A stretch of 64,000 bases of DNA, taken from NCBI GenBank assembly GCA_001972305.1, contig BDDD01002295.1, positions 36,634 through 100,633 of the forward strand. The letters run 5' to 3'. Position numbers and translations under genes: made by a program. The notes below the pieces were generated by a model. It saw only the letters and a list, made by a program, of their open reading frames with translations, was not told the DNA's origin and did not search any database. Below are positions 1 through 64,000 of this stretch, piece after piece; the first letter of the stretch is position 1; each line of letters starts with the position of its first letter. This stretch comes from Cephalotus follicularis (Eukaryota > Streptophyta > Magnoliopsida > Oxalidales > Cephalotaceae).

Positions 1-2136
1 AACCGAGGAACGCTACAGAGGTCCGTAGTTTCTTGGGATTGGTTGGCTACTACCGAAGGTTCATCAAAGGGTTTTCAAAGCTTGCCACACCGTTGACACA
101 GTTGACTCAGAAGAAGTCAAGTTTTGTGTGGGATGATTCCTGTGAGGAAAGTTTCTGAGAGTTGAAGAGCCGGTTGATTTCGGCCCCAGTGTTGGCATTA
201 CCTGAGGGTAATGAGGGTTTCACTGTCTATACTGATGCTTCTGGGAAGGGATTGGGATGTGTTCTTATGCAATATGGTAGGGTGATTGCATACGCATTGA
301 GGAAGTTAGAACCATACGAAGAAAACTATCCCGTACACGATCTTGAGTTGGCGGCCGTAGTGTTCGCTTTGCAGAAATGGAGGCACTACCTCTATGGTGC
401 TCAATTTGAGATCTTTACTGACCATAAGAGTTTAAAGTATTTATTTTCCCAGAAGGAGCTCAACATGAGACATGGACGATGGGTGAAGTTCTTTAATGAT
501 TATAACTATAATATCCAATACCACCCAGGAAAGGCGAATGTAGTAGCAGATGCGCTGAGTCACAAGGCAATGATTGCTGGAGCAATGGTTTCACAGTGGA
601 AGCTATTGGAGGAATTTCAGAGATGGAATCCATTCATGGTTTCCCGAGGAGTTATTGTGGCAAGTCTGAGGGCACAACCGGAACTTCTGGAGCGTATTCT
701 GACTGCTCAGTACAGTGACATCGAGTTATGGAGTATTCGTGAGAAACTCGACACTGATTCTGAATTCTCCATTCATACTGATGGCAAACTGAGGTTGCAA
801 GGAAGGATATGTGTTCCGGATGACGAGAGCATCAAAAATGAACTATTGCAACAAGCTCACAAGTCAAAATACAGTGTTCACACTGGAAGTTCCAAGATGT
901 GGCATGACCTGAAAAAGAACTACTGGTGGAGTGGTATGAAGAGAGAGATTGCTGAATAAGTAGCAAGATGTTTGACCTGCCAGAGAGTGAAGGCTGAACA
1001 TCAGAAACATGCGGGACTGCTACAATCGCTACCAGTGGTTGAATGGAAATGGGAGCATGTGACCATGGACTTCGTGTCAGGATTACCGAGGTCACGGAAT
1101 CAACAGGAAGCAGTGTGGGTTGTAGTGGATAGACTCACTAAGTCTGCTCGCTTTCTTCCGATGAACATGACGTATTCTATCGAGAAGCTTGCTCGATTGT
1201 ATATCCGAGAGATAGTGAGATTGCATGGAGTGTCGGTCAGTATTGTTTGTGACCGAGATGCTAGATTTACCTCAAGGTTCTGGAAGAAGTTCCAAGCAGC
1301 TATGCGAACAACCTTAAACTTCAGCACCGCATTCCACCCACAGACCGACGGACAGTCCGAGCGTACCATTCAAACTCTTGAAGATATGCTACGGGCTTGT
1401 ATGATTGATTTTGCTGGGAGTTGGGAGGATCATCTGGCACTGATCGAGTTCTCCTACAACAACAGCTTTCACACTAGCATTGGGATGGATCCCTATGAAG
1501 CCTTGTATGGGAGAAAGTGCAGATCACCTATCTGCTGGGATGAGGTAGGTGAGAGACAAGTGCTGGGATGAGGTAGGTGAGAGACAAGTGCTGGGACCAT
1601 ACTTGGTACAAGAGACGACCGATAAAGTGGAAATAATCAAGAAGAGACTGCTCGCTGCACAAAGTCGGCAGAAGAGTTACGCCGATAGCAAGAGGAGAAA
1701 GCTAGAATTCGAGAAGGGGGGTCATGTTTTCCTGAAGATCTCGCCTTCGAAAGGGATACACCGTTTTGGCCTCAAAGGAAAGTTGGCTCCAAGGTCTATT
1801 GGACCTTACGAGATACTGGAAAGAGTGGGGCATGTAGCATATCAGATTGCACTACCGCCTAGTTTGTCGGATGTGCGTAACGTATTTCATGTCTCCATGT
1901 TACGGAAACACGTACCTGACCCATCTCATATATTGAGCTACAACCCTGGATTCATCAGTCCTAGATTGTCCTATGAAGAGAGGCCGACGAGGATCGTGGA
2001 TTGAATGGAAAAGGTGCTAAGGAACAAGACTATTCCTATGGTAAAACTGCTGCGGCGTTTTCATGGAGCTGAGGAAGCTACGTGGGAGCGTGAGGATGAA
2101 ATGATAGAGACATTTCCCCACTTGTTCGAAATGTAA
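1..2136 (+). pseudogene. Element A: 3' half of a Ty3/gypsy pol (RT end, RNase H, integrase, chromodomain-like tail)
   Basis: The reading frame enters the window inside the RT/RNase H connection ([11 protein letters not shown], positions 30-65). It continues through RNase H, with the acidic residues visible in [22 protein letters not shown] and NVVADALS, then the integrase zinc region and the DDE core ([33 protein letters not shown]). It ends in a chromodomain-like tail (EEATWERED) and a TAA at 2134-2136. Breaks: TGA at 156-158, TAA at 957-959, a 28-bp duplication that shifts the frame at 1534-1589, and TGA at 2002-2004, where the related element D has CGA. The copy is dead. It belongs to the same family as D at 29459-54976 on the other strand. 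The 5' part lies outside the window. Confidence 0.93.
1534..1589 (+). repeat. 28-bp tandem duplication inside A integrase
   Basis: Two adjacent 28-bp copies (1534-1561 and 1562-1589), each beginning GCTGGGATGAGG, read as identical. Element D has one copy at the same place. Since 28 is not a multiple of three, the duplication moves the downstream pol into another frame. Confidence 0.95.
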
Positions 2137-2164
2137 AGGCTAAATTCGAGGACGAATTTTCTTT

Positions 2165-2177
2165 AAGGAGGGGGGAA
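2165..2177 (+). promoter_or_regulatory. Polypurine tract of element A
   Basis: A purine run, AAGGAGGGGGGAA, ends directly before the LTR start TGTAATAAC. This is the usual site of plus-strand priming in LTR elements. Confidence 0.9.
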
Positions 2178-2350
2178 TGTAATAACTGCATTTTCAATTA
2201 ATCTATATTGCTCAATTTTTTTTATAAGATATACATTTTAATTGATATTATTTGTCCAATTATCATAAAAATTGTGATTAGTGAATGCTTGGGTTGGTTT
2301 GAAATACAAATTGGCAAACAAATTTAAGGAACCCTAAAATCAGCTCAAAC

Positions 2351-2429
2351 AGCCCACTGTCACAGGGTAACAGTCGACTGTCTGATGCGTGGTATGACAG
2401 TCGACTGCCTGTTAAAGACAGTCAACTGG
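2351..2429 (+). repeat. Phased CAGTCGACTG array 1 in A LTR
   Basis: Four copies of AGTCGACTG or one-to-two-base variants start at 2351, 2372, 2399 and 2420. The steps are 21, 27 and 21 bp. The same spacing is found at the matching place in the D LTRs. Confidence 0.85.
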
Positions 2430-3443
2430 AACGACACAGAATAGGTGTATGTGCATGTATGTGAGACAGAGCTGTGGCATTGCATGAGGGACAGGTGTTA
2501 GGCAAAGTAACTAGCTGCAGAGCATGCAAAAAGGAGTGCCTTGTATGTGCTCTGCAGACCTGCAACCTGCAAAACAGAAATGGGAAGAAGAGAAAGGTGA
2601 GAAAGAAATGAACATGTGAGAGAGAGAAGGAGGAAATGTTGAAGGGAAGTAATGACACGAACTGAGCCTTATATCAGCTGTACATGGGCTGACTGAGAGT
2701 TAGGCTACACTGAGGATAGAGAAGAGCTTGCTGGAGAATTGTTGGAGCTTGCATGTTGAGGATTAGAGTGTTCAAGAGACTTGGAGCTTTGATTCTTCCT
2801 GGTAAGTCCCTAATCCGAATTGTTTCCATGGTTATAAGGATGATAGTTAAGTTACTGAATCTAAGTATAATAACCACTGTCAACCTGATTAAGAATTGAC
2901 AAGTTTGAATGGATATAGAAATGATAAATGGTTCACTAAGATTTGAATTTAGGAACTAATATTGATGACCTACTAATTGGATATTAGGTTGTTAGTGGAT
3001 TAAATATACTGAAGATAGTAATATATACATATCCACTGATAACAGGTTTCTGAGTGATTAAACCTGGAAACTAAGGGGTATTGAGAAGTGGTTAAATATG
3101 AAATAGAGACTTAATGAAATTGTTGACAAGCTATTGTTGGAGTGATAATTATAACTAAATAATGAATTAAACTTACTGATTAAATGTTTGAACCTTTGAG
3201 CATGCATTGTATAGATCAATTCTGCTGAGATTGGAAGGTGAAAGAGCTTTGGGAGCTAAAGAGAGAAATCAATCCAAATTGATTTCGGGATAGCGTTTAA
3301 GGTAGGAGTAATGACATGTTTTTGAGGATATTATATGCATATCATGTATGGTTAATTTTCTGTTTGATTGCATGTGTTGATTGAGTTAGTATTTGGACAT
3401 TGAAATACATACCCTGCTACTGCCTGCCAATTTCTGGGCAAGG

Positions 3444-3556
3444 CAGTCGACTGTTCTTCATGGAAGTCGACTACCCAATATATCCAGTCGACTGTTAAGA
3501 GAAAGAGTCGACTCCTCAATCCAAATAGCCGATTGTTCTTGGGAACAGCCGACTGT
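3444..3556 (+). repeat. Phased AGTCGACT array 2 in A LTR
   Basis: Six motif copies start at 3444, 3464, 3486, 3506, 3527 and 3547, with steps of 20, 22, 20, 21 and 20 bp. The last two copies are AGCCGA-type variants. Confidence 0.87.
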
Positions 3557-4857
3557 CCAGGGATGAGATTCTAATATAGGTTCTGTTAGGACCTCAATTT
3601 GAATGTAATTAACCTGGCCCCATATGGGATGACTGTAAGAGCCAATCCTGGTCTTATATAATTACATCCCAGAAATTAAACGACGTATGCACTCCTTGTG
3701 AAAGTTGTACAAGAATGACTATGGTATGCCTTGACCGTATTGAATTCTTGGAATTGCTACTGTCCTTTACTGTTTTTGCTGCATATGCTGCTGTTACAAT
3801 TAGTATATACCAGTTGAGTGTTCATAAACACTATTGTTCCATTGTTTTCAAAAGTATTGAACCAACTAAGTGCTATATGCACAATTAATGATTTCAACTA
3901 TCATTTTCAAATGAAACCTAATGATTACTGTTTTCCTCCAATGTGAGGTACTGTTACTGGACTGAATATCGTTTTCCTCCTACGAGATGTACGATTACTG
4001 AACTGTAAATGTTTCAAAGGAAACAACTTATATTGCATACTATTGATATATGTAATATTACTACTGAATTGATTGAATTGATTGTCTATGTTATTGCCAT
4101 TAGTCGAGTGATAGGAGACATCACTGGCTGCGGAAGTGGTCCTATGTGCCAGGAGTTGGCTAGAGTACCCACCCAAACTGTCTGCAATGCAGATCTTGAT
4201 TGTTAAACAGCCCGCTAACGCCGGTAGTAACTGACCTGATCTATCATCTTTGGAGTGAAGGGTGATAGATAGGTGGTGCACAGTTGGTGCTAGGAGTTAG
4301 CGACATGTGACACCCAAACCATAGTATGAATTGATTGTACCCTTGTGCGGTATTCTTGCATTGTACTGTCTATGGCCACTTGGCATGATTGCTTATATAT
4401 TGGAATATTTTAAAAAAATGCTATTTTATATATAAAATGTCATACATGTTGCATCTATAGATTCAATTATCATGCATTATTCCTACTTAGTGAAGTGAGG
4501 ACAACGGCTAACACGTACAATTTCAGATTAAGCGAAGACGTACGGGAAGTGCTGTTGAAGCTTTTGGAGAGTTGCTATTTCTTTTAAGGTTGTTACTCTT
4601 ATGCTGTATTTTTGTTTTGTAATGAACGATCACACTCCGTGTTGTTGTTTTACTCTCCCTATGTAAAAGGATAATTGCTGGTATTGTACATGCACGTAGT
4701 ACAGGCTGCGTGCAGATGACTTTTATTTTATAATCCGGTTTATGGAATGCTTCCGCTATGGTTTTGTGAATGTTAATATTTATTGCTGGATTATTTTACT
4801 TATTCCTGATATCACCACATATGTTGTCTAAATGTATTGGAATAACGGGGTGTGACA

Positions 4858-4998
4858 ATTCTGGATCGGCAAGAACGGGTTACTCGTAGCAAGACCATTC
4901 CGTTTGTCAATGTCTTGTGGAAGAACCATTCGGAGCAAGAAGCTACGTGGGAATTAGAGAAGCATATTCGGGAGGAATATCCTCGTTTGTTTGGATAA
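4858..4998 (+). pseudogene. Element I: C-terminal tail of pol
   Basis: An open stretch from ATT at 4858 to TAA at 4996-4998 encodes ILDRQERVTRSK and then the chromodomain-like tail (VLWKNHSEQEATWELEKH, ending PRLFG). It closely matches the ends of pol in B and E. The upstream pol was separated by the insertion of element A, whose LTR ends at 4857. After the stop comes the 3' UTR signature TTTCGGGACGAAATCC, shared with E. Confidence 0.88.
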
Positions 4999-5130
4999 GG
5001 TATGTGTATGGTTATGATTTCGGGACGAAATCCTTTTTAGGTTTATATATATAACTTTTTTATGATTTATGCAAAGAAAATTGGATTATAGTCATGATTT
5101 CTTCAAAATACTACAACTGGTTTCATGTTT

Positions 5131-5306
5131 TCGACCGTCGACGCTTATGACCTAAACGTCGACGCTTATGCCATGAATGTTTGTATGTTCTATCTACCCT
5201 TTGTGAAGAGCTTTGGGTACAATACGTGTTGGAACGGTCGACGCCTTATGTTAAGCGCCGACGCTTTTGACATGCACATCGACGCTTTTGTCCAACACAT
5301 CGACGT
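5131..5306 (+). repeat. Phased CGTCGACG array in I LTR
   Basis: GTCGAC-type cores lie at about 5138, 5159, 5238, 5258, 5279 and 5300. Inside each run the step is 20-21 bp. The flanks are C..G (CGTCGACGC) instead of the A..T of A, B, D and E. Confidence 0.83.
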
Positions 5307-5685
5307 TTTGTTCTGGCAGTTTGATAATTTCATCTTGTACGTTGTGGTAATGTTTGGATTAATCTGATTAGGGTATTGTAACATATGTGGTGGAGCTTAT
5401 AGTGTTACAAGTGTTCTTTTGTTTCGTATTCGTAATTTGTTTAGTTTTCAGACGGCTAAGGTACGGATGTATCCCCTTTTGATTAAGTCCTTTTATTTCA
5501 TTTTAAATAAGCATTGTTTTACTGTGTTATGATTAATGTACGGATATCTCTCGTTATCGTCTGATTCTATTGAAATGGATTTTTCGTTCTCGGATATTCG
5601 GTTTTATTTGAATAAAATCTGTTTATTACTTTATGAATAAAGTTTAATATTACTGATTTTATAAACTGAGCATGGCTTTCACTAT

Positions 5686-5760
5686 CGAAAGTATGTTAAA
5701 CGAACATGACTTTCACTATCGAAAGTATGTTAAACGAGCATGACTTTCACTTTTGAAAGT
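5686..5760 (+). repeat. Triple hairpin tandem repeat in I LTR
   Basis: Three 34-bp units each carry an inverted repeat, ACTTTC then six bases then GAAAGT (5709-5726 and 5743-5760; the first, at 5686-5701, is CTTTC/GAAAG). The same kind of repeat occurs in the G LTRs. Confidence 0.85.
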
Positions 5761-5883
5761 ATGTTGATTTTATCATTCGGATATAATTTTGATTTCGGAT
5801 ATGTTTGGAAAATTTGTTTATGTTTTAAATTGTTTTTGGAATAAAACAATATTTTGGCATATGACATACAGAGTTTATACGTC

Positions 5884-6406
5884 CCTATGAGGTCTCATAG
5901 GCATGTTCTTTGGCACGGGGGACATGACACCTACCGTGGCTGTGTGATTGGTCTACGACATCTCTTTTTATATATATCTTGAGGGTAGGATATGGATCCA
6001 TTTGAAGCGTATGAGTCGACTCTAGTTATTATCGGATTCGGATTTTGGGAATTGATTGTGTAGTTCCGTACACGTCGTTCCGTTTGGCATGCGGGCCTCG
6101 CGAACCCCTTGCACTTTTATATATGTACATCAGATCTCCGTATGGAATTATGAAATCAGATAAATTATGATATTTTTCTATACGGATGTTTTCAAAAATT
6201 CAAAAAATTTGAATATTCAGAAATGATGCAATTTCATAACTGTTTGATATGAATATTCTGTTTTTCTTATGAAAGTACATTTTAATCATGTTTTGTAGGA
6301 AAATCATGATTTTAAGATATTTATTTATCTTCTAAACTTCTGTTTACAGTTTTACATTCCTTATCCGTACTGAGGTATGCTGAGCCGCGTTTTTGTTTCC
6401 ATGCGG
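5884..6406 (+). promoter_or_regulatory. Four-stem block in I LTR
   Basis: HP1 at 5884-5901 is a perfect CCTATGAG/CTCATAGG stem. HP2 at 5935-5957 is CGTGG/CTACG with one G-U pair. HP3 at 6058-6073 is GTGTA/TACAC inside GGAA/TTCC. HP4 at 6385-6406 is CCGC/GCGG. The order is the same as in B, C, E and G. The role is unknown. Confidence 0.7.
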
Positions 6407-6716
6407 CAGGTTATCAGGAGCATCAGGGAAATGTATGATGAGAGATGTCCACATATGTCAGAGGATCACCTAGGTGTTTGATCCTATTATGTTTCTGCTG
6501 TCTGCTGGTCATGTGCAGACCAATGTTTTGAAAAACAGTATTTTGTTTTTGAAACCTATGTTTTTGGAAACTTATGTATTGGTATTTGGATATTTGGATT
6601 ATGTTATTCTGATTTTTGTTCGGACCACCAAGTCATTTGAATAAATTTAAGTTTATATTTTGATGTGATCTGCATTATGACCTGTAAGCGCTCCCAACCC
6701 GTCTAGGGGTGTTACA

Positions 6717-7366
6717 GATGAAATCTATGAGAGATCACACGAACCTATGTTGTCACTCGGTCTCCTAGGTGAACTATTCAAAACTACTTTATTACAAAAT
6801 GCACAATGCATACACGGCCTTCACTTGGTCTAGTAATTTCCTTGGTCTTCCTCTTCAAACTCCTTTGCGATTCTTCTCTTCTTTTATTTTCAAAATGAAA
6901 TTTCTCAAATACATTTAAAAAATAAAGAATAGAATACAAATTGGAGGGAGAGAGAATTAAAGAAATAAGGAATAATGGTGCACACAGGCAATCTTATTAC
7001 AGACCAAATAAAGCACATGATGATAAAGCAAATTAAACCATCCACAAAAGAAACCAAAAGCGAGATCTAACCCCATAGCCTACCATCATGCATAAGATAT
7101 TTAAAATGTACATTCACAATAGACTTTAAATAAACACAAGCAATTTCAATTTCCGATGACTAATCAAAATAATTCCAACAAGTCCACCTATATTCCAGCA
7201 AACCCCCCACTAGATTAATTACAACCTAGTTTCCCTCGGTTTAAGAAAAACTTAATTTTATAAAACAACAATGGGAAAGGAATTAAACTATAATATTAGC
7301 TACTTTAATCATTTCAAAATAGACACCAAAATCAAAATTAAAGTCCGATTGAAATTAAAATGGTTC
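6717..7366 (-). mobile_element. Element J leader or internal remnant
   Basis: This AT-rich stretch lies between the end of element I and the minus-strand primer site at 7367-7378, so it should be the first ~650 bp of J downstream of its 5' LTR. No gag-like frame is visible. Element I inserted here and cut off the rest of J. Confidence 0.55.
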
Positions 7367-7378
7367 GCTCTGATACCA
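7367..7378 (-). promoter_or_regulatory. Primer-binding site of element J
   Basis: The minus strand reads TGGTATCAGAGC, the complement of the initiator tRNA-Met 3' end, one base from the LTR end (LTR begins TGTCGGAAAC on the plus strand at 7380). Confidence 0.85.
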
Positions 7379-7379
7379 C

Positions 7380-7738
7380 TGTCGGAAACCCGGAAGGGTC
7401 CCCGGTCGATATTGGGTCTAGGATGCAAGTGTGTATAATTTTAATTTATCAAAAACACCAAGACTGGAAGTAAAGGTTCACACTTATAGCTTACTACCAT
7501 AATCCATAAGCCAAGGATCTCTGTTTAATATTCAATCAAACTAATATAAAAGTAAAGCACACATCCACATTTATAAACTGAATATAGTTTGATAACATTA
7601 AATACATTTGATTAGGAGCCATACCAATATTGGTGGCTCCACCACATTGCCGCTACGCGCTTGCAGCAGCAACTGCTGATCACTGGAGCCACTGTTGGAT
7701 TCCGTCCATGTCGCATGAGGTCTGACCAGGACATCATT
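7380..7738 (-). mobile_element. Element J 5' LTR, 3' part
   Basis: This is the U5 side of a minus-strand LTR, ending GGTTTCCGACA on the minus strand next to the primer site. It is interrupted at 7738/10364 by solo LTR H with the 5-bp duplication TCATT. No family resemblance to the other LTRs here was seen. Confidence 0.7.
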
Positions 7739-8983
7739 TGTAATGTCCCCGACCCAAGTCCACTTTAAGCTCAAAGCTAGCTCCGAAGATCGGTGCGTTA
7801 TGTGGGTGTGACCTTTGACCGTCAAATCATTTAACCATTTAACGATCCATTTCATATCATATTCAATATGCTTATCACTTCACAGGATCACATATGCTTA
7901 CATCTTTGAACACTAATTTTAAAATATCATATTCTCATTATCATGATCGTTTCTAATACCATTGCATTTGTACATCACTTAACATGTAACCTTACACAGC
8001 GGAAAAACATAAATCTTTTTACATCATAAAACAATCATATACCCACATTTACCATTAACTTCTCATGCTCTCAAGTATGTTAAAAAACCTTTGATGTCAT
8101 CATCTTACATAAAGACATCATAATCTATAGCATTTGTTTCTATACATTCACATCTATACATCATTTATCATAAAACATTACACAGCGAAAAATATTAACA
8201 CATGACATTAAAACATAACTGCATAGCATATCATACTTCCTTTCCTTACACTTCTTTTGTGAACTTCCTCCACAGCTCGCAACTTCACGTTCAACGTTTC
8301 CTGGAAGATTTGTTTAAAAACAAGACATTGAAAGGAGTGAGCTTTAAAGAGCTCAGTAAGAAACATAGTCATAAAACATTATCGAAATCCGTTATTTTTG
8401 ATAATCTTTATCAAAACGTTTCAACATCATACATTTCAAATCATCGTTGAAAATCTTCTTCTAGTTTTCAAAACCAGAACATTGTACTATCAAAATCCAT
8501 TTTTCGGATAACTTTCATAAAATCAGAACATTTCTAAAATCATGCATTTTCTGGTGTATAACACCGACATACTTGAAAACAATAAAAAATGTTTTCCATT
8601 CATACATTCTTTTGGCTTGTATCACAGCCATATTTGAAAACATCAGTAAAATTGTTTTCTTCATATTCATAAACAAAACATCTTTAAAACTCTTTTTCTG
8701 TTCATATCTCATGAAACAGAACATTTCATAAAATTTAATGGTCGTGAACCTCTAATGAACCCTTTCACACCGCTTCACCGGGGCATGTGCACTCCCCGAT
8801 TACTATCCTTGCATCACGTGCATGTCCGTGAGCATGCTCGGCTCCATTAACATTGAGCATCTCGCTCCATTCCCCTGGGATCGTAATCCAAGGGTGGTTC
8901 ATTCATTAATCTTTTACTAGATTAATCCTCACTGGATCGCAATCCAGTAGTTGTTCATTCATTTCATAAAACATTTCTTAATA

Positions 8984-9270
8984 CTTTGAGTGACCAGCTC
9001 AAAGCATTCATAACACATTTCTCTTCATTTGAGTAATTAACTCAAATGCATTCATAAAACATTTCTCTTCATTTGAGTAGTTAACTCAAATGCATTCATA
9101 AAACCATTTCATAAATCTTTCTTAATACCTTGAGTGATCAGCTCAAATCATTCATAAAACATCATTGTAAAAGATTTCCGAAAATGGTTTTCTATATAGA
9201 AACCTTCATTTCATTTCCTTTCACAATCCATAAAGCATTTTCATCACTTTGAGTAATTTAACTCAAAACC
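8984..9270. repeat. Palindromic tandem repeat in H
   Basis: About five units hold an inverted repeat around TTTGAG/CTCAAA: 8984-9004 (CTTTGAG/CTCAAAG), 9027-9047 and 9071-9091 (ATTTGAGT/ACTCAAAT), then weaker copies near 9130 and 9248. The first three are 43-44 bp apart and each ends in a CATTCATAA-like spacer. Confidence 0.85.
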
Positions 9271-10024
9271 TTCATAAAACAATTTTGCACAACCTTTCTA
9301 AATATTGAATTTCATGTAGAACTAAACACTTTCATAGAAAACTTAAAACATAAACATTAAAGTATACATCTCAAGGAATTCATAGAGATAAAAATCATAA
9401 CATTCCATTGAGAAACGAAGCTGGAATGAATTTTTAAAGTTGCAGTTTCCTTTTGAAAATAGGACCTGAGCAGTAGAAGAAAACATGGCTTTTCATCAAG
9501 ATTTCGACAGAATTTTGAGATGCATAAAATATAACAGTTAAATAAGACATCTTAAGGTTTTCAAAACATTCAACCATTTATAATTTCATCTAGAAACGAG
9601 CAAGATATGAATTAAACTATCTACTGCATAATTTGGAAGTAAAACAGAGGAATAACTTTGATAAAATGGGTAAAGAATTTCCTTACCTCACTTGATCTCC
9701 TTCTCTTCTTCTCTCAAAAGCATCCTCCTCTCTAATCTCAGCAGAAAAGCAACCCTTCATCAGCTGAATTTGCACATACATATATAGGAGAGGCAAACTT
9801 GGAGGCCAAGCTTGCATGGTGTCATCCATGACCTTATCCATGTGAGCTTGCCTCCTTAGCAGCCCAAGTGATGGAATTCCATCCAATCCAATGATGCCAC
9901 CTGCCCCTTTCTAGTAGAAAAACATAAGTGTTCCATCCCTTGCTTTACATGTGTCCTACAATCCATTTAATTCCTCCGAAACGGGATAAAAAGCTAGAAT
10001 TCTGTACCTGACACAGGGCAAAGT

Positions 10025-10240
10025 GTCGACTCTTTATCTCTGAGCGTCGCCAGTCACGGGCTAATACTGAGTTCTCCAACTTCTATCCCGACTAAAGCGC
10101 TGACGCTTTCCTACAAAGAGTTGCAGCTTTAAGTCTCCTCCAGGTCAACCTCAATACTTGATCTCGAAGCGTCGACTTTTACATTTGGAGCGTCGTCGGT
10201 TGCCTCTAAAGCGTTGACTCTTTACCTGGAACCGTCGGCG
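10025..10240 (-). repeat. Phased TCGAC array in H
   Basis: GTCGAC or near variants start at 10025, 10046, 10144, 10171, 10192, 10213 and 10234. The last four are each 21 bp apart. They are often followed by GCTTT-type sequence, the CGTCGACGC dialect also used by I and G. Confidence 0.82.
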
Positions 10241-10363
10241 CTTTAGACATTTCCAGCACAACGCAATAACCAATTACACGGGTCCCTTGAAATATTTTCC
10301 AATTACACAACAGCAATCATCTTTCCATAATTAATATCTTTAATGGAAATTTGGGTTATTACA

Positions 10364-12401
10364 TCATTGGACTCCAAAATCGCCGATATATCGGTTGCTA
10401 GCGGAGACTCGTAGGGAAGCGCCCCAGAACGGCTAGGCGCAGCTAGCAGTGGCGGCAAACATACTGAGTTCGGACTCCGTGTGACCCAGTCAACTCACCA
10501 TGGACCGGCCGCACCATCACTGATCACCAAATCTTTCGATCTTCACATTGCCACCCAAGACCCACCGTGACTCGGCCCTGAATGCCAAGCCACTGCACAC
10601 AACGAGTCGAGTCGATAGAGTCGACTCACAAAACAAAATTCGGCCAAAAATGCCTGAAAATCACCTAGTCTAGGATCAAGATAGGTAGAGCCAAGGATTG
10701 GCTCCAACTACTATGATCGTCGGCGGTGGAAGTGAAAACCGATGGTGGGAGTGACGTAAAACGCGTCGGGAAAACGCAGAGAGAAAGAAAGAGAAAACCA
10801 GGGAGAGAGAGAAGAGGCTTACCGTAGTTGATACCTCACATCTTTTCCCGGCCCACTGACACTACCCCAGAGTCTTCTACGGCTGAAAACGCACCCTCGG
10901 CACTGTCGTACGCAAAGCGTGCATCTCACCCTCTCAATTGCGCGCCCACGCGTGTTAGCCGTGTAATGTGTCAAAAATTGACGAAGTAAATATTTGTCTC
11001 TTTCTTTTATTTAAAATATTTCTCTTTTTGTTTAATGTTATGTGCCCTGCACATCGTATGTATCAACATACTCCTACTGTTACTTCTGTTTAATATATCA
11101 ATATGACACTACGATGGTAAATAAAAATAAACCACTAATGTCAAATTAATATATACTTGCTAAAAGCTAGATTTTCCACCAAGTTAGCATGTGTGTAGCA
11201 TGCATCACTTTTCCAATAATCAGGCGGGACCTGAAAGCCCGGTTGGATTTCAGTACAACGATAAATTTCTCAAAACATCCCAGAGTTCTGGTACGACCAT
11301 CCTAATAGTCCACGACTATTAGAATAACCCAGGTATGATTTCCAATCATCCCCTGGATCCGTGTAGAAGACGTCTATCATCTGTAACCGGTTAACCAGTG
11401 CTTTATCCAGTCATCGGCATATGTGTCATGTATCCTACGTCATTCTTAGCTCCGACCGCGACCTAGGGTTTGAAATAATGTCACACCTAGGTAAAGTCGT
11501 GATAACTATAAATCAACGTACGCATTGAGACTGTCAGTAGACTTCCCCGGAAACCCCCTTTCCAATCTACCAATACCTGGTCAGGGTTTTTAAGTGCCAA
11601 TGTACATAAACAATACAGAGCTGATCACCCTTCATACGGGTGTGACGATCCCTTATTGTGAACTCGCCCATACATCTCAATGAAGCTCCGAAAAGGCCCA
11701 AAGACAACCCTTTTCCAGCACGTGGCTAGTGCTGGGGAAGGCGAAAATCAAAGCGAAGAAGTTACAACACAATGCATGCCAGCCGTTCAGGTCTAACGAT
11801 ACAACGTAGTCCACGAATGGTCTACTAGTCACCATAGACTATATACTACTGAGACTATAGGAATCCTATTGACATAGGTATGACTTTCCAAATAGGTTTC
11901 CTATGGTGGGTCTATTCAGTCTCATGCTCTCTAGCATGAACCCCGCATCATTTTAGGATAAATCCAAATGGTAATGAGATGGTCCATCCCCCACACAAAA
12001 GAGAGCGAGCATAATACGACAAGTCTTTACGGTTCATCAATTCCTCTAAGAAATTGAACCTATGACTTGGAACGTTTTGTCAGAAGGGAGTAAGGATCTC
12101 ATTCTCATAACCTCCCAGGCACGAGATCCAACCCCTCGAACGACAGGCACTATATGTGTGTTCAATTGACATGGTGATCAACTGATCCATTGAGATGGGT
12201 TGGGATATACTTATAGCTGGTAGCCATTAAACTACAGAAATACGCACATTAAAACAAGAAAAGGAATTCATATTGTATAAATAGAGAGTGTAATATATAT
12301 ACATGTAGCCGCCTCATGGCTTGAAGAGACATCTCCAAATGAGGAGCATATCTCATGCATATATATATATTTATACAGGCACTTTGTGGCATGCAGGGAC
12401 A
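10364..12401 (-). mobile_element. Element J 5' LTR, 5' part (probable)
   Basis: The sequence right of H continues the J LTR. It holds a GC-rich section (about 10380-10960) followed by about 1.4 kb with no recognisable gene. A plausible LTR start on the minus strand is TGTCCCTGCATGCC at 12401, immediately followed on the plus strand by degraded integrase of element K. A TATA-like TATAAATATATA lies near 12365. The right boundary is inferred only from TG and the end of K similarity. Confidence 0.5.
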
Positions 12402-12707
12402 CCCCTACTCTAACACATAGAATGCTCTTCTCTCCTACCTCAAACTAACATACTGGAGTTCTACACTTCCGTCCATAAAAGGGCCTCGAACAGTGCTATA
12501 CCGATGCTAGCATGGTAACTGTTGTTATAAGAGAATTCCACTAAAGGCAGATGCTCATCCCAACTGCCATCCAAATCCATTACACATGCTCGGAGCATAT
12601 CCTCAAGAGTCTGAATCGCTCGCTCAGACTGACCATCCGTCTGGGGGTGAAAAGCCGTACTGAAACTCAACTGAGTACCAAAAGCTGTCTACAGTTTCTT
12701 CAAAAAC
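12402..12707 (-). pseudogene. Element K: integrase fragment, C-terminal side
   Basis: On the minus strand, 12670-12461 reads [20 protein letters not shown] and on to EALLW, the integrase region around the catalytic Glu. A TAG near 12688 precedes it. After a frame slip the degraded frame continues (GRKCRTPVC, stop, FEVGEKSIL) to about 12415. The N-terminal half lies at 21285-21821, separated by element B. Close to the break about six conserved residues (FTSRFW) are missing. Confidence 0.85.
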
Positions 12708-13907
12708 TGTAATACCCTGTTCGTTCGTATATATATTTTACGAATTTTATTTGTGCTTTTGGGCTTTTAATTTTGTTTAATTTTAAAAGTTCGGTTACCC
12801 CATGATCGGGTTTATGTGAATTGTGCGGACTGATACCGGTCCGAAATTTGGGTATGTTATGCTATGTTGGGTTTTATTTATTTTATTATTATTTCTTTAA
12901 TTTCCTTTTTCCTATTTTAGCATTTTCTTATTCTTTTCTCCTACTTCCTCCCACCTTCTTCCTTATTTCCAGCAATTCCTACCATCTAATTCACTTGCAA
13001 TCCTTCCTTTTTCCATTTCAAAATCCAGAAAAGTTCCTTTCTTCCTCCTTTTGTCTCCTCCATTCTCCATTATTAGAGTATCTTGCCATTTTATATGTTG
13101 CCCACATCATTCTTGCACGCTACTGCAGATTCTATCTTATTAGTGTGCAATAATCTGCTGTGTGATTCATTCTTCAAATTCCAGGAGGTAATCTCAACCC
13201 TTAATTGATTCTTTTGGGTTAAATTCTCTTAGTTTGCCATGTATGTCTAAGTATGCTATGGTTTTGAATTCTTCTTTCTTTGTTTTGTTCACAGCCGAAT
13301 TTTGTTAGTGTTGTGGTGGTATTCCTACTGTTTTTGTGTTCTGGGAATCACTAAAGGTCAGTAAAATCATTCCCTTTAATTATATTTTTGTTTCAATGGC
13401 TTACTTTGAGTTTTTGTGCTCTTGGTATCTTGGGGTCTTTGATTCTTGTCTAAACATGTTTCCATTGTGTTAGTGATGTTATCTGCACATTTTATGTACC
13501 TATATATGTCACAAACTGAGTTTATAACATCTGCTATCAATTAGAAACAAAATCTGGACACGTTCATGCAATGTCTTCTTGCTTCCTTTTGCAAGTTAAA
13601 TCTCTACCAAGTTGTTTCCTTGTCAAATTTGTGTTTGTAAGTCACCTACAAGTCATATATAATCATATGTTTATGTCCATATGTCTCTAGTGTAATGTAG
13701 AAACCATTTGAACCATTTTCTATAGCAAATCATCGGATTTCCAACTGTTCTGTCGCCCAGAACAGTCGGCTGTCTGTGTGGACAGTCGACTGGAATGGTT
13801 GTGTAGTCGACTAGAGGGAAGAACACAGTCGACTACCTGCATTTTGGGTTGAGTAGTCGACTGTTCATATGATCCTGTGATGACTCCCGCCGTCCAGGGG
13901 TGTTACA
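12708..13907 (+). mobile_element. Element B 5' LTR with 1.4-kb internal deletion
   Basis: It starts TGTAATACCCTG and ends GGGGTGTTACA. It follows the 3' LTR closely up to ATATGATCC, then jumps to CTGTGATGACTCCC. In the 3' LTR these points are at about 19837 and 21251, both in an ATATGAYCC context, so a short direct repeat probably mediated the loss. The deletion removed three motifs of the GTCGAC array and the whole four-stem block. Confidence 0.93.
13763..13863 (+). repeat. Phased AGTCGACT array in B 5' LTR
   Basis: Motif starts at 13763, 13783, 13805, 13827 and 13855 (steps 20, 22, 22, 28). It is the left part of the eight-motif array kept in the 3' LTR. Confidence 0.87.
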
Positions 13908-13913
13908 GAATTT

Positions 13914-13924
13914 TGGTATCAGAG
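13914..13924 (+). promoter_or_regulatory. Primer-binding site of B
   Basis: TGGTATCAGAG, complementary to initiator tRNA-Met, begins six bases after the LTR end. About 15 bases further on lies the conserved leader motif with ACCTAACTAGGT. Confidence 0.9.
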
Positions 13925-14092
13925 AAATAGGTTTTGTTTCCTTAGAAGACCTAACTAGGTTTGACCTGTGAGATTGGGTAGACACCGGGTTTGGCTGTTT
14001 CGGTTATGATTTTCTAATATGTTTTCTGTTTTCTGCTTTCTGTTTTCTGTTTTGTTCCCTGTGATGTTTTATGTTTGATCGCCTTTTCGTAG

Positions 14093-15895
14093 ATGGCACG
14101 TACAAGGAACGCTGCTCGGAGGACTGCACCCGTTGAGGCTCAGGAAGCTAGAAATGAGCCTACTATGGAGGAGCTTGTACGACAGGCAGTTTCCTAGGAG
14201 ATACGACGCGTGTTGAATGAACAGAATCAGAATCAGGACCGTAGGGAGCCGGTTGCTGCTAATGATGCTCCAGCTGATGTCCAGTTGGGAAGAGATGCTG
14301 GGGATAGGATTGTTACGCCCACTTATGTTTTGCTTGAGCGGTTCCAGAAGCAGAAACCACTGTCTTTCAGCTCAGCCGTGACTCCGGTGGAAGCTGAGCA
14401 CTGGATTGCTAATATGGACAAGATCTTTGATGTGCTCGGTTGTAGTGATGAACAGAAGATTAAGTTAGCTGTGTACAAGCATGAGGGTGATGCTCAGAAA
14501 TGGTGGAAAGCTGTGGTTTTGGCTAAGGGTGGCAACTCTGCAGAGACCTTGACCTGGTCTGAGTTTTGCGAGGTCTTTTATCAGCAGTATTTTCCCACAG
14601 CTGATAAGGAGGCTTTCGCCAGAGAGTTTATCAATACCAGACAGAAGGATGGAGAGTCGGTGACAGAGTTCTTGACCCGATTCACTAGACTTGCTGGTTT
14701 TGCTGGGTCCGCTGCAGGAACAGCATTGGAGCAGGCATAAAAGTTCAAGTGGAAGTTGCACTATCAGTTTCGGGGTAAATTGATCAACACCAGGTTTGCT
14801 GATGTATCTGAAGTGGCTAATGCGACTAAGAACATTGAGCTGGAAAGGTTAGATTTCTAGGCTGCTCGACAGGAGTTTGATAGAAAGAGAAACAGAGGTG
14901 ATTCTCAGGGGCAAGGTTCTGGACAGAATAAGAATAGGAATAGCAAGCGTGGGAAGAGAAATGATTACCGGGGGCAGCAATATTCCGGTAATGACCAAAG
15001 GCAGACACAGGGATCTGCGGATGTCCAGGTTTCCAAATGTGAAGTGTGTGGTAGACAGCATCCGGTGGGAGTATGCTATAAGGCTATTGGGGCCAGTTTT
15101 GTGTGTGGACAGAAAGGGTATTTCGTGAAGGATTGTCCTGACCCTCGTGCGAAGGAAAGGAAGGGGTACAATGCCGATCGTGGAAAGCGCAACGTGGGAG
15201 GTCGTGTCTTTGCTATCACGACTCAGCAGGCAGCTAACGCACCAGGTACAGTTTCGGGCCTTATTTATGTTGGTAACCGTAGGGCTTATGTTTTGTATGA
15301 TACTGGATCGACCCACTCGGTTGTAGCGAGGTCTTTTGTTCGGCATCTTGGGATGTTTTCTCAGTTGCTTGATCCAGCTTTGGTTCTTTCGACCCCTACG
15401 GGTTCTTCTGTTGTGATATATGAGTGCTTTTATGCTTGTCCTCTTGTTTTCGATGATCGGGTTTGTGATGCGGACCTTTTGCCTATCGACATGTATGACT
15501 TCGATATGATTTTGGGAATGAACTGGTTGGATCGTCATCGGGCCATGATCGATTGCTATGCTCGAAGAGTTCTATTTGGGGATGTGAATAGTCCTGAGTT
15601 TGTTTTTCAGGGTTCACAGCCTAGGAAAGAAGTGAAGGTTATATCCGCTTTGAAAGCTCAGAAATTGGTGGCTAAGGGCGCTGAAGGTTTCTTAGCTGTT
15701 GTGAAGGATGTCTCAAATGTTGAGCCTCACCTTGAAGACTATCCTGTGGTGCGAGAATTTTCTGATGTGTTCCAGAGGAATTACCGGGTTTGCCACCGCA
15801 AAGGAAAGTGGAGTTTACCATCGAACTCATTCCCGGAGCGGCACCTATATCTAAGGCACCTTACAGACTGGCACCGTTGGAACTGCAAGAGTTGA
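14093..15895 (+). pseudogene. Element B gag-protease
   Basis: ATG at 14093 directly follows TTTTCGTAG, and the frame begins MARTRNAARRTAP like E. The retrotransposon gag domain spans about 14330-14740 (LERFQKQKPL, AEHWIANMDKIF, AQKWWKAV). A zinc-knuckle region near 15040-15130 has lost the His (CGQKGYF where E has CGQMGHF). The aspartic protease centre YDTGST is at about 15297-15314. In-frame stops: TAG 14195-14197, TAA 14738-14740, TAG 14858-14860. Compared with E, two of these were CAG and one GAA. A one-base loss near 15772 shifts the frame before RT; the old frame runs on to 15895. Confidence 0.92.
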
Positions 15896-18615
15896 AGGAA
15901 CAGGTGCAAGACCTGTTGGATCGGGGTTTCATTCGGCCTAGTGTTTCGCCGTGGGGTGCTCCGGTTCTTTTTGTGAAGAAGAATGATGGGTCTATGAGGT
16001 TATGTATAGACTACAGAGAGTTGAACCGAATCACTGTTCGGAATAAATACCCGCTACCTAGGATTGATGACTTGTTTGATCAACTCCAGGGTGCTCGGTA
16101 ATTTTCGAAGATCGATTTGAGATCGGGATATCATCAACTTCGGATAAAGGATGAAGATGTGCCTAAAACCGCTTTCCATACTCGGTATGGGCATTATGAG
16201 TTTTTGGTGATGCCTTTCGGACTCACTAATGCACCAGCAGTTTTCATGGACCTGATGAATAGGGTTTTTCATGAGTACATGGATCAGTTTGTTATTGTGT
16301 TCATAGATGACATTCTTGTGTATTCCAAGTCGAAGGAAGAGCATGAAGAACAGCTTCGCATTGTGTTGGGGATTCTGAGGAAGAATCAGTTGTACGCGAA
16401 GTTCTCGAAGTGTGAGTTCTGGTTGGAACAGGTGGCGTTTTTGGGTCATGTGGTTACAGCGAAAGGTATCTGTGTGGATCCTGCTAAAGTTGAGGCTATT
16501 ACTAAATGGCTGAGACCTACCACAGTGACGGAGCTTAGGAGTTTCTTGGGTTTGGCTGGATATTATAGGCGGTTTGTGGAAGGCTTTTCCTCTATGGCCT
16601 TACCACTAACTCAGCTTCTGAGGAAGGGAGCTAAGTTTGAATGGAATAAGGAGCGAGAAGCAAGCTTTGAGAAATTGAAGAATGGTCTTGTGTCAGCACC
16701 AATTCTTCGTTTACCATCCGGGTCGGGTGGATACCAGATATACAACGATGCTTCTAAGAAGGGTTTGGGGTGTGTTCTGATGCAACACGGTCATGTGATA
16801 GCTTATGCTTCGAGACAGTTGAAGCCTTATGAAGTGAACTATCCTACACATGATCTCGAGTTGGCGGCGGTAGTGTTTGCGTTGAATATTTGGAGACACT
16901 ACTTGTATGGAGAAACTTGTGACGTCTTTACCGATCATAAGAGTATCAAGTACATCTTTACGCATAAGGAGTTGAACATGCGTCAGAGAAGGTGGTTAGA
17001 ACTTCTGAAGGACTATGATCTGAACATTCAGTACCATCCTGGTAAAGTAAATGTGGTAGCTGATGCTCTAAGTCTGAAGAGTTCTGGGAGTGTAGCGGCC
17101 TTGCTTACTCAGCCGCAGTTGATAGCTGATATGGAACGGATGGATTTGCATCTGTATGTTCGGGATTCTGAAGGTCGTTTTGCTTCGATGAATGTTGAGC
17201 CTACTCTTGTATCTCGGATTAAGACAGCTCAGAGTGACGATGGTGAGCTTTGGGCCTTAGTCCAGAATATTGAAAAGGGTAAGCAATCAGAGTTCCGTAT
17301 GGATGAGCATGGTGTGATATGGCTGGGAAATCGGTTGTGTGTTCCGTCAGATTCTTCTATCAGAGATGCTGTTTTGTCAGAGGCACACAGTTCTCCATTT
17401 TCTATACATCTGGGTTCTACGAAAATTTATAGGGACTTGAAGAAGAATTTCTGGTGGAACGGAATGAAAAAGGATGTGGCGGAGTACGTTGGGAAGTGTT
17501 TGATCTGTCAGCAGGTAAAGATTGAACACCAGCGTGCTAGTGCTTTGTTACAACCCTTGGAAGTTTCGGTTTGGAAATGGGAAAGTATATCGATGGACTT
17601 TGTTACGGGTTTGCCGAGAACTTTCAGAAAGCATGATGCTATCTGGGTAGTAGTGGATCGATTGACGAAATCGGCTCACTTCTTGGCTATCCGAGAAGAC
17701 TTTTCGGTTGACCGTTTGGCTGAGGTGTTTCAGTAGGAGATAGTGAGACTGCATGGGACTCTGGTATCCATTGTTTCGGATAGGGATCCCCATTTCACTT
17801 CACGGTTTTGGAAAGGGTTTCAGAAAGCTTGGGGTACTAGGCTCAGTTACAGTACAGCTTTTCATCCACAGACTGATGGGCAGACCTTAGAGGATATGTT
17901 GAGGTGTTGTGCTTTGGAGTGGACTGGGAGTTGGGATGAGTATTTGAGCTTGGTGGAGTTTGCCTACAATAACAGTTGGCATGCTAGTATCGGTATGGCT
18001 CCGTTTGAAGCTCTGTATAGGAGGAAATGTCGTGCTCTGACATGTTGGGAAGAGGTTGGAGAGCGAGTTATCGAGGGACCCGAGCTAGTGCAGATCACTA
18101 CGGAGAAAGTGGCAATAGCAAGGGAGAGATTGAAAGCGGCTCAATCTGGACAGAAGAATTATGCGGACAGACATCGGAGGGACTTGGAGTTCAAGGTTGG
18201 TGAACATGTGTTCTTGAAAGTTTCGCCTTGGAAAGGAGTCCGACGTTTTGGGCTGAAAGGAAAGTTGAGTCCGCGGTTTATCGGGCCTTTTGAAGTTCTA
18301 GAGAAGATAGGCGCGATCGCTTATCGGTTAGCTTTGCCTCCGCAGTTAGCACATGTCCATAATGTGTTCCACGTATCTTTGCTAAGGAGTTATTAGTATC
18401 ATCCTCTGCATGTGGTTCACTATCCGTTGGACAGTATTCGTGAGGATCTATATTGTGACGAGGAGGCCGAGGCTATTCTGGATCGATAGGAACTGGTGAC
18501 ACGTAGCAAGACCGTTTCTTTTGTTAAAGTGCTGTGGAGGAATCATCCCGAACGTGAAGCTACTTGGGAGCTTGAGGAGCATATACGGTAGCGATATCTG
18601 CACTTGTTTGTTTGA
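15773..18615 (+). pseudogene. Element B pol: RT, RNase H, integrase, chromodomain-like tail
   Basis: RT has LCIDYRELN (near 16005) and the catalytic FIDD (16300-16311). RNase H follows ([30 protein letters not shown]), then the integrase zinc region (CLICQQVK) and core ([27 protein letters not shown]). An 18-bp in-frame deletion at about 17885, bounded by CAGAC repeats in E, removes the stretch holding the catalytic Glu. The tail reads EREATWELEEH with TGA at 18613-18615. Stops: TAA 16099-16101, TAG 17734-17736, TAG 18394-18396, and two more TAG in the tail. RNase H has N in place of the usual T before the first Asp. Confidence 0.93.
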
Positions 18616-18656
18616 GGTATGTTTGTGTTTGTGATTTCGGGGCGAAATCTTCTTTT

Positions 18657-18669
18657 TAGGGGGGGTAGA
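18657..18669 (+). promoter_or_regulatory. Polypurine tract of B
   Basis: AGGGGGGGTAGA just before TGTAATACCCTG, preceded by the 3' UTR signature TTTCGGGGCGAAATC also seen in E and I. Confidence 0.85.
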
Positions 18670-19725
18670 TGTAATACCCTGCTCATTCGTATATATATTT
18701 TAGGAATTTTATTTGTGTTTTCGGGCTTTTAATTTTGTTTAATTTTAAAAGTTCGGTTGCCCCATGATCGGGTTTATGTGAATTGTGCGGACTGATACCG
18801 GTCCGAAATTTGGGTATGTTATGCTATGTTGGGTTTTATTTATTTTATTATTATTTCTTTAATTTCCTTTTTCCTATTTTACCATTTTCTTCTTCTTTTC
18901 TCCTACTTCCTCCCACCTTCTTCCTTCTTTCCAGCGATTCCCACCATCTAATTCACATGCAATCCTTCCTTTTTCCATTTCAAAATCCAGAAAAGTTCCT
19001 TTCTTCCACCTTTTGTCTCCTCCATTCTCCATTATTAGAGTATCTTGCCATTTTATATGTTGCCCACATCATTCTTGCAAGCTACTGCAGATTCTATCTT
19101 GTTAGCGTGCAATAATCTGCTGTATGATTCATTCTTCAAATTCCAGGAGGTAATCTCAACCCTTAATTGATTCTTTTGGGTTAAATTCTCTTAGTTTGCT
19201 ATGTATGTCTAAGTATGCTATTGTTTTGTATTCTTCTTTCTTTGTTTTGTTCACAGCCGAATTTTTTTAGTGTTGTGGTGGTATTCCTACTGTTTTTGTG
19301 TTCTGGGAATCACTAAAGGTCAGTAAAATCGTTCCCTTTAATTATATTTTTGTTTCAATGGCTTACTTTGAGTTTTTGTGCTCTTGGTATCTTGGGGTCT
19401 TTGATTCTTGTCTAAACATGTTGCCATTGTGTTAGTGATGTTATCTGCACGTTTTATGTACCTATATATGTCACAAACTGAGTTTATAACATCTTCTATC
19501 AATTAGAAACAAAATCTGGACATGTTCATGCAATGTCTTCTTGCTTCCTTTTGCAAGTTAAATCTCTACCAAGTTGTTTCCTTGTCAAATTTGTGTTTGT
19601 AAGTCAACTACAAGTCATATATAATCATATGTTTATGTCCATATGTCTCTAGTTTAATGTAGAAACCATTTGAACCATTTTCTGTAGCAAATCGTTGGAT
19701 TTCCAACTGTTCTGTCGCCCAGAAC

Positions 19726-19888
19726 AGTCGGCTGTCTGTGTGGACAGTCGACTGGAATAGTTGTGTAGTCGATTGGAGGGAAGAACACAGTCGACTACCT
19801 GCATTTTGGGTTGAGTAGTCGACTGTTCATATGATCCAGTCGACTGCCAAGCCTCCCCAGTCGACTGGACCCCTGTTTTAGTCGACTG
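19726..19888 (+). repeat. Phased AGTCGACT array in B 3' LTR, eight motifs
   Basis: Motif starts: 19726, 19746, 19767, 19789, 19817, 19838, 19859, 19880. The steps are 20, 21, 22, 28, 21, 21, 21, the same plan as in the E LTRs, including the long step between motifs four and five. Confidence 0.92.
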
Positions 19889-20419
19889 TTTTGCCCTGGA
19901 ATGTGCTGTTTTCAACTGTTTTAATTCGTTTGATCCCCGAATCGATCCAAATCTTTTCCAAACATTGTTATGAGTCTGTTTAATGCTTCTGATGTGTTTT
20001 AGACTCTTATACATATGATTTTAAATGCCTTTTAGATTGTGTACTTCAAAGGAGAATTTGTTTTTGATCGCCTATTCGTAAGTATTTTGCAAGCGCATAA
20101 GGTACGGATTTTCTGTTCCTTGGCTATCTGACATTCAAACTGAAACTGTTTTGATAAACATCTTCATTTATGAAATCAACGATGTTCATGATTTTAATAC
20201 GTTTTGAATTTAAAGTTGGTTTAACATTTTAATTGATTCCGACTTTATCTATACGATATGTTATGGTACGATATGTTAGGATACGATATATTATGATATG
20301 ATATGTTATAATACTGTTGTGAGCAGTTTTTGAATATGTTGTGTGAAAACATATTTATGTGATTTAAGTTGATTTTGATAAATCAATTATTTTAATTTAA
20401 ATACTGAGTATTGTACCCA

Positions 20420-20959
20420 CCTATGGGGCATATCCATAGGCATGTCGTGGGCCTGGCACGGGGACGTGACACTTCCGTAGCAGTGTGATTTGACTACGGC
20501 GTCTCTGAGTGTATGAACGAATCTCATGCGGTGGATTTGTGGATCCGCTATGTGATAGAGGCGTATGAATCGATTCTAGTTTATGTGATCTGAGGTGAAT
20601 TCAGATATGTGGTCCGAGATGTGATCGGACATGTGTATGTGAGAATTGACTTGTGTAGTGCCGTACACTTCAATTCTAGTGGGCATGTGGAATTAGCGCC
20701 TCCCTTGCCAAATTTATGATATGTGATATGAATATGGCTCAGTATGTTTTACGAACTACGATTTATAGCGTTTTGAATTGTTCCGTAATTGTTTCGAAAA
20801 ATATGCAACTGTCATTTGAATATGATTAAACTGTTGTAACTGTTTAAGATTTCTGTTACGAAGTTTATTGAAATACTACTGTTTTTAAATTACCGTTTAC
20901 TGTTTTATTTCCCTTATCCTTACTGAGGTTTGCTCAGCCGCGTTTTTGTTTCCATGCGG
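20420..20959 (+). promoter_or_regulatory. Four-stem block in B 3' LTR
   Basis: HP1 20420-20440 (CCTATGG/CCATAGG); HP2 20475-20499 (CCGTAG/CTACGG); HP3 20643-20676 (GAATTGA/TCAATTC around GTGTA/TACAC); HP4 20938-20959 (CCGC/GCGG). It is flanked by the shared TGGCACGGGGACGTGACAC and TACTGAGGTTTGCTCAGC. Confidence 0.75.
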
Positions 20960-21284
20960 CAGGTTTTCTGGAGCAGCGGGGGAAAGTGTGATTGAGTGAT
21001 GACCACCCTATGTGTCGGATCCTTAGGAGAGTGATCCTTGTGTTATGATTAGTGGTCAGAAACATGGATTATTATGTTTTATGTTTTTAAATTGGAACTT
21101 TATTATATTTTGAGTTTTTTTTCCCGCAACCACTTAATTGTTAAATGGTTAAGTTTTATTGTTTCGATAAGACTGCCACGTTTTCTGGCTGTTATTGGCT
21201 AATAAAACAAGCTTATGATTTGTTAAATTATGTTATATGTATGATATGACCCTGTGACGACTCCCGCCGTCCGGGGGTGTTACA

Positions 21285-21821
21285 AAAGCCGTGGGTCCTT
21301 GTTAGAAAAAACGCTAACTGGTACTCCATAAAGCCTAACAATCTTCCCAACATACAAAGATGCCAACCGTTCCAGAGAATAAGTTGTTTTGATCGCTAGA
21401 AAATGTGCAGAGTTCGTGAAGCTATCAACAATAACCCATATGGCATCAAGGTTAGCTCTCATCATTGGCAACCCTGTCACAAAATCCATCGTGATATGCT
21501 CTCATTTCCACTGAGCTACTGGGAGTGGCTAAAGCAATCCCACTGGCCTCTGGCGTTCTACCCTAACTTGCTGACATGTTAGGCAGGCAGAAACATACTC
21601 CGCTATCTCCCTCTTCATGTTATTCCACCAATAACTGAGTTTCAGGTCTCAGTAAATTTTGGTACTCCCTAGATGAACTGAGAAACTAGAGCGATGAGCC
21701 TATGAAAACAGCTCATCCTTCAGTTCCTTGTTGTCAAGAACACAAACCCTACCCAGAAACCTGATCAAACCCTCACCATGAATCAAGAACTCAGGCTTCA
21801 ACCCTCATTGATCATTTAACG
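21285..21821 (-). pseudogene. Element K: integrase N-terminal side and upstream linker
   Basis: The minus strand reads from right to left: linker (GRVCVLDNKELKDELF), integrase zinc region ([33 protein letters not shown]), and core start ([29 protein letters not shown]), then breaks at the B insertion. Several TAG stops interrupt it, mostly at places where relatives have Gln or Trp codons. The upstream pol is cut off at 21821 by fragment L. Confidence 0.87.
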
Positions 21822-22494
21822 TGTAAGCCCTAAAATTTTATGTAATTGTTTGTAATATATATATATATATATTATTGGATTATGGAAATTTTTTGTTTAA
21901 GAACTATTCTCCTTTTTTTTGGGCCGAACTTGGGCCTTAGGAAAAATAGGTTTGGGCTGGCCACTGTATCGTCATGGGTAAAATGTGGGGCAAGTCTCTG
22001 GATTCTTCCGCCCAATCAATGAGATATTTTGTGGCTTCGTGTTTCATGCTGCAAGTAAGACAAAAAGAAAGCCTTTATCTAGAGAGTTCGATGCTTTCTC
22101 CTCTAATTTTTATCTTCTCGCCTCTTCAAATTGAGAGAGACGAGGAGAGAGTGAATTAGATAGAGAAAGCTCGGTTTGGTGCAAAGAGGGACTCTATAGA
22201 CTCGCACTCGCAGCAGTGTATAAAACCTAAAGGAGAGTCCAGATCTGTCACCGTTTTAGCAGCAGATTCTTCTAGATCCGCTGACCCAACCGTTATCGAG
22301 GTAGGTTCTACATATATGCTTTGAGCACCTGCATGTTATTCCCTTGAATGAATTATTCCATTATGAATATTGCTGCCTTGAACTCTAGATTTTTCGTGAG
22401 TAAATTATATGGTTTTGATTTGCCAGAGCAGGACTAGATGAATGGGTTAAGGATAATTGTTAAGCTATTTTTGAGTTGGAATGACCATTGGTGC
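21822..22494 (+). mobile_element. L: LTR-like fragment of unknown family
   Basis: It begins TGTAAGCCCTAAAATTTTATG right where K pol similarity stops, which looks like an LTR start. It has an AT repeat (21857-21872), a CT/GA-rich stretch with GAGAGAGACGAGGAGAGAG near 22130, a TATAGACTCGCACTCGCAG region near 22195, and a donor-like GAGGTAGGTT near 22300. It runs into the G LTR at about 22495. The end is not defined, so identity as an LTR is inferred. Confidence 0.45.
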
Positions 22495-22600
22495 TTCGTT
22501 GCCTATATGTTACGTTTTGTCGAATGTTATATGTTTTATGTATTTTTCAGACCATCTGAAATCGTTTTTGAATATGTGTTTTGTATTCTGGTCATTAAGC

Positions 22601-22749
22601 GTCAACGCCTTCGGCTTAAGCATCGACGCTTGAGCGTTGTTAGTTCATTGTTTCTTTGGAGGTGTATCGCGTCGACGCCTATGAATTTGACATCAACGCT
22701 TTTGCGTGAAAGGAGTAAGCGTCAACGCCTTGTATTCACGTCGACGCTT
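22601..22749 (+). repeat. GTCGAC motif group 1 in G 5' LTR
   Basis: Cores at 22601, 22622, 22671, 22692, 22721 and 22740 as GTCAACGCCTT, ATCGACGCTTG or GTCGACGCCTA variants. Most steps are about 20 bp or multiples. CpG-decayed forms (GTCAAC) are frequent. Confidence 0.8.
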
Positions 22750-23309
22750 AAAGCCTTTCTTCCTTATCTGTTTTGGATGGTGGCTTATTTTTTTTTGGAA
22801 AGGAGATTTTGCCATTAAATGATTAAATGATTTTTCCTTCTTTGTTTGACACGCTTTCTACTCATAAGGAATGTCTTAATTTACCAGATTCTATCATTCA
22901 AAATACGCGTTTTGCATTAAGCCTCATATTGCATCTTTTTAAAGCTCCATTATTTGCACATTTTATCAAACCAACACAGTCAATTGTCTCCTTCATCTTG
23001 CATCGTTTTTGGCATCAACTGAAGGTACTTTCAGAATGAAATATATATTTCTGTTATTAATCATTAGTTTGTACTAAAACAAGATAAAAACTGGTATTGA
23101 TCATGAAACATGGAAGCCTGTTTTGAAATAATATTTCCGCCATATTCAATCTGTATATCCATGAATTTATGTGTTTAAATTGTTATACTGGTATCTTGTA
23201 GTCATAAAAGTCATGTTTTAGCACATGCATGTTACCGTTTCATGATTTGTACGAAGATATTGGATTATAGTTCATGATTTTGGTAAAATACTACAACTAT
23301 TTTCATGTT

Positions 23310-23605
23310 TTCGACGTAAAGTGTCGACGCCTATACCGTAAGCATCGACGCCTGCGTGTATAAAATCTGTTTTAAACGCCATGCATGTGTCTAAGCGTTG
23401 ATTGTTTCGTTTTTACCGTTGACGCTTATGCCTAAACCGTCGACGCCTTTCATTGAGCGTCGACGCTTATGTCGAAAAGTGTTATAATGTTTTTGTCGAC
23501 GCTTGATCCGTATTTTGGTTCAAGTTGTGTTGAAATCGTCGACGCCTTATGTGAAGTGTCGACTCTTCTGTCATGCATGTCGACGATTTTGTCCATAAGG
23601 TCGAC
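23310..23605 (+). repeat. GTCGAC motif group 2 in G 5' LTR
   Basis: A run of CGTCGACGC-type motifs (for example TGTCGACGCC, CATCGACGCC, CGTCGACGCC, CGTCGACGCT) with steps close to 21 bp inside groups. The matching run in the 3' LTR is 58455-58750. Confidence 0.83.
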
Positions 23606-23931
23606 GCTTTCGTCTGGTAGTTTGTGATTTTGTGTCTTTCATTTTGTAATTCGTTTTGGTTGGTATGTTATGGTTCCCAAAGCATCTGTTGTGACGTATA
23701 GGGTGATTCTGTATGTGTCTTTGATTCATTTTTGTCATTGTTGGGTTTGAACGACTAAGGTACGGATTTCTTGTCCTTGATTATACTCCTTGGATTTAAT
23801 TGGAATAAAACATATTTGTGTTTTACGAATATGTACGGATTCTCCTTCCTTTGGTATCTCTACCGGTTTTATTGAAATAAATACGGATTATGTTTTTAGT
23901 ACGGATGTCTTACTTTTGATTAACACCCTTT

Positions 23932-26536
23932 TGTGATGACCCATCCCTCAGGATAACCACCTCGGACGAATCGCCCGGCAGGAATGAGGAATTTCCCATC
24001 TCCTCTAAACCAAAACAACGCTACAACACATGGCAGGGAAGAAATAAAATAGGAAATGGCATAACTGTAAATAACCCATACATAAAACCATTCCAAGACT
24101 CACCGTTTAACTAAAGGGAACACAACAACACTGTCCAAATGCACCGTTCCACTAAAGGAACATAACAGCCACTGCCCAAATGCACCGTTCCACTAAAGGA
24201 ACATGCCAGTGGAGGGAGCTAGGACAAAGAGCGTAACACTACGTCTTGCCAGCGGTCCCGGGCAGGGGATGCCAACACTACGCAACACAACACAACGTAT
24301 CATAAGCCAGGCCTGCACCACCATCCTAAGACATGCCTTCCCTGAATGAGCCATCCTCGGGCATGTCCTCATTGGACGACTAACCTCGGACATGTCCTCC
24401 CTGGGCATGACCTCCCCGGGCATGTCCTCCTCGGGCATGTCCTCCTCGGACAATACGTTCTCCTCGGACGTCTCCTCGGACAACATGTTCTCCTCGGACA
24501 GAGCCCGACAACAATGCCAGACCACAACATAAACCATCCCAGCATAAACAACCCTGAGGTCAGGACACGTGCCCCGCAGGTTGACCCCCGCCCCGGGGAG
24601 ATCCCCCGACCTACCCGACCTCGTGTAACCTTCTCGGTAAACAAACAATAGATCGTAAAATAACGTTTCAAGTAAAAACATGAAATCTCTTCATTTAAAC
24701 AGAATAATTCATCTAAAAAACACATCATAATATCATTCAAAAATAATATATATCTTGTTCACAAAATATCGTCCCTTGTTCAAAAACCAGGGACCCATAC
24801 AAAAGAATATCATCTCCTCCTCGGGCCGAGGACCATACAACAACAGTAATAAAACCCATTTGCCCCCATGAATGCATGTAAGGACGAGCCCGTGAAGCCG
24901 GTATCTCTGCTCATCCCCTGCATACTACATTATCAACCCAAAGGACTGCCCTGGCAGCCACAACAGCTTCCTCTGCAAAACAACTGGGAGGGGATCAGTC
25001 CAAATGACTAGTGAGCAAAAACAAGCATTCTCCAGAGCGTCCACAACCACTGGACACACAAGGAAAAGTATATATAATCAAGCCGCACTGGGCAAAATAG
25101 AACAAGTCATAGGTAAACCAAAGGAACACAAACTTAGCAATATCACAAGGCTCCACTCCTCGGAGTCTGCCAAAGGAAAAGAGAGTCAAATATCAATAAG
25201 CGGAGGATTCCAACAAAAGATAACATCACAAGTAAAACAACTGTGCCCAAGATAAACAAGAGAAGAGGAACAACATCACAATATCCCATGGTCAGCTGCC
25301 ATACCAGGCAAAACACACACATCTATCAGGGCCTCGCTTGCTAGAATCTATCCGGACCTTATCCGCTACTATCTATCCGAACCAGAGCTCGCTATCCACC
25401 ACAGTATCCGTGGTCTACCGCCATACCAGGCAAAACACACACACACACACCACCTATCCAGGCCTCGCCTGCTAGAATATATCCGGACCTCGTCCACTAG
25501 TATCTATCCGGGCCTTGCCCGCTAACCCCGACCAAATGGGAAGGAATAGAGGACTCCCCTGCACTCACACTCAGCATACCATCATAGACAATAGTACACC
25601 GCAAATCCAGGTCTTGAACCCGGGGGCAGTTCCCACATAGCATCCCATCATAGACAATGATAATACTAAGGAGAGTTGATCCTCGGACGTACCCTTTACC
25701 ACTGACTGCAACCCATGCATCCCGTACGCACATCGCAGTGCATCCCACATATCAGAGGAACCAATAATAAAAGGAGATCGTCTGACATAAACAACAACCG
25801 TCAGAGGAACAACATACATTCAACCCAAGGACCATCCGAGCTCTCAAGCTCTGCCAAGAACAGGATTACAACATAAACAAGGGTAACAGGGTTCCAAATC
25901 CCATAGAAAACGTTCAACCAGAGGATAACAACAGGCACACGAAATATCAAGTAAAAGAAAGAGGAGAATGTCCCACTCACAAATCGCCTCAAGCTACCGT
26001 CGACCAACCTCAAGATGCTCTGTCACAGCAACAGGTTCCTCGTCTGTAAGCTAACACATATCAGATCAAGAAGAAGACATAACACATGCATGAACAGGAA
26101 ACAAAACCAAGCAAACCAGACTATCATCCTCCTCCTTGACTCTAGGGCAACGTGCCACTACACAACACAAACCAGGGAAGAGGAGAGCTCACTTTCACAG
26201 CTCAAAAGCAAAAGAGAAACCAAAACGCTCACGGAAGAAGGGGGAAGAAGAAGAAGAAGAAACCAGCTCTCTCTCTTTCTCACTTCTCTCTCTCAAAGCC
26301 GAACTCCACTAACCAAGAAGGCACTACTAGTCCACTTACCAACTCCCATCTTATCATCATCACCTTGGGAAAAACACAAAGCTTCTCCAAGAAGCTAATC
26401 CATATATTATATAATAATCCAAACTAATCATGTCAACATGTTTAAATAACTTACCACAATTCTCACTTAAGTCCTTTCCATGTGCCAAACAATGCCTTAA
26501 TTTATAATCCTCTAAAAACAGGTACGGGGTATTACA
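23932..26536 (-). mobile_element. Solo LTR M
   Basis: A 2,605-bp LTR without internal sequence. On the minus strand it runs TGTAATACCCCGTACC to GGGTCATCACA. TSD CCTTT at 23927-23931 and 26537-26541. It splits the G 5' LTR exactly where the 3' LTR (near 59070) is continuous. It holds a CCTCGG minisatellite (24345-24500) and two copies of CCATCATAGACAAT (25579 and 25646), also seen in N. The ORFs in it are products of the minisatellite or of chance. Confidence 0.92.
24345..24500. repeat. CATGTCCTCCTCGG minisatellite in M
   Basis: Imperfect units of about 15-18 bp, such as GGCATGTCCTCCTCG and ACAACATGTTCTCCTCGG, repeat roughly eight to nine times. The near-15-bp step keeps frames open on both strands, giving spurious RT-, PR- or GH-rich ORFs. 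Confidence 0.85.
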
Positions 26537-27047
26537 CCTTTGGTTTTATTGTGATAAATTCTACTTATGATTTTATGAATAAGTGTACGGGTAATTCTTT
26601 CGTTGATTACTCTCTTATTGGTTTTCATTGGAAATTGGTTTTTGAATAACGTGCAGATAATTCGTCTTTGATTTTCCCATTCTGATTTTATTGAAATTAT
26701 TTCAGTTTTTGCTTTTGATAAAATAAGTATGGATAATTCGTCCTTGACACTATTCCTCTAATTTCATTTAGAATAAGCGTTGTTTTATTGTTAAATTAAT
26801 AAAGCACGGATTTTCTCATTCTTAGATATCTTCGGATTTTATTGAAATGATTTCAGTTTTGCTTTTAAGAGCGGATTCTTCGTTTTTAGCTATCATTTGG
26901 TTTTATTTGAATAAATTCAATTTTATTATTTTTATGAATAAAGTTGAATGCCTTGATTTTATAATTTCAGTTTTGATGGATTAAATGCTGATTTTATAAT
27001 TATCATCTCTTTTAATTAATTGTGAAATTAAATAAGCTTGACTTTCA

Positions 27048-27150
27048 ATTACGAAAGTATGTTGATGTTTTTAAATGAGCATGACTTTCAACTTCGAAAG
27101 TATGTTGATATTTTTTAAATGAGCATGACTTTCAATTATGAAAGTATGTT
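27048..27150 (+). repeat. Triple hairpin tandem repeat in G 5' LTR
   Basis: Three units of about 43-44 bp, each with GACTTTCAATTACGAAAGTA or a close variant; the arms ACTTTC/GAAAGT stay paired in each. The matching repeat in the 3' LTR is near 59570-59690. Confidence 0.85.
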
Positions 27151-27262
27151 GATATTTTTACGGATATGATTATGATTTTGGACTTTGTTCGGAAATATTG
27201 TATATGTGTTTTGAAATGATTTTAGAGTAAATCATTATTTTTGCACACTGAGAATAAACCTA

Positions 27263-27865
27263 CCTATGGGCATCCCGTGGGTGTGTTCTTTGGCACGGAG
27301 GACATGACACTTTCTGTAGCGGTGTGATTAGTCTACGACGTCTCTCATGAATTTGGATTTGTTCACCGGATTGTGACATTTCAAATAGAGGCGTATAGGT
27401 CGATCCTAGTTATCGGATTCAGATTTTGGGAATTGATTGTGTAGTGCGGTACACGTCGTTCCATCAGAAATGTGGATCCTGCAGGATCCCTTGCACAAAC
27501 ACACACACACACACACACACAGATATATATATATATATCGTTATTGCATATCTCAGTATAAAACACTAGTTTGGAAAAGTTTGGAATCGGATATGAACTA
27601 AAACATATATATGCTTTATAAAAGTTTGTGAACTTATATATATATATATATATATGTTTGACATGAGCATTATTCGAATTTCATAAATATAATTCATTTA
27701 TGAATTGTTTTGTTTTCATAAAAGATCCGTAAACTGTTTTGTTTTGTAAACTGTTCTGCTTCGTAAACTGTTTAGCTTCATAAACTTTTTAGTTCGTAAA
27801 CTGTTTTATGATTCTATATCCATACTGAGGTTTGCTCAGTCGCGTTTTGTTTTCCAAGCGGCAGG
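27263..27865 (+). promoter_or_regulatory. Four-stem block in G 5' LTR
   Basis: HP1 27263-27281 is CCTATGGG/CCCGTGGG, held by two G-U pairs in RNA but imperfect as DNA. HP2 27315-27337 is TGTAG/CTACG with one U-G. HP3 27439-27454 is GTGTA/TACAC. HP4 near 27841-27860 is TCGC/GCGG with a U-G pair. Confidence 0.72.
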
Positions 27866-28221
27866 TTTTTCAGGAGCATCTGGGGCAAGTGTGATGAGAG
27901 AGTTACCCTATGTCAGAGGTTTCCTTAGGAGTTAGTTTTCTTTTAAGCATTATTATGGTTATGTGTAGAATTTGGAGATTTAGTTGTTTCAGAAAGTATT
28001 CGTTTTTGAATATGAGATTATCATATTATTTAAGGTTTTAAGTTTATCGTAATGTTACGGATTTATGGCTTAATGATTTTTTTTATGAAGCATAGTTTAT
28101 CTAAATATGATAAATTGATTAAGATTAAGATTTTTGCCATGTTTCTATAGTTCAGTTTTACGTGACATCTCGATCCCAAATAGAGAGTGTTCCCAGTTCC
28201 AAATCGGGGGTGTTACAGTTA

Positions 28222-28233
28222 TGGTATCAGTGA
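28222..28233 (+). promoter_or_regulatory. Primer-binding site of G, mutated
   Basis: TGGTATCAGTGA four bases after the LTR end. It differs from TGGTATCAGAG by one base. The conserved leader palindrome GCCTATCTAGGT follows at about 28255-28266. Confidence 0.8.
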
Positions 28234-28388
28234 TTAGGTTTTCGTTCCTTAGAAGGCCTATCTAGGTTTGACCTGTGAGATGGGTAGAAACTGGGTTAGG
28301 GCTATTTCTGAATAGTTGTTTAGGTATGTCTTAGTTTAAGTTTTCTGTTTCCTTTCGTTTTTGTCATGTTCCGGTTTCTCGTTCGTAG

Positions 28389-29204
28389 ATGGCACGTAGA
28401 GGCGAGCAACTAAGTAATGTTGATCGGGAAGCTGAGCTAGCTGCTGCACTAGAGGGTGTACAAAATGAGCTGACTTTGGATGAGCTGGTGAGGCAAGCTG
28501 TTGCTCAGGCTATTCCTTAAGTGGTAACTCAAGTGATCGAAGCCATGCAACAGCAGAATCTGGATCAAGAGCAGCAAAGAAATGTGGGTGGAGACGATGT
28601 GCAGGTAAATGCACAGGTTGATGAAAGAGCGGAGGATCGGCCCGATATTTTGGTACACATTTGGTTAGAGAGGTTCGAGAAGCAGAAGCCTCTGGCATTC
28701 AGTTCACTATCGACCCTTGTAGATGATGAATATTGGATAGCCCTTATGGAGAAGATTTTTGAAGTACTGGGTTGTAGTGATATTATAAAAGTGAAGTTTG
28801 CGGCCTACAAGTTGGAGAGAGATGCTCAACCTTGATGGAAGACTCTGAGCATAGCAAAGGGAGAAGAATTTACTACTGCTCTATCGTGGACCGGGTTTTG
28901 TGGGGTCTTTTATCAGCAGTACTTCCCAACTACTGATAAAGAGACGTATGCCTTGGAGTTTATTTCTACCAAGCAAAAAGATGATGAGATAGTTACATAA
29001 TTTCTAAACCGGTTTACTAGATTGGCTGGTTTTGCTGAACATGTGGCAGAGACTACAGCTGAACAAGAGGAGAAGTTCAAGTGGAAGCTTCATTATAACA
29101 AGAGGAGAAGTTCAAGTGGAAGTTTCATTATCGGCTTAGGGGAAAGTTGGTTAATGAAAAGTTTGCAAATGTGTCAGACATGGCCAATGCGTCAAAAAAC
29201 ATTG
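28389..29204 (+). pseudogene. Element G gag, N-terminal part
   Basis: ATG at 28389 follows GTTTCTCGTTCGTAG, an acceptor-like context. The start (MARRGEQLSNV) and the gag domain (LERFEKQKPLAFSS, YWIALMEKIFEVLGCSD, VFYQQYFPTTDKE) match B and E. Stops: TAA ending at 28520, TGA at 28833-28835, TAA near 28998. A 35-bp tandem duplication (29065-29134) shifts the frame. The gene is then split by solo LTR N, with TSD CATTG at 29200-29204. Confidence 0.9.
29065..29134 (+). repeat. 35-bp tandem duplication in G gag
   Basis: AAGAGGAGAAGTTCAAGTGG begins at 29065 and again at 29100. The copies differ by few bases, including CTTCATT versus TTTCATT. It is the second of three frame-breaking short duplications in the window. 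Confidence 0.9.
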
Positions 29205-29458
29205 TGCAGGACCCGTTCCCGCTCTGCTCTGGGCTGATGTGTCCTGCTGGGGATGGCGTTCCTTGCCAACAACCCTCTCTGCTAAATGGCCCGAGCAACC
29301 CACTAAGATCGCTCCAGGGTCGAGCTACGCAAAAGGTCGAGGAAAAATCATGGGTTAAATGCACAACAGATGCGGGGCTTAAAAGGGGCAGAGGACAAAA
29401 GGACCCGAGGACTAAAACTCCCGGTTTCATTAAGTCACCAACTGCACAGGTCCATGCA
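29205..29458 (-). mobile_element. Solo LTR N, left part
   Basis: It starts TGCAGGACCC on the plus strand (3' LTR end on the minus strand) straight after CATTG. It is split by element D with TSD ATGCA (29454-29458 and 54977-54981). The larger part is 54977-57483. Confidence 0.85.
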
Positions 29459-30822
29459 TGTCACACCCCATCGTTCAATACATTAGACAAGTATATATGG
29501 TGATATCAGGAATAAGCATAATAATAATATTCCAGCAATCTATTCAACAATTCATAAATAAATTTGCGGAAGCATTCAGTAATCCGGAATATAAATACAA
29601 GTCATCCGCACGCAGCCCATACTACATGCGGGTACATATCAACTCAATTATCCTTACACATAAGGAAGTACAATAGTAACACGGAGTGTGATCCGTTCGA
29701 TACAATACAATACATCATAAAAGAAAATAGCAACCTTAAGATGAATAACGGAAGCTCTCCAAGCTTCAGCAGCAACTCTGATCGTCTTCGCTTAATCTGA
29801 AATTGTAGGGGTTAGCCGTTGTCCTCACTTGGTTAAGTAGGAAGATAATGCATGCTAAGGAATATATGAATGCAACATGTATGACAGTTTATATTTAAAA
29901 TAACATTTAAATGTGCCAATATATAAGCAACCATGCCAAGTGGCCACAGACAATACATATGCAAGAATATCGCACAAGGGTACAATCAATTCAGCCTGGT
30001 TTGGGTGTCACATGTCGCTATCTCCTAGCTCCGACTGTGCACCACCTAACTATCACCCTACGCTCCGAAGATGATAGAACAGGTAACATTTACTACCGGC
30101 GTTGGCGGGTAGTTTAACAAATAAGATCTGTGACGCAGATAAGTTTGGGTGATACTCTGGCCAACTCCTGGCACCCAGGATCCCCACTGTAGTTGGTGAC
30201 CATCAGCCATCACTCGACTACCGGCAATAAGCATAGACAAACAATTCAAGAATTTCAATAATAATATTACATATATCAATAATATGCAATATAAAACTTG
30301 TTTTCTTTAGAAACATGTAACAAGTCATTTATCGTACATCTCATAGGAGGAAAACGATATCAATACGATAATGGTTCTCGATTGGAGAACAAACAGGTGG
30401 TACCTCTCATAGGAGGAAAATCAATAATTTCTTTAAACAATAGGTTTTCATTTGTAAATGATAGTTGATATCATAATTTGGTTACATAACCCATAGTTGG
30501 TTTCAATCATTGAAATATAAGTGGCAGTGGTGTTGAATAGCACCAAAATAGTATATACTAATATAAGGTAGCATATACAGTAACATCATAACAAGACAAT
30601 AGCAATTCAAGGATTCACAAGGAATAGCATTTCATAGTCGTTCATATGCAACTCTCACAAGGAGTGCGTACGTTGTTTAATTTTGAAATGTAATTGTATA
30701 TAAGGCCAAGATTGACTGTTCTAGTCATCCATATGGAGGCCAAGTTAATTACATTCAAAATTGAGGCCCAAACAGACCTATATCAGCATTTTTACCCAGG
30801 AAAGTTGGTTGTTCTCAAGAAC

Positions 30823-30915
30823 AGTAGGCTGTTTTGGTTGAGTAGTCAACTGTTTTGTCTTAACAGTCGACTGGATAGGGTTGAGTAGTCGACTGCCATG
30901 AAGAACAGTCGACTG
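30823..30915. repeat. Phased AGTCGACT array 1 in D 3' LTR
   Basis: Starts at 30823, 30844, 30865, 30887 and 30907 (steps 21, 21, 22, 20). The first two are decayed (AGTAGGCT, AGTCAACT). In the 5' LTR the same positions are mostly intact. Confidence 0.87.
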
Positions 30916-31973
30916 CTTCTACCCAGAAAATGCAGGCAGTAGTAGGTTGTAATTTTCAATCTCTAACACAAATCCAATCAATGCATGCAATCAAGCAGAA
31001 AATAAACATACATGATATGCATAATATATCTTCCATAAACATGTCATTACCCCTACCTCAATTGCTTATCCCAAGATCAATTGGAATTGATCTTTCTCTT
31101 TGAGTTTTCCAAGATTTTCACCAACCAATCCTTCAATCCAGTAGTATATAATCTATGTAGTGCATGCATGAAGGTTCAGTCATTAACCAGTAGGTTTGAC
31201 TAATTATCAGCTACAAACATTACTCCATAGTAGCTTATTAATAGTTCCTTAAGCATTAAACTTCAGTCTTACAATTTCCCTTTGAATTTTATGTCAAGTA
31301 GGTTTCAATTTCGGATTATTTGATCTTAACTTGTTGACAGAAGATGTGTATATATCAGTACGCTAATATCATGACAACTAACAACAATTATAATTCGAGC
31401 TAGAGTTGTTAACACCCCTCTAAGCCTTATGTCCATAATTCTTACTCCTTTTCATTACCATTTCTAATTTTAGAAGTTGTTAACCTTAAACCATGTTAAC
31501 AGAAGATATCTAACCCTCCTAGTTACATCATTAACCTTAGCAGTGAGCTCGAATTTAGAAACTTACCAAGAGAATCCAAGCTTCCAAGTCTTTCTTTAAC
31601 CTCTCCAAATCCTCAATGCAAGCTTCAATAATTTTTAGCAACTCTCCTCAACTTCAGTGTTTTTCTAACACACACACACACACATCTCTAACAGCTGATA
31701 TAAAGGTCTAGGAACCTCTGAATTCGCCAGGTTCTCACAACTCAGCTTCTCTCATTCCTTCTCTCACTCACATGCATTTCTCTTTCTCTCTTCTTTCTAT
31801 CTCTTTGTCACCTTTCTCTTCTTTCCATTCTGTTTTGCAGGTTGCAGAGAACATGCAAGCACTCTATTTTGCATGCTCTGGCAGCTACTGTCACGCGTGA
31901 CACTTTCCCCCCATGCAATGCCCCTTTGATCCATTCTCACAGGCATGCACAGACACATGTTCTGTACCGATCC

Positions 31974-32051
31974 AGTCGACTGTCTTTATCAGGCAGTCGA
32001 CTGTCCACACGCGCATCAGACAGTCGACTGTTGCCCTGTGACAGTCGGCTG
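31974..32051. repeat. Phased AGTCGACT array 2 in D 3' LTR
   Basis: Starts at 31974, 31995, 32022 and 32043 (steps 21, 27, 21), the mirror of the A array at 2351-2429. Confidence 0.87.
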
Positions 32052-32224
32052 TTTGAGCTGGTTTAGGGTTTCTTAAGTTTGACACTTCACCAATTGTACA
32101 TCCATTCATCTCAAGCATTTACCAATCACAGAAATTATTAAAATTGGACAAATAACTCAATTAAAATGTATATTTTATTTCAAAATTGGATCAATATACA
32201 TTAATTGAATTTGCGGTTATTACA

Positions 32225-32237
32225 TTCCCCCGTCCAT
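32225..32237 (-). promoter_or_regulatory. Polypurine tract of D
   Basis: The minus strand reads ATGGACGGGGGAA up to the LTR start TGTAATAACC. The C interrupts an otherwise purine-rich run that is intact in A. Confidence 0.8.
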
Positions 32238-32270
32238 AAAGAAAATTCGTCTTCGAATTTAGCCCTTACA

Positions 32271-35237
32271 TTACATTCTGAACAAGTGGGGAAATGTCTC
32301 CCTCATTTCATCCTCACGCTCCCACGTGGCTTCCTCCGCCCCGTGGAAACGCCACAGCACCTTTACCATAGGAATGGTCTTGTTCCTTAGAACCTTTTCC
32401 ATTCGATCCACTATCCTTGTCGATCTTTCCTCATATGTCAATCTAGGACTGATGAATCCAGGGTCGTAGCTCAATACGTGAGATGGGTCAGGAACGTATT
32501 TCCGTAACATGGTGACATAAAATACGTTATGCACATCCGACAAACTAGGCGGTAGAGCAATCTGATATGCTACCTCACCCACTCTATACAGTATCTCGTA
32601 AGGTCCAATATACCTAGGAGCCAACTTCCCTTTAAGGCCAAAATGGTATATCCCTTTCGAAGGCGAGATCTTCAAGAAGACATGATATCCCTTCTGAAAC
32701 TCTAGCTTCCTTCTCTTGCTATCGGCGTAACTCTTCTGCCGACTTTGTGCAGCTAGCAGTCTCTTCCTGGTCATTTCCACTTTATCAGTGGTCTCTTGTA
32801 CCAAGTCCAGTCCAAGCACATGTCTCTCACCTACCTCGTCCCGGCAAATAGGTGATCTGCACTTTCTCCCATACAAAGCTTCATAAGGAGCCATTCCAAT
32901 GCTGGTATGAAAACTGTTGTTGTAGGAGAACTCAATCAGCGCCAGATGATGCTCCCAACTCCCAGCAAAATCAATCATACAAGCCCGTAACATATCCTCC
33001 AGAGTCTGGATAGTACGCTTAGACTGTCCGTCAGTCTGTGGGTGAAATGCAATGCTAAAGTTCAAGGTTGTTCCCATTGCAGATTGGAACTTCTTCCAGA
33101 ACCTTGAAGTAAATCTAGCATCTCGGTCACAAACAATACTGACCGGCACCCCATGAAATCTCACTATCTCCCGGATATACAATCGAGCAAGCTTCTCGAT
33201 AGAATACGTCATGTTCATCGGAAGAAAGTGAGCAGACTTGGTAAGTCTGTCCACTACTACCTATACCGCTTCATGCTCATTTCGTGACCTCGGCAATCCT
33301 GACACGAAGTCCATGGTCACATGCTCCCATTTCCATTCAACCACTGGTAGCGTTTGTAGCAGTCCCGCAGGTTTCTGATGTTCAGCCTTCACTCTCTGAC
33401 AGGTCAAACATCTTGCTACATATTCAGCAATTTCTCTCTTCATACCACTCCACCAGTAGTTCTTTTTCAGGTCGTGCCATATCTTGGAACTCCCTGGGTG
33501 AATACTGTATTTCGATTTGTGAGCTTGTTGTAGTAGTTCATTCTTGATGCTCTCGTCATTCGGAACACATAGCCTCCCTCGGAACCTCAATATGCCATCG
33601 GTATGAATGGAGAACTCAGAATCAGTGTCTAGGTTCTCACGAATACTCCACAACTCAGAGTCACTATATTGAGCAGTCAGAATACGCTCCAGAAGTTCCG
33701 GTTGTGCTCTAAGACTTGCCACTATAACTCCTTGGGAAACCATGAATGGGTTCCATCTCTGAAATTCCTCCAATAGCTTCCACTGTGTAACCATTGCTCC
33801 AGCAATCATTGCCTTGCGACTGAGCGCATCAACCACTACATTCTCCTTTCCCGGGTGGTATTGAATGTTGCAGTTGTAGTCATTAAAGAACTCCACCCAT
33901 CGTCTTTGTCTCATGTTGAGTTCCTTCTGGGAAAACAAATACTTCAAACTCTTATGGTTAGTAAAGATCTCAAACTGAGCACCATAGAGGTAGTGCCTCC
34001 ATTTTTGTAAAGCAAACACTATGGCTGCCAACTCAAGATCATGTACGGGATAATTTTTCTCGTACGGATTTAACTTCCATGATGCGTATGCAATCATCCT
34101 TCCATGTTGCATAAGTACGCATCCCAATCCTTTCCCAGAAGCATCAGTATAGACGGTAAAACCCTCATTACCTTCAGGTAATGCCAACACTGGAGCCGAA
34201 ATCAACCGACTCTTCAACTCTTGGAAACCTACCTCACTAGAATCACCCCACACAAAACTAGACTTCTTCTGAGTCAACTGTGTCAGTGGTGCAGCAAGCT
34301 TCGAAAATCCCTTGATGAATCTCGGGTAATAGCCAGCCAATCCCAAGAAACAACGAACCTCCGTAACGTTCCTCGGTTGGGGCCAATCAACAATACTCTC
34401 TATCTTCGAAGGATCCACCGACAATCCTTCACTTGACACAATGTGACCTAGGAAAGTCACATGATCCAGCCAAAATTCGCACTTGCTGAATTTGGCGTAT
34501 AGTTGTTCCTTCCGCAATGTCTGCAATACAATTCTCAAGTGTTGCATGTATTCCTCGATGCTCTTCGAATAAATCAGAATGTCATCCAAGAATATAACGA
34601 CAAACTGGTCAAGATAAGGTTGGAACACTCTGTTCATCAGACACATGAAGGCTGCAGGAGCATTTGTCAAACCAAACGACAGTATCAGAAATTCATAGTG
34701 CCCATATCTGGTTCGAAATGCGGTTTTCTCCACATCACCTTCTCTGATCCTCAACTGATGGTAACCTGTTCTTAGGTCAAGTTTGGAGAATACAGTTAAG
34801 CCTTGCAATTGGTCGAACAACTCCTCAATATGTGGCAGAGGATACTTGTTCTTCACAGTCACCTGATTTAGCAGCCTGTAGTCAATACATAGCCGCATCG
34901 ATCAATCCTTCTTCCTTACAAACAGAATCGGTGCTCCCCATGGAGATACACTCGGTCTGATAAAGCCCTTGTCAAGATAATCTTGCAATTGAACCTTCAA
35001 CACCTTCAGTTTGGCAGGAGCCATTCGATACGGTGCTTTGGATATACGAGCAGTTCCAGGCAACAGCTCAATACTGAACTCTATATCTCTCTCCGGTGGC
35101 AACGAAGTGGGTTCATCTGGGAATACATCAGGAAATTCACATACAACAGGTACTTGTTCAATACTAGGCGTACCTTTCGTATGATCAATCACATACGCCA
35201 AATAGCCTTCACATCCTTGCTTGAGATACTTCTGTGC
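32271..35237 (-). pseudogene. Element D pol: RT, RNase H, integrase, chromodomain-like tail
   Basis: One reading frame runs over the whole stretch with only a few stops. [12 protein letters not shown] (just inside 34898), catalytic FLDD at about 34592-34581. RNase [22 protein letters not shown] (Asp of TDH changed to Asn), VVDALS. Integrase: zinc region near 33430, [33 protein letters not shown] (the catalytic Glu position reads Lys). Tail: EEATWERED and LFRM before TAA. Stops: TGA just before 35201, TGA 34902-34904, TAG ending 33261. Changes at three catalytic positions add to the stops in making it inactive. Confidence 0.92.
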
Positions 35238-36550
35238 TCAAGTATATGAAATGATCAGAGCAGTAACGTTCTTCTCTCCGATAAACTTGCACTCAGTCCC
35301 ATCCTGAAGGTAAAATGTCATCATCTTGTGGTAGCAATCAACACAAGTATGATGAGTATACAGCCAGTCCATCCCCAAGATTACATCAAAATCCTGGATA
35401 GGTAACACTATCAGGTCAGCAGATAATTGAATTCCAACTACCATGATCTCACAATCCTTCATAACAGTATCAGACAGAAGACAAGTACCCGAAGGAGTAC
35501 TCACCTCCAACACCTAAGGCAGTCTAGAAGTTACACCATGCAAATTGCGAGCAAATTCAGATGCAATGAATGAATGCGTCGCACCAGGGTCAATCAATAC
35601 ATGAGCTAGTATGCCAGATATATAAATAGTACCTCCCACAACAGTAGTAAATTCTGGTACATCATCTTTAGATAAGGTGTAGACCCTACCTTTCACAATC
35701 CCTTTTCCGGTGTCTCTCCGTGGTTGAGCCACCGCAACACTACCACTAGCGCAAGCACTTCCCTGTTGGCCGCGTGCTTGATCCCTCATCATTGGGCAAT
35801 TATTCATCATGTGATCCTGTGAACCACACCTCAAGCACTTTCCCATCTTCTTCTAGCATTCAGTCTCATCATGATTCGGATTACCACAAAAAGCACATCC
35901 ACTTGCATTCTGTTGACTGTTTCGGTTAGGTGTCCTTGATCATGTGCGTCGAGAACCTCCTTTACCTCTATTGTCAGACTTCGTTGACTTAGCAGGATTA
36001 TTACTTCCTTGCCCTTGCGTCTGTACGGCCCTCGATTGATTAGTACGAGTCCGTTCTGCCCTTCTCTCATTCGCGTCTGCTTCCAAAATAATCGCTCTCT
36101 CAGCAACATCTACAAAAGAAGTTAGCTGCAACATCAATAGCTTAGATCTGATGTCAGGTCGAACGCCTCTCATGAACCTTCGGATCATTCAGGATTCGCC
36201 CTCCACAAGATATGGTGTGTGTCTTGCCAGCTCCACAAATTTGGTATGGTACTAAGCTACCGTCATGTCTCCTTGACATAACTCCATCAATTCTGTCTCC
36301 CTTCGGTCCCGCTCAATCTGTGGCACATACGCCTCAAGAAACTCAGACTGGAATCGATCCCAAGTCCTGTCAAGTCCACGGGCTTCCCATTTCGCTTCAG
36401 TCCTTTCCCACCAGTAAGTAGCCTCGCCCCATAAGCGGTACACAGCAAAAATTAAGTCTCTGCTCATCGGTACACTCCAAAGCAGCAAATATTTTCTCCA
36501 AATCTCTAATCCATTGCTCGACCACAGTAGGATTCAGTTCACCATTGAAA
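35238..36550 (-). pseudogene. Element D gag-protease, 5'-truncated
   Basis: It starts inside the gag domain (KTFNGELNPTVVEQW) at the junction with the C LTR fragment. An extra T in a T-run near 36447 shifts the frame (NFCCVPL instead of NFAVYRLWGEA). Two CCHC knuckles are visible (CAFCGNPNHDETEC near 35890; CLRCGSQDHMMNNC at 35837-35796). The protease centre reads IDPGATHSF; Ser of the usual DSG is Pro. VILGMDWL follows. Stops: near 36252, near 36189, at 35940 (TGA), near 35847 (TAG), at 35514 and 35238. Confidence 0.9.
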
Positions 36551-36731
36551 GTTTTCAGATTATGTTTTAGATTCAGTTTATGTTTCATGATGATACACGT
36601 TTACAGGCTTTTAGAACCACCACGTATTGATGATGATTAAAGATTAAGATCTTGATATGTTTTAGTTCAGTTTGTGTGACACACCGATCCCGAAACGGGA
36701 GTGATCCCGGTTCCGAATCGGGGGTGTTACA
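36551..36731 (+). mobile_element. Element C: terminal 181 bp of the left LTR
   Basis: From GTTTTCAGATTATG to GGGGTGTTACA this is identical, as read by eye, to 42058-42238. The rest of the left LTR is gone and the break lies against D gag. AAAGTTTTC occurs at the break in both places, so a short shared sequence may have guided the joint. Confidence 0.88.
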
Positions 36732-36735
36732 GTTA

Positions 36736-36746
36736 TGGTATCAGAG
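36736..36746 (+). promoter_or_regulatory. Primer-binding site of C
   Basis: TGGTATCAGAG four bases after the LTR end. The leader palindrome ACCTATCTAGGT follows at about 36770. Confidence 0.87.
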
Positions 36747-36903
36747 AATAGTTTTTCTTTCCTTAGAAGACCTATCTAGGTTTGACCTGTGAGATGGGTA
36801 GACATTGGGATAGGGCTATTCCTTAAGAGTCGTTTCGGTATGTTTCTTTGTATTCCAGTTTTTGTCCCTGTTTGTTTTTCTCCGTTTCGATTTTGTTTGT
36901 TTG

Positions 36904-37011
36904 ATGACACGAGGAGTCGGACGACTAAGGAATGTTAACCCGGAAGCTGACTCAGCTGTTTCACAAGAGGATTCACGATATGTCTGTTTCACAAGAGGAT
37001 GCACGGTATGA
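36904..37011 (+). pseudogene. Element C gag start
   Basis: ATG at 36904 begins MTRGVGRLRNVNPEADSAV, like the G gag (MARRGEQLSNVDREAELAA). The frame stops at TGA 37009-37011. A direct 28-bp duplication (36956-36983 and 36984-37011, CTGTTTCACAAGAGGAT...) disrupts the frame. No gag core domain follows. Confidence 0.8.
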
Positions 37012-37185
37012 GCCAACTGTATAGCGATTAAAAGACCGACCGAATGAGCCGTAATGCTAAGTGATCGATCAAATGGACCGAAAAGCACAAGTGTTGTTTG
37101 AATAGCCTTCGTATCGAATAGTGGTTGATCTAGATAGAATATGAATGGTCTTTGTGAATAGATAGTGTTTGGATGGCTGGTGTGT

Positions 37186-37365
37186 CGTTATCAATCGCAT
37201 TGTATCGTTAAGGATCGTTGTTGAACGGATAGTGATCATGTGACCCGTTATAGAACGAACAGTGAACGAATGGATCGTTATTGCTCCGACAGTGATCGAA
37301 TGGGTCGTTATTTAACTGTTAGTGATCGGATGGACTGTTATTGATGAGCGGGCATTGCATGGATG
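37186..37365. repeat. 30-bp tandem repeat, six degenerate units
   Basis: Six head-to-tail 30-bp units start at 37186, 37216, 37246, 37276, 37306 and 37336, each beginning CGTTATT or a near form and most carrying AGTGATCGAATGG. The first and last are weak. It lies in the C interior where gag would be expected. No open frame of note. Confidence 0.85.
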
Positions 37366-38646
37366 CTCGATATAGTTTGTGGATGAACCGATGTGGCAGT
37401 ATATGTATTTAGTCAACCCCTCGATGTCAACTACATATGGAGTTTACCTCTAAATTCCTAATGGAGTGCTATATGGCTATGAATTATAAACGAATGTGGA
37501 TTGTAAATGGATATGGACCGCAAACGGATATGAAATGTAATAGATATAGCATGATCATGGATTGATATGGATAAAAGGCTTTGGATGATGACATATGGTG
37601 GAGTTATTGATGACAGGTCCATTGTTTTTTGGTTTGTGGACTGCCCGTTTTTCGGTTTGTTTTGCTTTTGGCTTGGCTAAGCGGGTTTTGGCCTTAGCCT
37701 AGTGGGTTGTGATATTATGTCCATGATTTGATAAAATAATTTTTGGCTTTTTTATTTTTGTGTTAAAAACCCATTTTGAGCATTTTTACAAAAGAAAAAC
37801 CCAATTGTGTTAAAAACTTGTATTTCTCCCTCTCTCTCTCTCTCCCGACCATCTCTCTCTCTCCCGTTCTCTGTCACCTCTCACCCTCGGTCACATGCAT
37901 CGGTACCGATTTAGCGCCGGCGAAGGGCACCGTCCGAACCCCCGCAGCGTCCTGAGTCAACCGGTACCAACCTCTGCACCGGCCGACGTCCCCACCGGCG
38001 TGCGCGATGACTTCTCTCTCCTGAAACTGTTTGGCGTCGATTCTCTCTCTCCGGTGATCGGCTCGACAATCCAACCACAGATTCGGCATCCTGGCGACGA
38101 GAGGAAGCGAACCCTACCAGCCTCGACCCATGACGACGTCGGAAAAGCAGATCGGCGACGTGACAACCCGCGATCAAAGGCGTTCGTTCCGGCCAAAGGC
38201 GGCGGAATCAGGCCAAACGCGCCTCAGATTTGGAATCAGCGGCCTCAAAACGTCCAGATCGGTCCCTTTTGGCGTCTGACCGACGACGTGTGACGGACAC
38301 GCGCCGGCCAGCGGCGGCGCGTGAGCCCACGCGCCGGTGACCAGTGACCTCCGGCGAGAAATTTTTTTTGGACAGTTTCCGACTCCGCTCTTCGCGTAGG
38401 TGTGATCCGCTCCAGTTCCGCGATGTGATTATGGCTCTGTGATCTATTTCGACGGCTTTTGGTAAACTCTGAACCTTGCTTTGTTACATTCTGTTTTCGT
38501 TTGAATTATGTATTTATGTAATCATTTTACGATATTATGAGCTGAAATAGTATTATGATCAGAAATTGGATGAATTGGACAAATTGGTCTTACCTTAGTG
38601 AATCCGAAATTATGTTTAGATGAGACTTCTAAGAATTGGACGTATT
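37366..38646 (+). other. Unclassified C/F interior with CT-rich and GC-rich promoter-like stretch
   Basis: No similarity to the other elements was seen. From 37480 there are short GGATATG repeats. At 37828-37865 there is a (CT)n run, followed by a GC-rich stretch to about 38350, then a donor-like GGTAAAC near 38460. This order (AT-rich, CT-rich, GC-rich, donor-like) resembles a plant promoter and 5' UTR or an LTR R-U5 region. The 132-codon ORF at 37895-38293 is low in complexity and resembles nothing I know. F begins at 38647. Confidence 0.4.
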
Positions 38647-39374
38647 TGTAACGCCCGGGATTTTCATTTATGTGTAATATTGCTTTCCAATGTAATTTTA
38701 CACCTTGTGTTAATGAGAATCGTGTTTTCCCTCTTCCCCGTGTTGAAAATGTTGCAAGAAAGTGTGTTGCTGTGTGTTTTTGTGCAGGGGCAGCCGACTA
38801 CCGTGAGGAGGCAGCCGACTGGTGGGAGTGTCGGCAGAAACAGCCGACTGCCAAGCGAGGCAGTCGACTGCCAGGCGCCAGACAGCCCACGTGTTTTCTG
38901 CCTTAAATGAGAAATGGGGGAGTGTTTTGTTATTTTTGGCTTTTGGCAGAAGGGGGGCCGGGAGTTTCACCATAAAAACACATGCTTCTCTACTGTTGCA
39001 GATTGATGCCGCGTTTTGGATATCGCCAAGCATGGCCGTATCGGACAGTGATGTGACGGAGTTTTCTGCTTTAAGTTTTGTAAAGCTTTGTAGCGAACAT
39101 GTTGTACTTTGGTTTATGTACTAATGTTTTGCTATTGTTGTTGTATCAACTTTGGATCATGCTCCGCTTGTGGGCTTTTTAACCATGTTTTACCGTGGAT
39201 GTTGTGGGAATCATACGGTATGGGACGCATGGTTCCGTGTGCTTTCAGCTTATATATGAATGCTTCCGCAAGATGATGTCTGTTTAAAAGTTTTAAATTT
39301 TATCGTTCTCTGTATAAGCTGGATATCTGTTAAATTGCCATGTTGTATGTTGTTAATGCAAGCGGGGTGTGACA
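38647..39374 (+). mobile_element. F element 5' LTR with 1.5-kb internal deletion
   Basis: It starts TGTAACGCCCGGG and ends GCGGGGTGTGACA. Compared with the solo F LTR (59844-62156) it lacks the part from about 60236 to 61770; the joint is at CTTCTC/TACTGTTGCAG near 38990. It retains the first GTCGAC-type array (38792-38892). Confidence 0.92.
38792..38892 (+). repeat. Phased AGCCGACT array in F 5' LTR
   Basis: Starts at 38792, 38813, 38842, 38862 and 38884 (steps 21, 29, 20, 22). Most units read AGCCGACT; one reads AGTCGACT. Confidence 0.85.
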
Positions 39375-39378
39375 GCAG

Positions 39379-39390
39379 TGGTATCAGAGC
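39379..39390 (+). promoter_or_regulatory. Primer-binding site of F
   Basis: TGGTATCAGAGC, a 12-base match to the initiator tRNA-Met end, four bases after the LTR. Confidence 0.92.
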
Positions 39391-39482
39391 ATATATCCAT
39401 TTATATGCTTAGCTTGGATACTATCCTTGGCAATTAACATGTTTCCTCAAGAGAACTAATGACATCTTTCTTATAGGAACCT

Positions 39483-40883
39483 ATGGACGGTCGTAGAAGG
39501 CGCAGAAGGCGTAGACCTGTGAACCAGGGTGTTCCTGAGGAAGTAAATGTTGGCGGAGATCATAATGCTCCACCGGAGGCAGTGCCGAATGTGAGAGATC
39601 CCATGGACCGCATCGCTGACTACATCCAGCAGCAGATAGCTGCCAATCAGCAACAGATGGCCGCTAATGCCGCCAATATGGAGGCGATGCGGAGGATGTA
39701 TGCTCAGGCACAGCCGATGGCTCCAGCTCATGATGAGGGTAGCCAGTTTGGCAGAAACCTTGAGAGGTTTATGAGACAGAATCCGCCCAGTTTCAGGGGA
39801 GAGTTGGATGCCACCGTCGCTGAGAGATGGTTACAGGACCTTGAGAAGATTTTCGAGGTAATGGAGTGTTCTGACAAGCAGAAATTGAGGTTTGCCGTGT
39901 ACAGGTTATGGGGAGAGGCCACTCACTGGTGGGAGATGATCAGTGCTAAGTGGGAGGATACTGGAGTTGTAGGCACCTGGGAGGGGTTCCAGGAGGAGTT
40001 TCTGGCAGCATATGTGCCACGCATTGAGCGTGAACGGAGAGAGAGGGAGTTCCTGGAGCTACGTCAGGGAGATATGACTGTGGCTGAGTACCAGGCCAGG
40101 TTTGTTGAGCTTGCCAGACATTCAGCCTACTTGGTTACAGATGAGGAGAAAAAGGTCCAGAGGTTCTTGAGGGGCTTACGACCGGATCTTCGGTCACGGA
40201 TCAGAGTGATGGAGCTTGGTACCTTTGTGGAGGTCACCCAGAAAGCAAGGCTATTGGAAAGTGAGCTGACTGAGGATAGGGCAGAGAGGGCCCGAGCACA
40301 GCAGAGCAGACAGACACAGAGTCAGTCTAGACCAGCATCGTCCAAGTGGCAGGGCAGTGGTTCCCCGACGAAATCCCCGAGGAACAGGAACCAGCAGACA
40401 GCTTCACAGGGTGCTCCTAGTCAGGGGAGTGATGCTAGGACTGGGGTTTGTTACCACTGTGGTCGTGCAGGTCATCAGCAGAAGGATTGTTGGGCAAAGA
40501 AAGGGTTGTGTTTATGGTGTGGCACAGCGGGGCATTCTGTGAGGGATTGCCCGAAAAGAACAGAGAGAGCGCCTACTGGGCCAACGGGTGGCAGTGCTTC
40601 CGCAGCAGGGCCGTCACAGCGCAAAGATACTGGCAAGGGCATAGTGAAAGGTAGAGTTTTTGTTCTCACTCAGACAGAGGTTCCAGAGTCCACTTCTGTT
40701 GTGGGAGGTACTGTATATGTTTATGGTTTCTCTGCTAGAGCTTTGATGGATTCAGGAGCATCACATTCTTTCCTTGCTTCCCGTTTTGCATCATGTTTGG
40801 ATGTGTCCCCTGTTTGTATGCCTTTTGTTCTTGATGTGAGCACACCCTCTGGAGGCTCTATGTGTGCTGACTCGGTGTACTGA
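39483..40883 (+). CDS. F element gag-protease, open but 3'-truncated
   Basis: A 466-codon open frame, the best preserved in the window. ATG at 39483 lies six bases after a TTCTTATAG acceptor-like context and starts with an Arg-rich run (MDGRRRRRRRRP). The gag domain spans about residues 90-265 (SFRGELDATVAERWLQDLEK, AVYRLWGEATHWWE, RQGDMTVAEY). Two perfect CCHC knuckles follow (CYHCGRAGHQQKDC near 40450, CLWCGTAGHSVRDC near 40510), then the protease centre ALMDSGASHSFL near 40745. The stop TGA at 40881-40883 replaces an expected CGA (Arg). The frame continues with GCELSVAG and is then cut by C LTR sequence at about 40908. Confidence 0.93.
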   Translation: MDGRRRRRRRRPVNQGVPEEVNVGGDHNAPPEAVPNVRDPMDRIADYIQQQIAANQQQMAANAANMEAMRRMYAQAQPMAPAHDEGSQFGRNLERFMRQNPPSFRGELDATVAERWLQDLEKIFEVMECSDKQKLRFAVYRLWGEATHWWEMISAKWEDTGVVGTWEGFQEEFLAAYVPRIERERREREFLELRQGDMTVAEYQARFVELARHSAYLVTDEEKKVQRFLRGLRPDLRSRIRVMELGTFVEVTQKARLLESELTEDRAERARAQQSRQTQSQSRPASSKWQGSGSPTKSPRNRNQQTASQGAPSQGSDARTGVCYHCGRAGHQQKDCWAKKGLCLWCGTAGHSVRDCPKRTERAPTGPTGGSASAAGPSQRKDTGKGIVKGRVFVLTQTEVPESTSVVGGTVYVYGFSARALMDSGASHSFLASRFASCLDVSPVCMPFVLDVSTPSGGSMCADSVY

Positions 40884-40907
40884 GGTTGTGAGCTTTCTGT
40901 TGCAGGT

Positions 40908-42238
40908 GTTAAGCATGATTTTCACCTAAGGAAGTATGCTAAATTTTATGGTACAGATTTCATTATGAGCATGATTTTCAATTACGGAAATATGCAAAAT
41001 TTTTAAGATGTGATTTGGTTTTGTGAGTAAACCAATGTTTGGAAACGATTTTGATAAATCATATTTTTTGAAATACTGAGAATATATTGTTTCCTACCTA
41101 TGGAGGTACCATAGGCATGTCGTAGGCCTGGCACGGGGACATGACACTACCGTAGCAGTGTGTTTAGTCTACGGCGTCTCTTAATATCTTGTGATAGGAT
41201 ATGGCCAACTGAGGCGTATGGATCGATTCTAGTTTTTGACAGATACAGATTTTGGGATTGATTGTGTAGTGCCGTACACGTCATTCCGTTTGGCAAGTGG
41301 ATTCTGCAGGATCCCTTGCATATATGTATGTATTTAATTCGATATTGCATCTCTCAGTATAAGACATGGCATTTTGAAAAGTTTTGGGAAAGATATGCTT
41401 GATGTTTTCAAAGAATGAAACTTATGTTTCCAAAGCTTTCGTGTATGTTTTGAAAGTTTTCGTGTATGTTTTGAAAGTTAAGATCCGTTGTTTTGAAAAG
41501 GTACACTTTACGGTTTCAAGTTATGGACTTGTTTTATATATTTTGCCGAGGGCAATTGCAAAATAAGTTTAAACTGATTTATTGCTTAAGATTTCTGTTT
41601 TGAGTTAACTTTGAAATCTTACCGCTTTTATCGTTATCGTTATCGTTTACTGTTCATTTGGTTTTTTTTCCGAAATCTGTTTGTTTCAGATACTGTTTCG
41701 TTTTGGTAAACTGTTTTATTTCGGATACAGTTTTGGTTTCGTTCTGTTTTGTTTCGTAACTGTTTTGTTTTGTTTCGTAACCGTTCTGTTCTGATTCGTA
41801 TCTGTTTTGATTCATATTTATGTTGTTTCGTAATTTGATTTGTTTCATAAATTGTTTTATGATTCTATATCCGTACTGAGGTTTGCTCAGCCGCGTTTTT
41901 GTTTTCCATGCGGCGGGTTTACAGGGACAGTATGGGCAAGTGTGATGAGAGGGTTACCCTTTGTCAGAGGATCATCTAGGAGTTTGATCTGGTTATGTTT
42001 TTAGTGGTATTATGGTCGTGTATAGACCTAGTATTGTGATTTTTAATTTATGACAAAGTTTTCAGATTATGTTTTAGATTCAGTTTATGTTTCATGATGA
42101 TACACGTTTACAGGCTTTTAGAACCACCACGTATTGATGATGATTAAAGATTAAGATCTTGATATGTTTTAGTTCAGTTTGTGTGACACACCGATCCCGA
42201 AACGGGAGTGATCCCGGTTCCGAATCGGGGGTGTTACA
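40908..42238 (+). mobile_element. Element C right LTR, lacking its 5' part
   Basis: It begins mid-LTR in an AGCATGATTTTCA repeat and ends CGGGGGTGTTACA. It joins F protease on the left without target duplication, so F's 3' part and the C LTR start were lost together. It holds the four-stem block (41097-41913) and a TTTCGTAACTGTTTTG-rich stretch (41690-41860). Near the end TCCCGAAACGGGA (42196-42208) forms a perfect hairpin. The next base run, AAGAT, belongs to the D LTR. Confidence 0.88.
41097..41913 (+). promoter_or_regulatory. Four-stem block in C LTR
   Basis: HP1 41097-41115 (CCTATGG/CCATAGG); HP2 41150-41174 (CCGTAG/CTACGG); HP3 41264-41279 (GTGTA/TACAC); HP4 41891-41913 (CCGC/GCGG). Confidence 0.73.
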
Positions 42239-43198
42239 AAGATAATGCATGCTAAGGAATATATGAATGCAACATGTATGATAGTTTATATTTAAAATAA
42301 CATTTAAAGGTGCCAATATATACGCAACCATGCCAAGTGGCCATAGACAATACATATGCAAGAATACCGCACAAGGGTACAATCAATTCAGCCTAGTTTG
42401 GGTGTCACATGTCGCTATCTCCTAGCTCAGACTGCGCACCACCTATCTATCACCCTACACTCTGAAGATGATTGAACAGGTAACATTTACTACCGGCGTT
42501 GGCGGGTAGTTTAACAAATAAGATCTGCGATGCAGATAAGTTTGGGTGATACTCTGGCCAACTCCTGGCACCCAGGATTCCCACCGTAGTCGGTGACCAT
42601 CAGCCATCACTCGACTATCGGCAATAAGCATAGACAAACAATTCAAGCATTTCAATAATAATATTTCATATATCAATAATATGTAATATAAAAGTTGTTT
42701 TCTTTAGAAACATGTAACAAGTCATTTATCGTACATCTCATAGGAGGAAAACGATATCAATACGATAATGGTTCTCGTTGGAGAACAAACAGGTGGTACC
42801 TCTCACTGGAAGAAAATCAATAATTTCTTTAAACAATAGGTTTTCATTTGTAAATGATAGTTGATATCATAATTTGGTTACATAGCCCATAGTTGGTTTC
42901 AATCATTGAAATATAAGTGGCAGTGGTGTTGAATAGCACCAAAATAGTATATACTAATATAAGGTTGCATATACAGTAACATCATTACAAGATAGTAGCA
43001 ATTCAAGGATTCACAAGGAATAGCATTTCATAGTCATTCATATGCAACTCTCACAAGGAGTGCGTACGTTGTTTAATTTTGAAATGTAACTGTATATAAG
43101 GCCAGGATTGACTGTTCTAGTCATCCATATGGAGACCAAGTTAATTACATTCAAAATTGAGACCCAAACAGACCTATATCAGCATTTTTACCCACGAC

Positions 43199-43311
43199 AG
43201 TCGACTGTTCTCAAGAACGGTCGACTGTTTTGGTTGAGTAGTCGACTGTTTTGTCTTAACAGTCGACTGGATAGGGTTGAGTAGTCAACTGCCATGAAGA
43301 ACAGTCGACTG
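43199..43311. repeat. Phased AGTCGACT array 1 in D 5' LTR
   Basis: Starts at 43199, 43219, 43240, 43261, 43283 and 43303 (steps 20, 21, 21, 22, 20); five of six keep the core TCGACT. Confidence 0.9.
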
Positions 43312-44366
43312 CTTCTGGCCAGAAAATGCAGGCAGTAGCAGGTTGTAATTTTCAATCTCTAATACAAATCCAATCAATGCATGCAATCAAGCAGAAAAGA
43401 AACATACATGATATGCATAATATATCTTCCATAAACATGTCATTACCCCTACCTCAATTGCTTATCCCAAGATCAATTGGAATTGATCTTTCTCTTTGAG
43501 TTTTCCAAGATTTTCACCAACCAATCCTTCAATCCAGTAGTATATAATCAATGAAGTGCATGCATGAAGGTTCAGTCATTAACCAGTAGGTTTGACTAAT
43601 TATCAGCTACAAACATTACTCCAAAGTAGCTTATTAATAGTTCCTTAAGCATTAAACTTCAATCTTACAATTTCCCTTTGAATTATATGTCAAGTAAATT
43701 TCAATTTAGGATTATTTGATCTTAACTTGTTGACAGAAGATGTGTATATATCAGTACACTTATATCATGACAACTAACAACAATTATAATTCGAGCTAGA
43801 GTTGTTAACACCCCTCTAAGCCTTATGTCCATAATTCTTACTCCTTTTCATTACCATTTCTAATTATAGAAGATGTTAACCTTAAACCATGTTAACAGAA
43901 GATATCTAACCCTCCTAGTTACATCATTAACCTTAGCAGTGAGCTCGAATTTAGAAACTTACCAAGAGAATCCAAGCTTCCAAGTCTTTCTTTGAGCTCT
44001 CCAAATCCTCAATGCAAGCTTCAATAATTTTTAACAACTCTCCTCAACTTCAGTGTTTTTCTAACACTCACACACACATCTCTAACATCTGATATAAAGG
44101 TCTAGGAACCTCTGAATTCACCAGGTTCTCACAACTCAGCTTCTCTCATTCCTTTTCTCACTCACATGCATTTCTCTTTCTCTCTTCTTTCTATCTCTTT
44201 CTCACCTTTCTCTTCTTTACATTCTATTTTCCAGGTTGCAGAGAGAATGCAAGCACTCTATTTTGCATGCTCTGGCAGCTACTGTCATGCATGACACCTG
44301 CCCTATTGAAATGCCCCTTTGATCCATTCTCACAGGCATGCACAGTCACCTGTTCTGTACCAATCC

Positions 44367-44444
44367 AGTCGACTGTCTTTATCAGGCAGTTAACTGTCCA
44401 CACACGCATCAGACAGTCGACTGTTGCCCTGTGACAGTCGGCTG
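44367..44444. repeat. Phased AGTCGACT array 2 in D 5' LTR
   Basis: Starts at 44367, 44388, 44414 and 44436 (steps 21, 26, 22), as in the D 3' LTR. Confidence 0.87.
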
Positions 44445-45669
44445 TTTGAGCTGGTTTAGGGTTTCTTAAGTTTGACACTTCACCAATTGTACATCCATTC
44501 ATCTGAAGCATTGATGTACTACCCTGCTTACCTGTACGTATTTTTCTTACGGGTTTTATCTGTTTCGTATAAGTATTTGTCTATTTTATGTCGGGTTTAT
44601 GTTTTTGAGCTGACTGATACCAGTCTTAATTTTAGGTATATTGGTACGGATATTATGTTGGGTAAAATTTAGTTACATTATTATTATTATTATTACAAAC
44701 CACTTTTATCAAATGCTTAATTACCATATTATATTTACAAATGATTTTATTTAATTTTGTATTTTCAAAAATGGCTTTTAAAACAAAATCTTTTATTTTA
44801 TTACTTTCCTTCTTCTTCCCAAACACTCTCTCCCGTATCTCTCTTTCTCCAATCTCCCTCTCCCTCACAACTCTAATTCTTTCCTTCTTCTCACCCTCAA
44901 AATCAGCCTATATTCCTTATCCAGCAGATTGGTTTTTCCCTTTTTGCTATCCTTTCCTGTTTAGTCTCTTTTTGCTATATATGTATGCCAAAGCCATTGT
45001 CTCAGCCACCTCTCTTTGCTTGTGGTTGCTGTCGAACCTGCCATTGGAGAGTCATTGTGTTTTTGGTGTTCTTGCTTCATCAATCAGGTTAGTTTCTTCA
45101 TGGTTTCAATGTAGGAATCATTTTTGCAATGTTTGGTATAGTTGACAGGCTTTCAATTCTTGATATCTTCCTCTCGTTTTCCTTTTTGATCAGCCACTGT
45201 GTCCTCTGAATTGGTGTTTCTGCAACTATTTTTGACATCCATGAGGTTGGTTTCCTATGTTGTTATGTCTTGGTGATTGGTCTTGGATTGTTGCCATCAA
45301 ATTTTTGTACATTGGTTGCTAGAGATGGTTTTGTTGTGGTTTCGGCATTCTTGATGTTCTGTCAAATAAATACTTGGTTGTAACGATCTGTAGACACCTA
45401 GGAAACGTTATCTAATCTGGTTTTGATGCATGTGATCATCATAAATGGACAGAATTGGAGATATGCAATTGTATTTTATGGTTTAAAGTCCCTGTCACCT
45501 TAAATAATTTTTTGTCAACATGTCTCTATCGAATTCAGTGTTATAACATTGTTTTACATGCCATATAAAGTTGTTTTTAATGTTGGTAATCTTTTGGTGT
45601 CGAAAAATCTGAATCTTGGCTGCTAAGTTGCACAAAATTTCACTGAATTGTTGTTCTGTCACCCATAAC

Positions 45670-45835
45670 AGTCGACTGCCCATATGAACAGTCGACTGTC
45701 TTATATTGAGTAGTCGGCTGGACCCCTGATTCAATCGAATGATTGCATGTCCAGGTTGAGTAGTCGACTGGCCCTGTTGTGTAGTCGACTGCCACCCCTT
45801 GTTTAGTCGACTGGATTCTTGAAACAGTCGGCTGG
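45670..45835 (+). repeat. Phased AGTCGACT array in E 5' LTR, eight motifs
   Basis: The first motifs start at 45670 and 45690. The following steps match the 3' LTR (22, 21, 29, 21, 22, 21). Variants include AGTCGGCT and AATCGAAT. Confidence 0.9.
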
Positions 45836-46503
45836 ATTGTCCTGTAAACTTCTGTTTTCATCCGTTTGTTCTTCCAATGATCCGGGTCTATTGTAAACAT
45901 CATTAAGATTCTGTTTTATGTTCAAAATGAATTTTAGACCCTTATTTGAACATTGTTATGTTGTTTAGATTATTGTGCTACGTGAAGCAAATTAAGTTTA
46001 CCGGATATTCGTAAGTTAGTCTATGATCGCATAAGGTACGAATTTTCGTTCCTTGATAAACTCTTACTGATTCAGTTCTATGTTGAGAATAAATACAGAT
46101 TCTTTGTTTTGGTTTTATCTGAATTGAAACTGTTTTGTTTTAATGAGATCTACGGATATTTCCTTTGGACATCTGGTTAATTTGAAATAAATTCAGTTTT
46201 ATGAATATGCCCTTTTCAGATTATGAACTCCATTTTGTTTGGATTTTGAAATGAAGTCGGTTAGTATTTTATTGAATATATTTTCTGGCTTAATGAACTC
46301 CGCTATGATATGTTTATGAAATGCTATGCAAATGTCTCTTTGTGAAAATAAGAGAGTTGCATTTTGATTATGAAAGTATATGTGAAAATATATCGTTTGA
46401 GAACGATTTATGATTATGTTTTGGGAAACCTTTCTACGTGATTTAAATTGATTTGATGAAGTCAAAGTTTTTGAAATGGTGAAATACTGAGCTTTTATAA
46501 CCA

Positions 46504-47004
46504 CCTATGGGGGTACCATAGGCATGCTGTGAGCTGGCACGGGGGCATGACACTTTCCGTAACGGTGTGATTAGTTTACGACGTCTCTCTGGGATATCCT
46601 TGGATAGGATTTGTGATAGAGGTGTATGGATCGATCCTAGTTATATGTTTTGGGATATGTTTTGGGATATGAGAATTGTATGTGTAGTGCCGTACACTGC
46701 AATTCCATTTGGCAATGTGGGTGTCGCGAACCCGTTGCTACTATGTGTTTTTGATATGTTATGAGTTTTGGTGCTCAGTTATGCAACCTATGTTTTGGAA
46801 AGATATCCTTTATGGTTTCAAAGTTATGAACTTGGTTTATATGTTTTGCCGTGGGCATTTACAAAGTATGTTTAAATTATTTTATTGCTCAAGATTTCTG
46901 TTTTAAGGTACTTTTGAAATCTTCTTGCTTTAAAATACCGTTTACTGTTTTACATTCTATATCTGTACTGAGATTTGCTCAGCTGCATTTTTGTTTCCAT
47001 GCGG
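46504..47004 (+). promoter_or_regulatory. Four-stem block in E 5' LTR
   Basis: HP1 46504-46522 (CCTATGG/CCATAGG); HP2 46558-46580 (CGTAA/TTACG, a base-pair swap against CGTAG/CTACG in B and C); HP3 46673-46705 (GAATTG/CAATTC); HP4 46983-47004 (CTGC/GCGG with U-G). Confidence 0.75.
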
Positions 47005-47310
47005 CAGGTTATCAGGAGCGAAGGGGCAATGTGTGATGAGAGTGACTGCCCTACTATTGAGGATCATCTAGGAGCTGATCCCTTTATGTCTATGTGGTCA
47101 TAGTGGGACCCGTTTAATAAACAATATGTTAATTTCAGTTATGACTTTTGGAATATGAATAACTTTCAGTTTATGATCAGTTTCAGTATGTTTTGGATAT
47201 GCTTTAAACCATCATGTTTTTAATAAAGATGAACTTTTCTTTTATGATATGTTAAGTTTCTGTAATTTGCACCTGTGGAGACTCCCACAGCTCAGGGGTG
47301 TTACAGTTTA

Positions 47311-47321
47311 TGGTATCAGAG
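47311..47321 (+). promoter_or_regulatory. Primer-binding site of E
   Basis: TGGTATCAGAG, five bases after the LTR end. The conserved leader with ACCTAACTAGGT follows at about 47344-47355. Confidence 0.92.
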
Positions 47322-47473
47322 AATAGGCTTTGTTCCTTAGAAGACCTAACTAGGTTTGACCTGTGAGCTTGGGTAGACTTGGGTTAGGACTGTTATATTT
47401 TGGCCTTTCTGATATGTTTCTGTTTTGATTTTGTGTTTCGGTTTGATATCACGTGTTTCGGTTTCCTTCATAG

Positions 47474-48412
47474 ATGGTACGCACAAGAAACACTCCTCAG
47501 AGAACTGCACCAGCTGGGGCTCGAAATGAAGACAGAAATGAGCCTTATGTGGAAGAGTTGGTTCATCAAGCAGTTACTCAGGAAGTGAATCGTGTTATGC
47601 AACAACATAATCGGGAACAAGTTGTTGAGGAGAATGCTCCGGCCGAGGTTCAGAGGGATATGGAAACTGGGGATAGGCATGGCACACCTACTCATGGTTG
47701 GCTTGAGCGGTTTCAGAAACAGAGGCCGCAGTCTTTCAGTTTGGCTGTGACTCCTGTAGATGCCGAACACTGGGTAGCACATATGGAGAAGATCTTTAGT
47801 GTTCTGAGGTGTGATGATCAACAGAAGGTAAGTTTGGCGGCTTACAAACTCGAAGGGGATGCTCAGAAGTGGTGGGATACTCTGAATTTGGCTAAGGGTG
47901 AAGGTTATGCAGATGCTCTGTTATGGTCTGAGTTCCGGGATGTCTTCTATCAGCAGCATTTCCCCACTGCTGATAAGGAGGCCTATGCTAGAGAGTTTGT
48001 TAATACCAGGCAGAAGGATGGAGAAACAGTTTTGGAGTTCTTGGCCCGTTTCACTAGATTGGCTGGGTTTGCTGGATCCGCGGCGGGGTCAGCATCAGAG
48101 CAAGCTGAAAAGTTCAAGTGGAAGCTGCATTACCAGTTTAGGGGAAAGCTAATCAACTCCAAGTTTGCGGATGTAGCTGAAGTTGCTAATGCCGCGAAAA
48201 ACATTGAGCTGGAGAGATTGGACTTCCAGGCAGCACACCAGGAGGGGGATAAAAAGCGGTATAGGAGTGAACAAGATTCTGGACAACAGAGCAAGGGTCA
48301 CGGCAGTTCATGGAACAGGGGTAGAGGAGGCAAACAACATAAGAAGGATCACAAGCAGAATAAAGATAGTAATCAACAGCGACAACAAGGAAATGATCAG
48401 AAGAACGCATAG
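47474..48412 (+). pseudogene. Element E gag, ended early by TAG
   Basis: The 312-codon frame starts at an ATG directly after TTCCTTCATAG. It begins MVRTRNTPQRTAP. The gag domain spans about residues 75-220 (LERFQKQRPQSF, AEHWVAHMEKIF, AQKWWDTLN, VFYQQHFPTADKE). A basic Gln/Lys/Arg-rich stretch follows. The TAG at 48410-48412 lies where B reads CAG and the same frame continues downstream into the zinc knuckle, so this is a C-to-T nonsense change. Natural stop read-through cannot be ruled out. Confidence 0.92.
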
Positions 48413-49135
48413 GGAGCTGATGGGGGTAACCCCGATGTTCAGATTGCTAGATGTGATGCTTGTGGTAGGTATTATCCAGTCGGTACCTGTTATAAAGTCA
48501 GTGGGGTCTGTTTTGTATGTGGACAGATGGGACACTTCGCGAAGGATTGTCAGGATCCTCGTGCTATGGAAAGGAAGGGTAATGGTGCGAATGCTAGGCA
48601 GCGCAACGTGGGAGGCCGAGTCTTTGCAATTACGACTCATCAGGAAGCTAATGCTCCAGGTACGGTTTCAGGTTTTATTTCTGTTTGTAACCGTAGAGCT
48701 TATGTGTTATATGATACTGGATCGACGCACTCGGTTGTAGCGAGATCTTTTGTTCGGCATCTTGGAATGCCTTCGCAGTTGTTTGATCCTGCTTTGGTTC
48801 TTTCTACCCCTATGGGGACATCCGTTGTGATATCTGAGTGTTTTTATGCTTGCCCTATTGTTTTTGATGATCGGATTTGTGATGCGGATCTCTTTCCTAT
48901 GGATATGTATGATTTTGATGTTATTCTGGGTATGGATTGGTTAGAGCATCATCGGGCTACGATTGATTGTCATGCTCGGAGGATTCTGTTCGGAGAAGTG
49001 GATCGACCTGATTTTATTTATCAGGGTTTGCGGCCTATGAAAGATGTTAAGATCATATATGTTATGAAAGCTCAGAAGTTAGTAGCTAAGGGCGCCAAAG
49101 GGTTTCTAGCTGTTGTAAAGGATGTCGCCTTGAAG
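48413..49135 (+). pseudogene. Element E zinc knuckle and protease
   Basis: Same frame as gag. A Cys-rich stretch near 48450-48490 (CDACGRYYPVGTC) is followed by a perfect CCHC knuckle (CFVCGQMGHFAKDC near 48510-48550). The protease has GRVFAITTHQEANAPG, the centre LYDTGSTHSVVA (near 48708) and VILGMDWL. Relative to B, 16 bases are missing near 49126, so the frame drifts into meaningless sequence ending at 49294. RT continues in another frame. Confidence 0.9.
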
Positions 49136-52032
49136 ATTATCCTGTGGTTAGAGAGTTTTCTTATTTGTTTCCAGAGGAGTTACCGGGTTTGCCACCACAA
49201 CGGGAAGTGGAGTTTACCATTGAACTCATTCCTGGGGCGGCACCTATATCTAAAGCACCGTATAGGATGGCACCGCTTGAGTTACAAGAGCTGAAGGAGC
49301 AGTTGGAAGAGCTGTTAGATCCGGGTTTTATCCGGCCGACTGTTTCGCCGTGGGGAGCTCTGGTTTTGTTTGTGAAGAAGAAAGACGGATCTATGAGACT
49401 GTGTATTGACTATAGAGAACTGAATCGGATCACTATTCGTAATAAATACCCTTTGCCTAGGATTGATGACCTATTTGATCAACTCCAAGGTGCACGGTAT
49501 TTTTCTAAGATCGATTTAAGGTCTGGGTATCATCAGTTGCGGATAAAAGATGAGGATGTGCCTAAGACCGCTTTTCGCACACGGTATGGGCATTATGAAT
49601 TTCCGGTGATGCCGTTTGGGATTACGAATGCACCGGCAGTTCTCATGGACCTTATGAATCGGGTTTTTCATGAATTTTTGGATCGGTTTGTGATTGTGTT
49701 CATCGATGATATTCTTGTGTATTCGAAATAAAAGGAAGAACATGAAGATCAACTTCGTATAGTGCTTGGTATTTTGAGGAAGAATCAGCTATACGCAAAG
49801 TTCTCTAAATGTGAGTTCTGGTTGGAACAGGTGGCGTTTTTAGGCCATGTGGTTATAGCGGAAGGGATTACTGTGGATCCTACTAAGGTTGAAGCTATTA
49901 CTAAATGGGCGAGACCTACTACAGTATCGGAGGTTAGGAGCTTTTTTGGTTTAGCTGGTTACTATAGGCGGTTCGTGGAAGGCTTCTCCTCCATAGCCTT
50001 GCCACTGACTCAGCTTATGAGGAAGGGAGCAAAGTTTGTGTGGAATGATGAACGGGAGGCAAGTTTCGAGAAACTGAAGAACGGTCTTGTGTCTGCACCG
50101 ATTCTTCGTTTACCATCTGGGTCAGGAAGATACCAGATTTATAGTGATGCTTCTAAAAAGGGTTTGGGTTATGTTCTGATGCAGCATGGTCATGTGATAG
50201 CATATGCTTCGAGACAGTTGAAGCCTTACGAGTTGAATTACCCTACACATGATCTCGAGTTAGCGGCAGTTGTGTTTGCGTTAAAGATTTGGAGGCACTA
50301 CTTGTATGGAGAAACTTGTGACGTCTTTATCGATCATAAGAGTCTCAAGTACATCTTCACGGAAAAGGAGTTGAATATGCGTCAGAGGCGTTGGTTAGAG
50401 CTCCTGAAGGATTACGATCTGAATATTCAGTACCACCCTGGTAAGGCGAACGTGGTAGCTGATGCTCTGAGTAGGAAGAGTTATGGGAGTGTGGCGGCTT
50501 TGGTTACTCAGTCGCATTTGATAGCAGATATGGAGCGATTGGATTTGAATCTATTTGTTCGGGGTTCAGATGGATATATGGTTGGCATGTCTATGGAGCC
50601 TACCCATATATCTCGAATTAAGGCAGCTCAGAGTGATGACGGCGAGCTTTGGGCCTTGGTTTAGAATTTTGAGAAGGGTAAGCAGTTAGAGTTTCATGTG
50701 GATGAGCATGGAGTGATCTGGTTGGGTAGTCAGTTGTGTGTTCTGGTAGATACTTCTATCAGAAATGCTGTTTTGTCTGAAGCACATAGTTCTCCGTTCT
50801 CTGTTCATCCGGGTTCTACAAAAATGTACAGAGACTTAAAGGAAAATTTCTGGTGGAACGGAATGAAGAGGGATGTAGCCGAGTTTGTCGGAAAATGTTT
50901 GGTCTGTCATCAGGTTAAGATCGAACACCAGCGAGCTAGCGGTTTGTTACAGCCCTTGGAAGTTCCAGTTTGGAAATGGGACAGTATTGCGATGGATTTT
51001 GTTACAGGTTTGCCGAGAACATACAGGAGAAACGATGCTATTTGGGTTGTGGTGGATCGGTTGACCAAATCAGCTCACTTCTTGGCAATCCGAGAGGACT
51101 TCTCTGTGGATCGTTTGGCGGAGGTTTTCCAGCGGGATATTGTGAGACTTCATGGGACTCCTGTATCTATTGTTTCGGATAGGGATCCCCGTTTCACTTC
51201 ACGGTTTTGGAAAGGGTTTCAGAAAGCTTGGGGTACGAGGCTAAATTTTAGTACAGCTTTCCATCCACAGACAGATGGGCAGACAGAGAGGACCATTCAG
51301 ACCTTAGAAGATATGTTGAGGTCTTGTGCTTTGGAATGGACTGGGAACTGGGATGAGTATCTGAGTCTAGTGAAGCTCGCCTACAATAACAGTTGGCATG
51401 ATAGTATTCGTACGGCTCCGTTTGAAGCTCTTTATGGGAGGAAATGTCGAGCTCTGACATGCTGGGATGAAGTCGGAGAAAGAGTTATCGAAGGACCAGA
51501 GCTAGTACGAATCACTAATGAGAAAGTAGCTATAGCAAGGGAGAGGTTGAAGACAACTCAATCTCGACAGAAAAGTTATGCGGATAAACATCAAAAGGAT
51601 TTGGAGTTCAAAGTAGGTGAACATGTGTTCTTAAAAGTTTCACCTTGGAAAGGCGTCCGACGGTTTGGACTAAAGGGGAAGTTGAGTCCTCGGTTTATAG
51701 GACCATTTGAAATTTTTGAGAGGGTTGGCGCAGTTACGTATCGGTTAGCTTTGCCTCCACAGTTATCTCATGTTCATGATGTGTTCCATGTGTCCTTGTT
51801 AAGGGGTTATCAGTATCATCCCCTACACGTGGTCCACTATCCTTTGGACAACATTCGGGAGGATTTATCTTATGACGAGGAGGCGGAGGCTATTCTAGAT
51901 CTAAAGGAACGGGTTACGCGTAGCAAGACCGTTCCGTTTGTGAAAGTGTTATGGAGGAACCATCCCGAACGTGAGGCTACTTGGGAGATGGAGGAGCACA
52001 TTCGGGAACGATACCCTCGTTTTTTCGTTTAA
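49136..52032 (+). pseudogene. Element E pol: RT, RNase H, integrase, chromodomain-like tail
   Basis: One frame with two stops: TAA 49729-49731 just after the RT catalytic [10 protein letters not shown], and TAG 50662-50664 where B has CAG. RT also has [11 protein letters not shown]. RNase [34 protein letters not shown]. Integrase: [31 protein letters not shown], and [13 protein letters not shown] with the catalytic Glu, 35 residues after the second Asp. The tail has IGPFEIF, then LKERVTRSKTVPF, EREATWEMEEH and RFFV before TAA. It is the most intact pol in the window. Confidence 0.93.
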
Positions 52033-52071
52033 GGTATGTGTATGTTAAGATTTCGGGACGAAATCTTCTTT

Positions 52072-52085
52072 TTAGGGGGGGTGGA
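52072..52085 (+). promoter_or_regulatory. Polypurine tract of E
   Basis: AGGGGGGGTGGA directly before TGTAATACCCTG, after the 3' UTR signature TTTCGGGACGAAATC. Confidence 0.9.
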
Positions 52086-53240
52086 TGTAATACCCTGATT
52101 ACCTGTACGAATTTTTCTTACGGGTTTTATCTATTTAGTTTAAGTATTTGTCTGTTTTATGTCAGGTTTATGTTTTTGGGCTGACTGATACCAGCCTTAA
52201 TTCTGGGCATGTTGGTACGGATATTATGTTGGGTAAAATTTAGTTACATTATTATTATTATTATTACAAACCACTTTTATCAAATACTTAATTACCATAT
52301 TATATTTACAAATGATTTTATTTAATTTTGTATTTTCAAAAATTTCTTTTAAAACAAAATCTTTTATTTTATTACTTTCCTTCTTCTTCCCAAACACTCT
52401 CTCCCGTATCTCTCTTTCTCCAATCTCCCTCTCCTTCACAACTCTAATTCTTTCCTTCTTCTCACCCCAAAAATCAGCCTATATTCCTTATCCAGCAGAT
52501 TGGTTTTTCCCTTTTTGCTATCCTTTCCCGTTTGGTCTATTTTCACTATATATGTATGCCAAAGCCATTGTGTCAGCCACCTCTCTTTGCTTGTGGTTGC
52601 TGTCGAACCTGCCATTGGAGAGTCATTGTGTTTTTGGTGTTCTTGCTTCATCAATCAGGTTAGTTTCTTCATGGTTTCAATGTAGGAATCGTTTTTGAAA
52701 TGTTTGGTATAGTTGACAGGCTTTGAATTCTTGATATCTTCCTCTCGTTTTCCTTTTTGATCAGCCACTGTGTCCTCGGAATTGGTGTTTCTGCAACTAT
52801 TTTTGACATCCATCAGGTTGGTTCCCTATGTTGTTACGTCTTGGTGATTGGTGTTGGATTGTTGCCATCAAATTTTTGTACATTGGTTGCTAGAGATGGT
52901 TTTGTTGTGGTTTCAGCATTCTTGATGTTCTGTCAAGTAAATCCTTGGTTCTAACGATCTATAGACACCTAGGAAATGTTATGTAATCTGGTTTTGATGC
53001 ATGTGATCATCATAAATGGACAGAATTGGAGCTATGCAATTGTATGTTATGGTTTAAAGTCCCTGTCACCTTAAATAATTTTCTGTCAACATGTCTCTGT
53101 CGAATTCAGTGTTATAACATTGTTTTACATGCCATATAAAGTTGTTTTTAATGTTGGTAATCTTCTGGTGTCGAAAAATCCGAGTCTTGGCTGCTAAGTT
53201 GCACAAAATTTCACTGAATTGTTGTTCTGTCACCCAGAAC

Positions 53241-53405
53241 AGTCGACTGCCCATATGAACAGTCGACTGTCTTATATTGAGTAGTCGGCTGGACCCCTGA
53301 TTCAGTCGAATGCTTGCATGTCCAGGTTGAGTAGTCGACTGGCCCTGTTGTGTAGTCGACTGCCACCCCTTGTTTAGTCGACTGGATTCTTGAAACAGTC
53401 GGCTG
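53241..53405 (+). repeat. Phased AGTCGACT array in E 3' LTR, eight motifs
   Basis: Starts at 53241, 53261, 53283, 53304, 53333, 53354, 53376 and 53397 (steps 20, 22, 21, 29, 21, 22, 21). The plan equals that of B, although the LTR 5' parts of B and E differ. Confidence 0.92.
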
Positions 53406-54077
53406 GATTGTCCTGTAAACTTCTGTTTTCATCCGTTTGTTCTTCCAATGATCCGGGTCTATTGTAAACATCATTAAGATTCTGTTTTATGTTCAAAATG
53501 AATTTTAGACCCTTATTTGAACATTGTTATGTTGTTTAGATTATTGTGCTACGTGAAGCAAATTAAGTTTACCGGATATTCGTAAGTGAGTTTGTGATCG
53601 CATAAGGTACGGATTTTCGTTCCTTGATAAACTCTTACTGATTCAGTTCTATGTTGAGAATAAATTAAAATTCTTTGTTTTGGTTTTATCTGAATTGAAA
53701 CTATTTTGTTTTAATGAGATGTACGGATATTTCCTTTGGACATTTGGTTAATTTGAAATAAATTCAGTTTTATGAATATGCCCTTTTCAGATTATGAACT
53801 CCGTTTTGTTTGGATTTTGAAATGAAGTCAGTTAATATTTTATTGAATATATTTTATAGCTTAATGAACTCCGCTATGATATGTTTATGAAATGCTATGC
53901 AAATGTCTCTTTATTGTGAAAATAAAAGTGTTGCATTTTGATTATAAAAGTATATGTGAAAATATATCGTTTGAAAACGATTTATGATTATGTTTTGGGA
54001 AACCTTTCTACGTGATTTAAATTGATTTGATGAAATCAAAGTTTTTGAAATGGTGAAATACTGAGCTTTTATAACCA

Positions 54078-54567
54078 CCTATGGGGGTACCATAGGCATG
54101 CTGTGACCCTGGCACAGGGGCATGACACTTTCCGTAACGGTGTGATTAGTTTACGGCGTCTCTCTGGGATATCCTTGGATAGGATTTGTGATAGAGGCGT
54201 ATGGATCGATCCTAGTTATATGTTTTGGGATATGTTTTGGGATATGGGAATTGTATGTGTAGTGCCGTACACTACAATTCCATTTGGCAAGAACCCCTTG
54301 TTACTATATGTTTCTGATATGTTATGGGTTTTGGTGCTCAGTTATGGAACCTATGTTTTTGAAAGGTATACTTTATGGTTTCAAAGTTATGAACTTGGTT
54401 TATATGTTTTGCCGTGGGCATTTATAAAGTATGTTTAAATTATTTTATTGCTCAAGATTTCTGTTTTAAGGTACTTTTGAAATCTTCTTGCTTTAAAATA
54501 CCATTTACTGTTTTACATTCTATATCTGTACTGAGGTTTGCTCAGCCGCATTTTTGTTTCCATGCGG
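54078..54567 (+). promoter_or_regulatory. Four-stem block in E 3' LTR
   Basis: HP1 54078-54096; HP2 54132-54156 (CCGTAA/TTACGG); HP3 54247-54281 (GGAATTGTA/TACAATTCC around TGTGTA/TACAC); HP4 54546-54567 (CCGC/GCGG). Confidence 0.75.
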
Positions 54568-54868
54568 CAGGTTATAAGGAGCAAAGGGACAATGTGTGAT
54601 GAGAGTGACTTACCTATGTCTGAGGATCATCTAGGAGCTGATCCCTTTATGTTTATGTGGTCATAGTGGGACCCGTTTAATAAACAATATGTTGATTTCA
54701 GTTATGACTTTTGGATTATGAATATGTTTTAGTTTATGATCAGTTTCAGTATGTTTTGGATATGCTTTAAACCGTGACGTTTTTAATAAAGATGAACTTT
54801 TCTTTTATGATATGTTAAGTTTCTGTAATTTGCACCTGTGGCGACTCCCATAGCTCGGGGGTGTTACA

Positions 54869-54976
54869 ATTTACCAATCACAGAAATTATTAAAATTGGA
54901 CAAATAACTTAATTAAAATGTATATTTTAGTTCAAAATTGGATTAATAGACATTAATTGAATTTGCGGTTATTACA
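54869..54976 (-). mobile_element. Element D 5' LTR, outer end
   Basis: After the E target duplication ATTTA (54869-54873), the LTR continues to TTACA at 54976 (TGTAA on the minus strand). ATGCA follows, the D target duplication. Confidence 0.93.
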
Positions 54977-57483
54977 ATGCACTCCAAAACGTGCTGCATC
55001 ACTAAGCGCCCGAGGAGAACACCCACGTGCTGCTCACATGCTCACTTAAACTTCAGGTCTGCTAAATGCCCGAGGACACACTTCCTCCATAGTCCTTTCT
55101 CCTCTGCTATTCTCCAAGAGCGCTCCTCAACATAACGCTTACCTTAGCATCAAAACGCACAGTTTAACTTAACTTAAAACACTGTAGCGCTAGAAAACAT
55201 TATTATACTCTACCACATGAACTTCAAGACGTCCCCTGGCCTATCTCTTTTTCTCCTCTGGCATACATCCGAGGATAATGCCTCTCTTACTTGTCTCCTC
55301 TGACTTATTTCCGAGGACTCCACCTTGAGCCTTACGTACTCATAAAACCATTCGAGGACTCCTCCTTACCTCAGACTAAGATATCACAACATTAAAACAT
55401 CAAACAGCTAACTATCCGAGGACTCCCTGTCTCCTCGGTCAAACCTTTAAACGTTAGCTCATTGCCTGCTCTGCTATGCTATACGAGGACTCTCAAGCTC
55501 CTTGGTCCACAACTAAAAACATAAAACTCATAATATCAAACATTCATCATATCTCAAGGCAAAAGTAGTCTACAGACTAGAAACATCTATAACATTCTAA
55601 AAAGTACTATTAAAAGACTTGCTAGTCCTCTGACTAGAACAACCTTTGCTTTCTTTCCATACAACAAAAGAACAACATAACTTTCTTGCTTTAACATATC
55701 TTATACAAAACATATGCTCACAGGACCTCTACAAAAATAAAGAGGAACCCAAAAAGAATGCCCAATGCTATGCAATGCTAGACGCCAGAGCTACTTCCCG
55801 AGGTGCCGAGCACAAAAACTACCTTTGCTTAAGCTTTCTACTGCTGAGCTGGAGGAACTCCTCCTGTTGGCTGGTCTGTAAAACAACCTGCGAGGGGATT
55901 AGTCAAAATGACTAAGTGACTGAGATCAAATCATCCTCTGATGCATTCCTTTGAATTGAATGCACTGAAACAAAGCTTACCATGAACATGAGTAAAATCC
56001 CAACTGGGGAAGAGAACTATAACAACATATATGTCATGGAATACAATAAAGAAACGCTAAAAGTACTTTGAAAGACTTACTCTTTCCCCTGCTTAGCTGA
56101 TACTCTAGAGTGCTTAAGAAAAGCTGAATAAAACTTAAGATTTCAACTGTTAGAAAAAAAACTATGAAGAAAGATCCAACTAGGTTAAAGTGCCAAGGTG
56201 GACAAGAACTAGACTTGGAACTTGCTTTACTTTGCTTTCTTTACATAATATAGTTGCTAGCTTATAGTGTTCTTATGCTGCATGTATACATAGTAGCCAA
56301 CTTATAGTGGCGTTGAGCTGAGCTGATCTTGGCCTAAGCCATAACTGGCAGCTTACCTACCGAGAACCAAGGTTCTCCTCTGAACTTGCTTATCTTTGCT
56401 TAAATTAACTGAGAACTGGGGACCAGATCCTCATCTGGAAACCTTATTGAAAGGCTTTATGCTCTACTATCTGGTAACTTAGCTCTGCTATGCTCAAACC
56501 CTTTACTCCGTCACAAACAACAATGTAAAGGAGATCCGTGGAAGGAACCTGGGGACAGTCTCACTCGGTTTCCCATCATAGACAATTGTAGACCGAGGAG
56601 GTTGGAGCTATGTACATTCGTGTTCTGCTACACTCAGCTACTGTACACCATCCTAGACAATAGTGTAAGGAGATCCAGGTATGGAACCCGAGGGCAGACC
56701 TACTCGACTTCCCATCATAGACAATAGTAGGCTGAGGAGGGGGGTTTAACATGTACTATTACCTTATCTGAGGATCACTGATGCTTAGAAAGGAACTGAG
56801 CAGCTCTACTCGGCTTAAAGCTCTCCACTGACAAGGAATGGCTTACATAAAAAATCTAGGGAAGAGATTCCCGACTAAACTCACTTGCTCTGCACTGGAC
56901 CTGAACATGAACTGAAGGTAAAGATTCTCAAGAAGAGAATAACATGAACATGAACATAATACAACTATAAAGGAAAGGATGTCTCACTCACAGTTCTTGC
57001 TACGCCCTCTGACGTTAACTGCTTCCTTGCAGCTTTCTCTGGCGACAAGCTCCTTTTCTTCTTCTCATCCGACTCTTCGTCTTGCTGCACTTGGAAGCTC
57101 TCACTGCAACTCTCCTTCCGCTCATGAAAGGAAAAGAAGAATAAAGGGAAACTAAAAACTCTTTCTTTCTCACTTCTAAGCTTCTTATACTAAAGCTTCC
57201 TCCTCTAAATTGCCAAACTAAGCTCTGCAAACACTCAACATAGCACGCACAAAACACTGAACACGATGCACGCCTTACACAACCATCATTTTTTTGGAAC
57301 TTGGAAACTTCTCAAGGAAGCTTTGCTCTTTGGTCCTTATAACACTTTATAACTTAGCCTTCAGCTCTTATAAAATGTTATTATTTATCCTTAAGTTCGT
57401 GGCCTTTTTAAGTTAAACTTTTCATCCTCAAACTTTCTTCATTTCTAACTTTTTTGAGGAAGAAAACATTACGGAGCGTTACA
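54977..57483 (-). mobile_element. Solo LTR N, right part
   Basis: The minus strand starts TGTAACGCTCCG at 57483; right TSD CATTG 57484-57488. Together with 29205-29458 it makes a LTR of about 2.76 kb. Frequent CCGAGGAC and CCTCGG motifs (55050-55500) and CCCATCATAGACAAT near 56570, 56648 and 56711 link it to M. The plus-strand ORF at 55646 and minus-strand ORF at 57257 are not gene-like. Confidence 0.88.
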
Positions 57484-57488
57484 CATTG

Positions 57489-57851
57489 AGATGGAAAGGC
57501 TGGATTTTTAGGCAGCCAAACAGGTTGGAGGAAAGAAATGGTCTAAGGATGACTACCAAGGTCAGCAGCGGCAACAAGTACATGCTTTCGGATCGGTAGA
57601 CGGGGATAATCCCAATTTTATTCCTGTGGCCAGTTGCGAGTTTTGTGGGAAGCAACATCTGAGCCAGCTTTGTTATATGGGTTTTTGGGGCCGGTTTCGT
57701 GTGTGGTAAATTGGGTCATTTTTCTAAGGAATGTATTGATCCTCGTGCTAAGGATAGAAGAAGAAATGGTAGAGATGTTGAGCAGCAGAATGAAAGAGGC
57801 AAGGTGTTTGCTACGGTGACTCATCAGACAGTCGATGCTTCAAATTGGTAG
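57489..57851 (+). pseudogene. Element G gag, C-terminal part, with protease start
   Basis: It resumes the gag interrupted at 29204 (MERLDF, then TAG where E has CAG). A zinc-knuckle region has decayed (CEFCGKQHLSQLCYMGF, frame slips). A protease start (GKVFATVTHQTVDAS) follows in another frame, then a stop at 57849-57851. No active-site motif and no RT, RNase H or integrase. The 3' UTR (TTTCGTGAGGAAATCC) starts at once, so pol was deleted before or during amplification. Confidence 0.87.
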
Positions 57852-57876
57852 TTGTTTAGATTTCGTGAGGAAATCC

Positions 57877-57893
57877 TTTTAAGGGGGTGAGAA
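57877..57893 (+). promoter_or_regulatory. Polypurine tract of G
   Basis: TTTTAAGGGGGTGAGAA before the degenerate LTR start TTTAATATCCCAG, in which the usual TG has become TT. Confidence 0.75.
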
Positions 57894-59843
57894 TTTAATA
57901 TCCCAGTTCGTTGCCTATATGTTACGTTTTGTCGGATGTTATATGTGTTTTGTATTCTGATTTTTACTTCTTTGTTTGAAACGCTTTCTACTCATACGGA
58001 AGGCGTTAATTCACCAAATTTTATCATTCAAAATACATGTTTTGCATTAAACCTCATATTGCATCTTTTTAAAGTCCCATTATCTGCACATTTTATGAAA
58101 CCAACACAGTCAATTGTCTCCTTCATCCTGCATCATTTTTGGTGTCAACTGAAGGTACTTTCTGAATGAAAGTCTTAGTTTTTGTCATAGATTTTTGTTA
58201 TTAATCATTAGTTTGTACTAAAACAAGATAAAAACTCCTTTTGATCATGAAACATGGAAGCCTGCTTTGAAATAAGATTTCTGCCATATTCAATCTGTAT
58301 ATCCATGAATTTATGTGTTTAAATTGTTATACTTGTATCTTGTATTCATAAAAGTCATGTTTTAGCATATGCATGTTACTGTTTCATGATTTGTACGATG
58401 ATATTGGATTATAGTTCATGCTTTTGGTAAAATACTACAACTGTTTTCATGTTCTCGACGTAAAGCGTCGATGCCTATTCCGTAAGCGTCGATGCCTGTG
58501 TGTATAAAATCTGTTTTGAACGCCATGGATGTGTCTAAGCGTCGACTATTTCGTTTTTACCGTTGACGCTTATGCCTAAACCGTTGACGCCTTTCATTGA
58601 GCGTCGACGCTTATGTCGTAAAGTGTTATAATGTTTTTGTCGACACTTGATCCGCATTTTGGTTAAAGTTGTGTTGAAACCGTCGACGCCTTATGTTAAG
58701 CGTCGACACTTCTGTCATGCATGTCGACGGCTTTGTCCTTAACGTCGATGCTTTCGTCTGGCAGTTTGTGGTTTTGTGTCTTTCATTTTGTAATTCGTTT
58801 TGGTTGGTATGTTAGGGTTCCCAAAGCATCTGTTGTGACGTATAGGGTGATTTTGTACGTGTCTTTGATTCATTTTTGTTATTGTTGGGTTTGAACGGCT
58901 AAGGTACGGATTTCTTGTCCTTGATTATACTCCTTGGATTTTATTGGAATAAAACCTATTTGTGTTTTATGAATATGTACGAATTCTCCTTTCTTTGGTT
59001 TCTCTACCGGTTTTATTGAAATAAATTCGGATTATGTTTTTAGTACGAATGTCTTCCTTTTGATTAAATCCCTTTGGTTTTATTGTAATAAATCCTATTT
59101 ATGCATTTATGAATAAGTGTACAGATAATTCTTTCATTTATTACTCTATTATTGGTTTTTATTGGAGATTGGTTTTTGAATAACGTACAGATATTTCGTC
59201 TTTGATTTTCCCATTCCGATTTTATTGAAATTATTTCAGTTTTTGCTTTTGATAAAATAAGTATGGATAATTCGTTCTTGACACTATTCCTCTGATTTCA
59301 TTTGGAATAAGCTCTGTTTTACTGTTAAATGAATAAAGTACGGATTTTTTCATTCTGGGATATCTTAGGATTTTATTGAAATGATTTCAGTTGTGCTTTT
59401 AAGTACGGATTCTTCGTTTTGGCTATCATTTGGTTTTATTTGAATAAATTCAATTTTATTACTTTTATGAATAAAGTTGAATGCCCTGCTTTTATAAATT
59501 CAATTTTGATGGATTAAATGCTGATTTTATAATTATCATCTCTTTTAATTAATTGTCAAAATTAAATGAGCATGACTTTCAATTACGAAAGTTTGTTGAG
59601 CTTTTTGAATGAGCATGACTTTCAATTTCGAAAGTATGTTGATATTTTTTAAATGAGCATGACTTTCAATTACGAATGTATGATGATGTTTTTACTGATA
59701 TGATTATGATTTCGGATTTTGTTCGGAAATATTGTATATGTGTTTTGAAATGATTTTGGAGTAAATCATTATTTTTGCATACTGAGAATATACCTACCTA
59801 TGGGGATTCCATAGGCGTGTTCTTTGGAACGGAGGACATGACT
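57894..59843 (+). mobile_element. Element G 3' LTR, first part
   Basis: It follows the 5' LTR from TTCGTTGCC on, without the extra motif-bearing section of the 5' copy. It holds the CGTCGACGC array (58455-58750), TACGGAT/TTTTATT units (58905-59420), the triple hairpin (59570-59690) and HP1 at 59797-59815 (CCTATGGGGATTCCATAGG). It is split by the solo F LTR. Confidence 0.88.
58455..58750 (+). repeat. Phased CGTCGACG array in G 3' LTR
   Basis: Core positions (T of TCGA or TTGA) at 58455, 58468, 58489, 58542, 58563, 58584, 58604, 58640, 58683, 58703, 58724 and 58745. Seven steps are 20-21 bp; two others are near 2x or 2.5x 21. GTTGAC and GTCGAT forms look like CpG decay. Confidence 0.87.
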
Positions 59844-59987
59844 GTAACGCCCGGGATTTTCATTTATGTGTAATATTGCTTTTCCAATGTAATTTTACAC
59901 CTTGTGTTAATGAGAATCGTGTTTTCCCTCTTTCCCGTGTTGAAATGTTGCAAGAAAGTGTGTTGTTGTGTGTTTTTGTGCAGGGGC

Positions 59988-60117
59988 AGCCGACTGCCAC
60001 AGGGAGGCAGCCGAGTAGACCCTTGCTGAGGCATGGCAGCCAGCTGCCGAGAGGAGGCAGCTGGCTGGTGGGAGTGTCTGCAGAAACAGCCGACTGCCAA
60101 GCCAAGGCAGTCGACTG
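59988..60117 (+). repeat. Phased AGCCGACT array 1 in solo F LTR
   Basis: Starts at 59988, 60009, 60038, 60059, 60088 and 60109 with alternating steps 21, 29, 21, 29, 21. Confidence 0.87.
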
Positions 60118-60647
60118 CCATGTGCCAGACAGCCCACGTGCTGTCTGCCTTAAGTGGAAAAAGGAGGAGTGTTTTGGATTTATTGGAAATGGCAGAGGAG
60201 GGGCCGTGGGTTTCTCCTTAAAACACAACATTTCTCTCCTCTTTCTCCATCATTCTCTGTGATTTCAAGAGATTTCTTGTGAGTTTGAGAGTGGAAGTGT
60301 GTGTGTGTTGAGGCTACGGAGCTTGTGTGTTGGAACCGTGAAGTTCGAAGGCTTGACAGTGGGAGTTCGGGCCTGTTGAAGGTGGCTGGTCGTGTTGGGG
60401 TTGCAAGAGCTTCGGATTTAGACTTAAAGAGGTGGATTGCAACTCCTAACTTGGAGTTCTAACGTAGGGGGAAGTCGTTTTTGCAACATAATTTCAATTG
60501 ACAATGTTTTTGGATGAAATAAAATGCATGTTTATGTTATATTGTGAGTTTGGAACGTGTATGTGCATAAATATGTCATTTTGGGTTATGTTGGGTGTGT
60601 GTTTGTGGCTGTTTTAGCATCTGGTTTTTACACCTGCTACAGAATCC

Positions 60648-60955
60648 AGCCGACTGCCCACCTCGGACAGTCGACTGCCAACGGGTCCAGCCGACTGTTC
60701 TAGGGAGGCCAGTCGACTGCCCACTTTCGTTTTCAAAAAATGTCTGCAGAGGTTGTGTAGTCGACTGTTGTAGGTCAACAGCCGACTGTGGGGGTGTGGA
60801 CAGCCGACTGTCAGGGATGACAGCCGACTGTCGAGTGTGGGCAGCCGACTGTCTTGGTAGACAGTTGACTGTCTAGTTATATAGCCGACTGCCTGGGTCT
60901 GGCAGCAGACTACTTTGAGGGGGACAACCGACTGACAAGGGTGGGCAGCCGACTG
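60648..60955 (+). repeat. Phased AGCCGACT array 2 in solo F LTR
   Basis: The longest array here, 14 motifs: 60648, 60669, 60689, 60711, then 60759, 60780, 60802, 60822, 60843, 60863, 60883, 60904, 60926 and 60947. All steps within the two runs are 20-22 bp. AGCCGACT dominates, with AGTCGACT, AGTTGACT, AGCAGACT and AACCGACT variants. Confidence 0.92.
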
Positions 60956-62156
60956 TTGGGGGCCTGTTTCGCCCGTGAACATATGTATGCATCGTGTATT
61001 GTGATGTTTTGCTTCGTGAAGCTTTATGAACTGTTCTGAGCATTGTGATTATTGAGTTTAAACTGTTATAACATATTTCTGGAAGTGCATTGTAGTTAAT
61101 GAAAAATCATTACTTTCCACGAAATTATATGTTTCGAGAAATATATACTTTCGAACAGTGAAAATGACTTCCAAAAACACCGTGAACTGAGTTTTGTGAT
61201 ATTGAGAACCGTGAACCGTGACATTGAGAAAATGAGTTTGTTTTCAGGTATTTTGTTTTATAAACTACTTGGAAAACTATTTTGAGCATCGAGATGATTG
61301 TGATTGTGATTGAGCTTGGCTGTGATTGCTGATTGTGATTTTGATTGTGGCCATACTAGTTGCGTGGCAGAGATGGCAGCGATGACTAGTGGTCTAGTCG
61401 ACTCAGGGGCCAGGAGTTGGCTAGGTGACTTACTGTATTGTGACCTGCTTCGTGCCGTCCGGAGTCGGGATGTACGACGTCGGGGCCAGGAGTTGGCGAC
61501 GCTCTTCGTACCTACCGTGTACCGTGAACCGTGAACCGAGTATTGTGTAGTCCTTTGGACTTGTTTGAGACCGTGCGTTGTGATATTGTGACATTGTGAC
61601 ACCGTGGTTTCGGTGATATCGTGACATCGTGTTTTGGCATATGCATATCTATATTTATATATATGCATCGAGATATAGTATGTACTGCATCATGCTGCTT
61701 TCATACTTTGGTTTTATTGATATTGTGTTATTTTATGACTTTGGCCGAGTGAGGACAAAGGCTAACCCCCTACTGTTGCAGATTGATGCTGCGTTTGGAC
61801 TTTGCCGAGCATGGCTGTTTTGGACTGTGAAGTGATTGGAGTTTTCTACTTTATGTGTTTTGTAAAAGCAGTGTAGCGAACATGTTGTACTTTGGTTTAT
61901 GTACTAATGTTTTGCTATTGTTGTTGTATCAACTTTGGATCATGCTCCGCTTGTGGGCTGTTTAACATGTTTTACCGTGGATGTTATGGGAATCATGCGG
62001 TGTGGGACGCATGGTTCCGTTTGTTTTCAGCTTTTATATAAATGCTTGCGCAAGATGATGTCTGTTTAAAACTTTTAAATTTTATCGTTCTCTGTATAAG
62101 CTGGATATCTGTTAAATTGCCATGTTGTATGTTGTTAATGCAAGCGGGGTGTGATA

Positions 62157-62344
62157 ATGACACTTTCCATAGCGGTGTCATTAATCTACGACGTCTCTCA
62201 TGGATTTGGATTTTGTCACCGAATTATGACATTTCGAATAGAGGCGTATGGGTCGACCCTAGTTATCGGATTAGAATTTTTGGAATTGATTGTGTAGTGA
62301 CGTACACGTCGTTCCGTCCGGCATGTGGATTCTGCAGGATCCCT

Positions 62345-62410
<66 letters not shown>

Positions 62411-62772
62411 TCGTTATTGCATATCTCAGTATAAAACACTGGTTTGGCAAGGTTTGGAAGCGGATAAGAACTAAAACATATATATGCTTTGTAAAATTTT
62501 GCGAACTGATATATATGTTTGATATGAGCATTATTTGAATTGCATAAATATTGTTCATTTATGAATTGTTCTGTTTTCGTAAATGATTCGTAAACTGTTT
62601 TGTTTTGTAAACTGTTTTGCTTCGTAAACTGTTCTGCTTCATAAACTGTTTTGTTCGTAAACTGTTTTATGATTTTATATTCGTACTGAGGTTTGTTCGG
62701 CCACGTTTTATTTTCCATGCGACGGGTTTTTTAGGAGCATCTAGGGAAAGTGTGATGAGAGAGTTACCCTAT
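62157..62772 (+). mobile_element. Element G 3' LTR, second part, end missing
   Basis: After ATGAC the G LTR continues (HP2 remnant, GTGTAGTGACGTACAC near 62290, a long TA repeat, GAGGTTTGTTCGGCCACG near 62688). It stops at TTACCCTAT, about 0.3 kb short of the expected end. Sequence O begins there. Confidence 0.87.
62347..62407. repeat. TA microsatellite in G 3' LTR
   Basis: About 30 TA units. At the same place the 5' LTR has a CA tract running into TA (27497-27538), so the tract has changed in type and length between the two LTRs. Confidence 0.95.
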
Positions 62773-64000
62773 TGTTTAGCATAAAAATGTGTTATTTTTA
62801 ATGATCTATTTGTTATATTTTTATGCTTAGATCAGATTACTAGGGTATGTTTTGTTGTATTTTCAGGTTTTCGGGTTAATTTTGTGAAAGAGAAATAAAC
62901 GGGGCGAAGAAGTTAATTTCGGAGTCAAAATGATAGATAATGGCATAATGGTAATTATGAAACCTTTGAAAGTTATCAGAACATAGCAAATATTGGTCTC
63001 ATTATGTTCATGAAATTATTTGGAGCACTTTTTGTTCTTGGGCCGACCCATTCCGGAGTCCAGATGAAGAGATACAGTTGAAAACTAATTTTGGTTAGAA
63101 TTATGCCTTCATTGTTTATTACCATAATGCCATCAATTCTTAATAACAAATTTTTGACGCCTGAAGTGAAGACAACAGCATCCATGCGTTGTACGCCAAT
63201 CAATTCATGCAGGCCATGCATGAATCAGCCAACATGCATCTTCAGCTCCACATGCGTCCATGCAACGAAAACAACCAATACAAAACAATTAAAAAGCCAC
63301 CATTCAGCCAGCAAAACGCAAGTGTCCATCTCAAATCAGTAGCATCCATGCGCATCAAAGCCCTCCATGCAGCCAAAAGGGAAATAAAAAAATTGCCGAT
63401 TTTTTATTGCTTTTTACAAGTGGACAATTGTTTTAATTTATGCTGAATAGGTTTTAGTGTATGTCCGCTGTGTGTATATATATATGGCATAACAGTAGAA
63501 TAAAAAGGGAGAGACACAAAACAAGAGGCAGCCGTCTCCTTCTTCTTTTTCTTTCAATTTTTTCTTTAGTTTTTTTTAATGTTTTGTAGCTAGTTTCTTA
63601 AGGTTTTTGGGTTAGAACAAAACCTAGATTGTTATTGTTTCAATTCCATCAATAAAAATCCTTGAATATTTTATTTATTCTTCAATTTTTCTGCCTTCAC
63701 ACACACTTTGTCTGTCTGATTAAAATCTACAAACATCTTGTCGGTGAAGCTGAAAGTTGGTGAATAAATGGTTTTTGACGCGATCAATGGAGTCTACTCA
63801 TACGGTTTGTCACGCCGAACACACTCCGTATAGACCTAGCATGACTACTCATATGATTTGTCTGATTACAATCCACACTCCGTATAGACCTAGCATGACT
63901 ACTCATACGATTTGTCATCATAGTCGCACTCCGTATCGACCTAGCTGCCGTTGGTTATCAAGGTATGATCGTTTAATTAAAGTGAATTGTTCAATACAAT
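62773..64000 (+). mobile_element. O: probable start of another LTR element
   Basis: It begins TGTTTAGCATAAAAATG at the break in the G LTR, with CCTAT just before as a possible target site. No coding frame. A TATATATATATGG box near 63478 is followed by a CT-rich stretch (63535-63560) and AATAAAAAT (63651), as in an LTR promoter to polyadenylation region. A tandem repeat lies at 63794-63950. The right end is outside the window; the family (perhaps Tat-like) is not certain. Confidence 0.5.
63794..63950. repeat. 51-54-bp tandem repeat, three copies
   Basis: CTACTCATACGGTTTGTC-type unit starts at 63794, 63845 and 63899. Each also contains CACTCCGTATAGACCTAGC (third copy: CCGTATCGACC). The spacer between the two blocks varies. 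Confidence 0.9.

Follow-up and report, generated by a model that had tools for sequence, protein, structure and literature searches.

The closest known systems to the arrays described here are the LTR palindromes of Sireviruses, which are copia elements, and the targets of VANC proteins in VANDAL elements, and neither fits as a family. As described for the Sirevirus RM boxes, many copies of an element-specific palindrome around a shared CGG-CCG core gather within a single part of the LTR, slightly upstream of a promoter region, and the boxes are called Sirevirus-specific and described as lacking in other copia elements (PMC2829016). In VANDALs, the tandem repeats contain short motifs to which VANC proteins bind (PMC5735166, PMC10398659). 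Rice Retrosat2 has a long LTR (U3 1–244, R 245–2266, U5 to 3292; PMC3485330), and sunflower Tekay elements have a chromodomain integrase, with a 5′ extra ORF in group 2 (PMC11728184); the word 'palindrom' is absent from the main texts of both papers. Among the matches listed in a literature search of titles and abstract beginnings, with subscription papers mostly outside its scope, none reported palindrome arrays in Ty3/gypsy LTRs.

The window, that is, the whole 64-kb stretch of Cephalotus follicularis DNA analysed here, contains nested Ty3/gypsy retrotransposons. Element E (44515–54868, plus strand) is bounded by LTRs at 44515–47305 and 52086–54868, which are 95.4% identical in a blastn match. 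Its stop-interrupted frames match Retrotrans_gag, RVP_2, RVT_1, RT_RNaseH, and Integrase_H2C2, with matches to rve and Chromo at E-values of about 1e-5, below the Pfam cut-offs. The order, gag-PR-RT-RH-INT-chromodomain, is that of Ty3, whereas the Sirevirus boxes belong to copia elements (PMC2829016). Element E contains no extra frame of at least 200 aa beyond gag-pol, and differs in this from sunflower group 2 with its extra ORF (PMC11728184) and from VANDALs, which encode the binder (PMC5735166, PMC10398659). The closest proteins (best 120 of 8000) were retroelement proteins of Asteraceae (Tanacetum, Mikania, and Smallanthus), many at 75–79%, a likeness that taken by itself would suggest a daisy-family host. 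Tekay LTRs are long, start like TGTAAYRCC, end like GGTGTNACA, and come with a primer site for the initiator Met tRNA. The same start, end, and primer-site traits are found here, with 1 mismatch in 12 in the primer site of element E and LTR lengths of 2.6–2.8 kb in A, B, and E, long as in rice Retrosat2 (PMC3485330). Judged by sequence, the carriers in the window appear to be Ty3/gypsy chromoviruses with Tekay-like LTRs.

The palindrome GTCGAC occurs 70 times in the window, against a mean of 6.5 and a maximum of 12 in 100 dinucleotide shuffles, and 27 adjacent steps measure 20–22 bp, against 0 in the same number of shuffles, confirming the original prediction of GTCGAC runs with this step. No other of the 64 six-base palindromes is as over-represented: GTCGAC reaches 10.7-fold in the window and 5.4-fold across 200 kb of loci placed blindly. 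When 8- and 10-base palindromes were scanned without regard to motif, the excess at 20–22 and 27–28 bp was gone once words with a GTCGAC core were omitted, and no other palindrome with the same step was prominent in the window or in 20 blind loci. The arrays and the Sirevirus boxes share a high-copy palindrome in the LTR, and the Vitis box CGGTCGACCG contains GTCGAC, but the shared core of the boxes is CGG-CCG and not GTCGAC (PMC2829016). VANDALs likewise have a dense short motif in noncoding transposon DNA that differs between related elements; their motif, YAGTATTAY, is however non-palindromic and in a single orientation (PMC5735166, PMC10398659).

In the 3′ LTR of element E, the array at 53240–53405 (plus strand; offset 1155–1320) contains eight units in two blocks of four, each CAGTCGACTG with 0–2 mismatches, at steps of 20, 22, 21, 29, 21, 22, and 21 bp; its twin at the matching place in the 5′ LTR (45669–45834, plus strand) has one unit more decayed. 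The B 3′ LTR (18670–21284) has eight units at 19725–19888 (plus strand; offset 1056–1219) with steps of 20, 21, 22, 28, 21, 21, and 21 bp, and the steps read in both arrays uphold the eight-unit plan proposed for B and E, with its one long step (28–29 bp) at the same place. A truncated copy of the B array lies at 13763–13863 in an internally deleted 5′ LTR (12708–13907). Family A has a 2+2-unit array near the LTR start (2350–2428, plus strand; steps 21, 27, and 21) and a six-unit array at 3444–3555 (plus strand) in the LTR at 2178–4857; minus-strand copies are found at 31973–32051 and 44366–44444 for the first array and at 30822–30915 and 43198–43311 for the second. Array 1 of family H (59987–60117, plus strand) is a chain including weak units with steps of 21, 29, 21, 29, and 21 bp, and is repeated with steps of 21, 29, and 20 bp at 38791–38870 in a truncated LTR (38647–39374). 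The longest run had been given as 14 motifs at 60648–60955; 13 of these are within 2 mismatches of CAGTCGACTG, mostly CAGCCGACTG, and the position near 60903 is degenerate. This second H array (60647–60955, plus strand; offset 805–1113 in the LTR starting at 59843) includes one 48-bp step.

The claim that every well-covered LTR family carries the GTCGAC palindrome stands for the core and the step, but not for a single palindrome, with families G/I and F carrying AGCGTCGACGCT-like (class II) units around the same GTCGAC core and at the same step as the CAGTCGACTG class (class I). The G class II array occupies 23320–23608 (plus strand; steps mainly 20–21) and has a homologous copy in I at 58464–58752; an earlier G array lies at 22598–22748, and the F class II array at 5134–5304 (plus strand) has steps of 21, 79, 20, 21, and 21 bp. 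A half-hybrid array of AGCGTCGACTTT-type units at 10022–10242 shows three successive 21-bp steps in its better part, and lies beyond a minus-strand primer site at 7378. The window contains 42 class II units vs. 4 in the reversed sequence, with 18 of 25 steps at 19–21 bp; the pattern is looser in the 20 blind loci (57 units vs. 26 reversed; 7 of 19 steps at 20–21 bp). Pairs of CGTCGACG at steps of 10–40 bp number 22,834 in the whole genome vs. 65 for the control, and 38 of the 50 places listed have steps of 19–22 bp. Six of the 20 blind loci contain CAGTCGACTG-type words, six others class II words, and none both. The gag of the G element is 49% identical to that of E over 227 residues, so the palindrome was swapped among related elements. 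Four of the six class I loci (L008, L011, L022, and L025) have pol more than 50% like that of E or A, one (L019) has shorter pol matches at 40–51%, and one (L007) has none. Four loci with distant pol matches only (L014, L018, L020, and L010) have no class I unit; L023 has pol 57% like that of E, yet its 10 kb lacks class I units, which speaks against a strict pol-motif rule.

The A and H LTRs have two arrays each, one near the start (offset about 145–275) and one inner (805–1401), the B and E LTRs only the inner array (1056–1320), and the G LTR two arrays, by eye. In B and E, a TATA-like site (19462 and 44975, respectively) precedes the arrays, and the first arrays of A and H are near the LTR start. 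Because steps of 20, 22, and 28 bp break the frame and every sense frame of the four arrays that were read is interrupted by stops, the suggestion of coding ancestry, based on 21 bp being divisible by three and equal to seven codons, is rejected as hardly credible; the arrays moreover sit in LTRs. One antisense frame is open in each of the B and H2 arrays, among the same four.

Genome-wide, exact AGTCGACT pairs at steps of 10–40 bp number 133,397 in the 1.577-Gb assembly vs. 417 for the reversed-pattern control. Step 21 alone accounts for 68,822 (control 199), steps 23–26 together for 750 (control 1), steps 10–19 together for 4,040 (control 22), and steps 20, 22, and 27–40 for about 59,800 by subtraction. 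The genome-wide search for a 21-bp peak, proposed as a check of the original prediction, was thus carried out and returned a strong one. The first 100 pairs listed, all on contig C1, have steps of 20 (21 pairs), 21 (55), 22 (9), 27 (3), and 28 bp (9), with one each at 13, 19, and 33. From the genome step counts and these first pairs, the spacing has two peaks, at 21 and about 28 bp. The 20 blind loci, which were placed by contig number and blind to content, gave the following 56 adjacent steps of 10–40 bp with no step preference applied: 19 (1), 20 (10), 21 (34), 22 (4), 28 (6), and 29 (1). Many of the step 10–19 pairs among the matches listed belong to an unrelated step-13 repeat; the pair AGTCGACTCGCTGAGTCGACT recurs in the genome (e.g., contig C1 172866–172886), apparently as a separate repeat that contains the motif.

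The window and loci L007–L046, which include a separate set of 20 loci chosen from pattern matches, have 60 arrays of at least three units. Chaining with favoured steps of 19–23 and 27–29 bp, in which weak units were accepted to fill chains, gave 54 chains; nine had a negative-scoring unit and were dropped, leaving 45, or 37 after removal of copies more than 85% alike; identical chaining on the reversed sequence gave 9 chains. The 37 non-redundant clean arrays have steps of 19 (1), 20 (40), 21 (102), 22 (19), 23 (2), 27 (4), 28 (16), and 29 bp (7). Split at the long linkers, they yield blocks of 2 (26), 3 (1), 4 (23), 5 (3), and 6 units (11), and 60 of 64 blocks are even-sized vs. a mean of 30.8 and a maximum of 48 for random linker placement (5000 draws), a count that leans on filled-in weak units. 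The effective number of blocks is smaller, because many arrays are related and some units weak. Among clean arrays, blocks are even in 18 of 18 cases in the blind loci and in 19 of 22 in the window, all copies counted. Steps within pairs are tighter (20–22 bp, 112 steps) than steps from pair to pair within one block (19–23 bp, 52 steps). The strict 21- (28-) bp step, the even blocks, and the polarity described below set these arrays apart from the Sirevirus boxes, for which the section describing them gives no spacing rule (PMC2829016). The second step of 27–29 bp, the mostly even blocks, a family-dependent flip of polarity, and a sister palindrome with shared core and step are new features here. 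Twelve-unit arrays of three blocks of four with 28–29-bp linkers were seen at L044 227–484 and L008 3481–3739. The long B/E linker (27–29 bp; e.g., 53313–53331) contains a TGCA...GGTTGAG sequence that by eye is partly conserved across several families and is perhaps a further site.

Adjacent spacers within arrays have an identity of 0.329 (94 pairs), vs. 0.322 between unrelated arrays and 0.292 after shuffling, and 3 of the 94 adjacent pairs reach 0.7 identity vs. 0.9% of background pairs. Spacers alignable between units had been named as the sign of a recent minisatellite; since spacers within an array barely exceed the identity of unrelated ones, neighbours are not alignable as copies and a recent minisatellite is ruled out. 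Spacers four units apart are more alike (0.416, 47 pairs), which points to some array growth by old duplication of four-unit blocks. Together with the mean of 0.353 over all within-array spacer pairs, the plans shared by homologous arrays, and a 41-bp period in the H array, this likeness also favours an ancient tandem duplication whose spacers have decayed and whose spacing is merely inherited. Such decay should affect the motif, and above all its CpG, as it does the spacers; between families it does not, and one step is shared by two distinct palindromes and by arrays whose flanks are not homologous. An old minisatellite is on this evidence a very doubtful explanation.

Motif identity in three sets of homologous LTR segments (12, 13, and 11 sequences) is 0.86, 0.82, and 0.94, against 0.57, 0.61, and 0.60 for spacers and 0.61, 0.63, and 0.63 for flanks, with members found by motif and step, which favours the motif-conservation and indel results. 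Indels within the arrays, which were picked with a step preference, are of 1 bp or of at least 10 bp, and the flanks show most sizes. A flank-only search of the window and the 20 blind loci, in which the motif was not required, gave 12 homologous placements. In all nine flank-anchored placements whose spacers are at most 0.83 identical, conservation is higher in the motif than in the spacers (for example, 0.94 vs. 0.79 and 0.92 vs. 0.63). In the three youngest pairs (spacers 0.97–1.0) the motif is equal or worse, with 2 of 5 motif CpGs left in one, as decay following insertion would predict. The flank-anchored placements show what appears to be the pattern of selection on active copies followed by decay after insertion.

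Silenced plant DNA normally loses its CpGs quickly. Ordered between-family comparisons show retention of the motif CpG in 87–92% of cases and of other CpGs in the same alignments in 17–46%, in an analysis that took arrays found by their motifs; the array counts are not independent, because the arrays are related by descent. The well-kept CpG, and the existence of family-specific motif forms around one core, are also what a contest over silencing would produce, in which DNA methylation would be drawn to or kept away from the regularly stepped symmetric CG and CHG sites (CAG-CG-CTG), or in which a sequence-specific anti-silencing factor would target the arrays in the way that VANC targets VANDAL repeats; the VANC target motifs are short and lie in tandem repeats that diverge rapidly (PMC5735166, PMC10398659). 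We consider this explanation unlikely: element E lacks a further frame that could be such a factor at the 200-aa threshold, and the VANC repeats evolve together as whole units (PMC5735166, PMC10398659), whereas neighbouring spacers here are hardly more related than those of different arrays. By analogy, the arrays could work like Sirevirus boxes or VANC targets, although defining features of both, when tested, were not found.

The motif tolerates T in place of C at the first base and G in place of A at the seventh, or the corresponding mirror pair. The sense strand of the B/E group (113 units) carries 46 T0 and 25 G6 vs. 6 A9 and 6 C3. Array 2 of family A (71 units) is reversed, with 3 T0 and 3 G6 vs. 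21 and 18 for the mirror pair A9 and C3; H1 (10 units; C3 8, G6 2, A9 2) leans like A array 2, and A1 (46 units) does so only by C3 (7 vs. 1 G6). Because the tolerated variants are one-sided, with the side differing by family, the arrays have polarity, which is opposite between families while the motif stays. No compensation was found between half-sites or between neighbouring units for each other's changes. Base preferences extend beyond the palindrome: of 230 oriented units, one has A at +1, none has G at +2, and 17 have T as the base before the palindrome, with purines favoured before CAGTCGACTG and pyrimidines after it. Core variants, with C at the fourth or G at the seventh base, make up 14% of units. 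The DREB/CBF (AP2) site is (G/a)(C/t)CGAC, and we take its GYCGAC form to match the tolerated variants GTCGAC and GCCGAC. AP2 proteins bind as monomers, and overlapping inverted DREB/CBF sites could presumably not both be filled. Among the papers listed in a literature search, none was decisive on AP2/DREB as the binder, which is kept as a possible lead.

The even block sizes (60 of 64 in the 37 arrays) could also reflect pairing at the RNA level, with adjacent palindromes forming hairpins of the LTR transcript that serve as small-RNA precursors or as a structured leader RNA. In maize, the LTR palindromes of Sireviruses are termed hotspots of sRNA mapping (PMC5311732), the changes tolerated in the BE group (T0 and G6) preserve G-U pairs in the sense strand, and inward stem extension within pairs is 0.522 vs. 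0.440 in a test that ignores relatedness. Hairpins would account for the even blocks, but leave unexplained both the lack of compensation and the reversal of polarity in A and H. Double changes that compensate each other in partner units show no excess (9 vs. 12.9 expected), and the changes tolerated in A2, H1, and A1 (C3 vs. G6) break sense-RNA pairing. Stem extension is inconsistent slot by slot and below expectation within A1 pairs, and outward and self extension gave null results. Folding against shuffled spacers has a mean z of −0.9 over the 37 arrays, with E and B about zero or positive and H1 at −2 to −3. Folding of the RNA may make a weak contribution; as an explanation of the arrays it is quite improbable.

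Taken together, we think the arrays are probably selected binding-site arrays for a putative dimeric DNA-binding protein, serving as cis-acting control elements of Tekay-like Ty3/gypsy chromoviruses. Each unit, CAGTCGACTG or its sister AGCGTCGACGCT, would be a two-fold symmetrical site for a dimeric sequence-specific protein. A host origin is most likely for this protein, given that no spare gene was seen in element E. Pairs of sites separated by two helical turns are probably the working module; their repetition gives two, four, or six sites per block, with blocks joined by the 27–29-bp linker and placed near the LTR start and/or deeper in the LTR. Since variants occur without compensation between half-sites or units, the arrays would be read as double-stranded DNA, by a dimer whose two halves differ, on sites paired two turns apart, possibly cooperatively and with an effect on transcription, insulation, or silencing. 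Against this reading, the 27–29-bp linker puts blocks out of helical phase, the arrays share descent, spacers four units apart retain some likeness, the motif is no better kept in the three youngest pairs, the indel contrast draws on arrays chosen with a step preference, L023 has E-like pol but lacks class I units, and class II steps in the blind loci are loose. The original interpretation as sites for a bound protein is supported in part, in that a motif kept without its spacers and the exclusion of bases beyond the palindrome fit it; the binder itself is putative. It had also placed all palindromes on one face of the helix, which agrees with the steps of 20–22 bp (two turns) inside blocks but fails across them, where successive blocks would be rotated, because the 27–29-bp linker makes about 2.7 turns.

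A more elaborate possibility, which we regard as speculative and rather improbable, is a spacing-coded nucleoprotein system, by analogy with co-evolving anti-silencing systems. Palindromes paired at 21 bp, with 21 or about 28 bp from one pair to the next, would scaffold a polarised protein assembly, and families among related elements would swap the outer bases (CAGTCGACTG to AGCGTCGACGCT) and keep the core and the step, each answering its own factor.

If the arrays are binding sites, palindrome arrays known from Sireviruses among copia elements would extend to Ty3/gypsy chromoviruses, with a stricter grammar. The strict step, the even blocks, and the one-sided variants allow the binder's properties to be predicted precisely, and with about 133,000 exact AGTCGACT pairs any reader of the motif would have a very large target set. 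The arrays are thus a possible handle on the control of abundant plant LTRs.

Other features of the window were noted alongside the arrays. Two 184-bp stretches at 36548–36731 and 42055–42238, ending at LTR ends, are identical, which points to a recent insertion into an otherwise older nest of elements. Short tandem repeats that include a CTCCTCGGAC word lie at 24387–24500, and a perfect (AT)30 run at 62348–62407.
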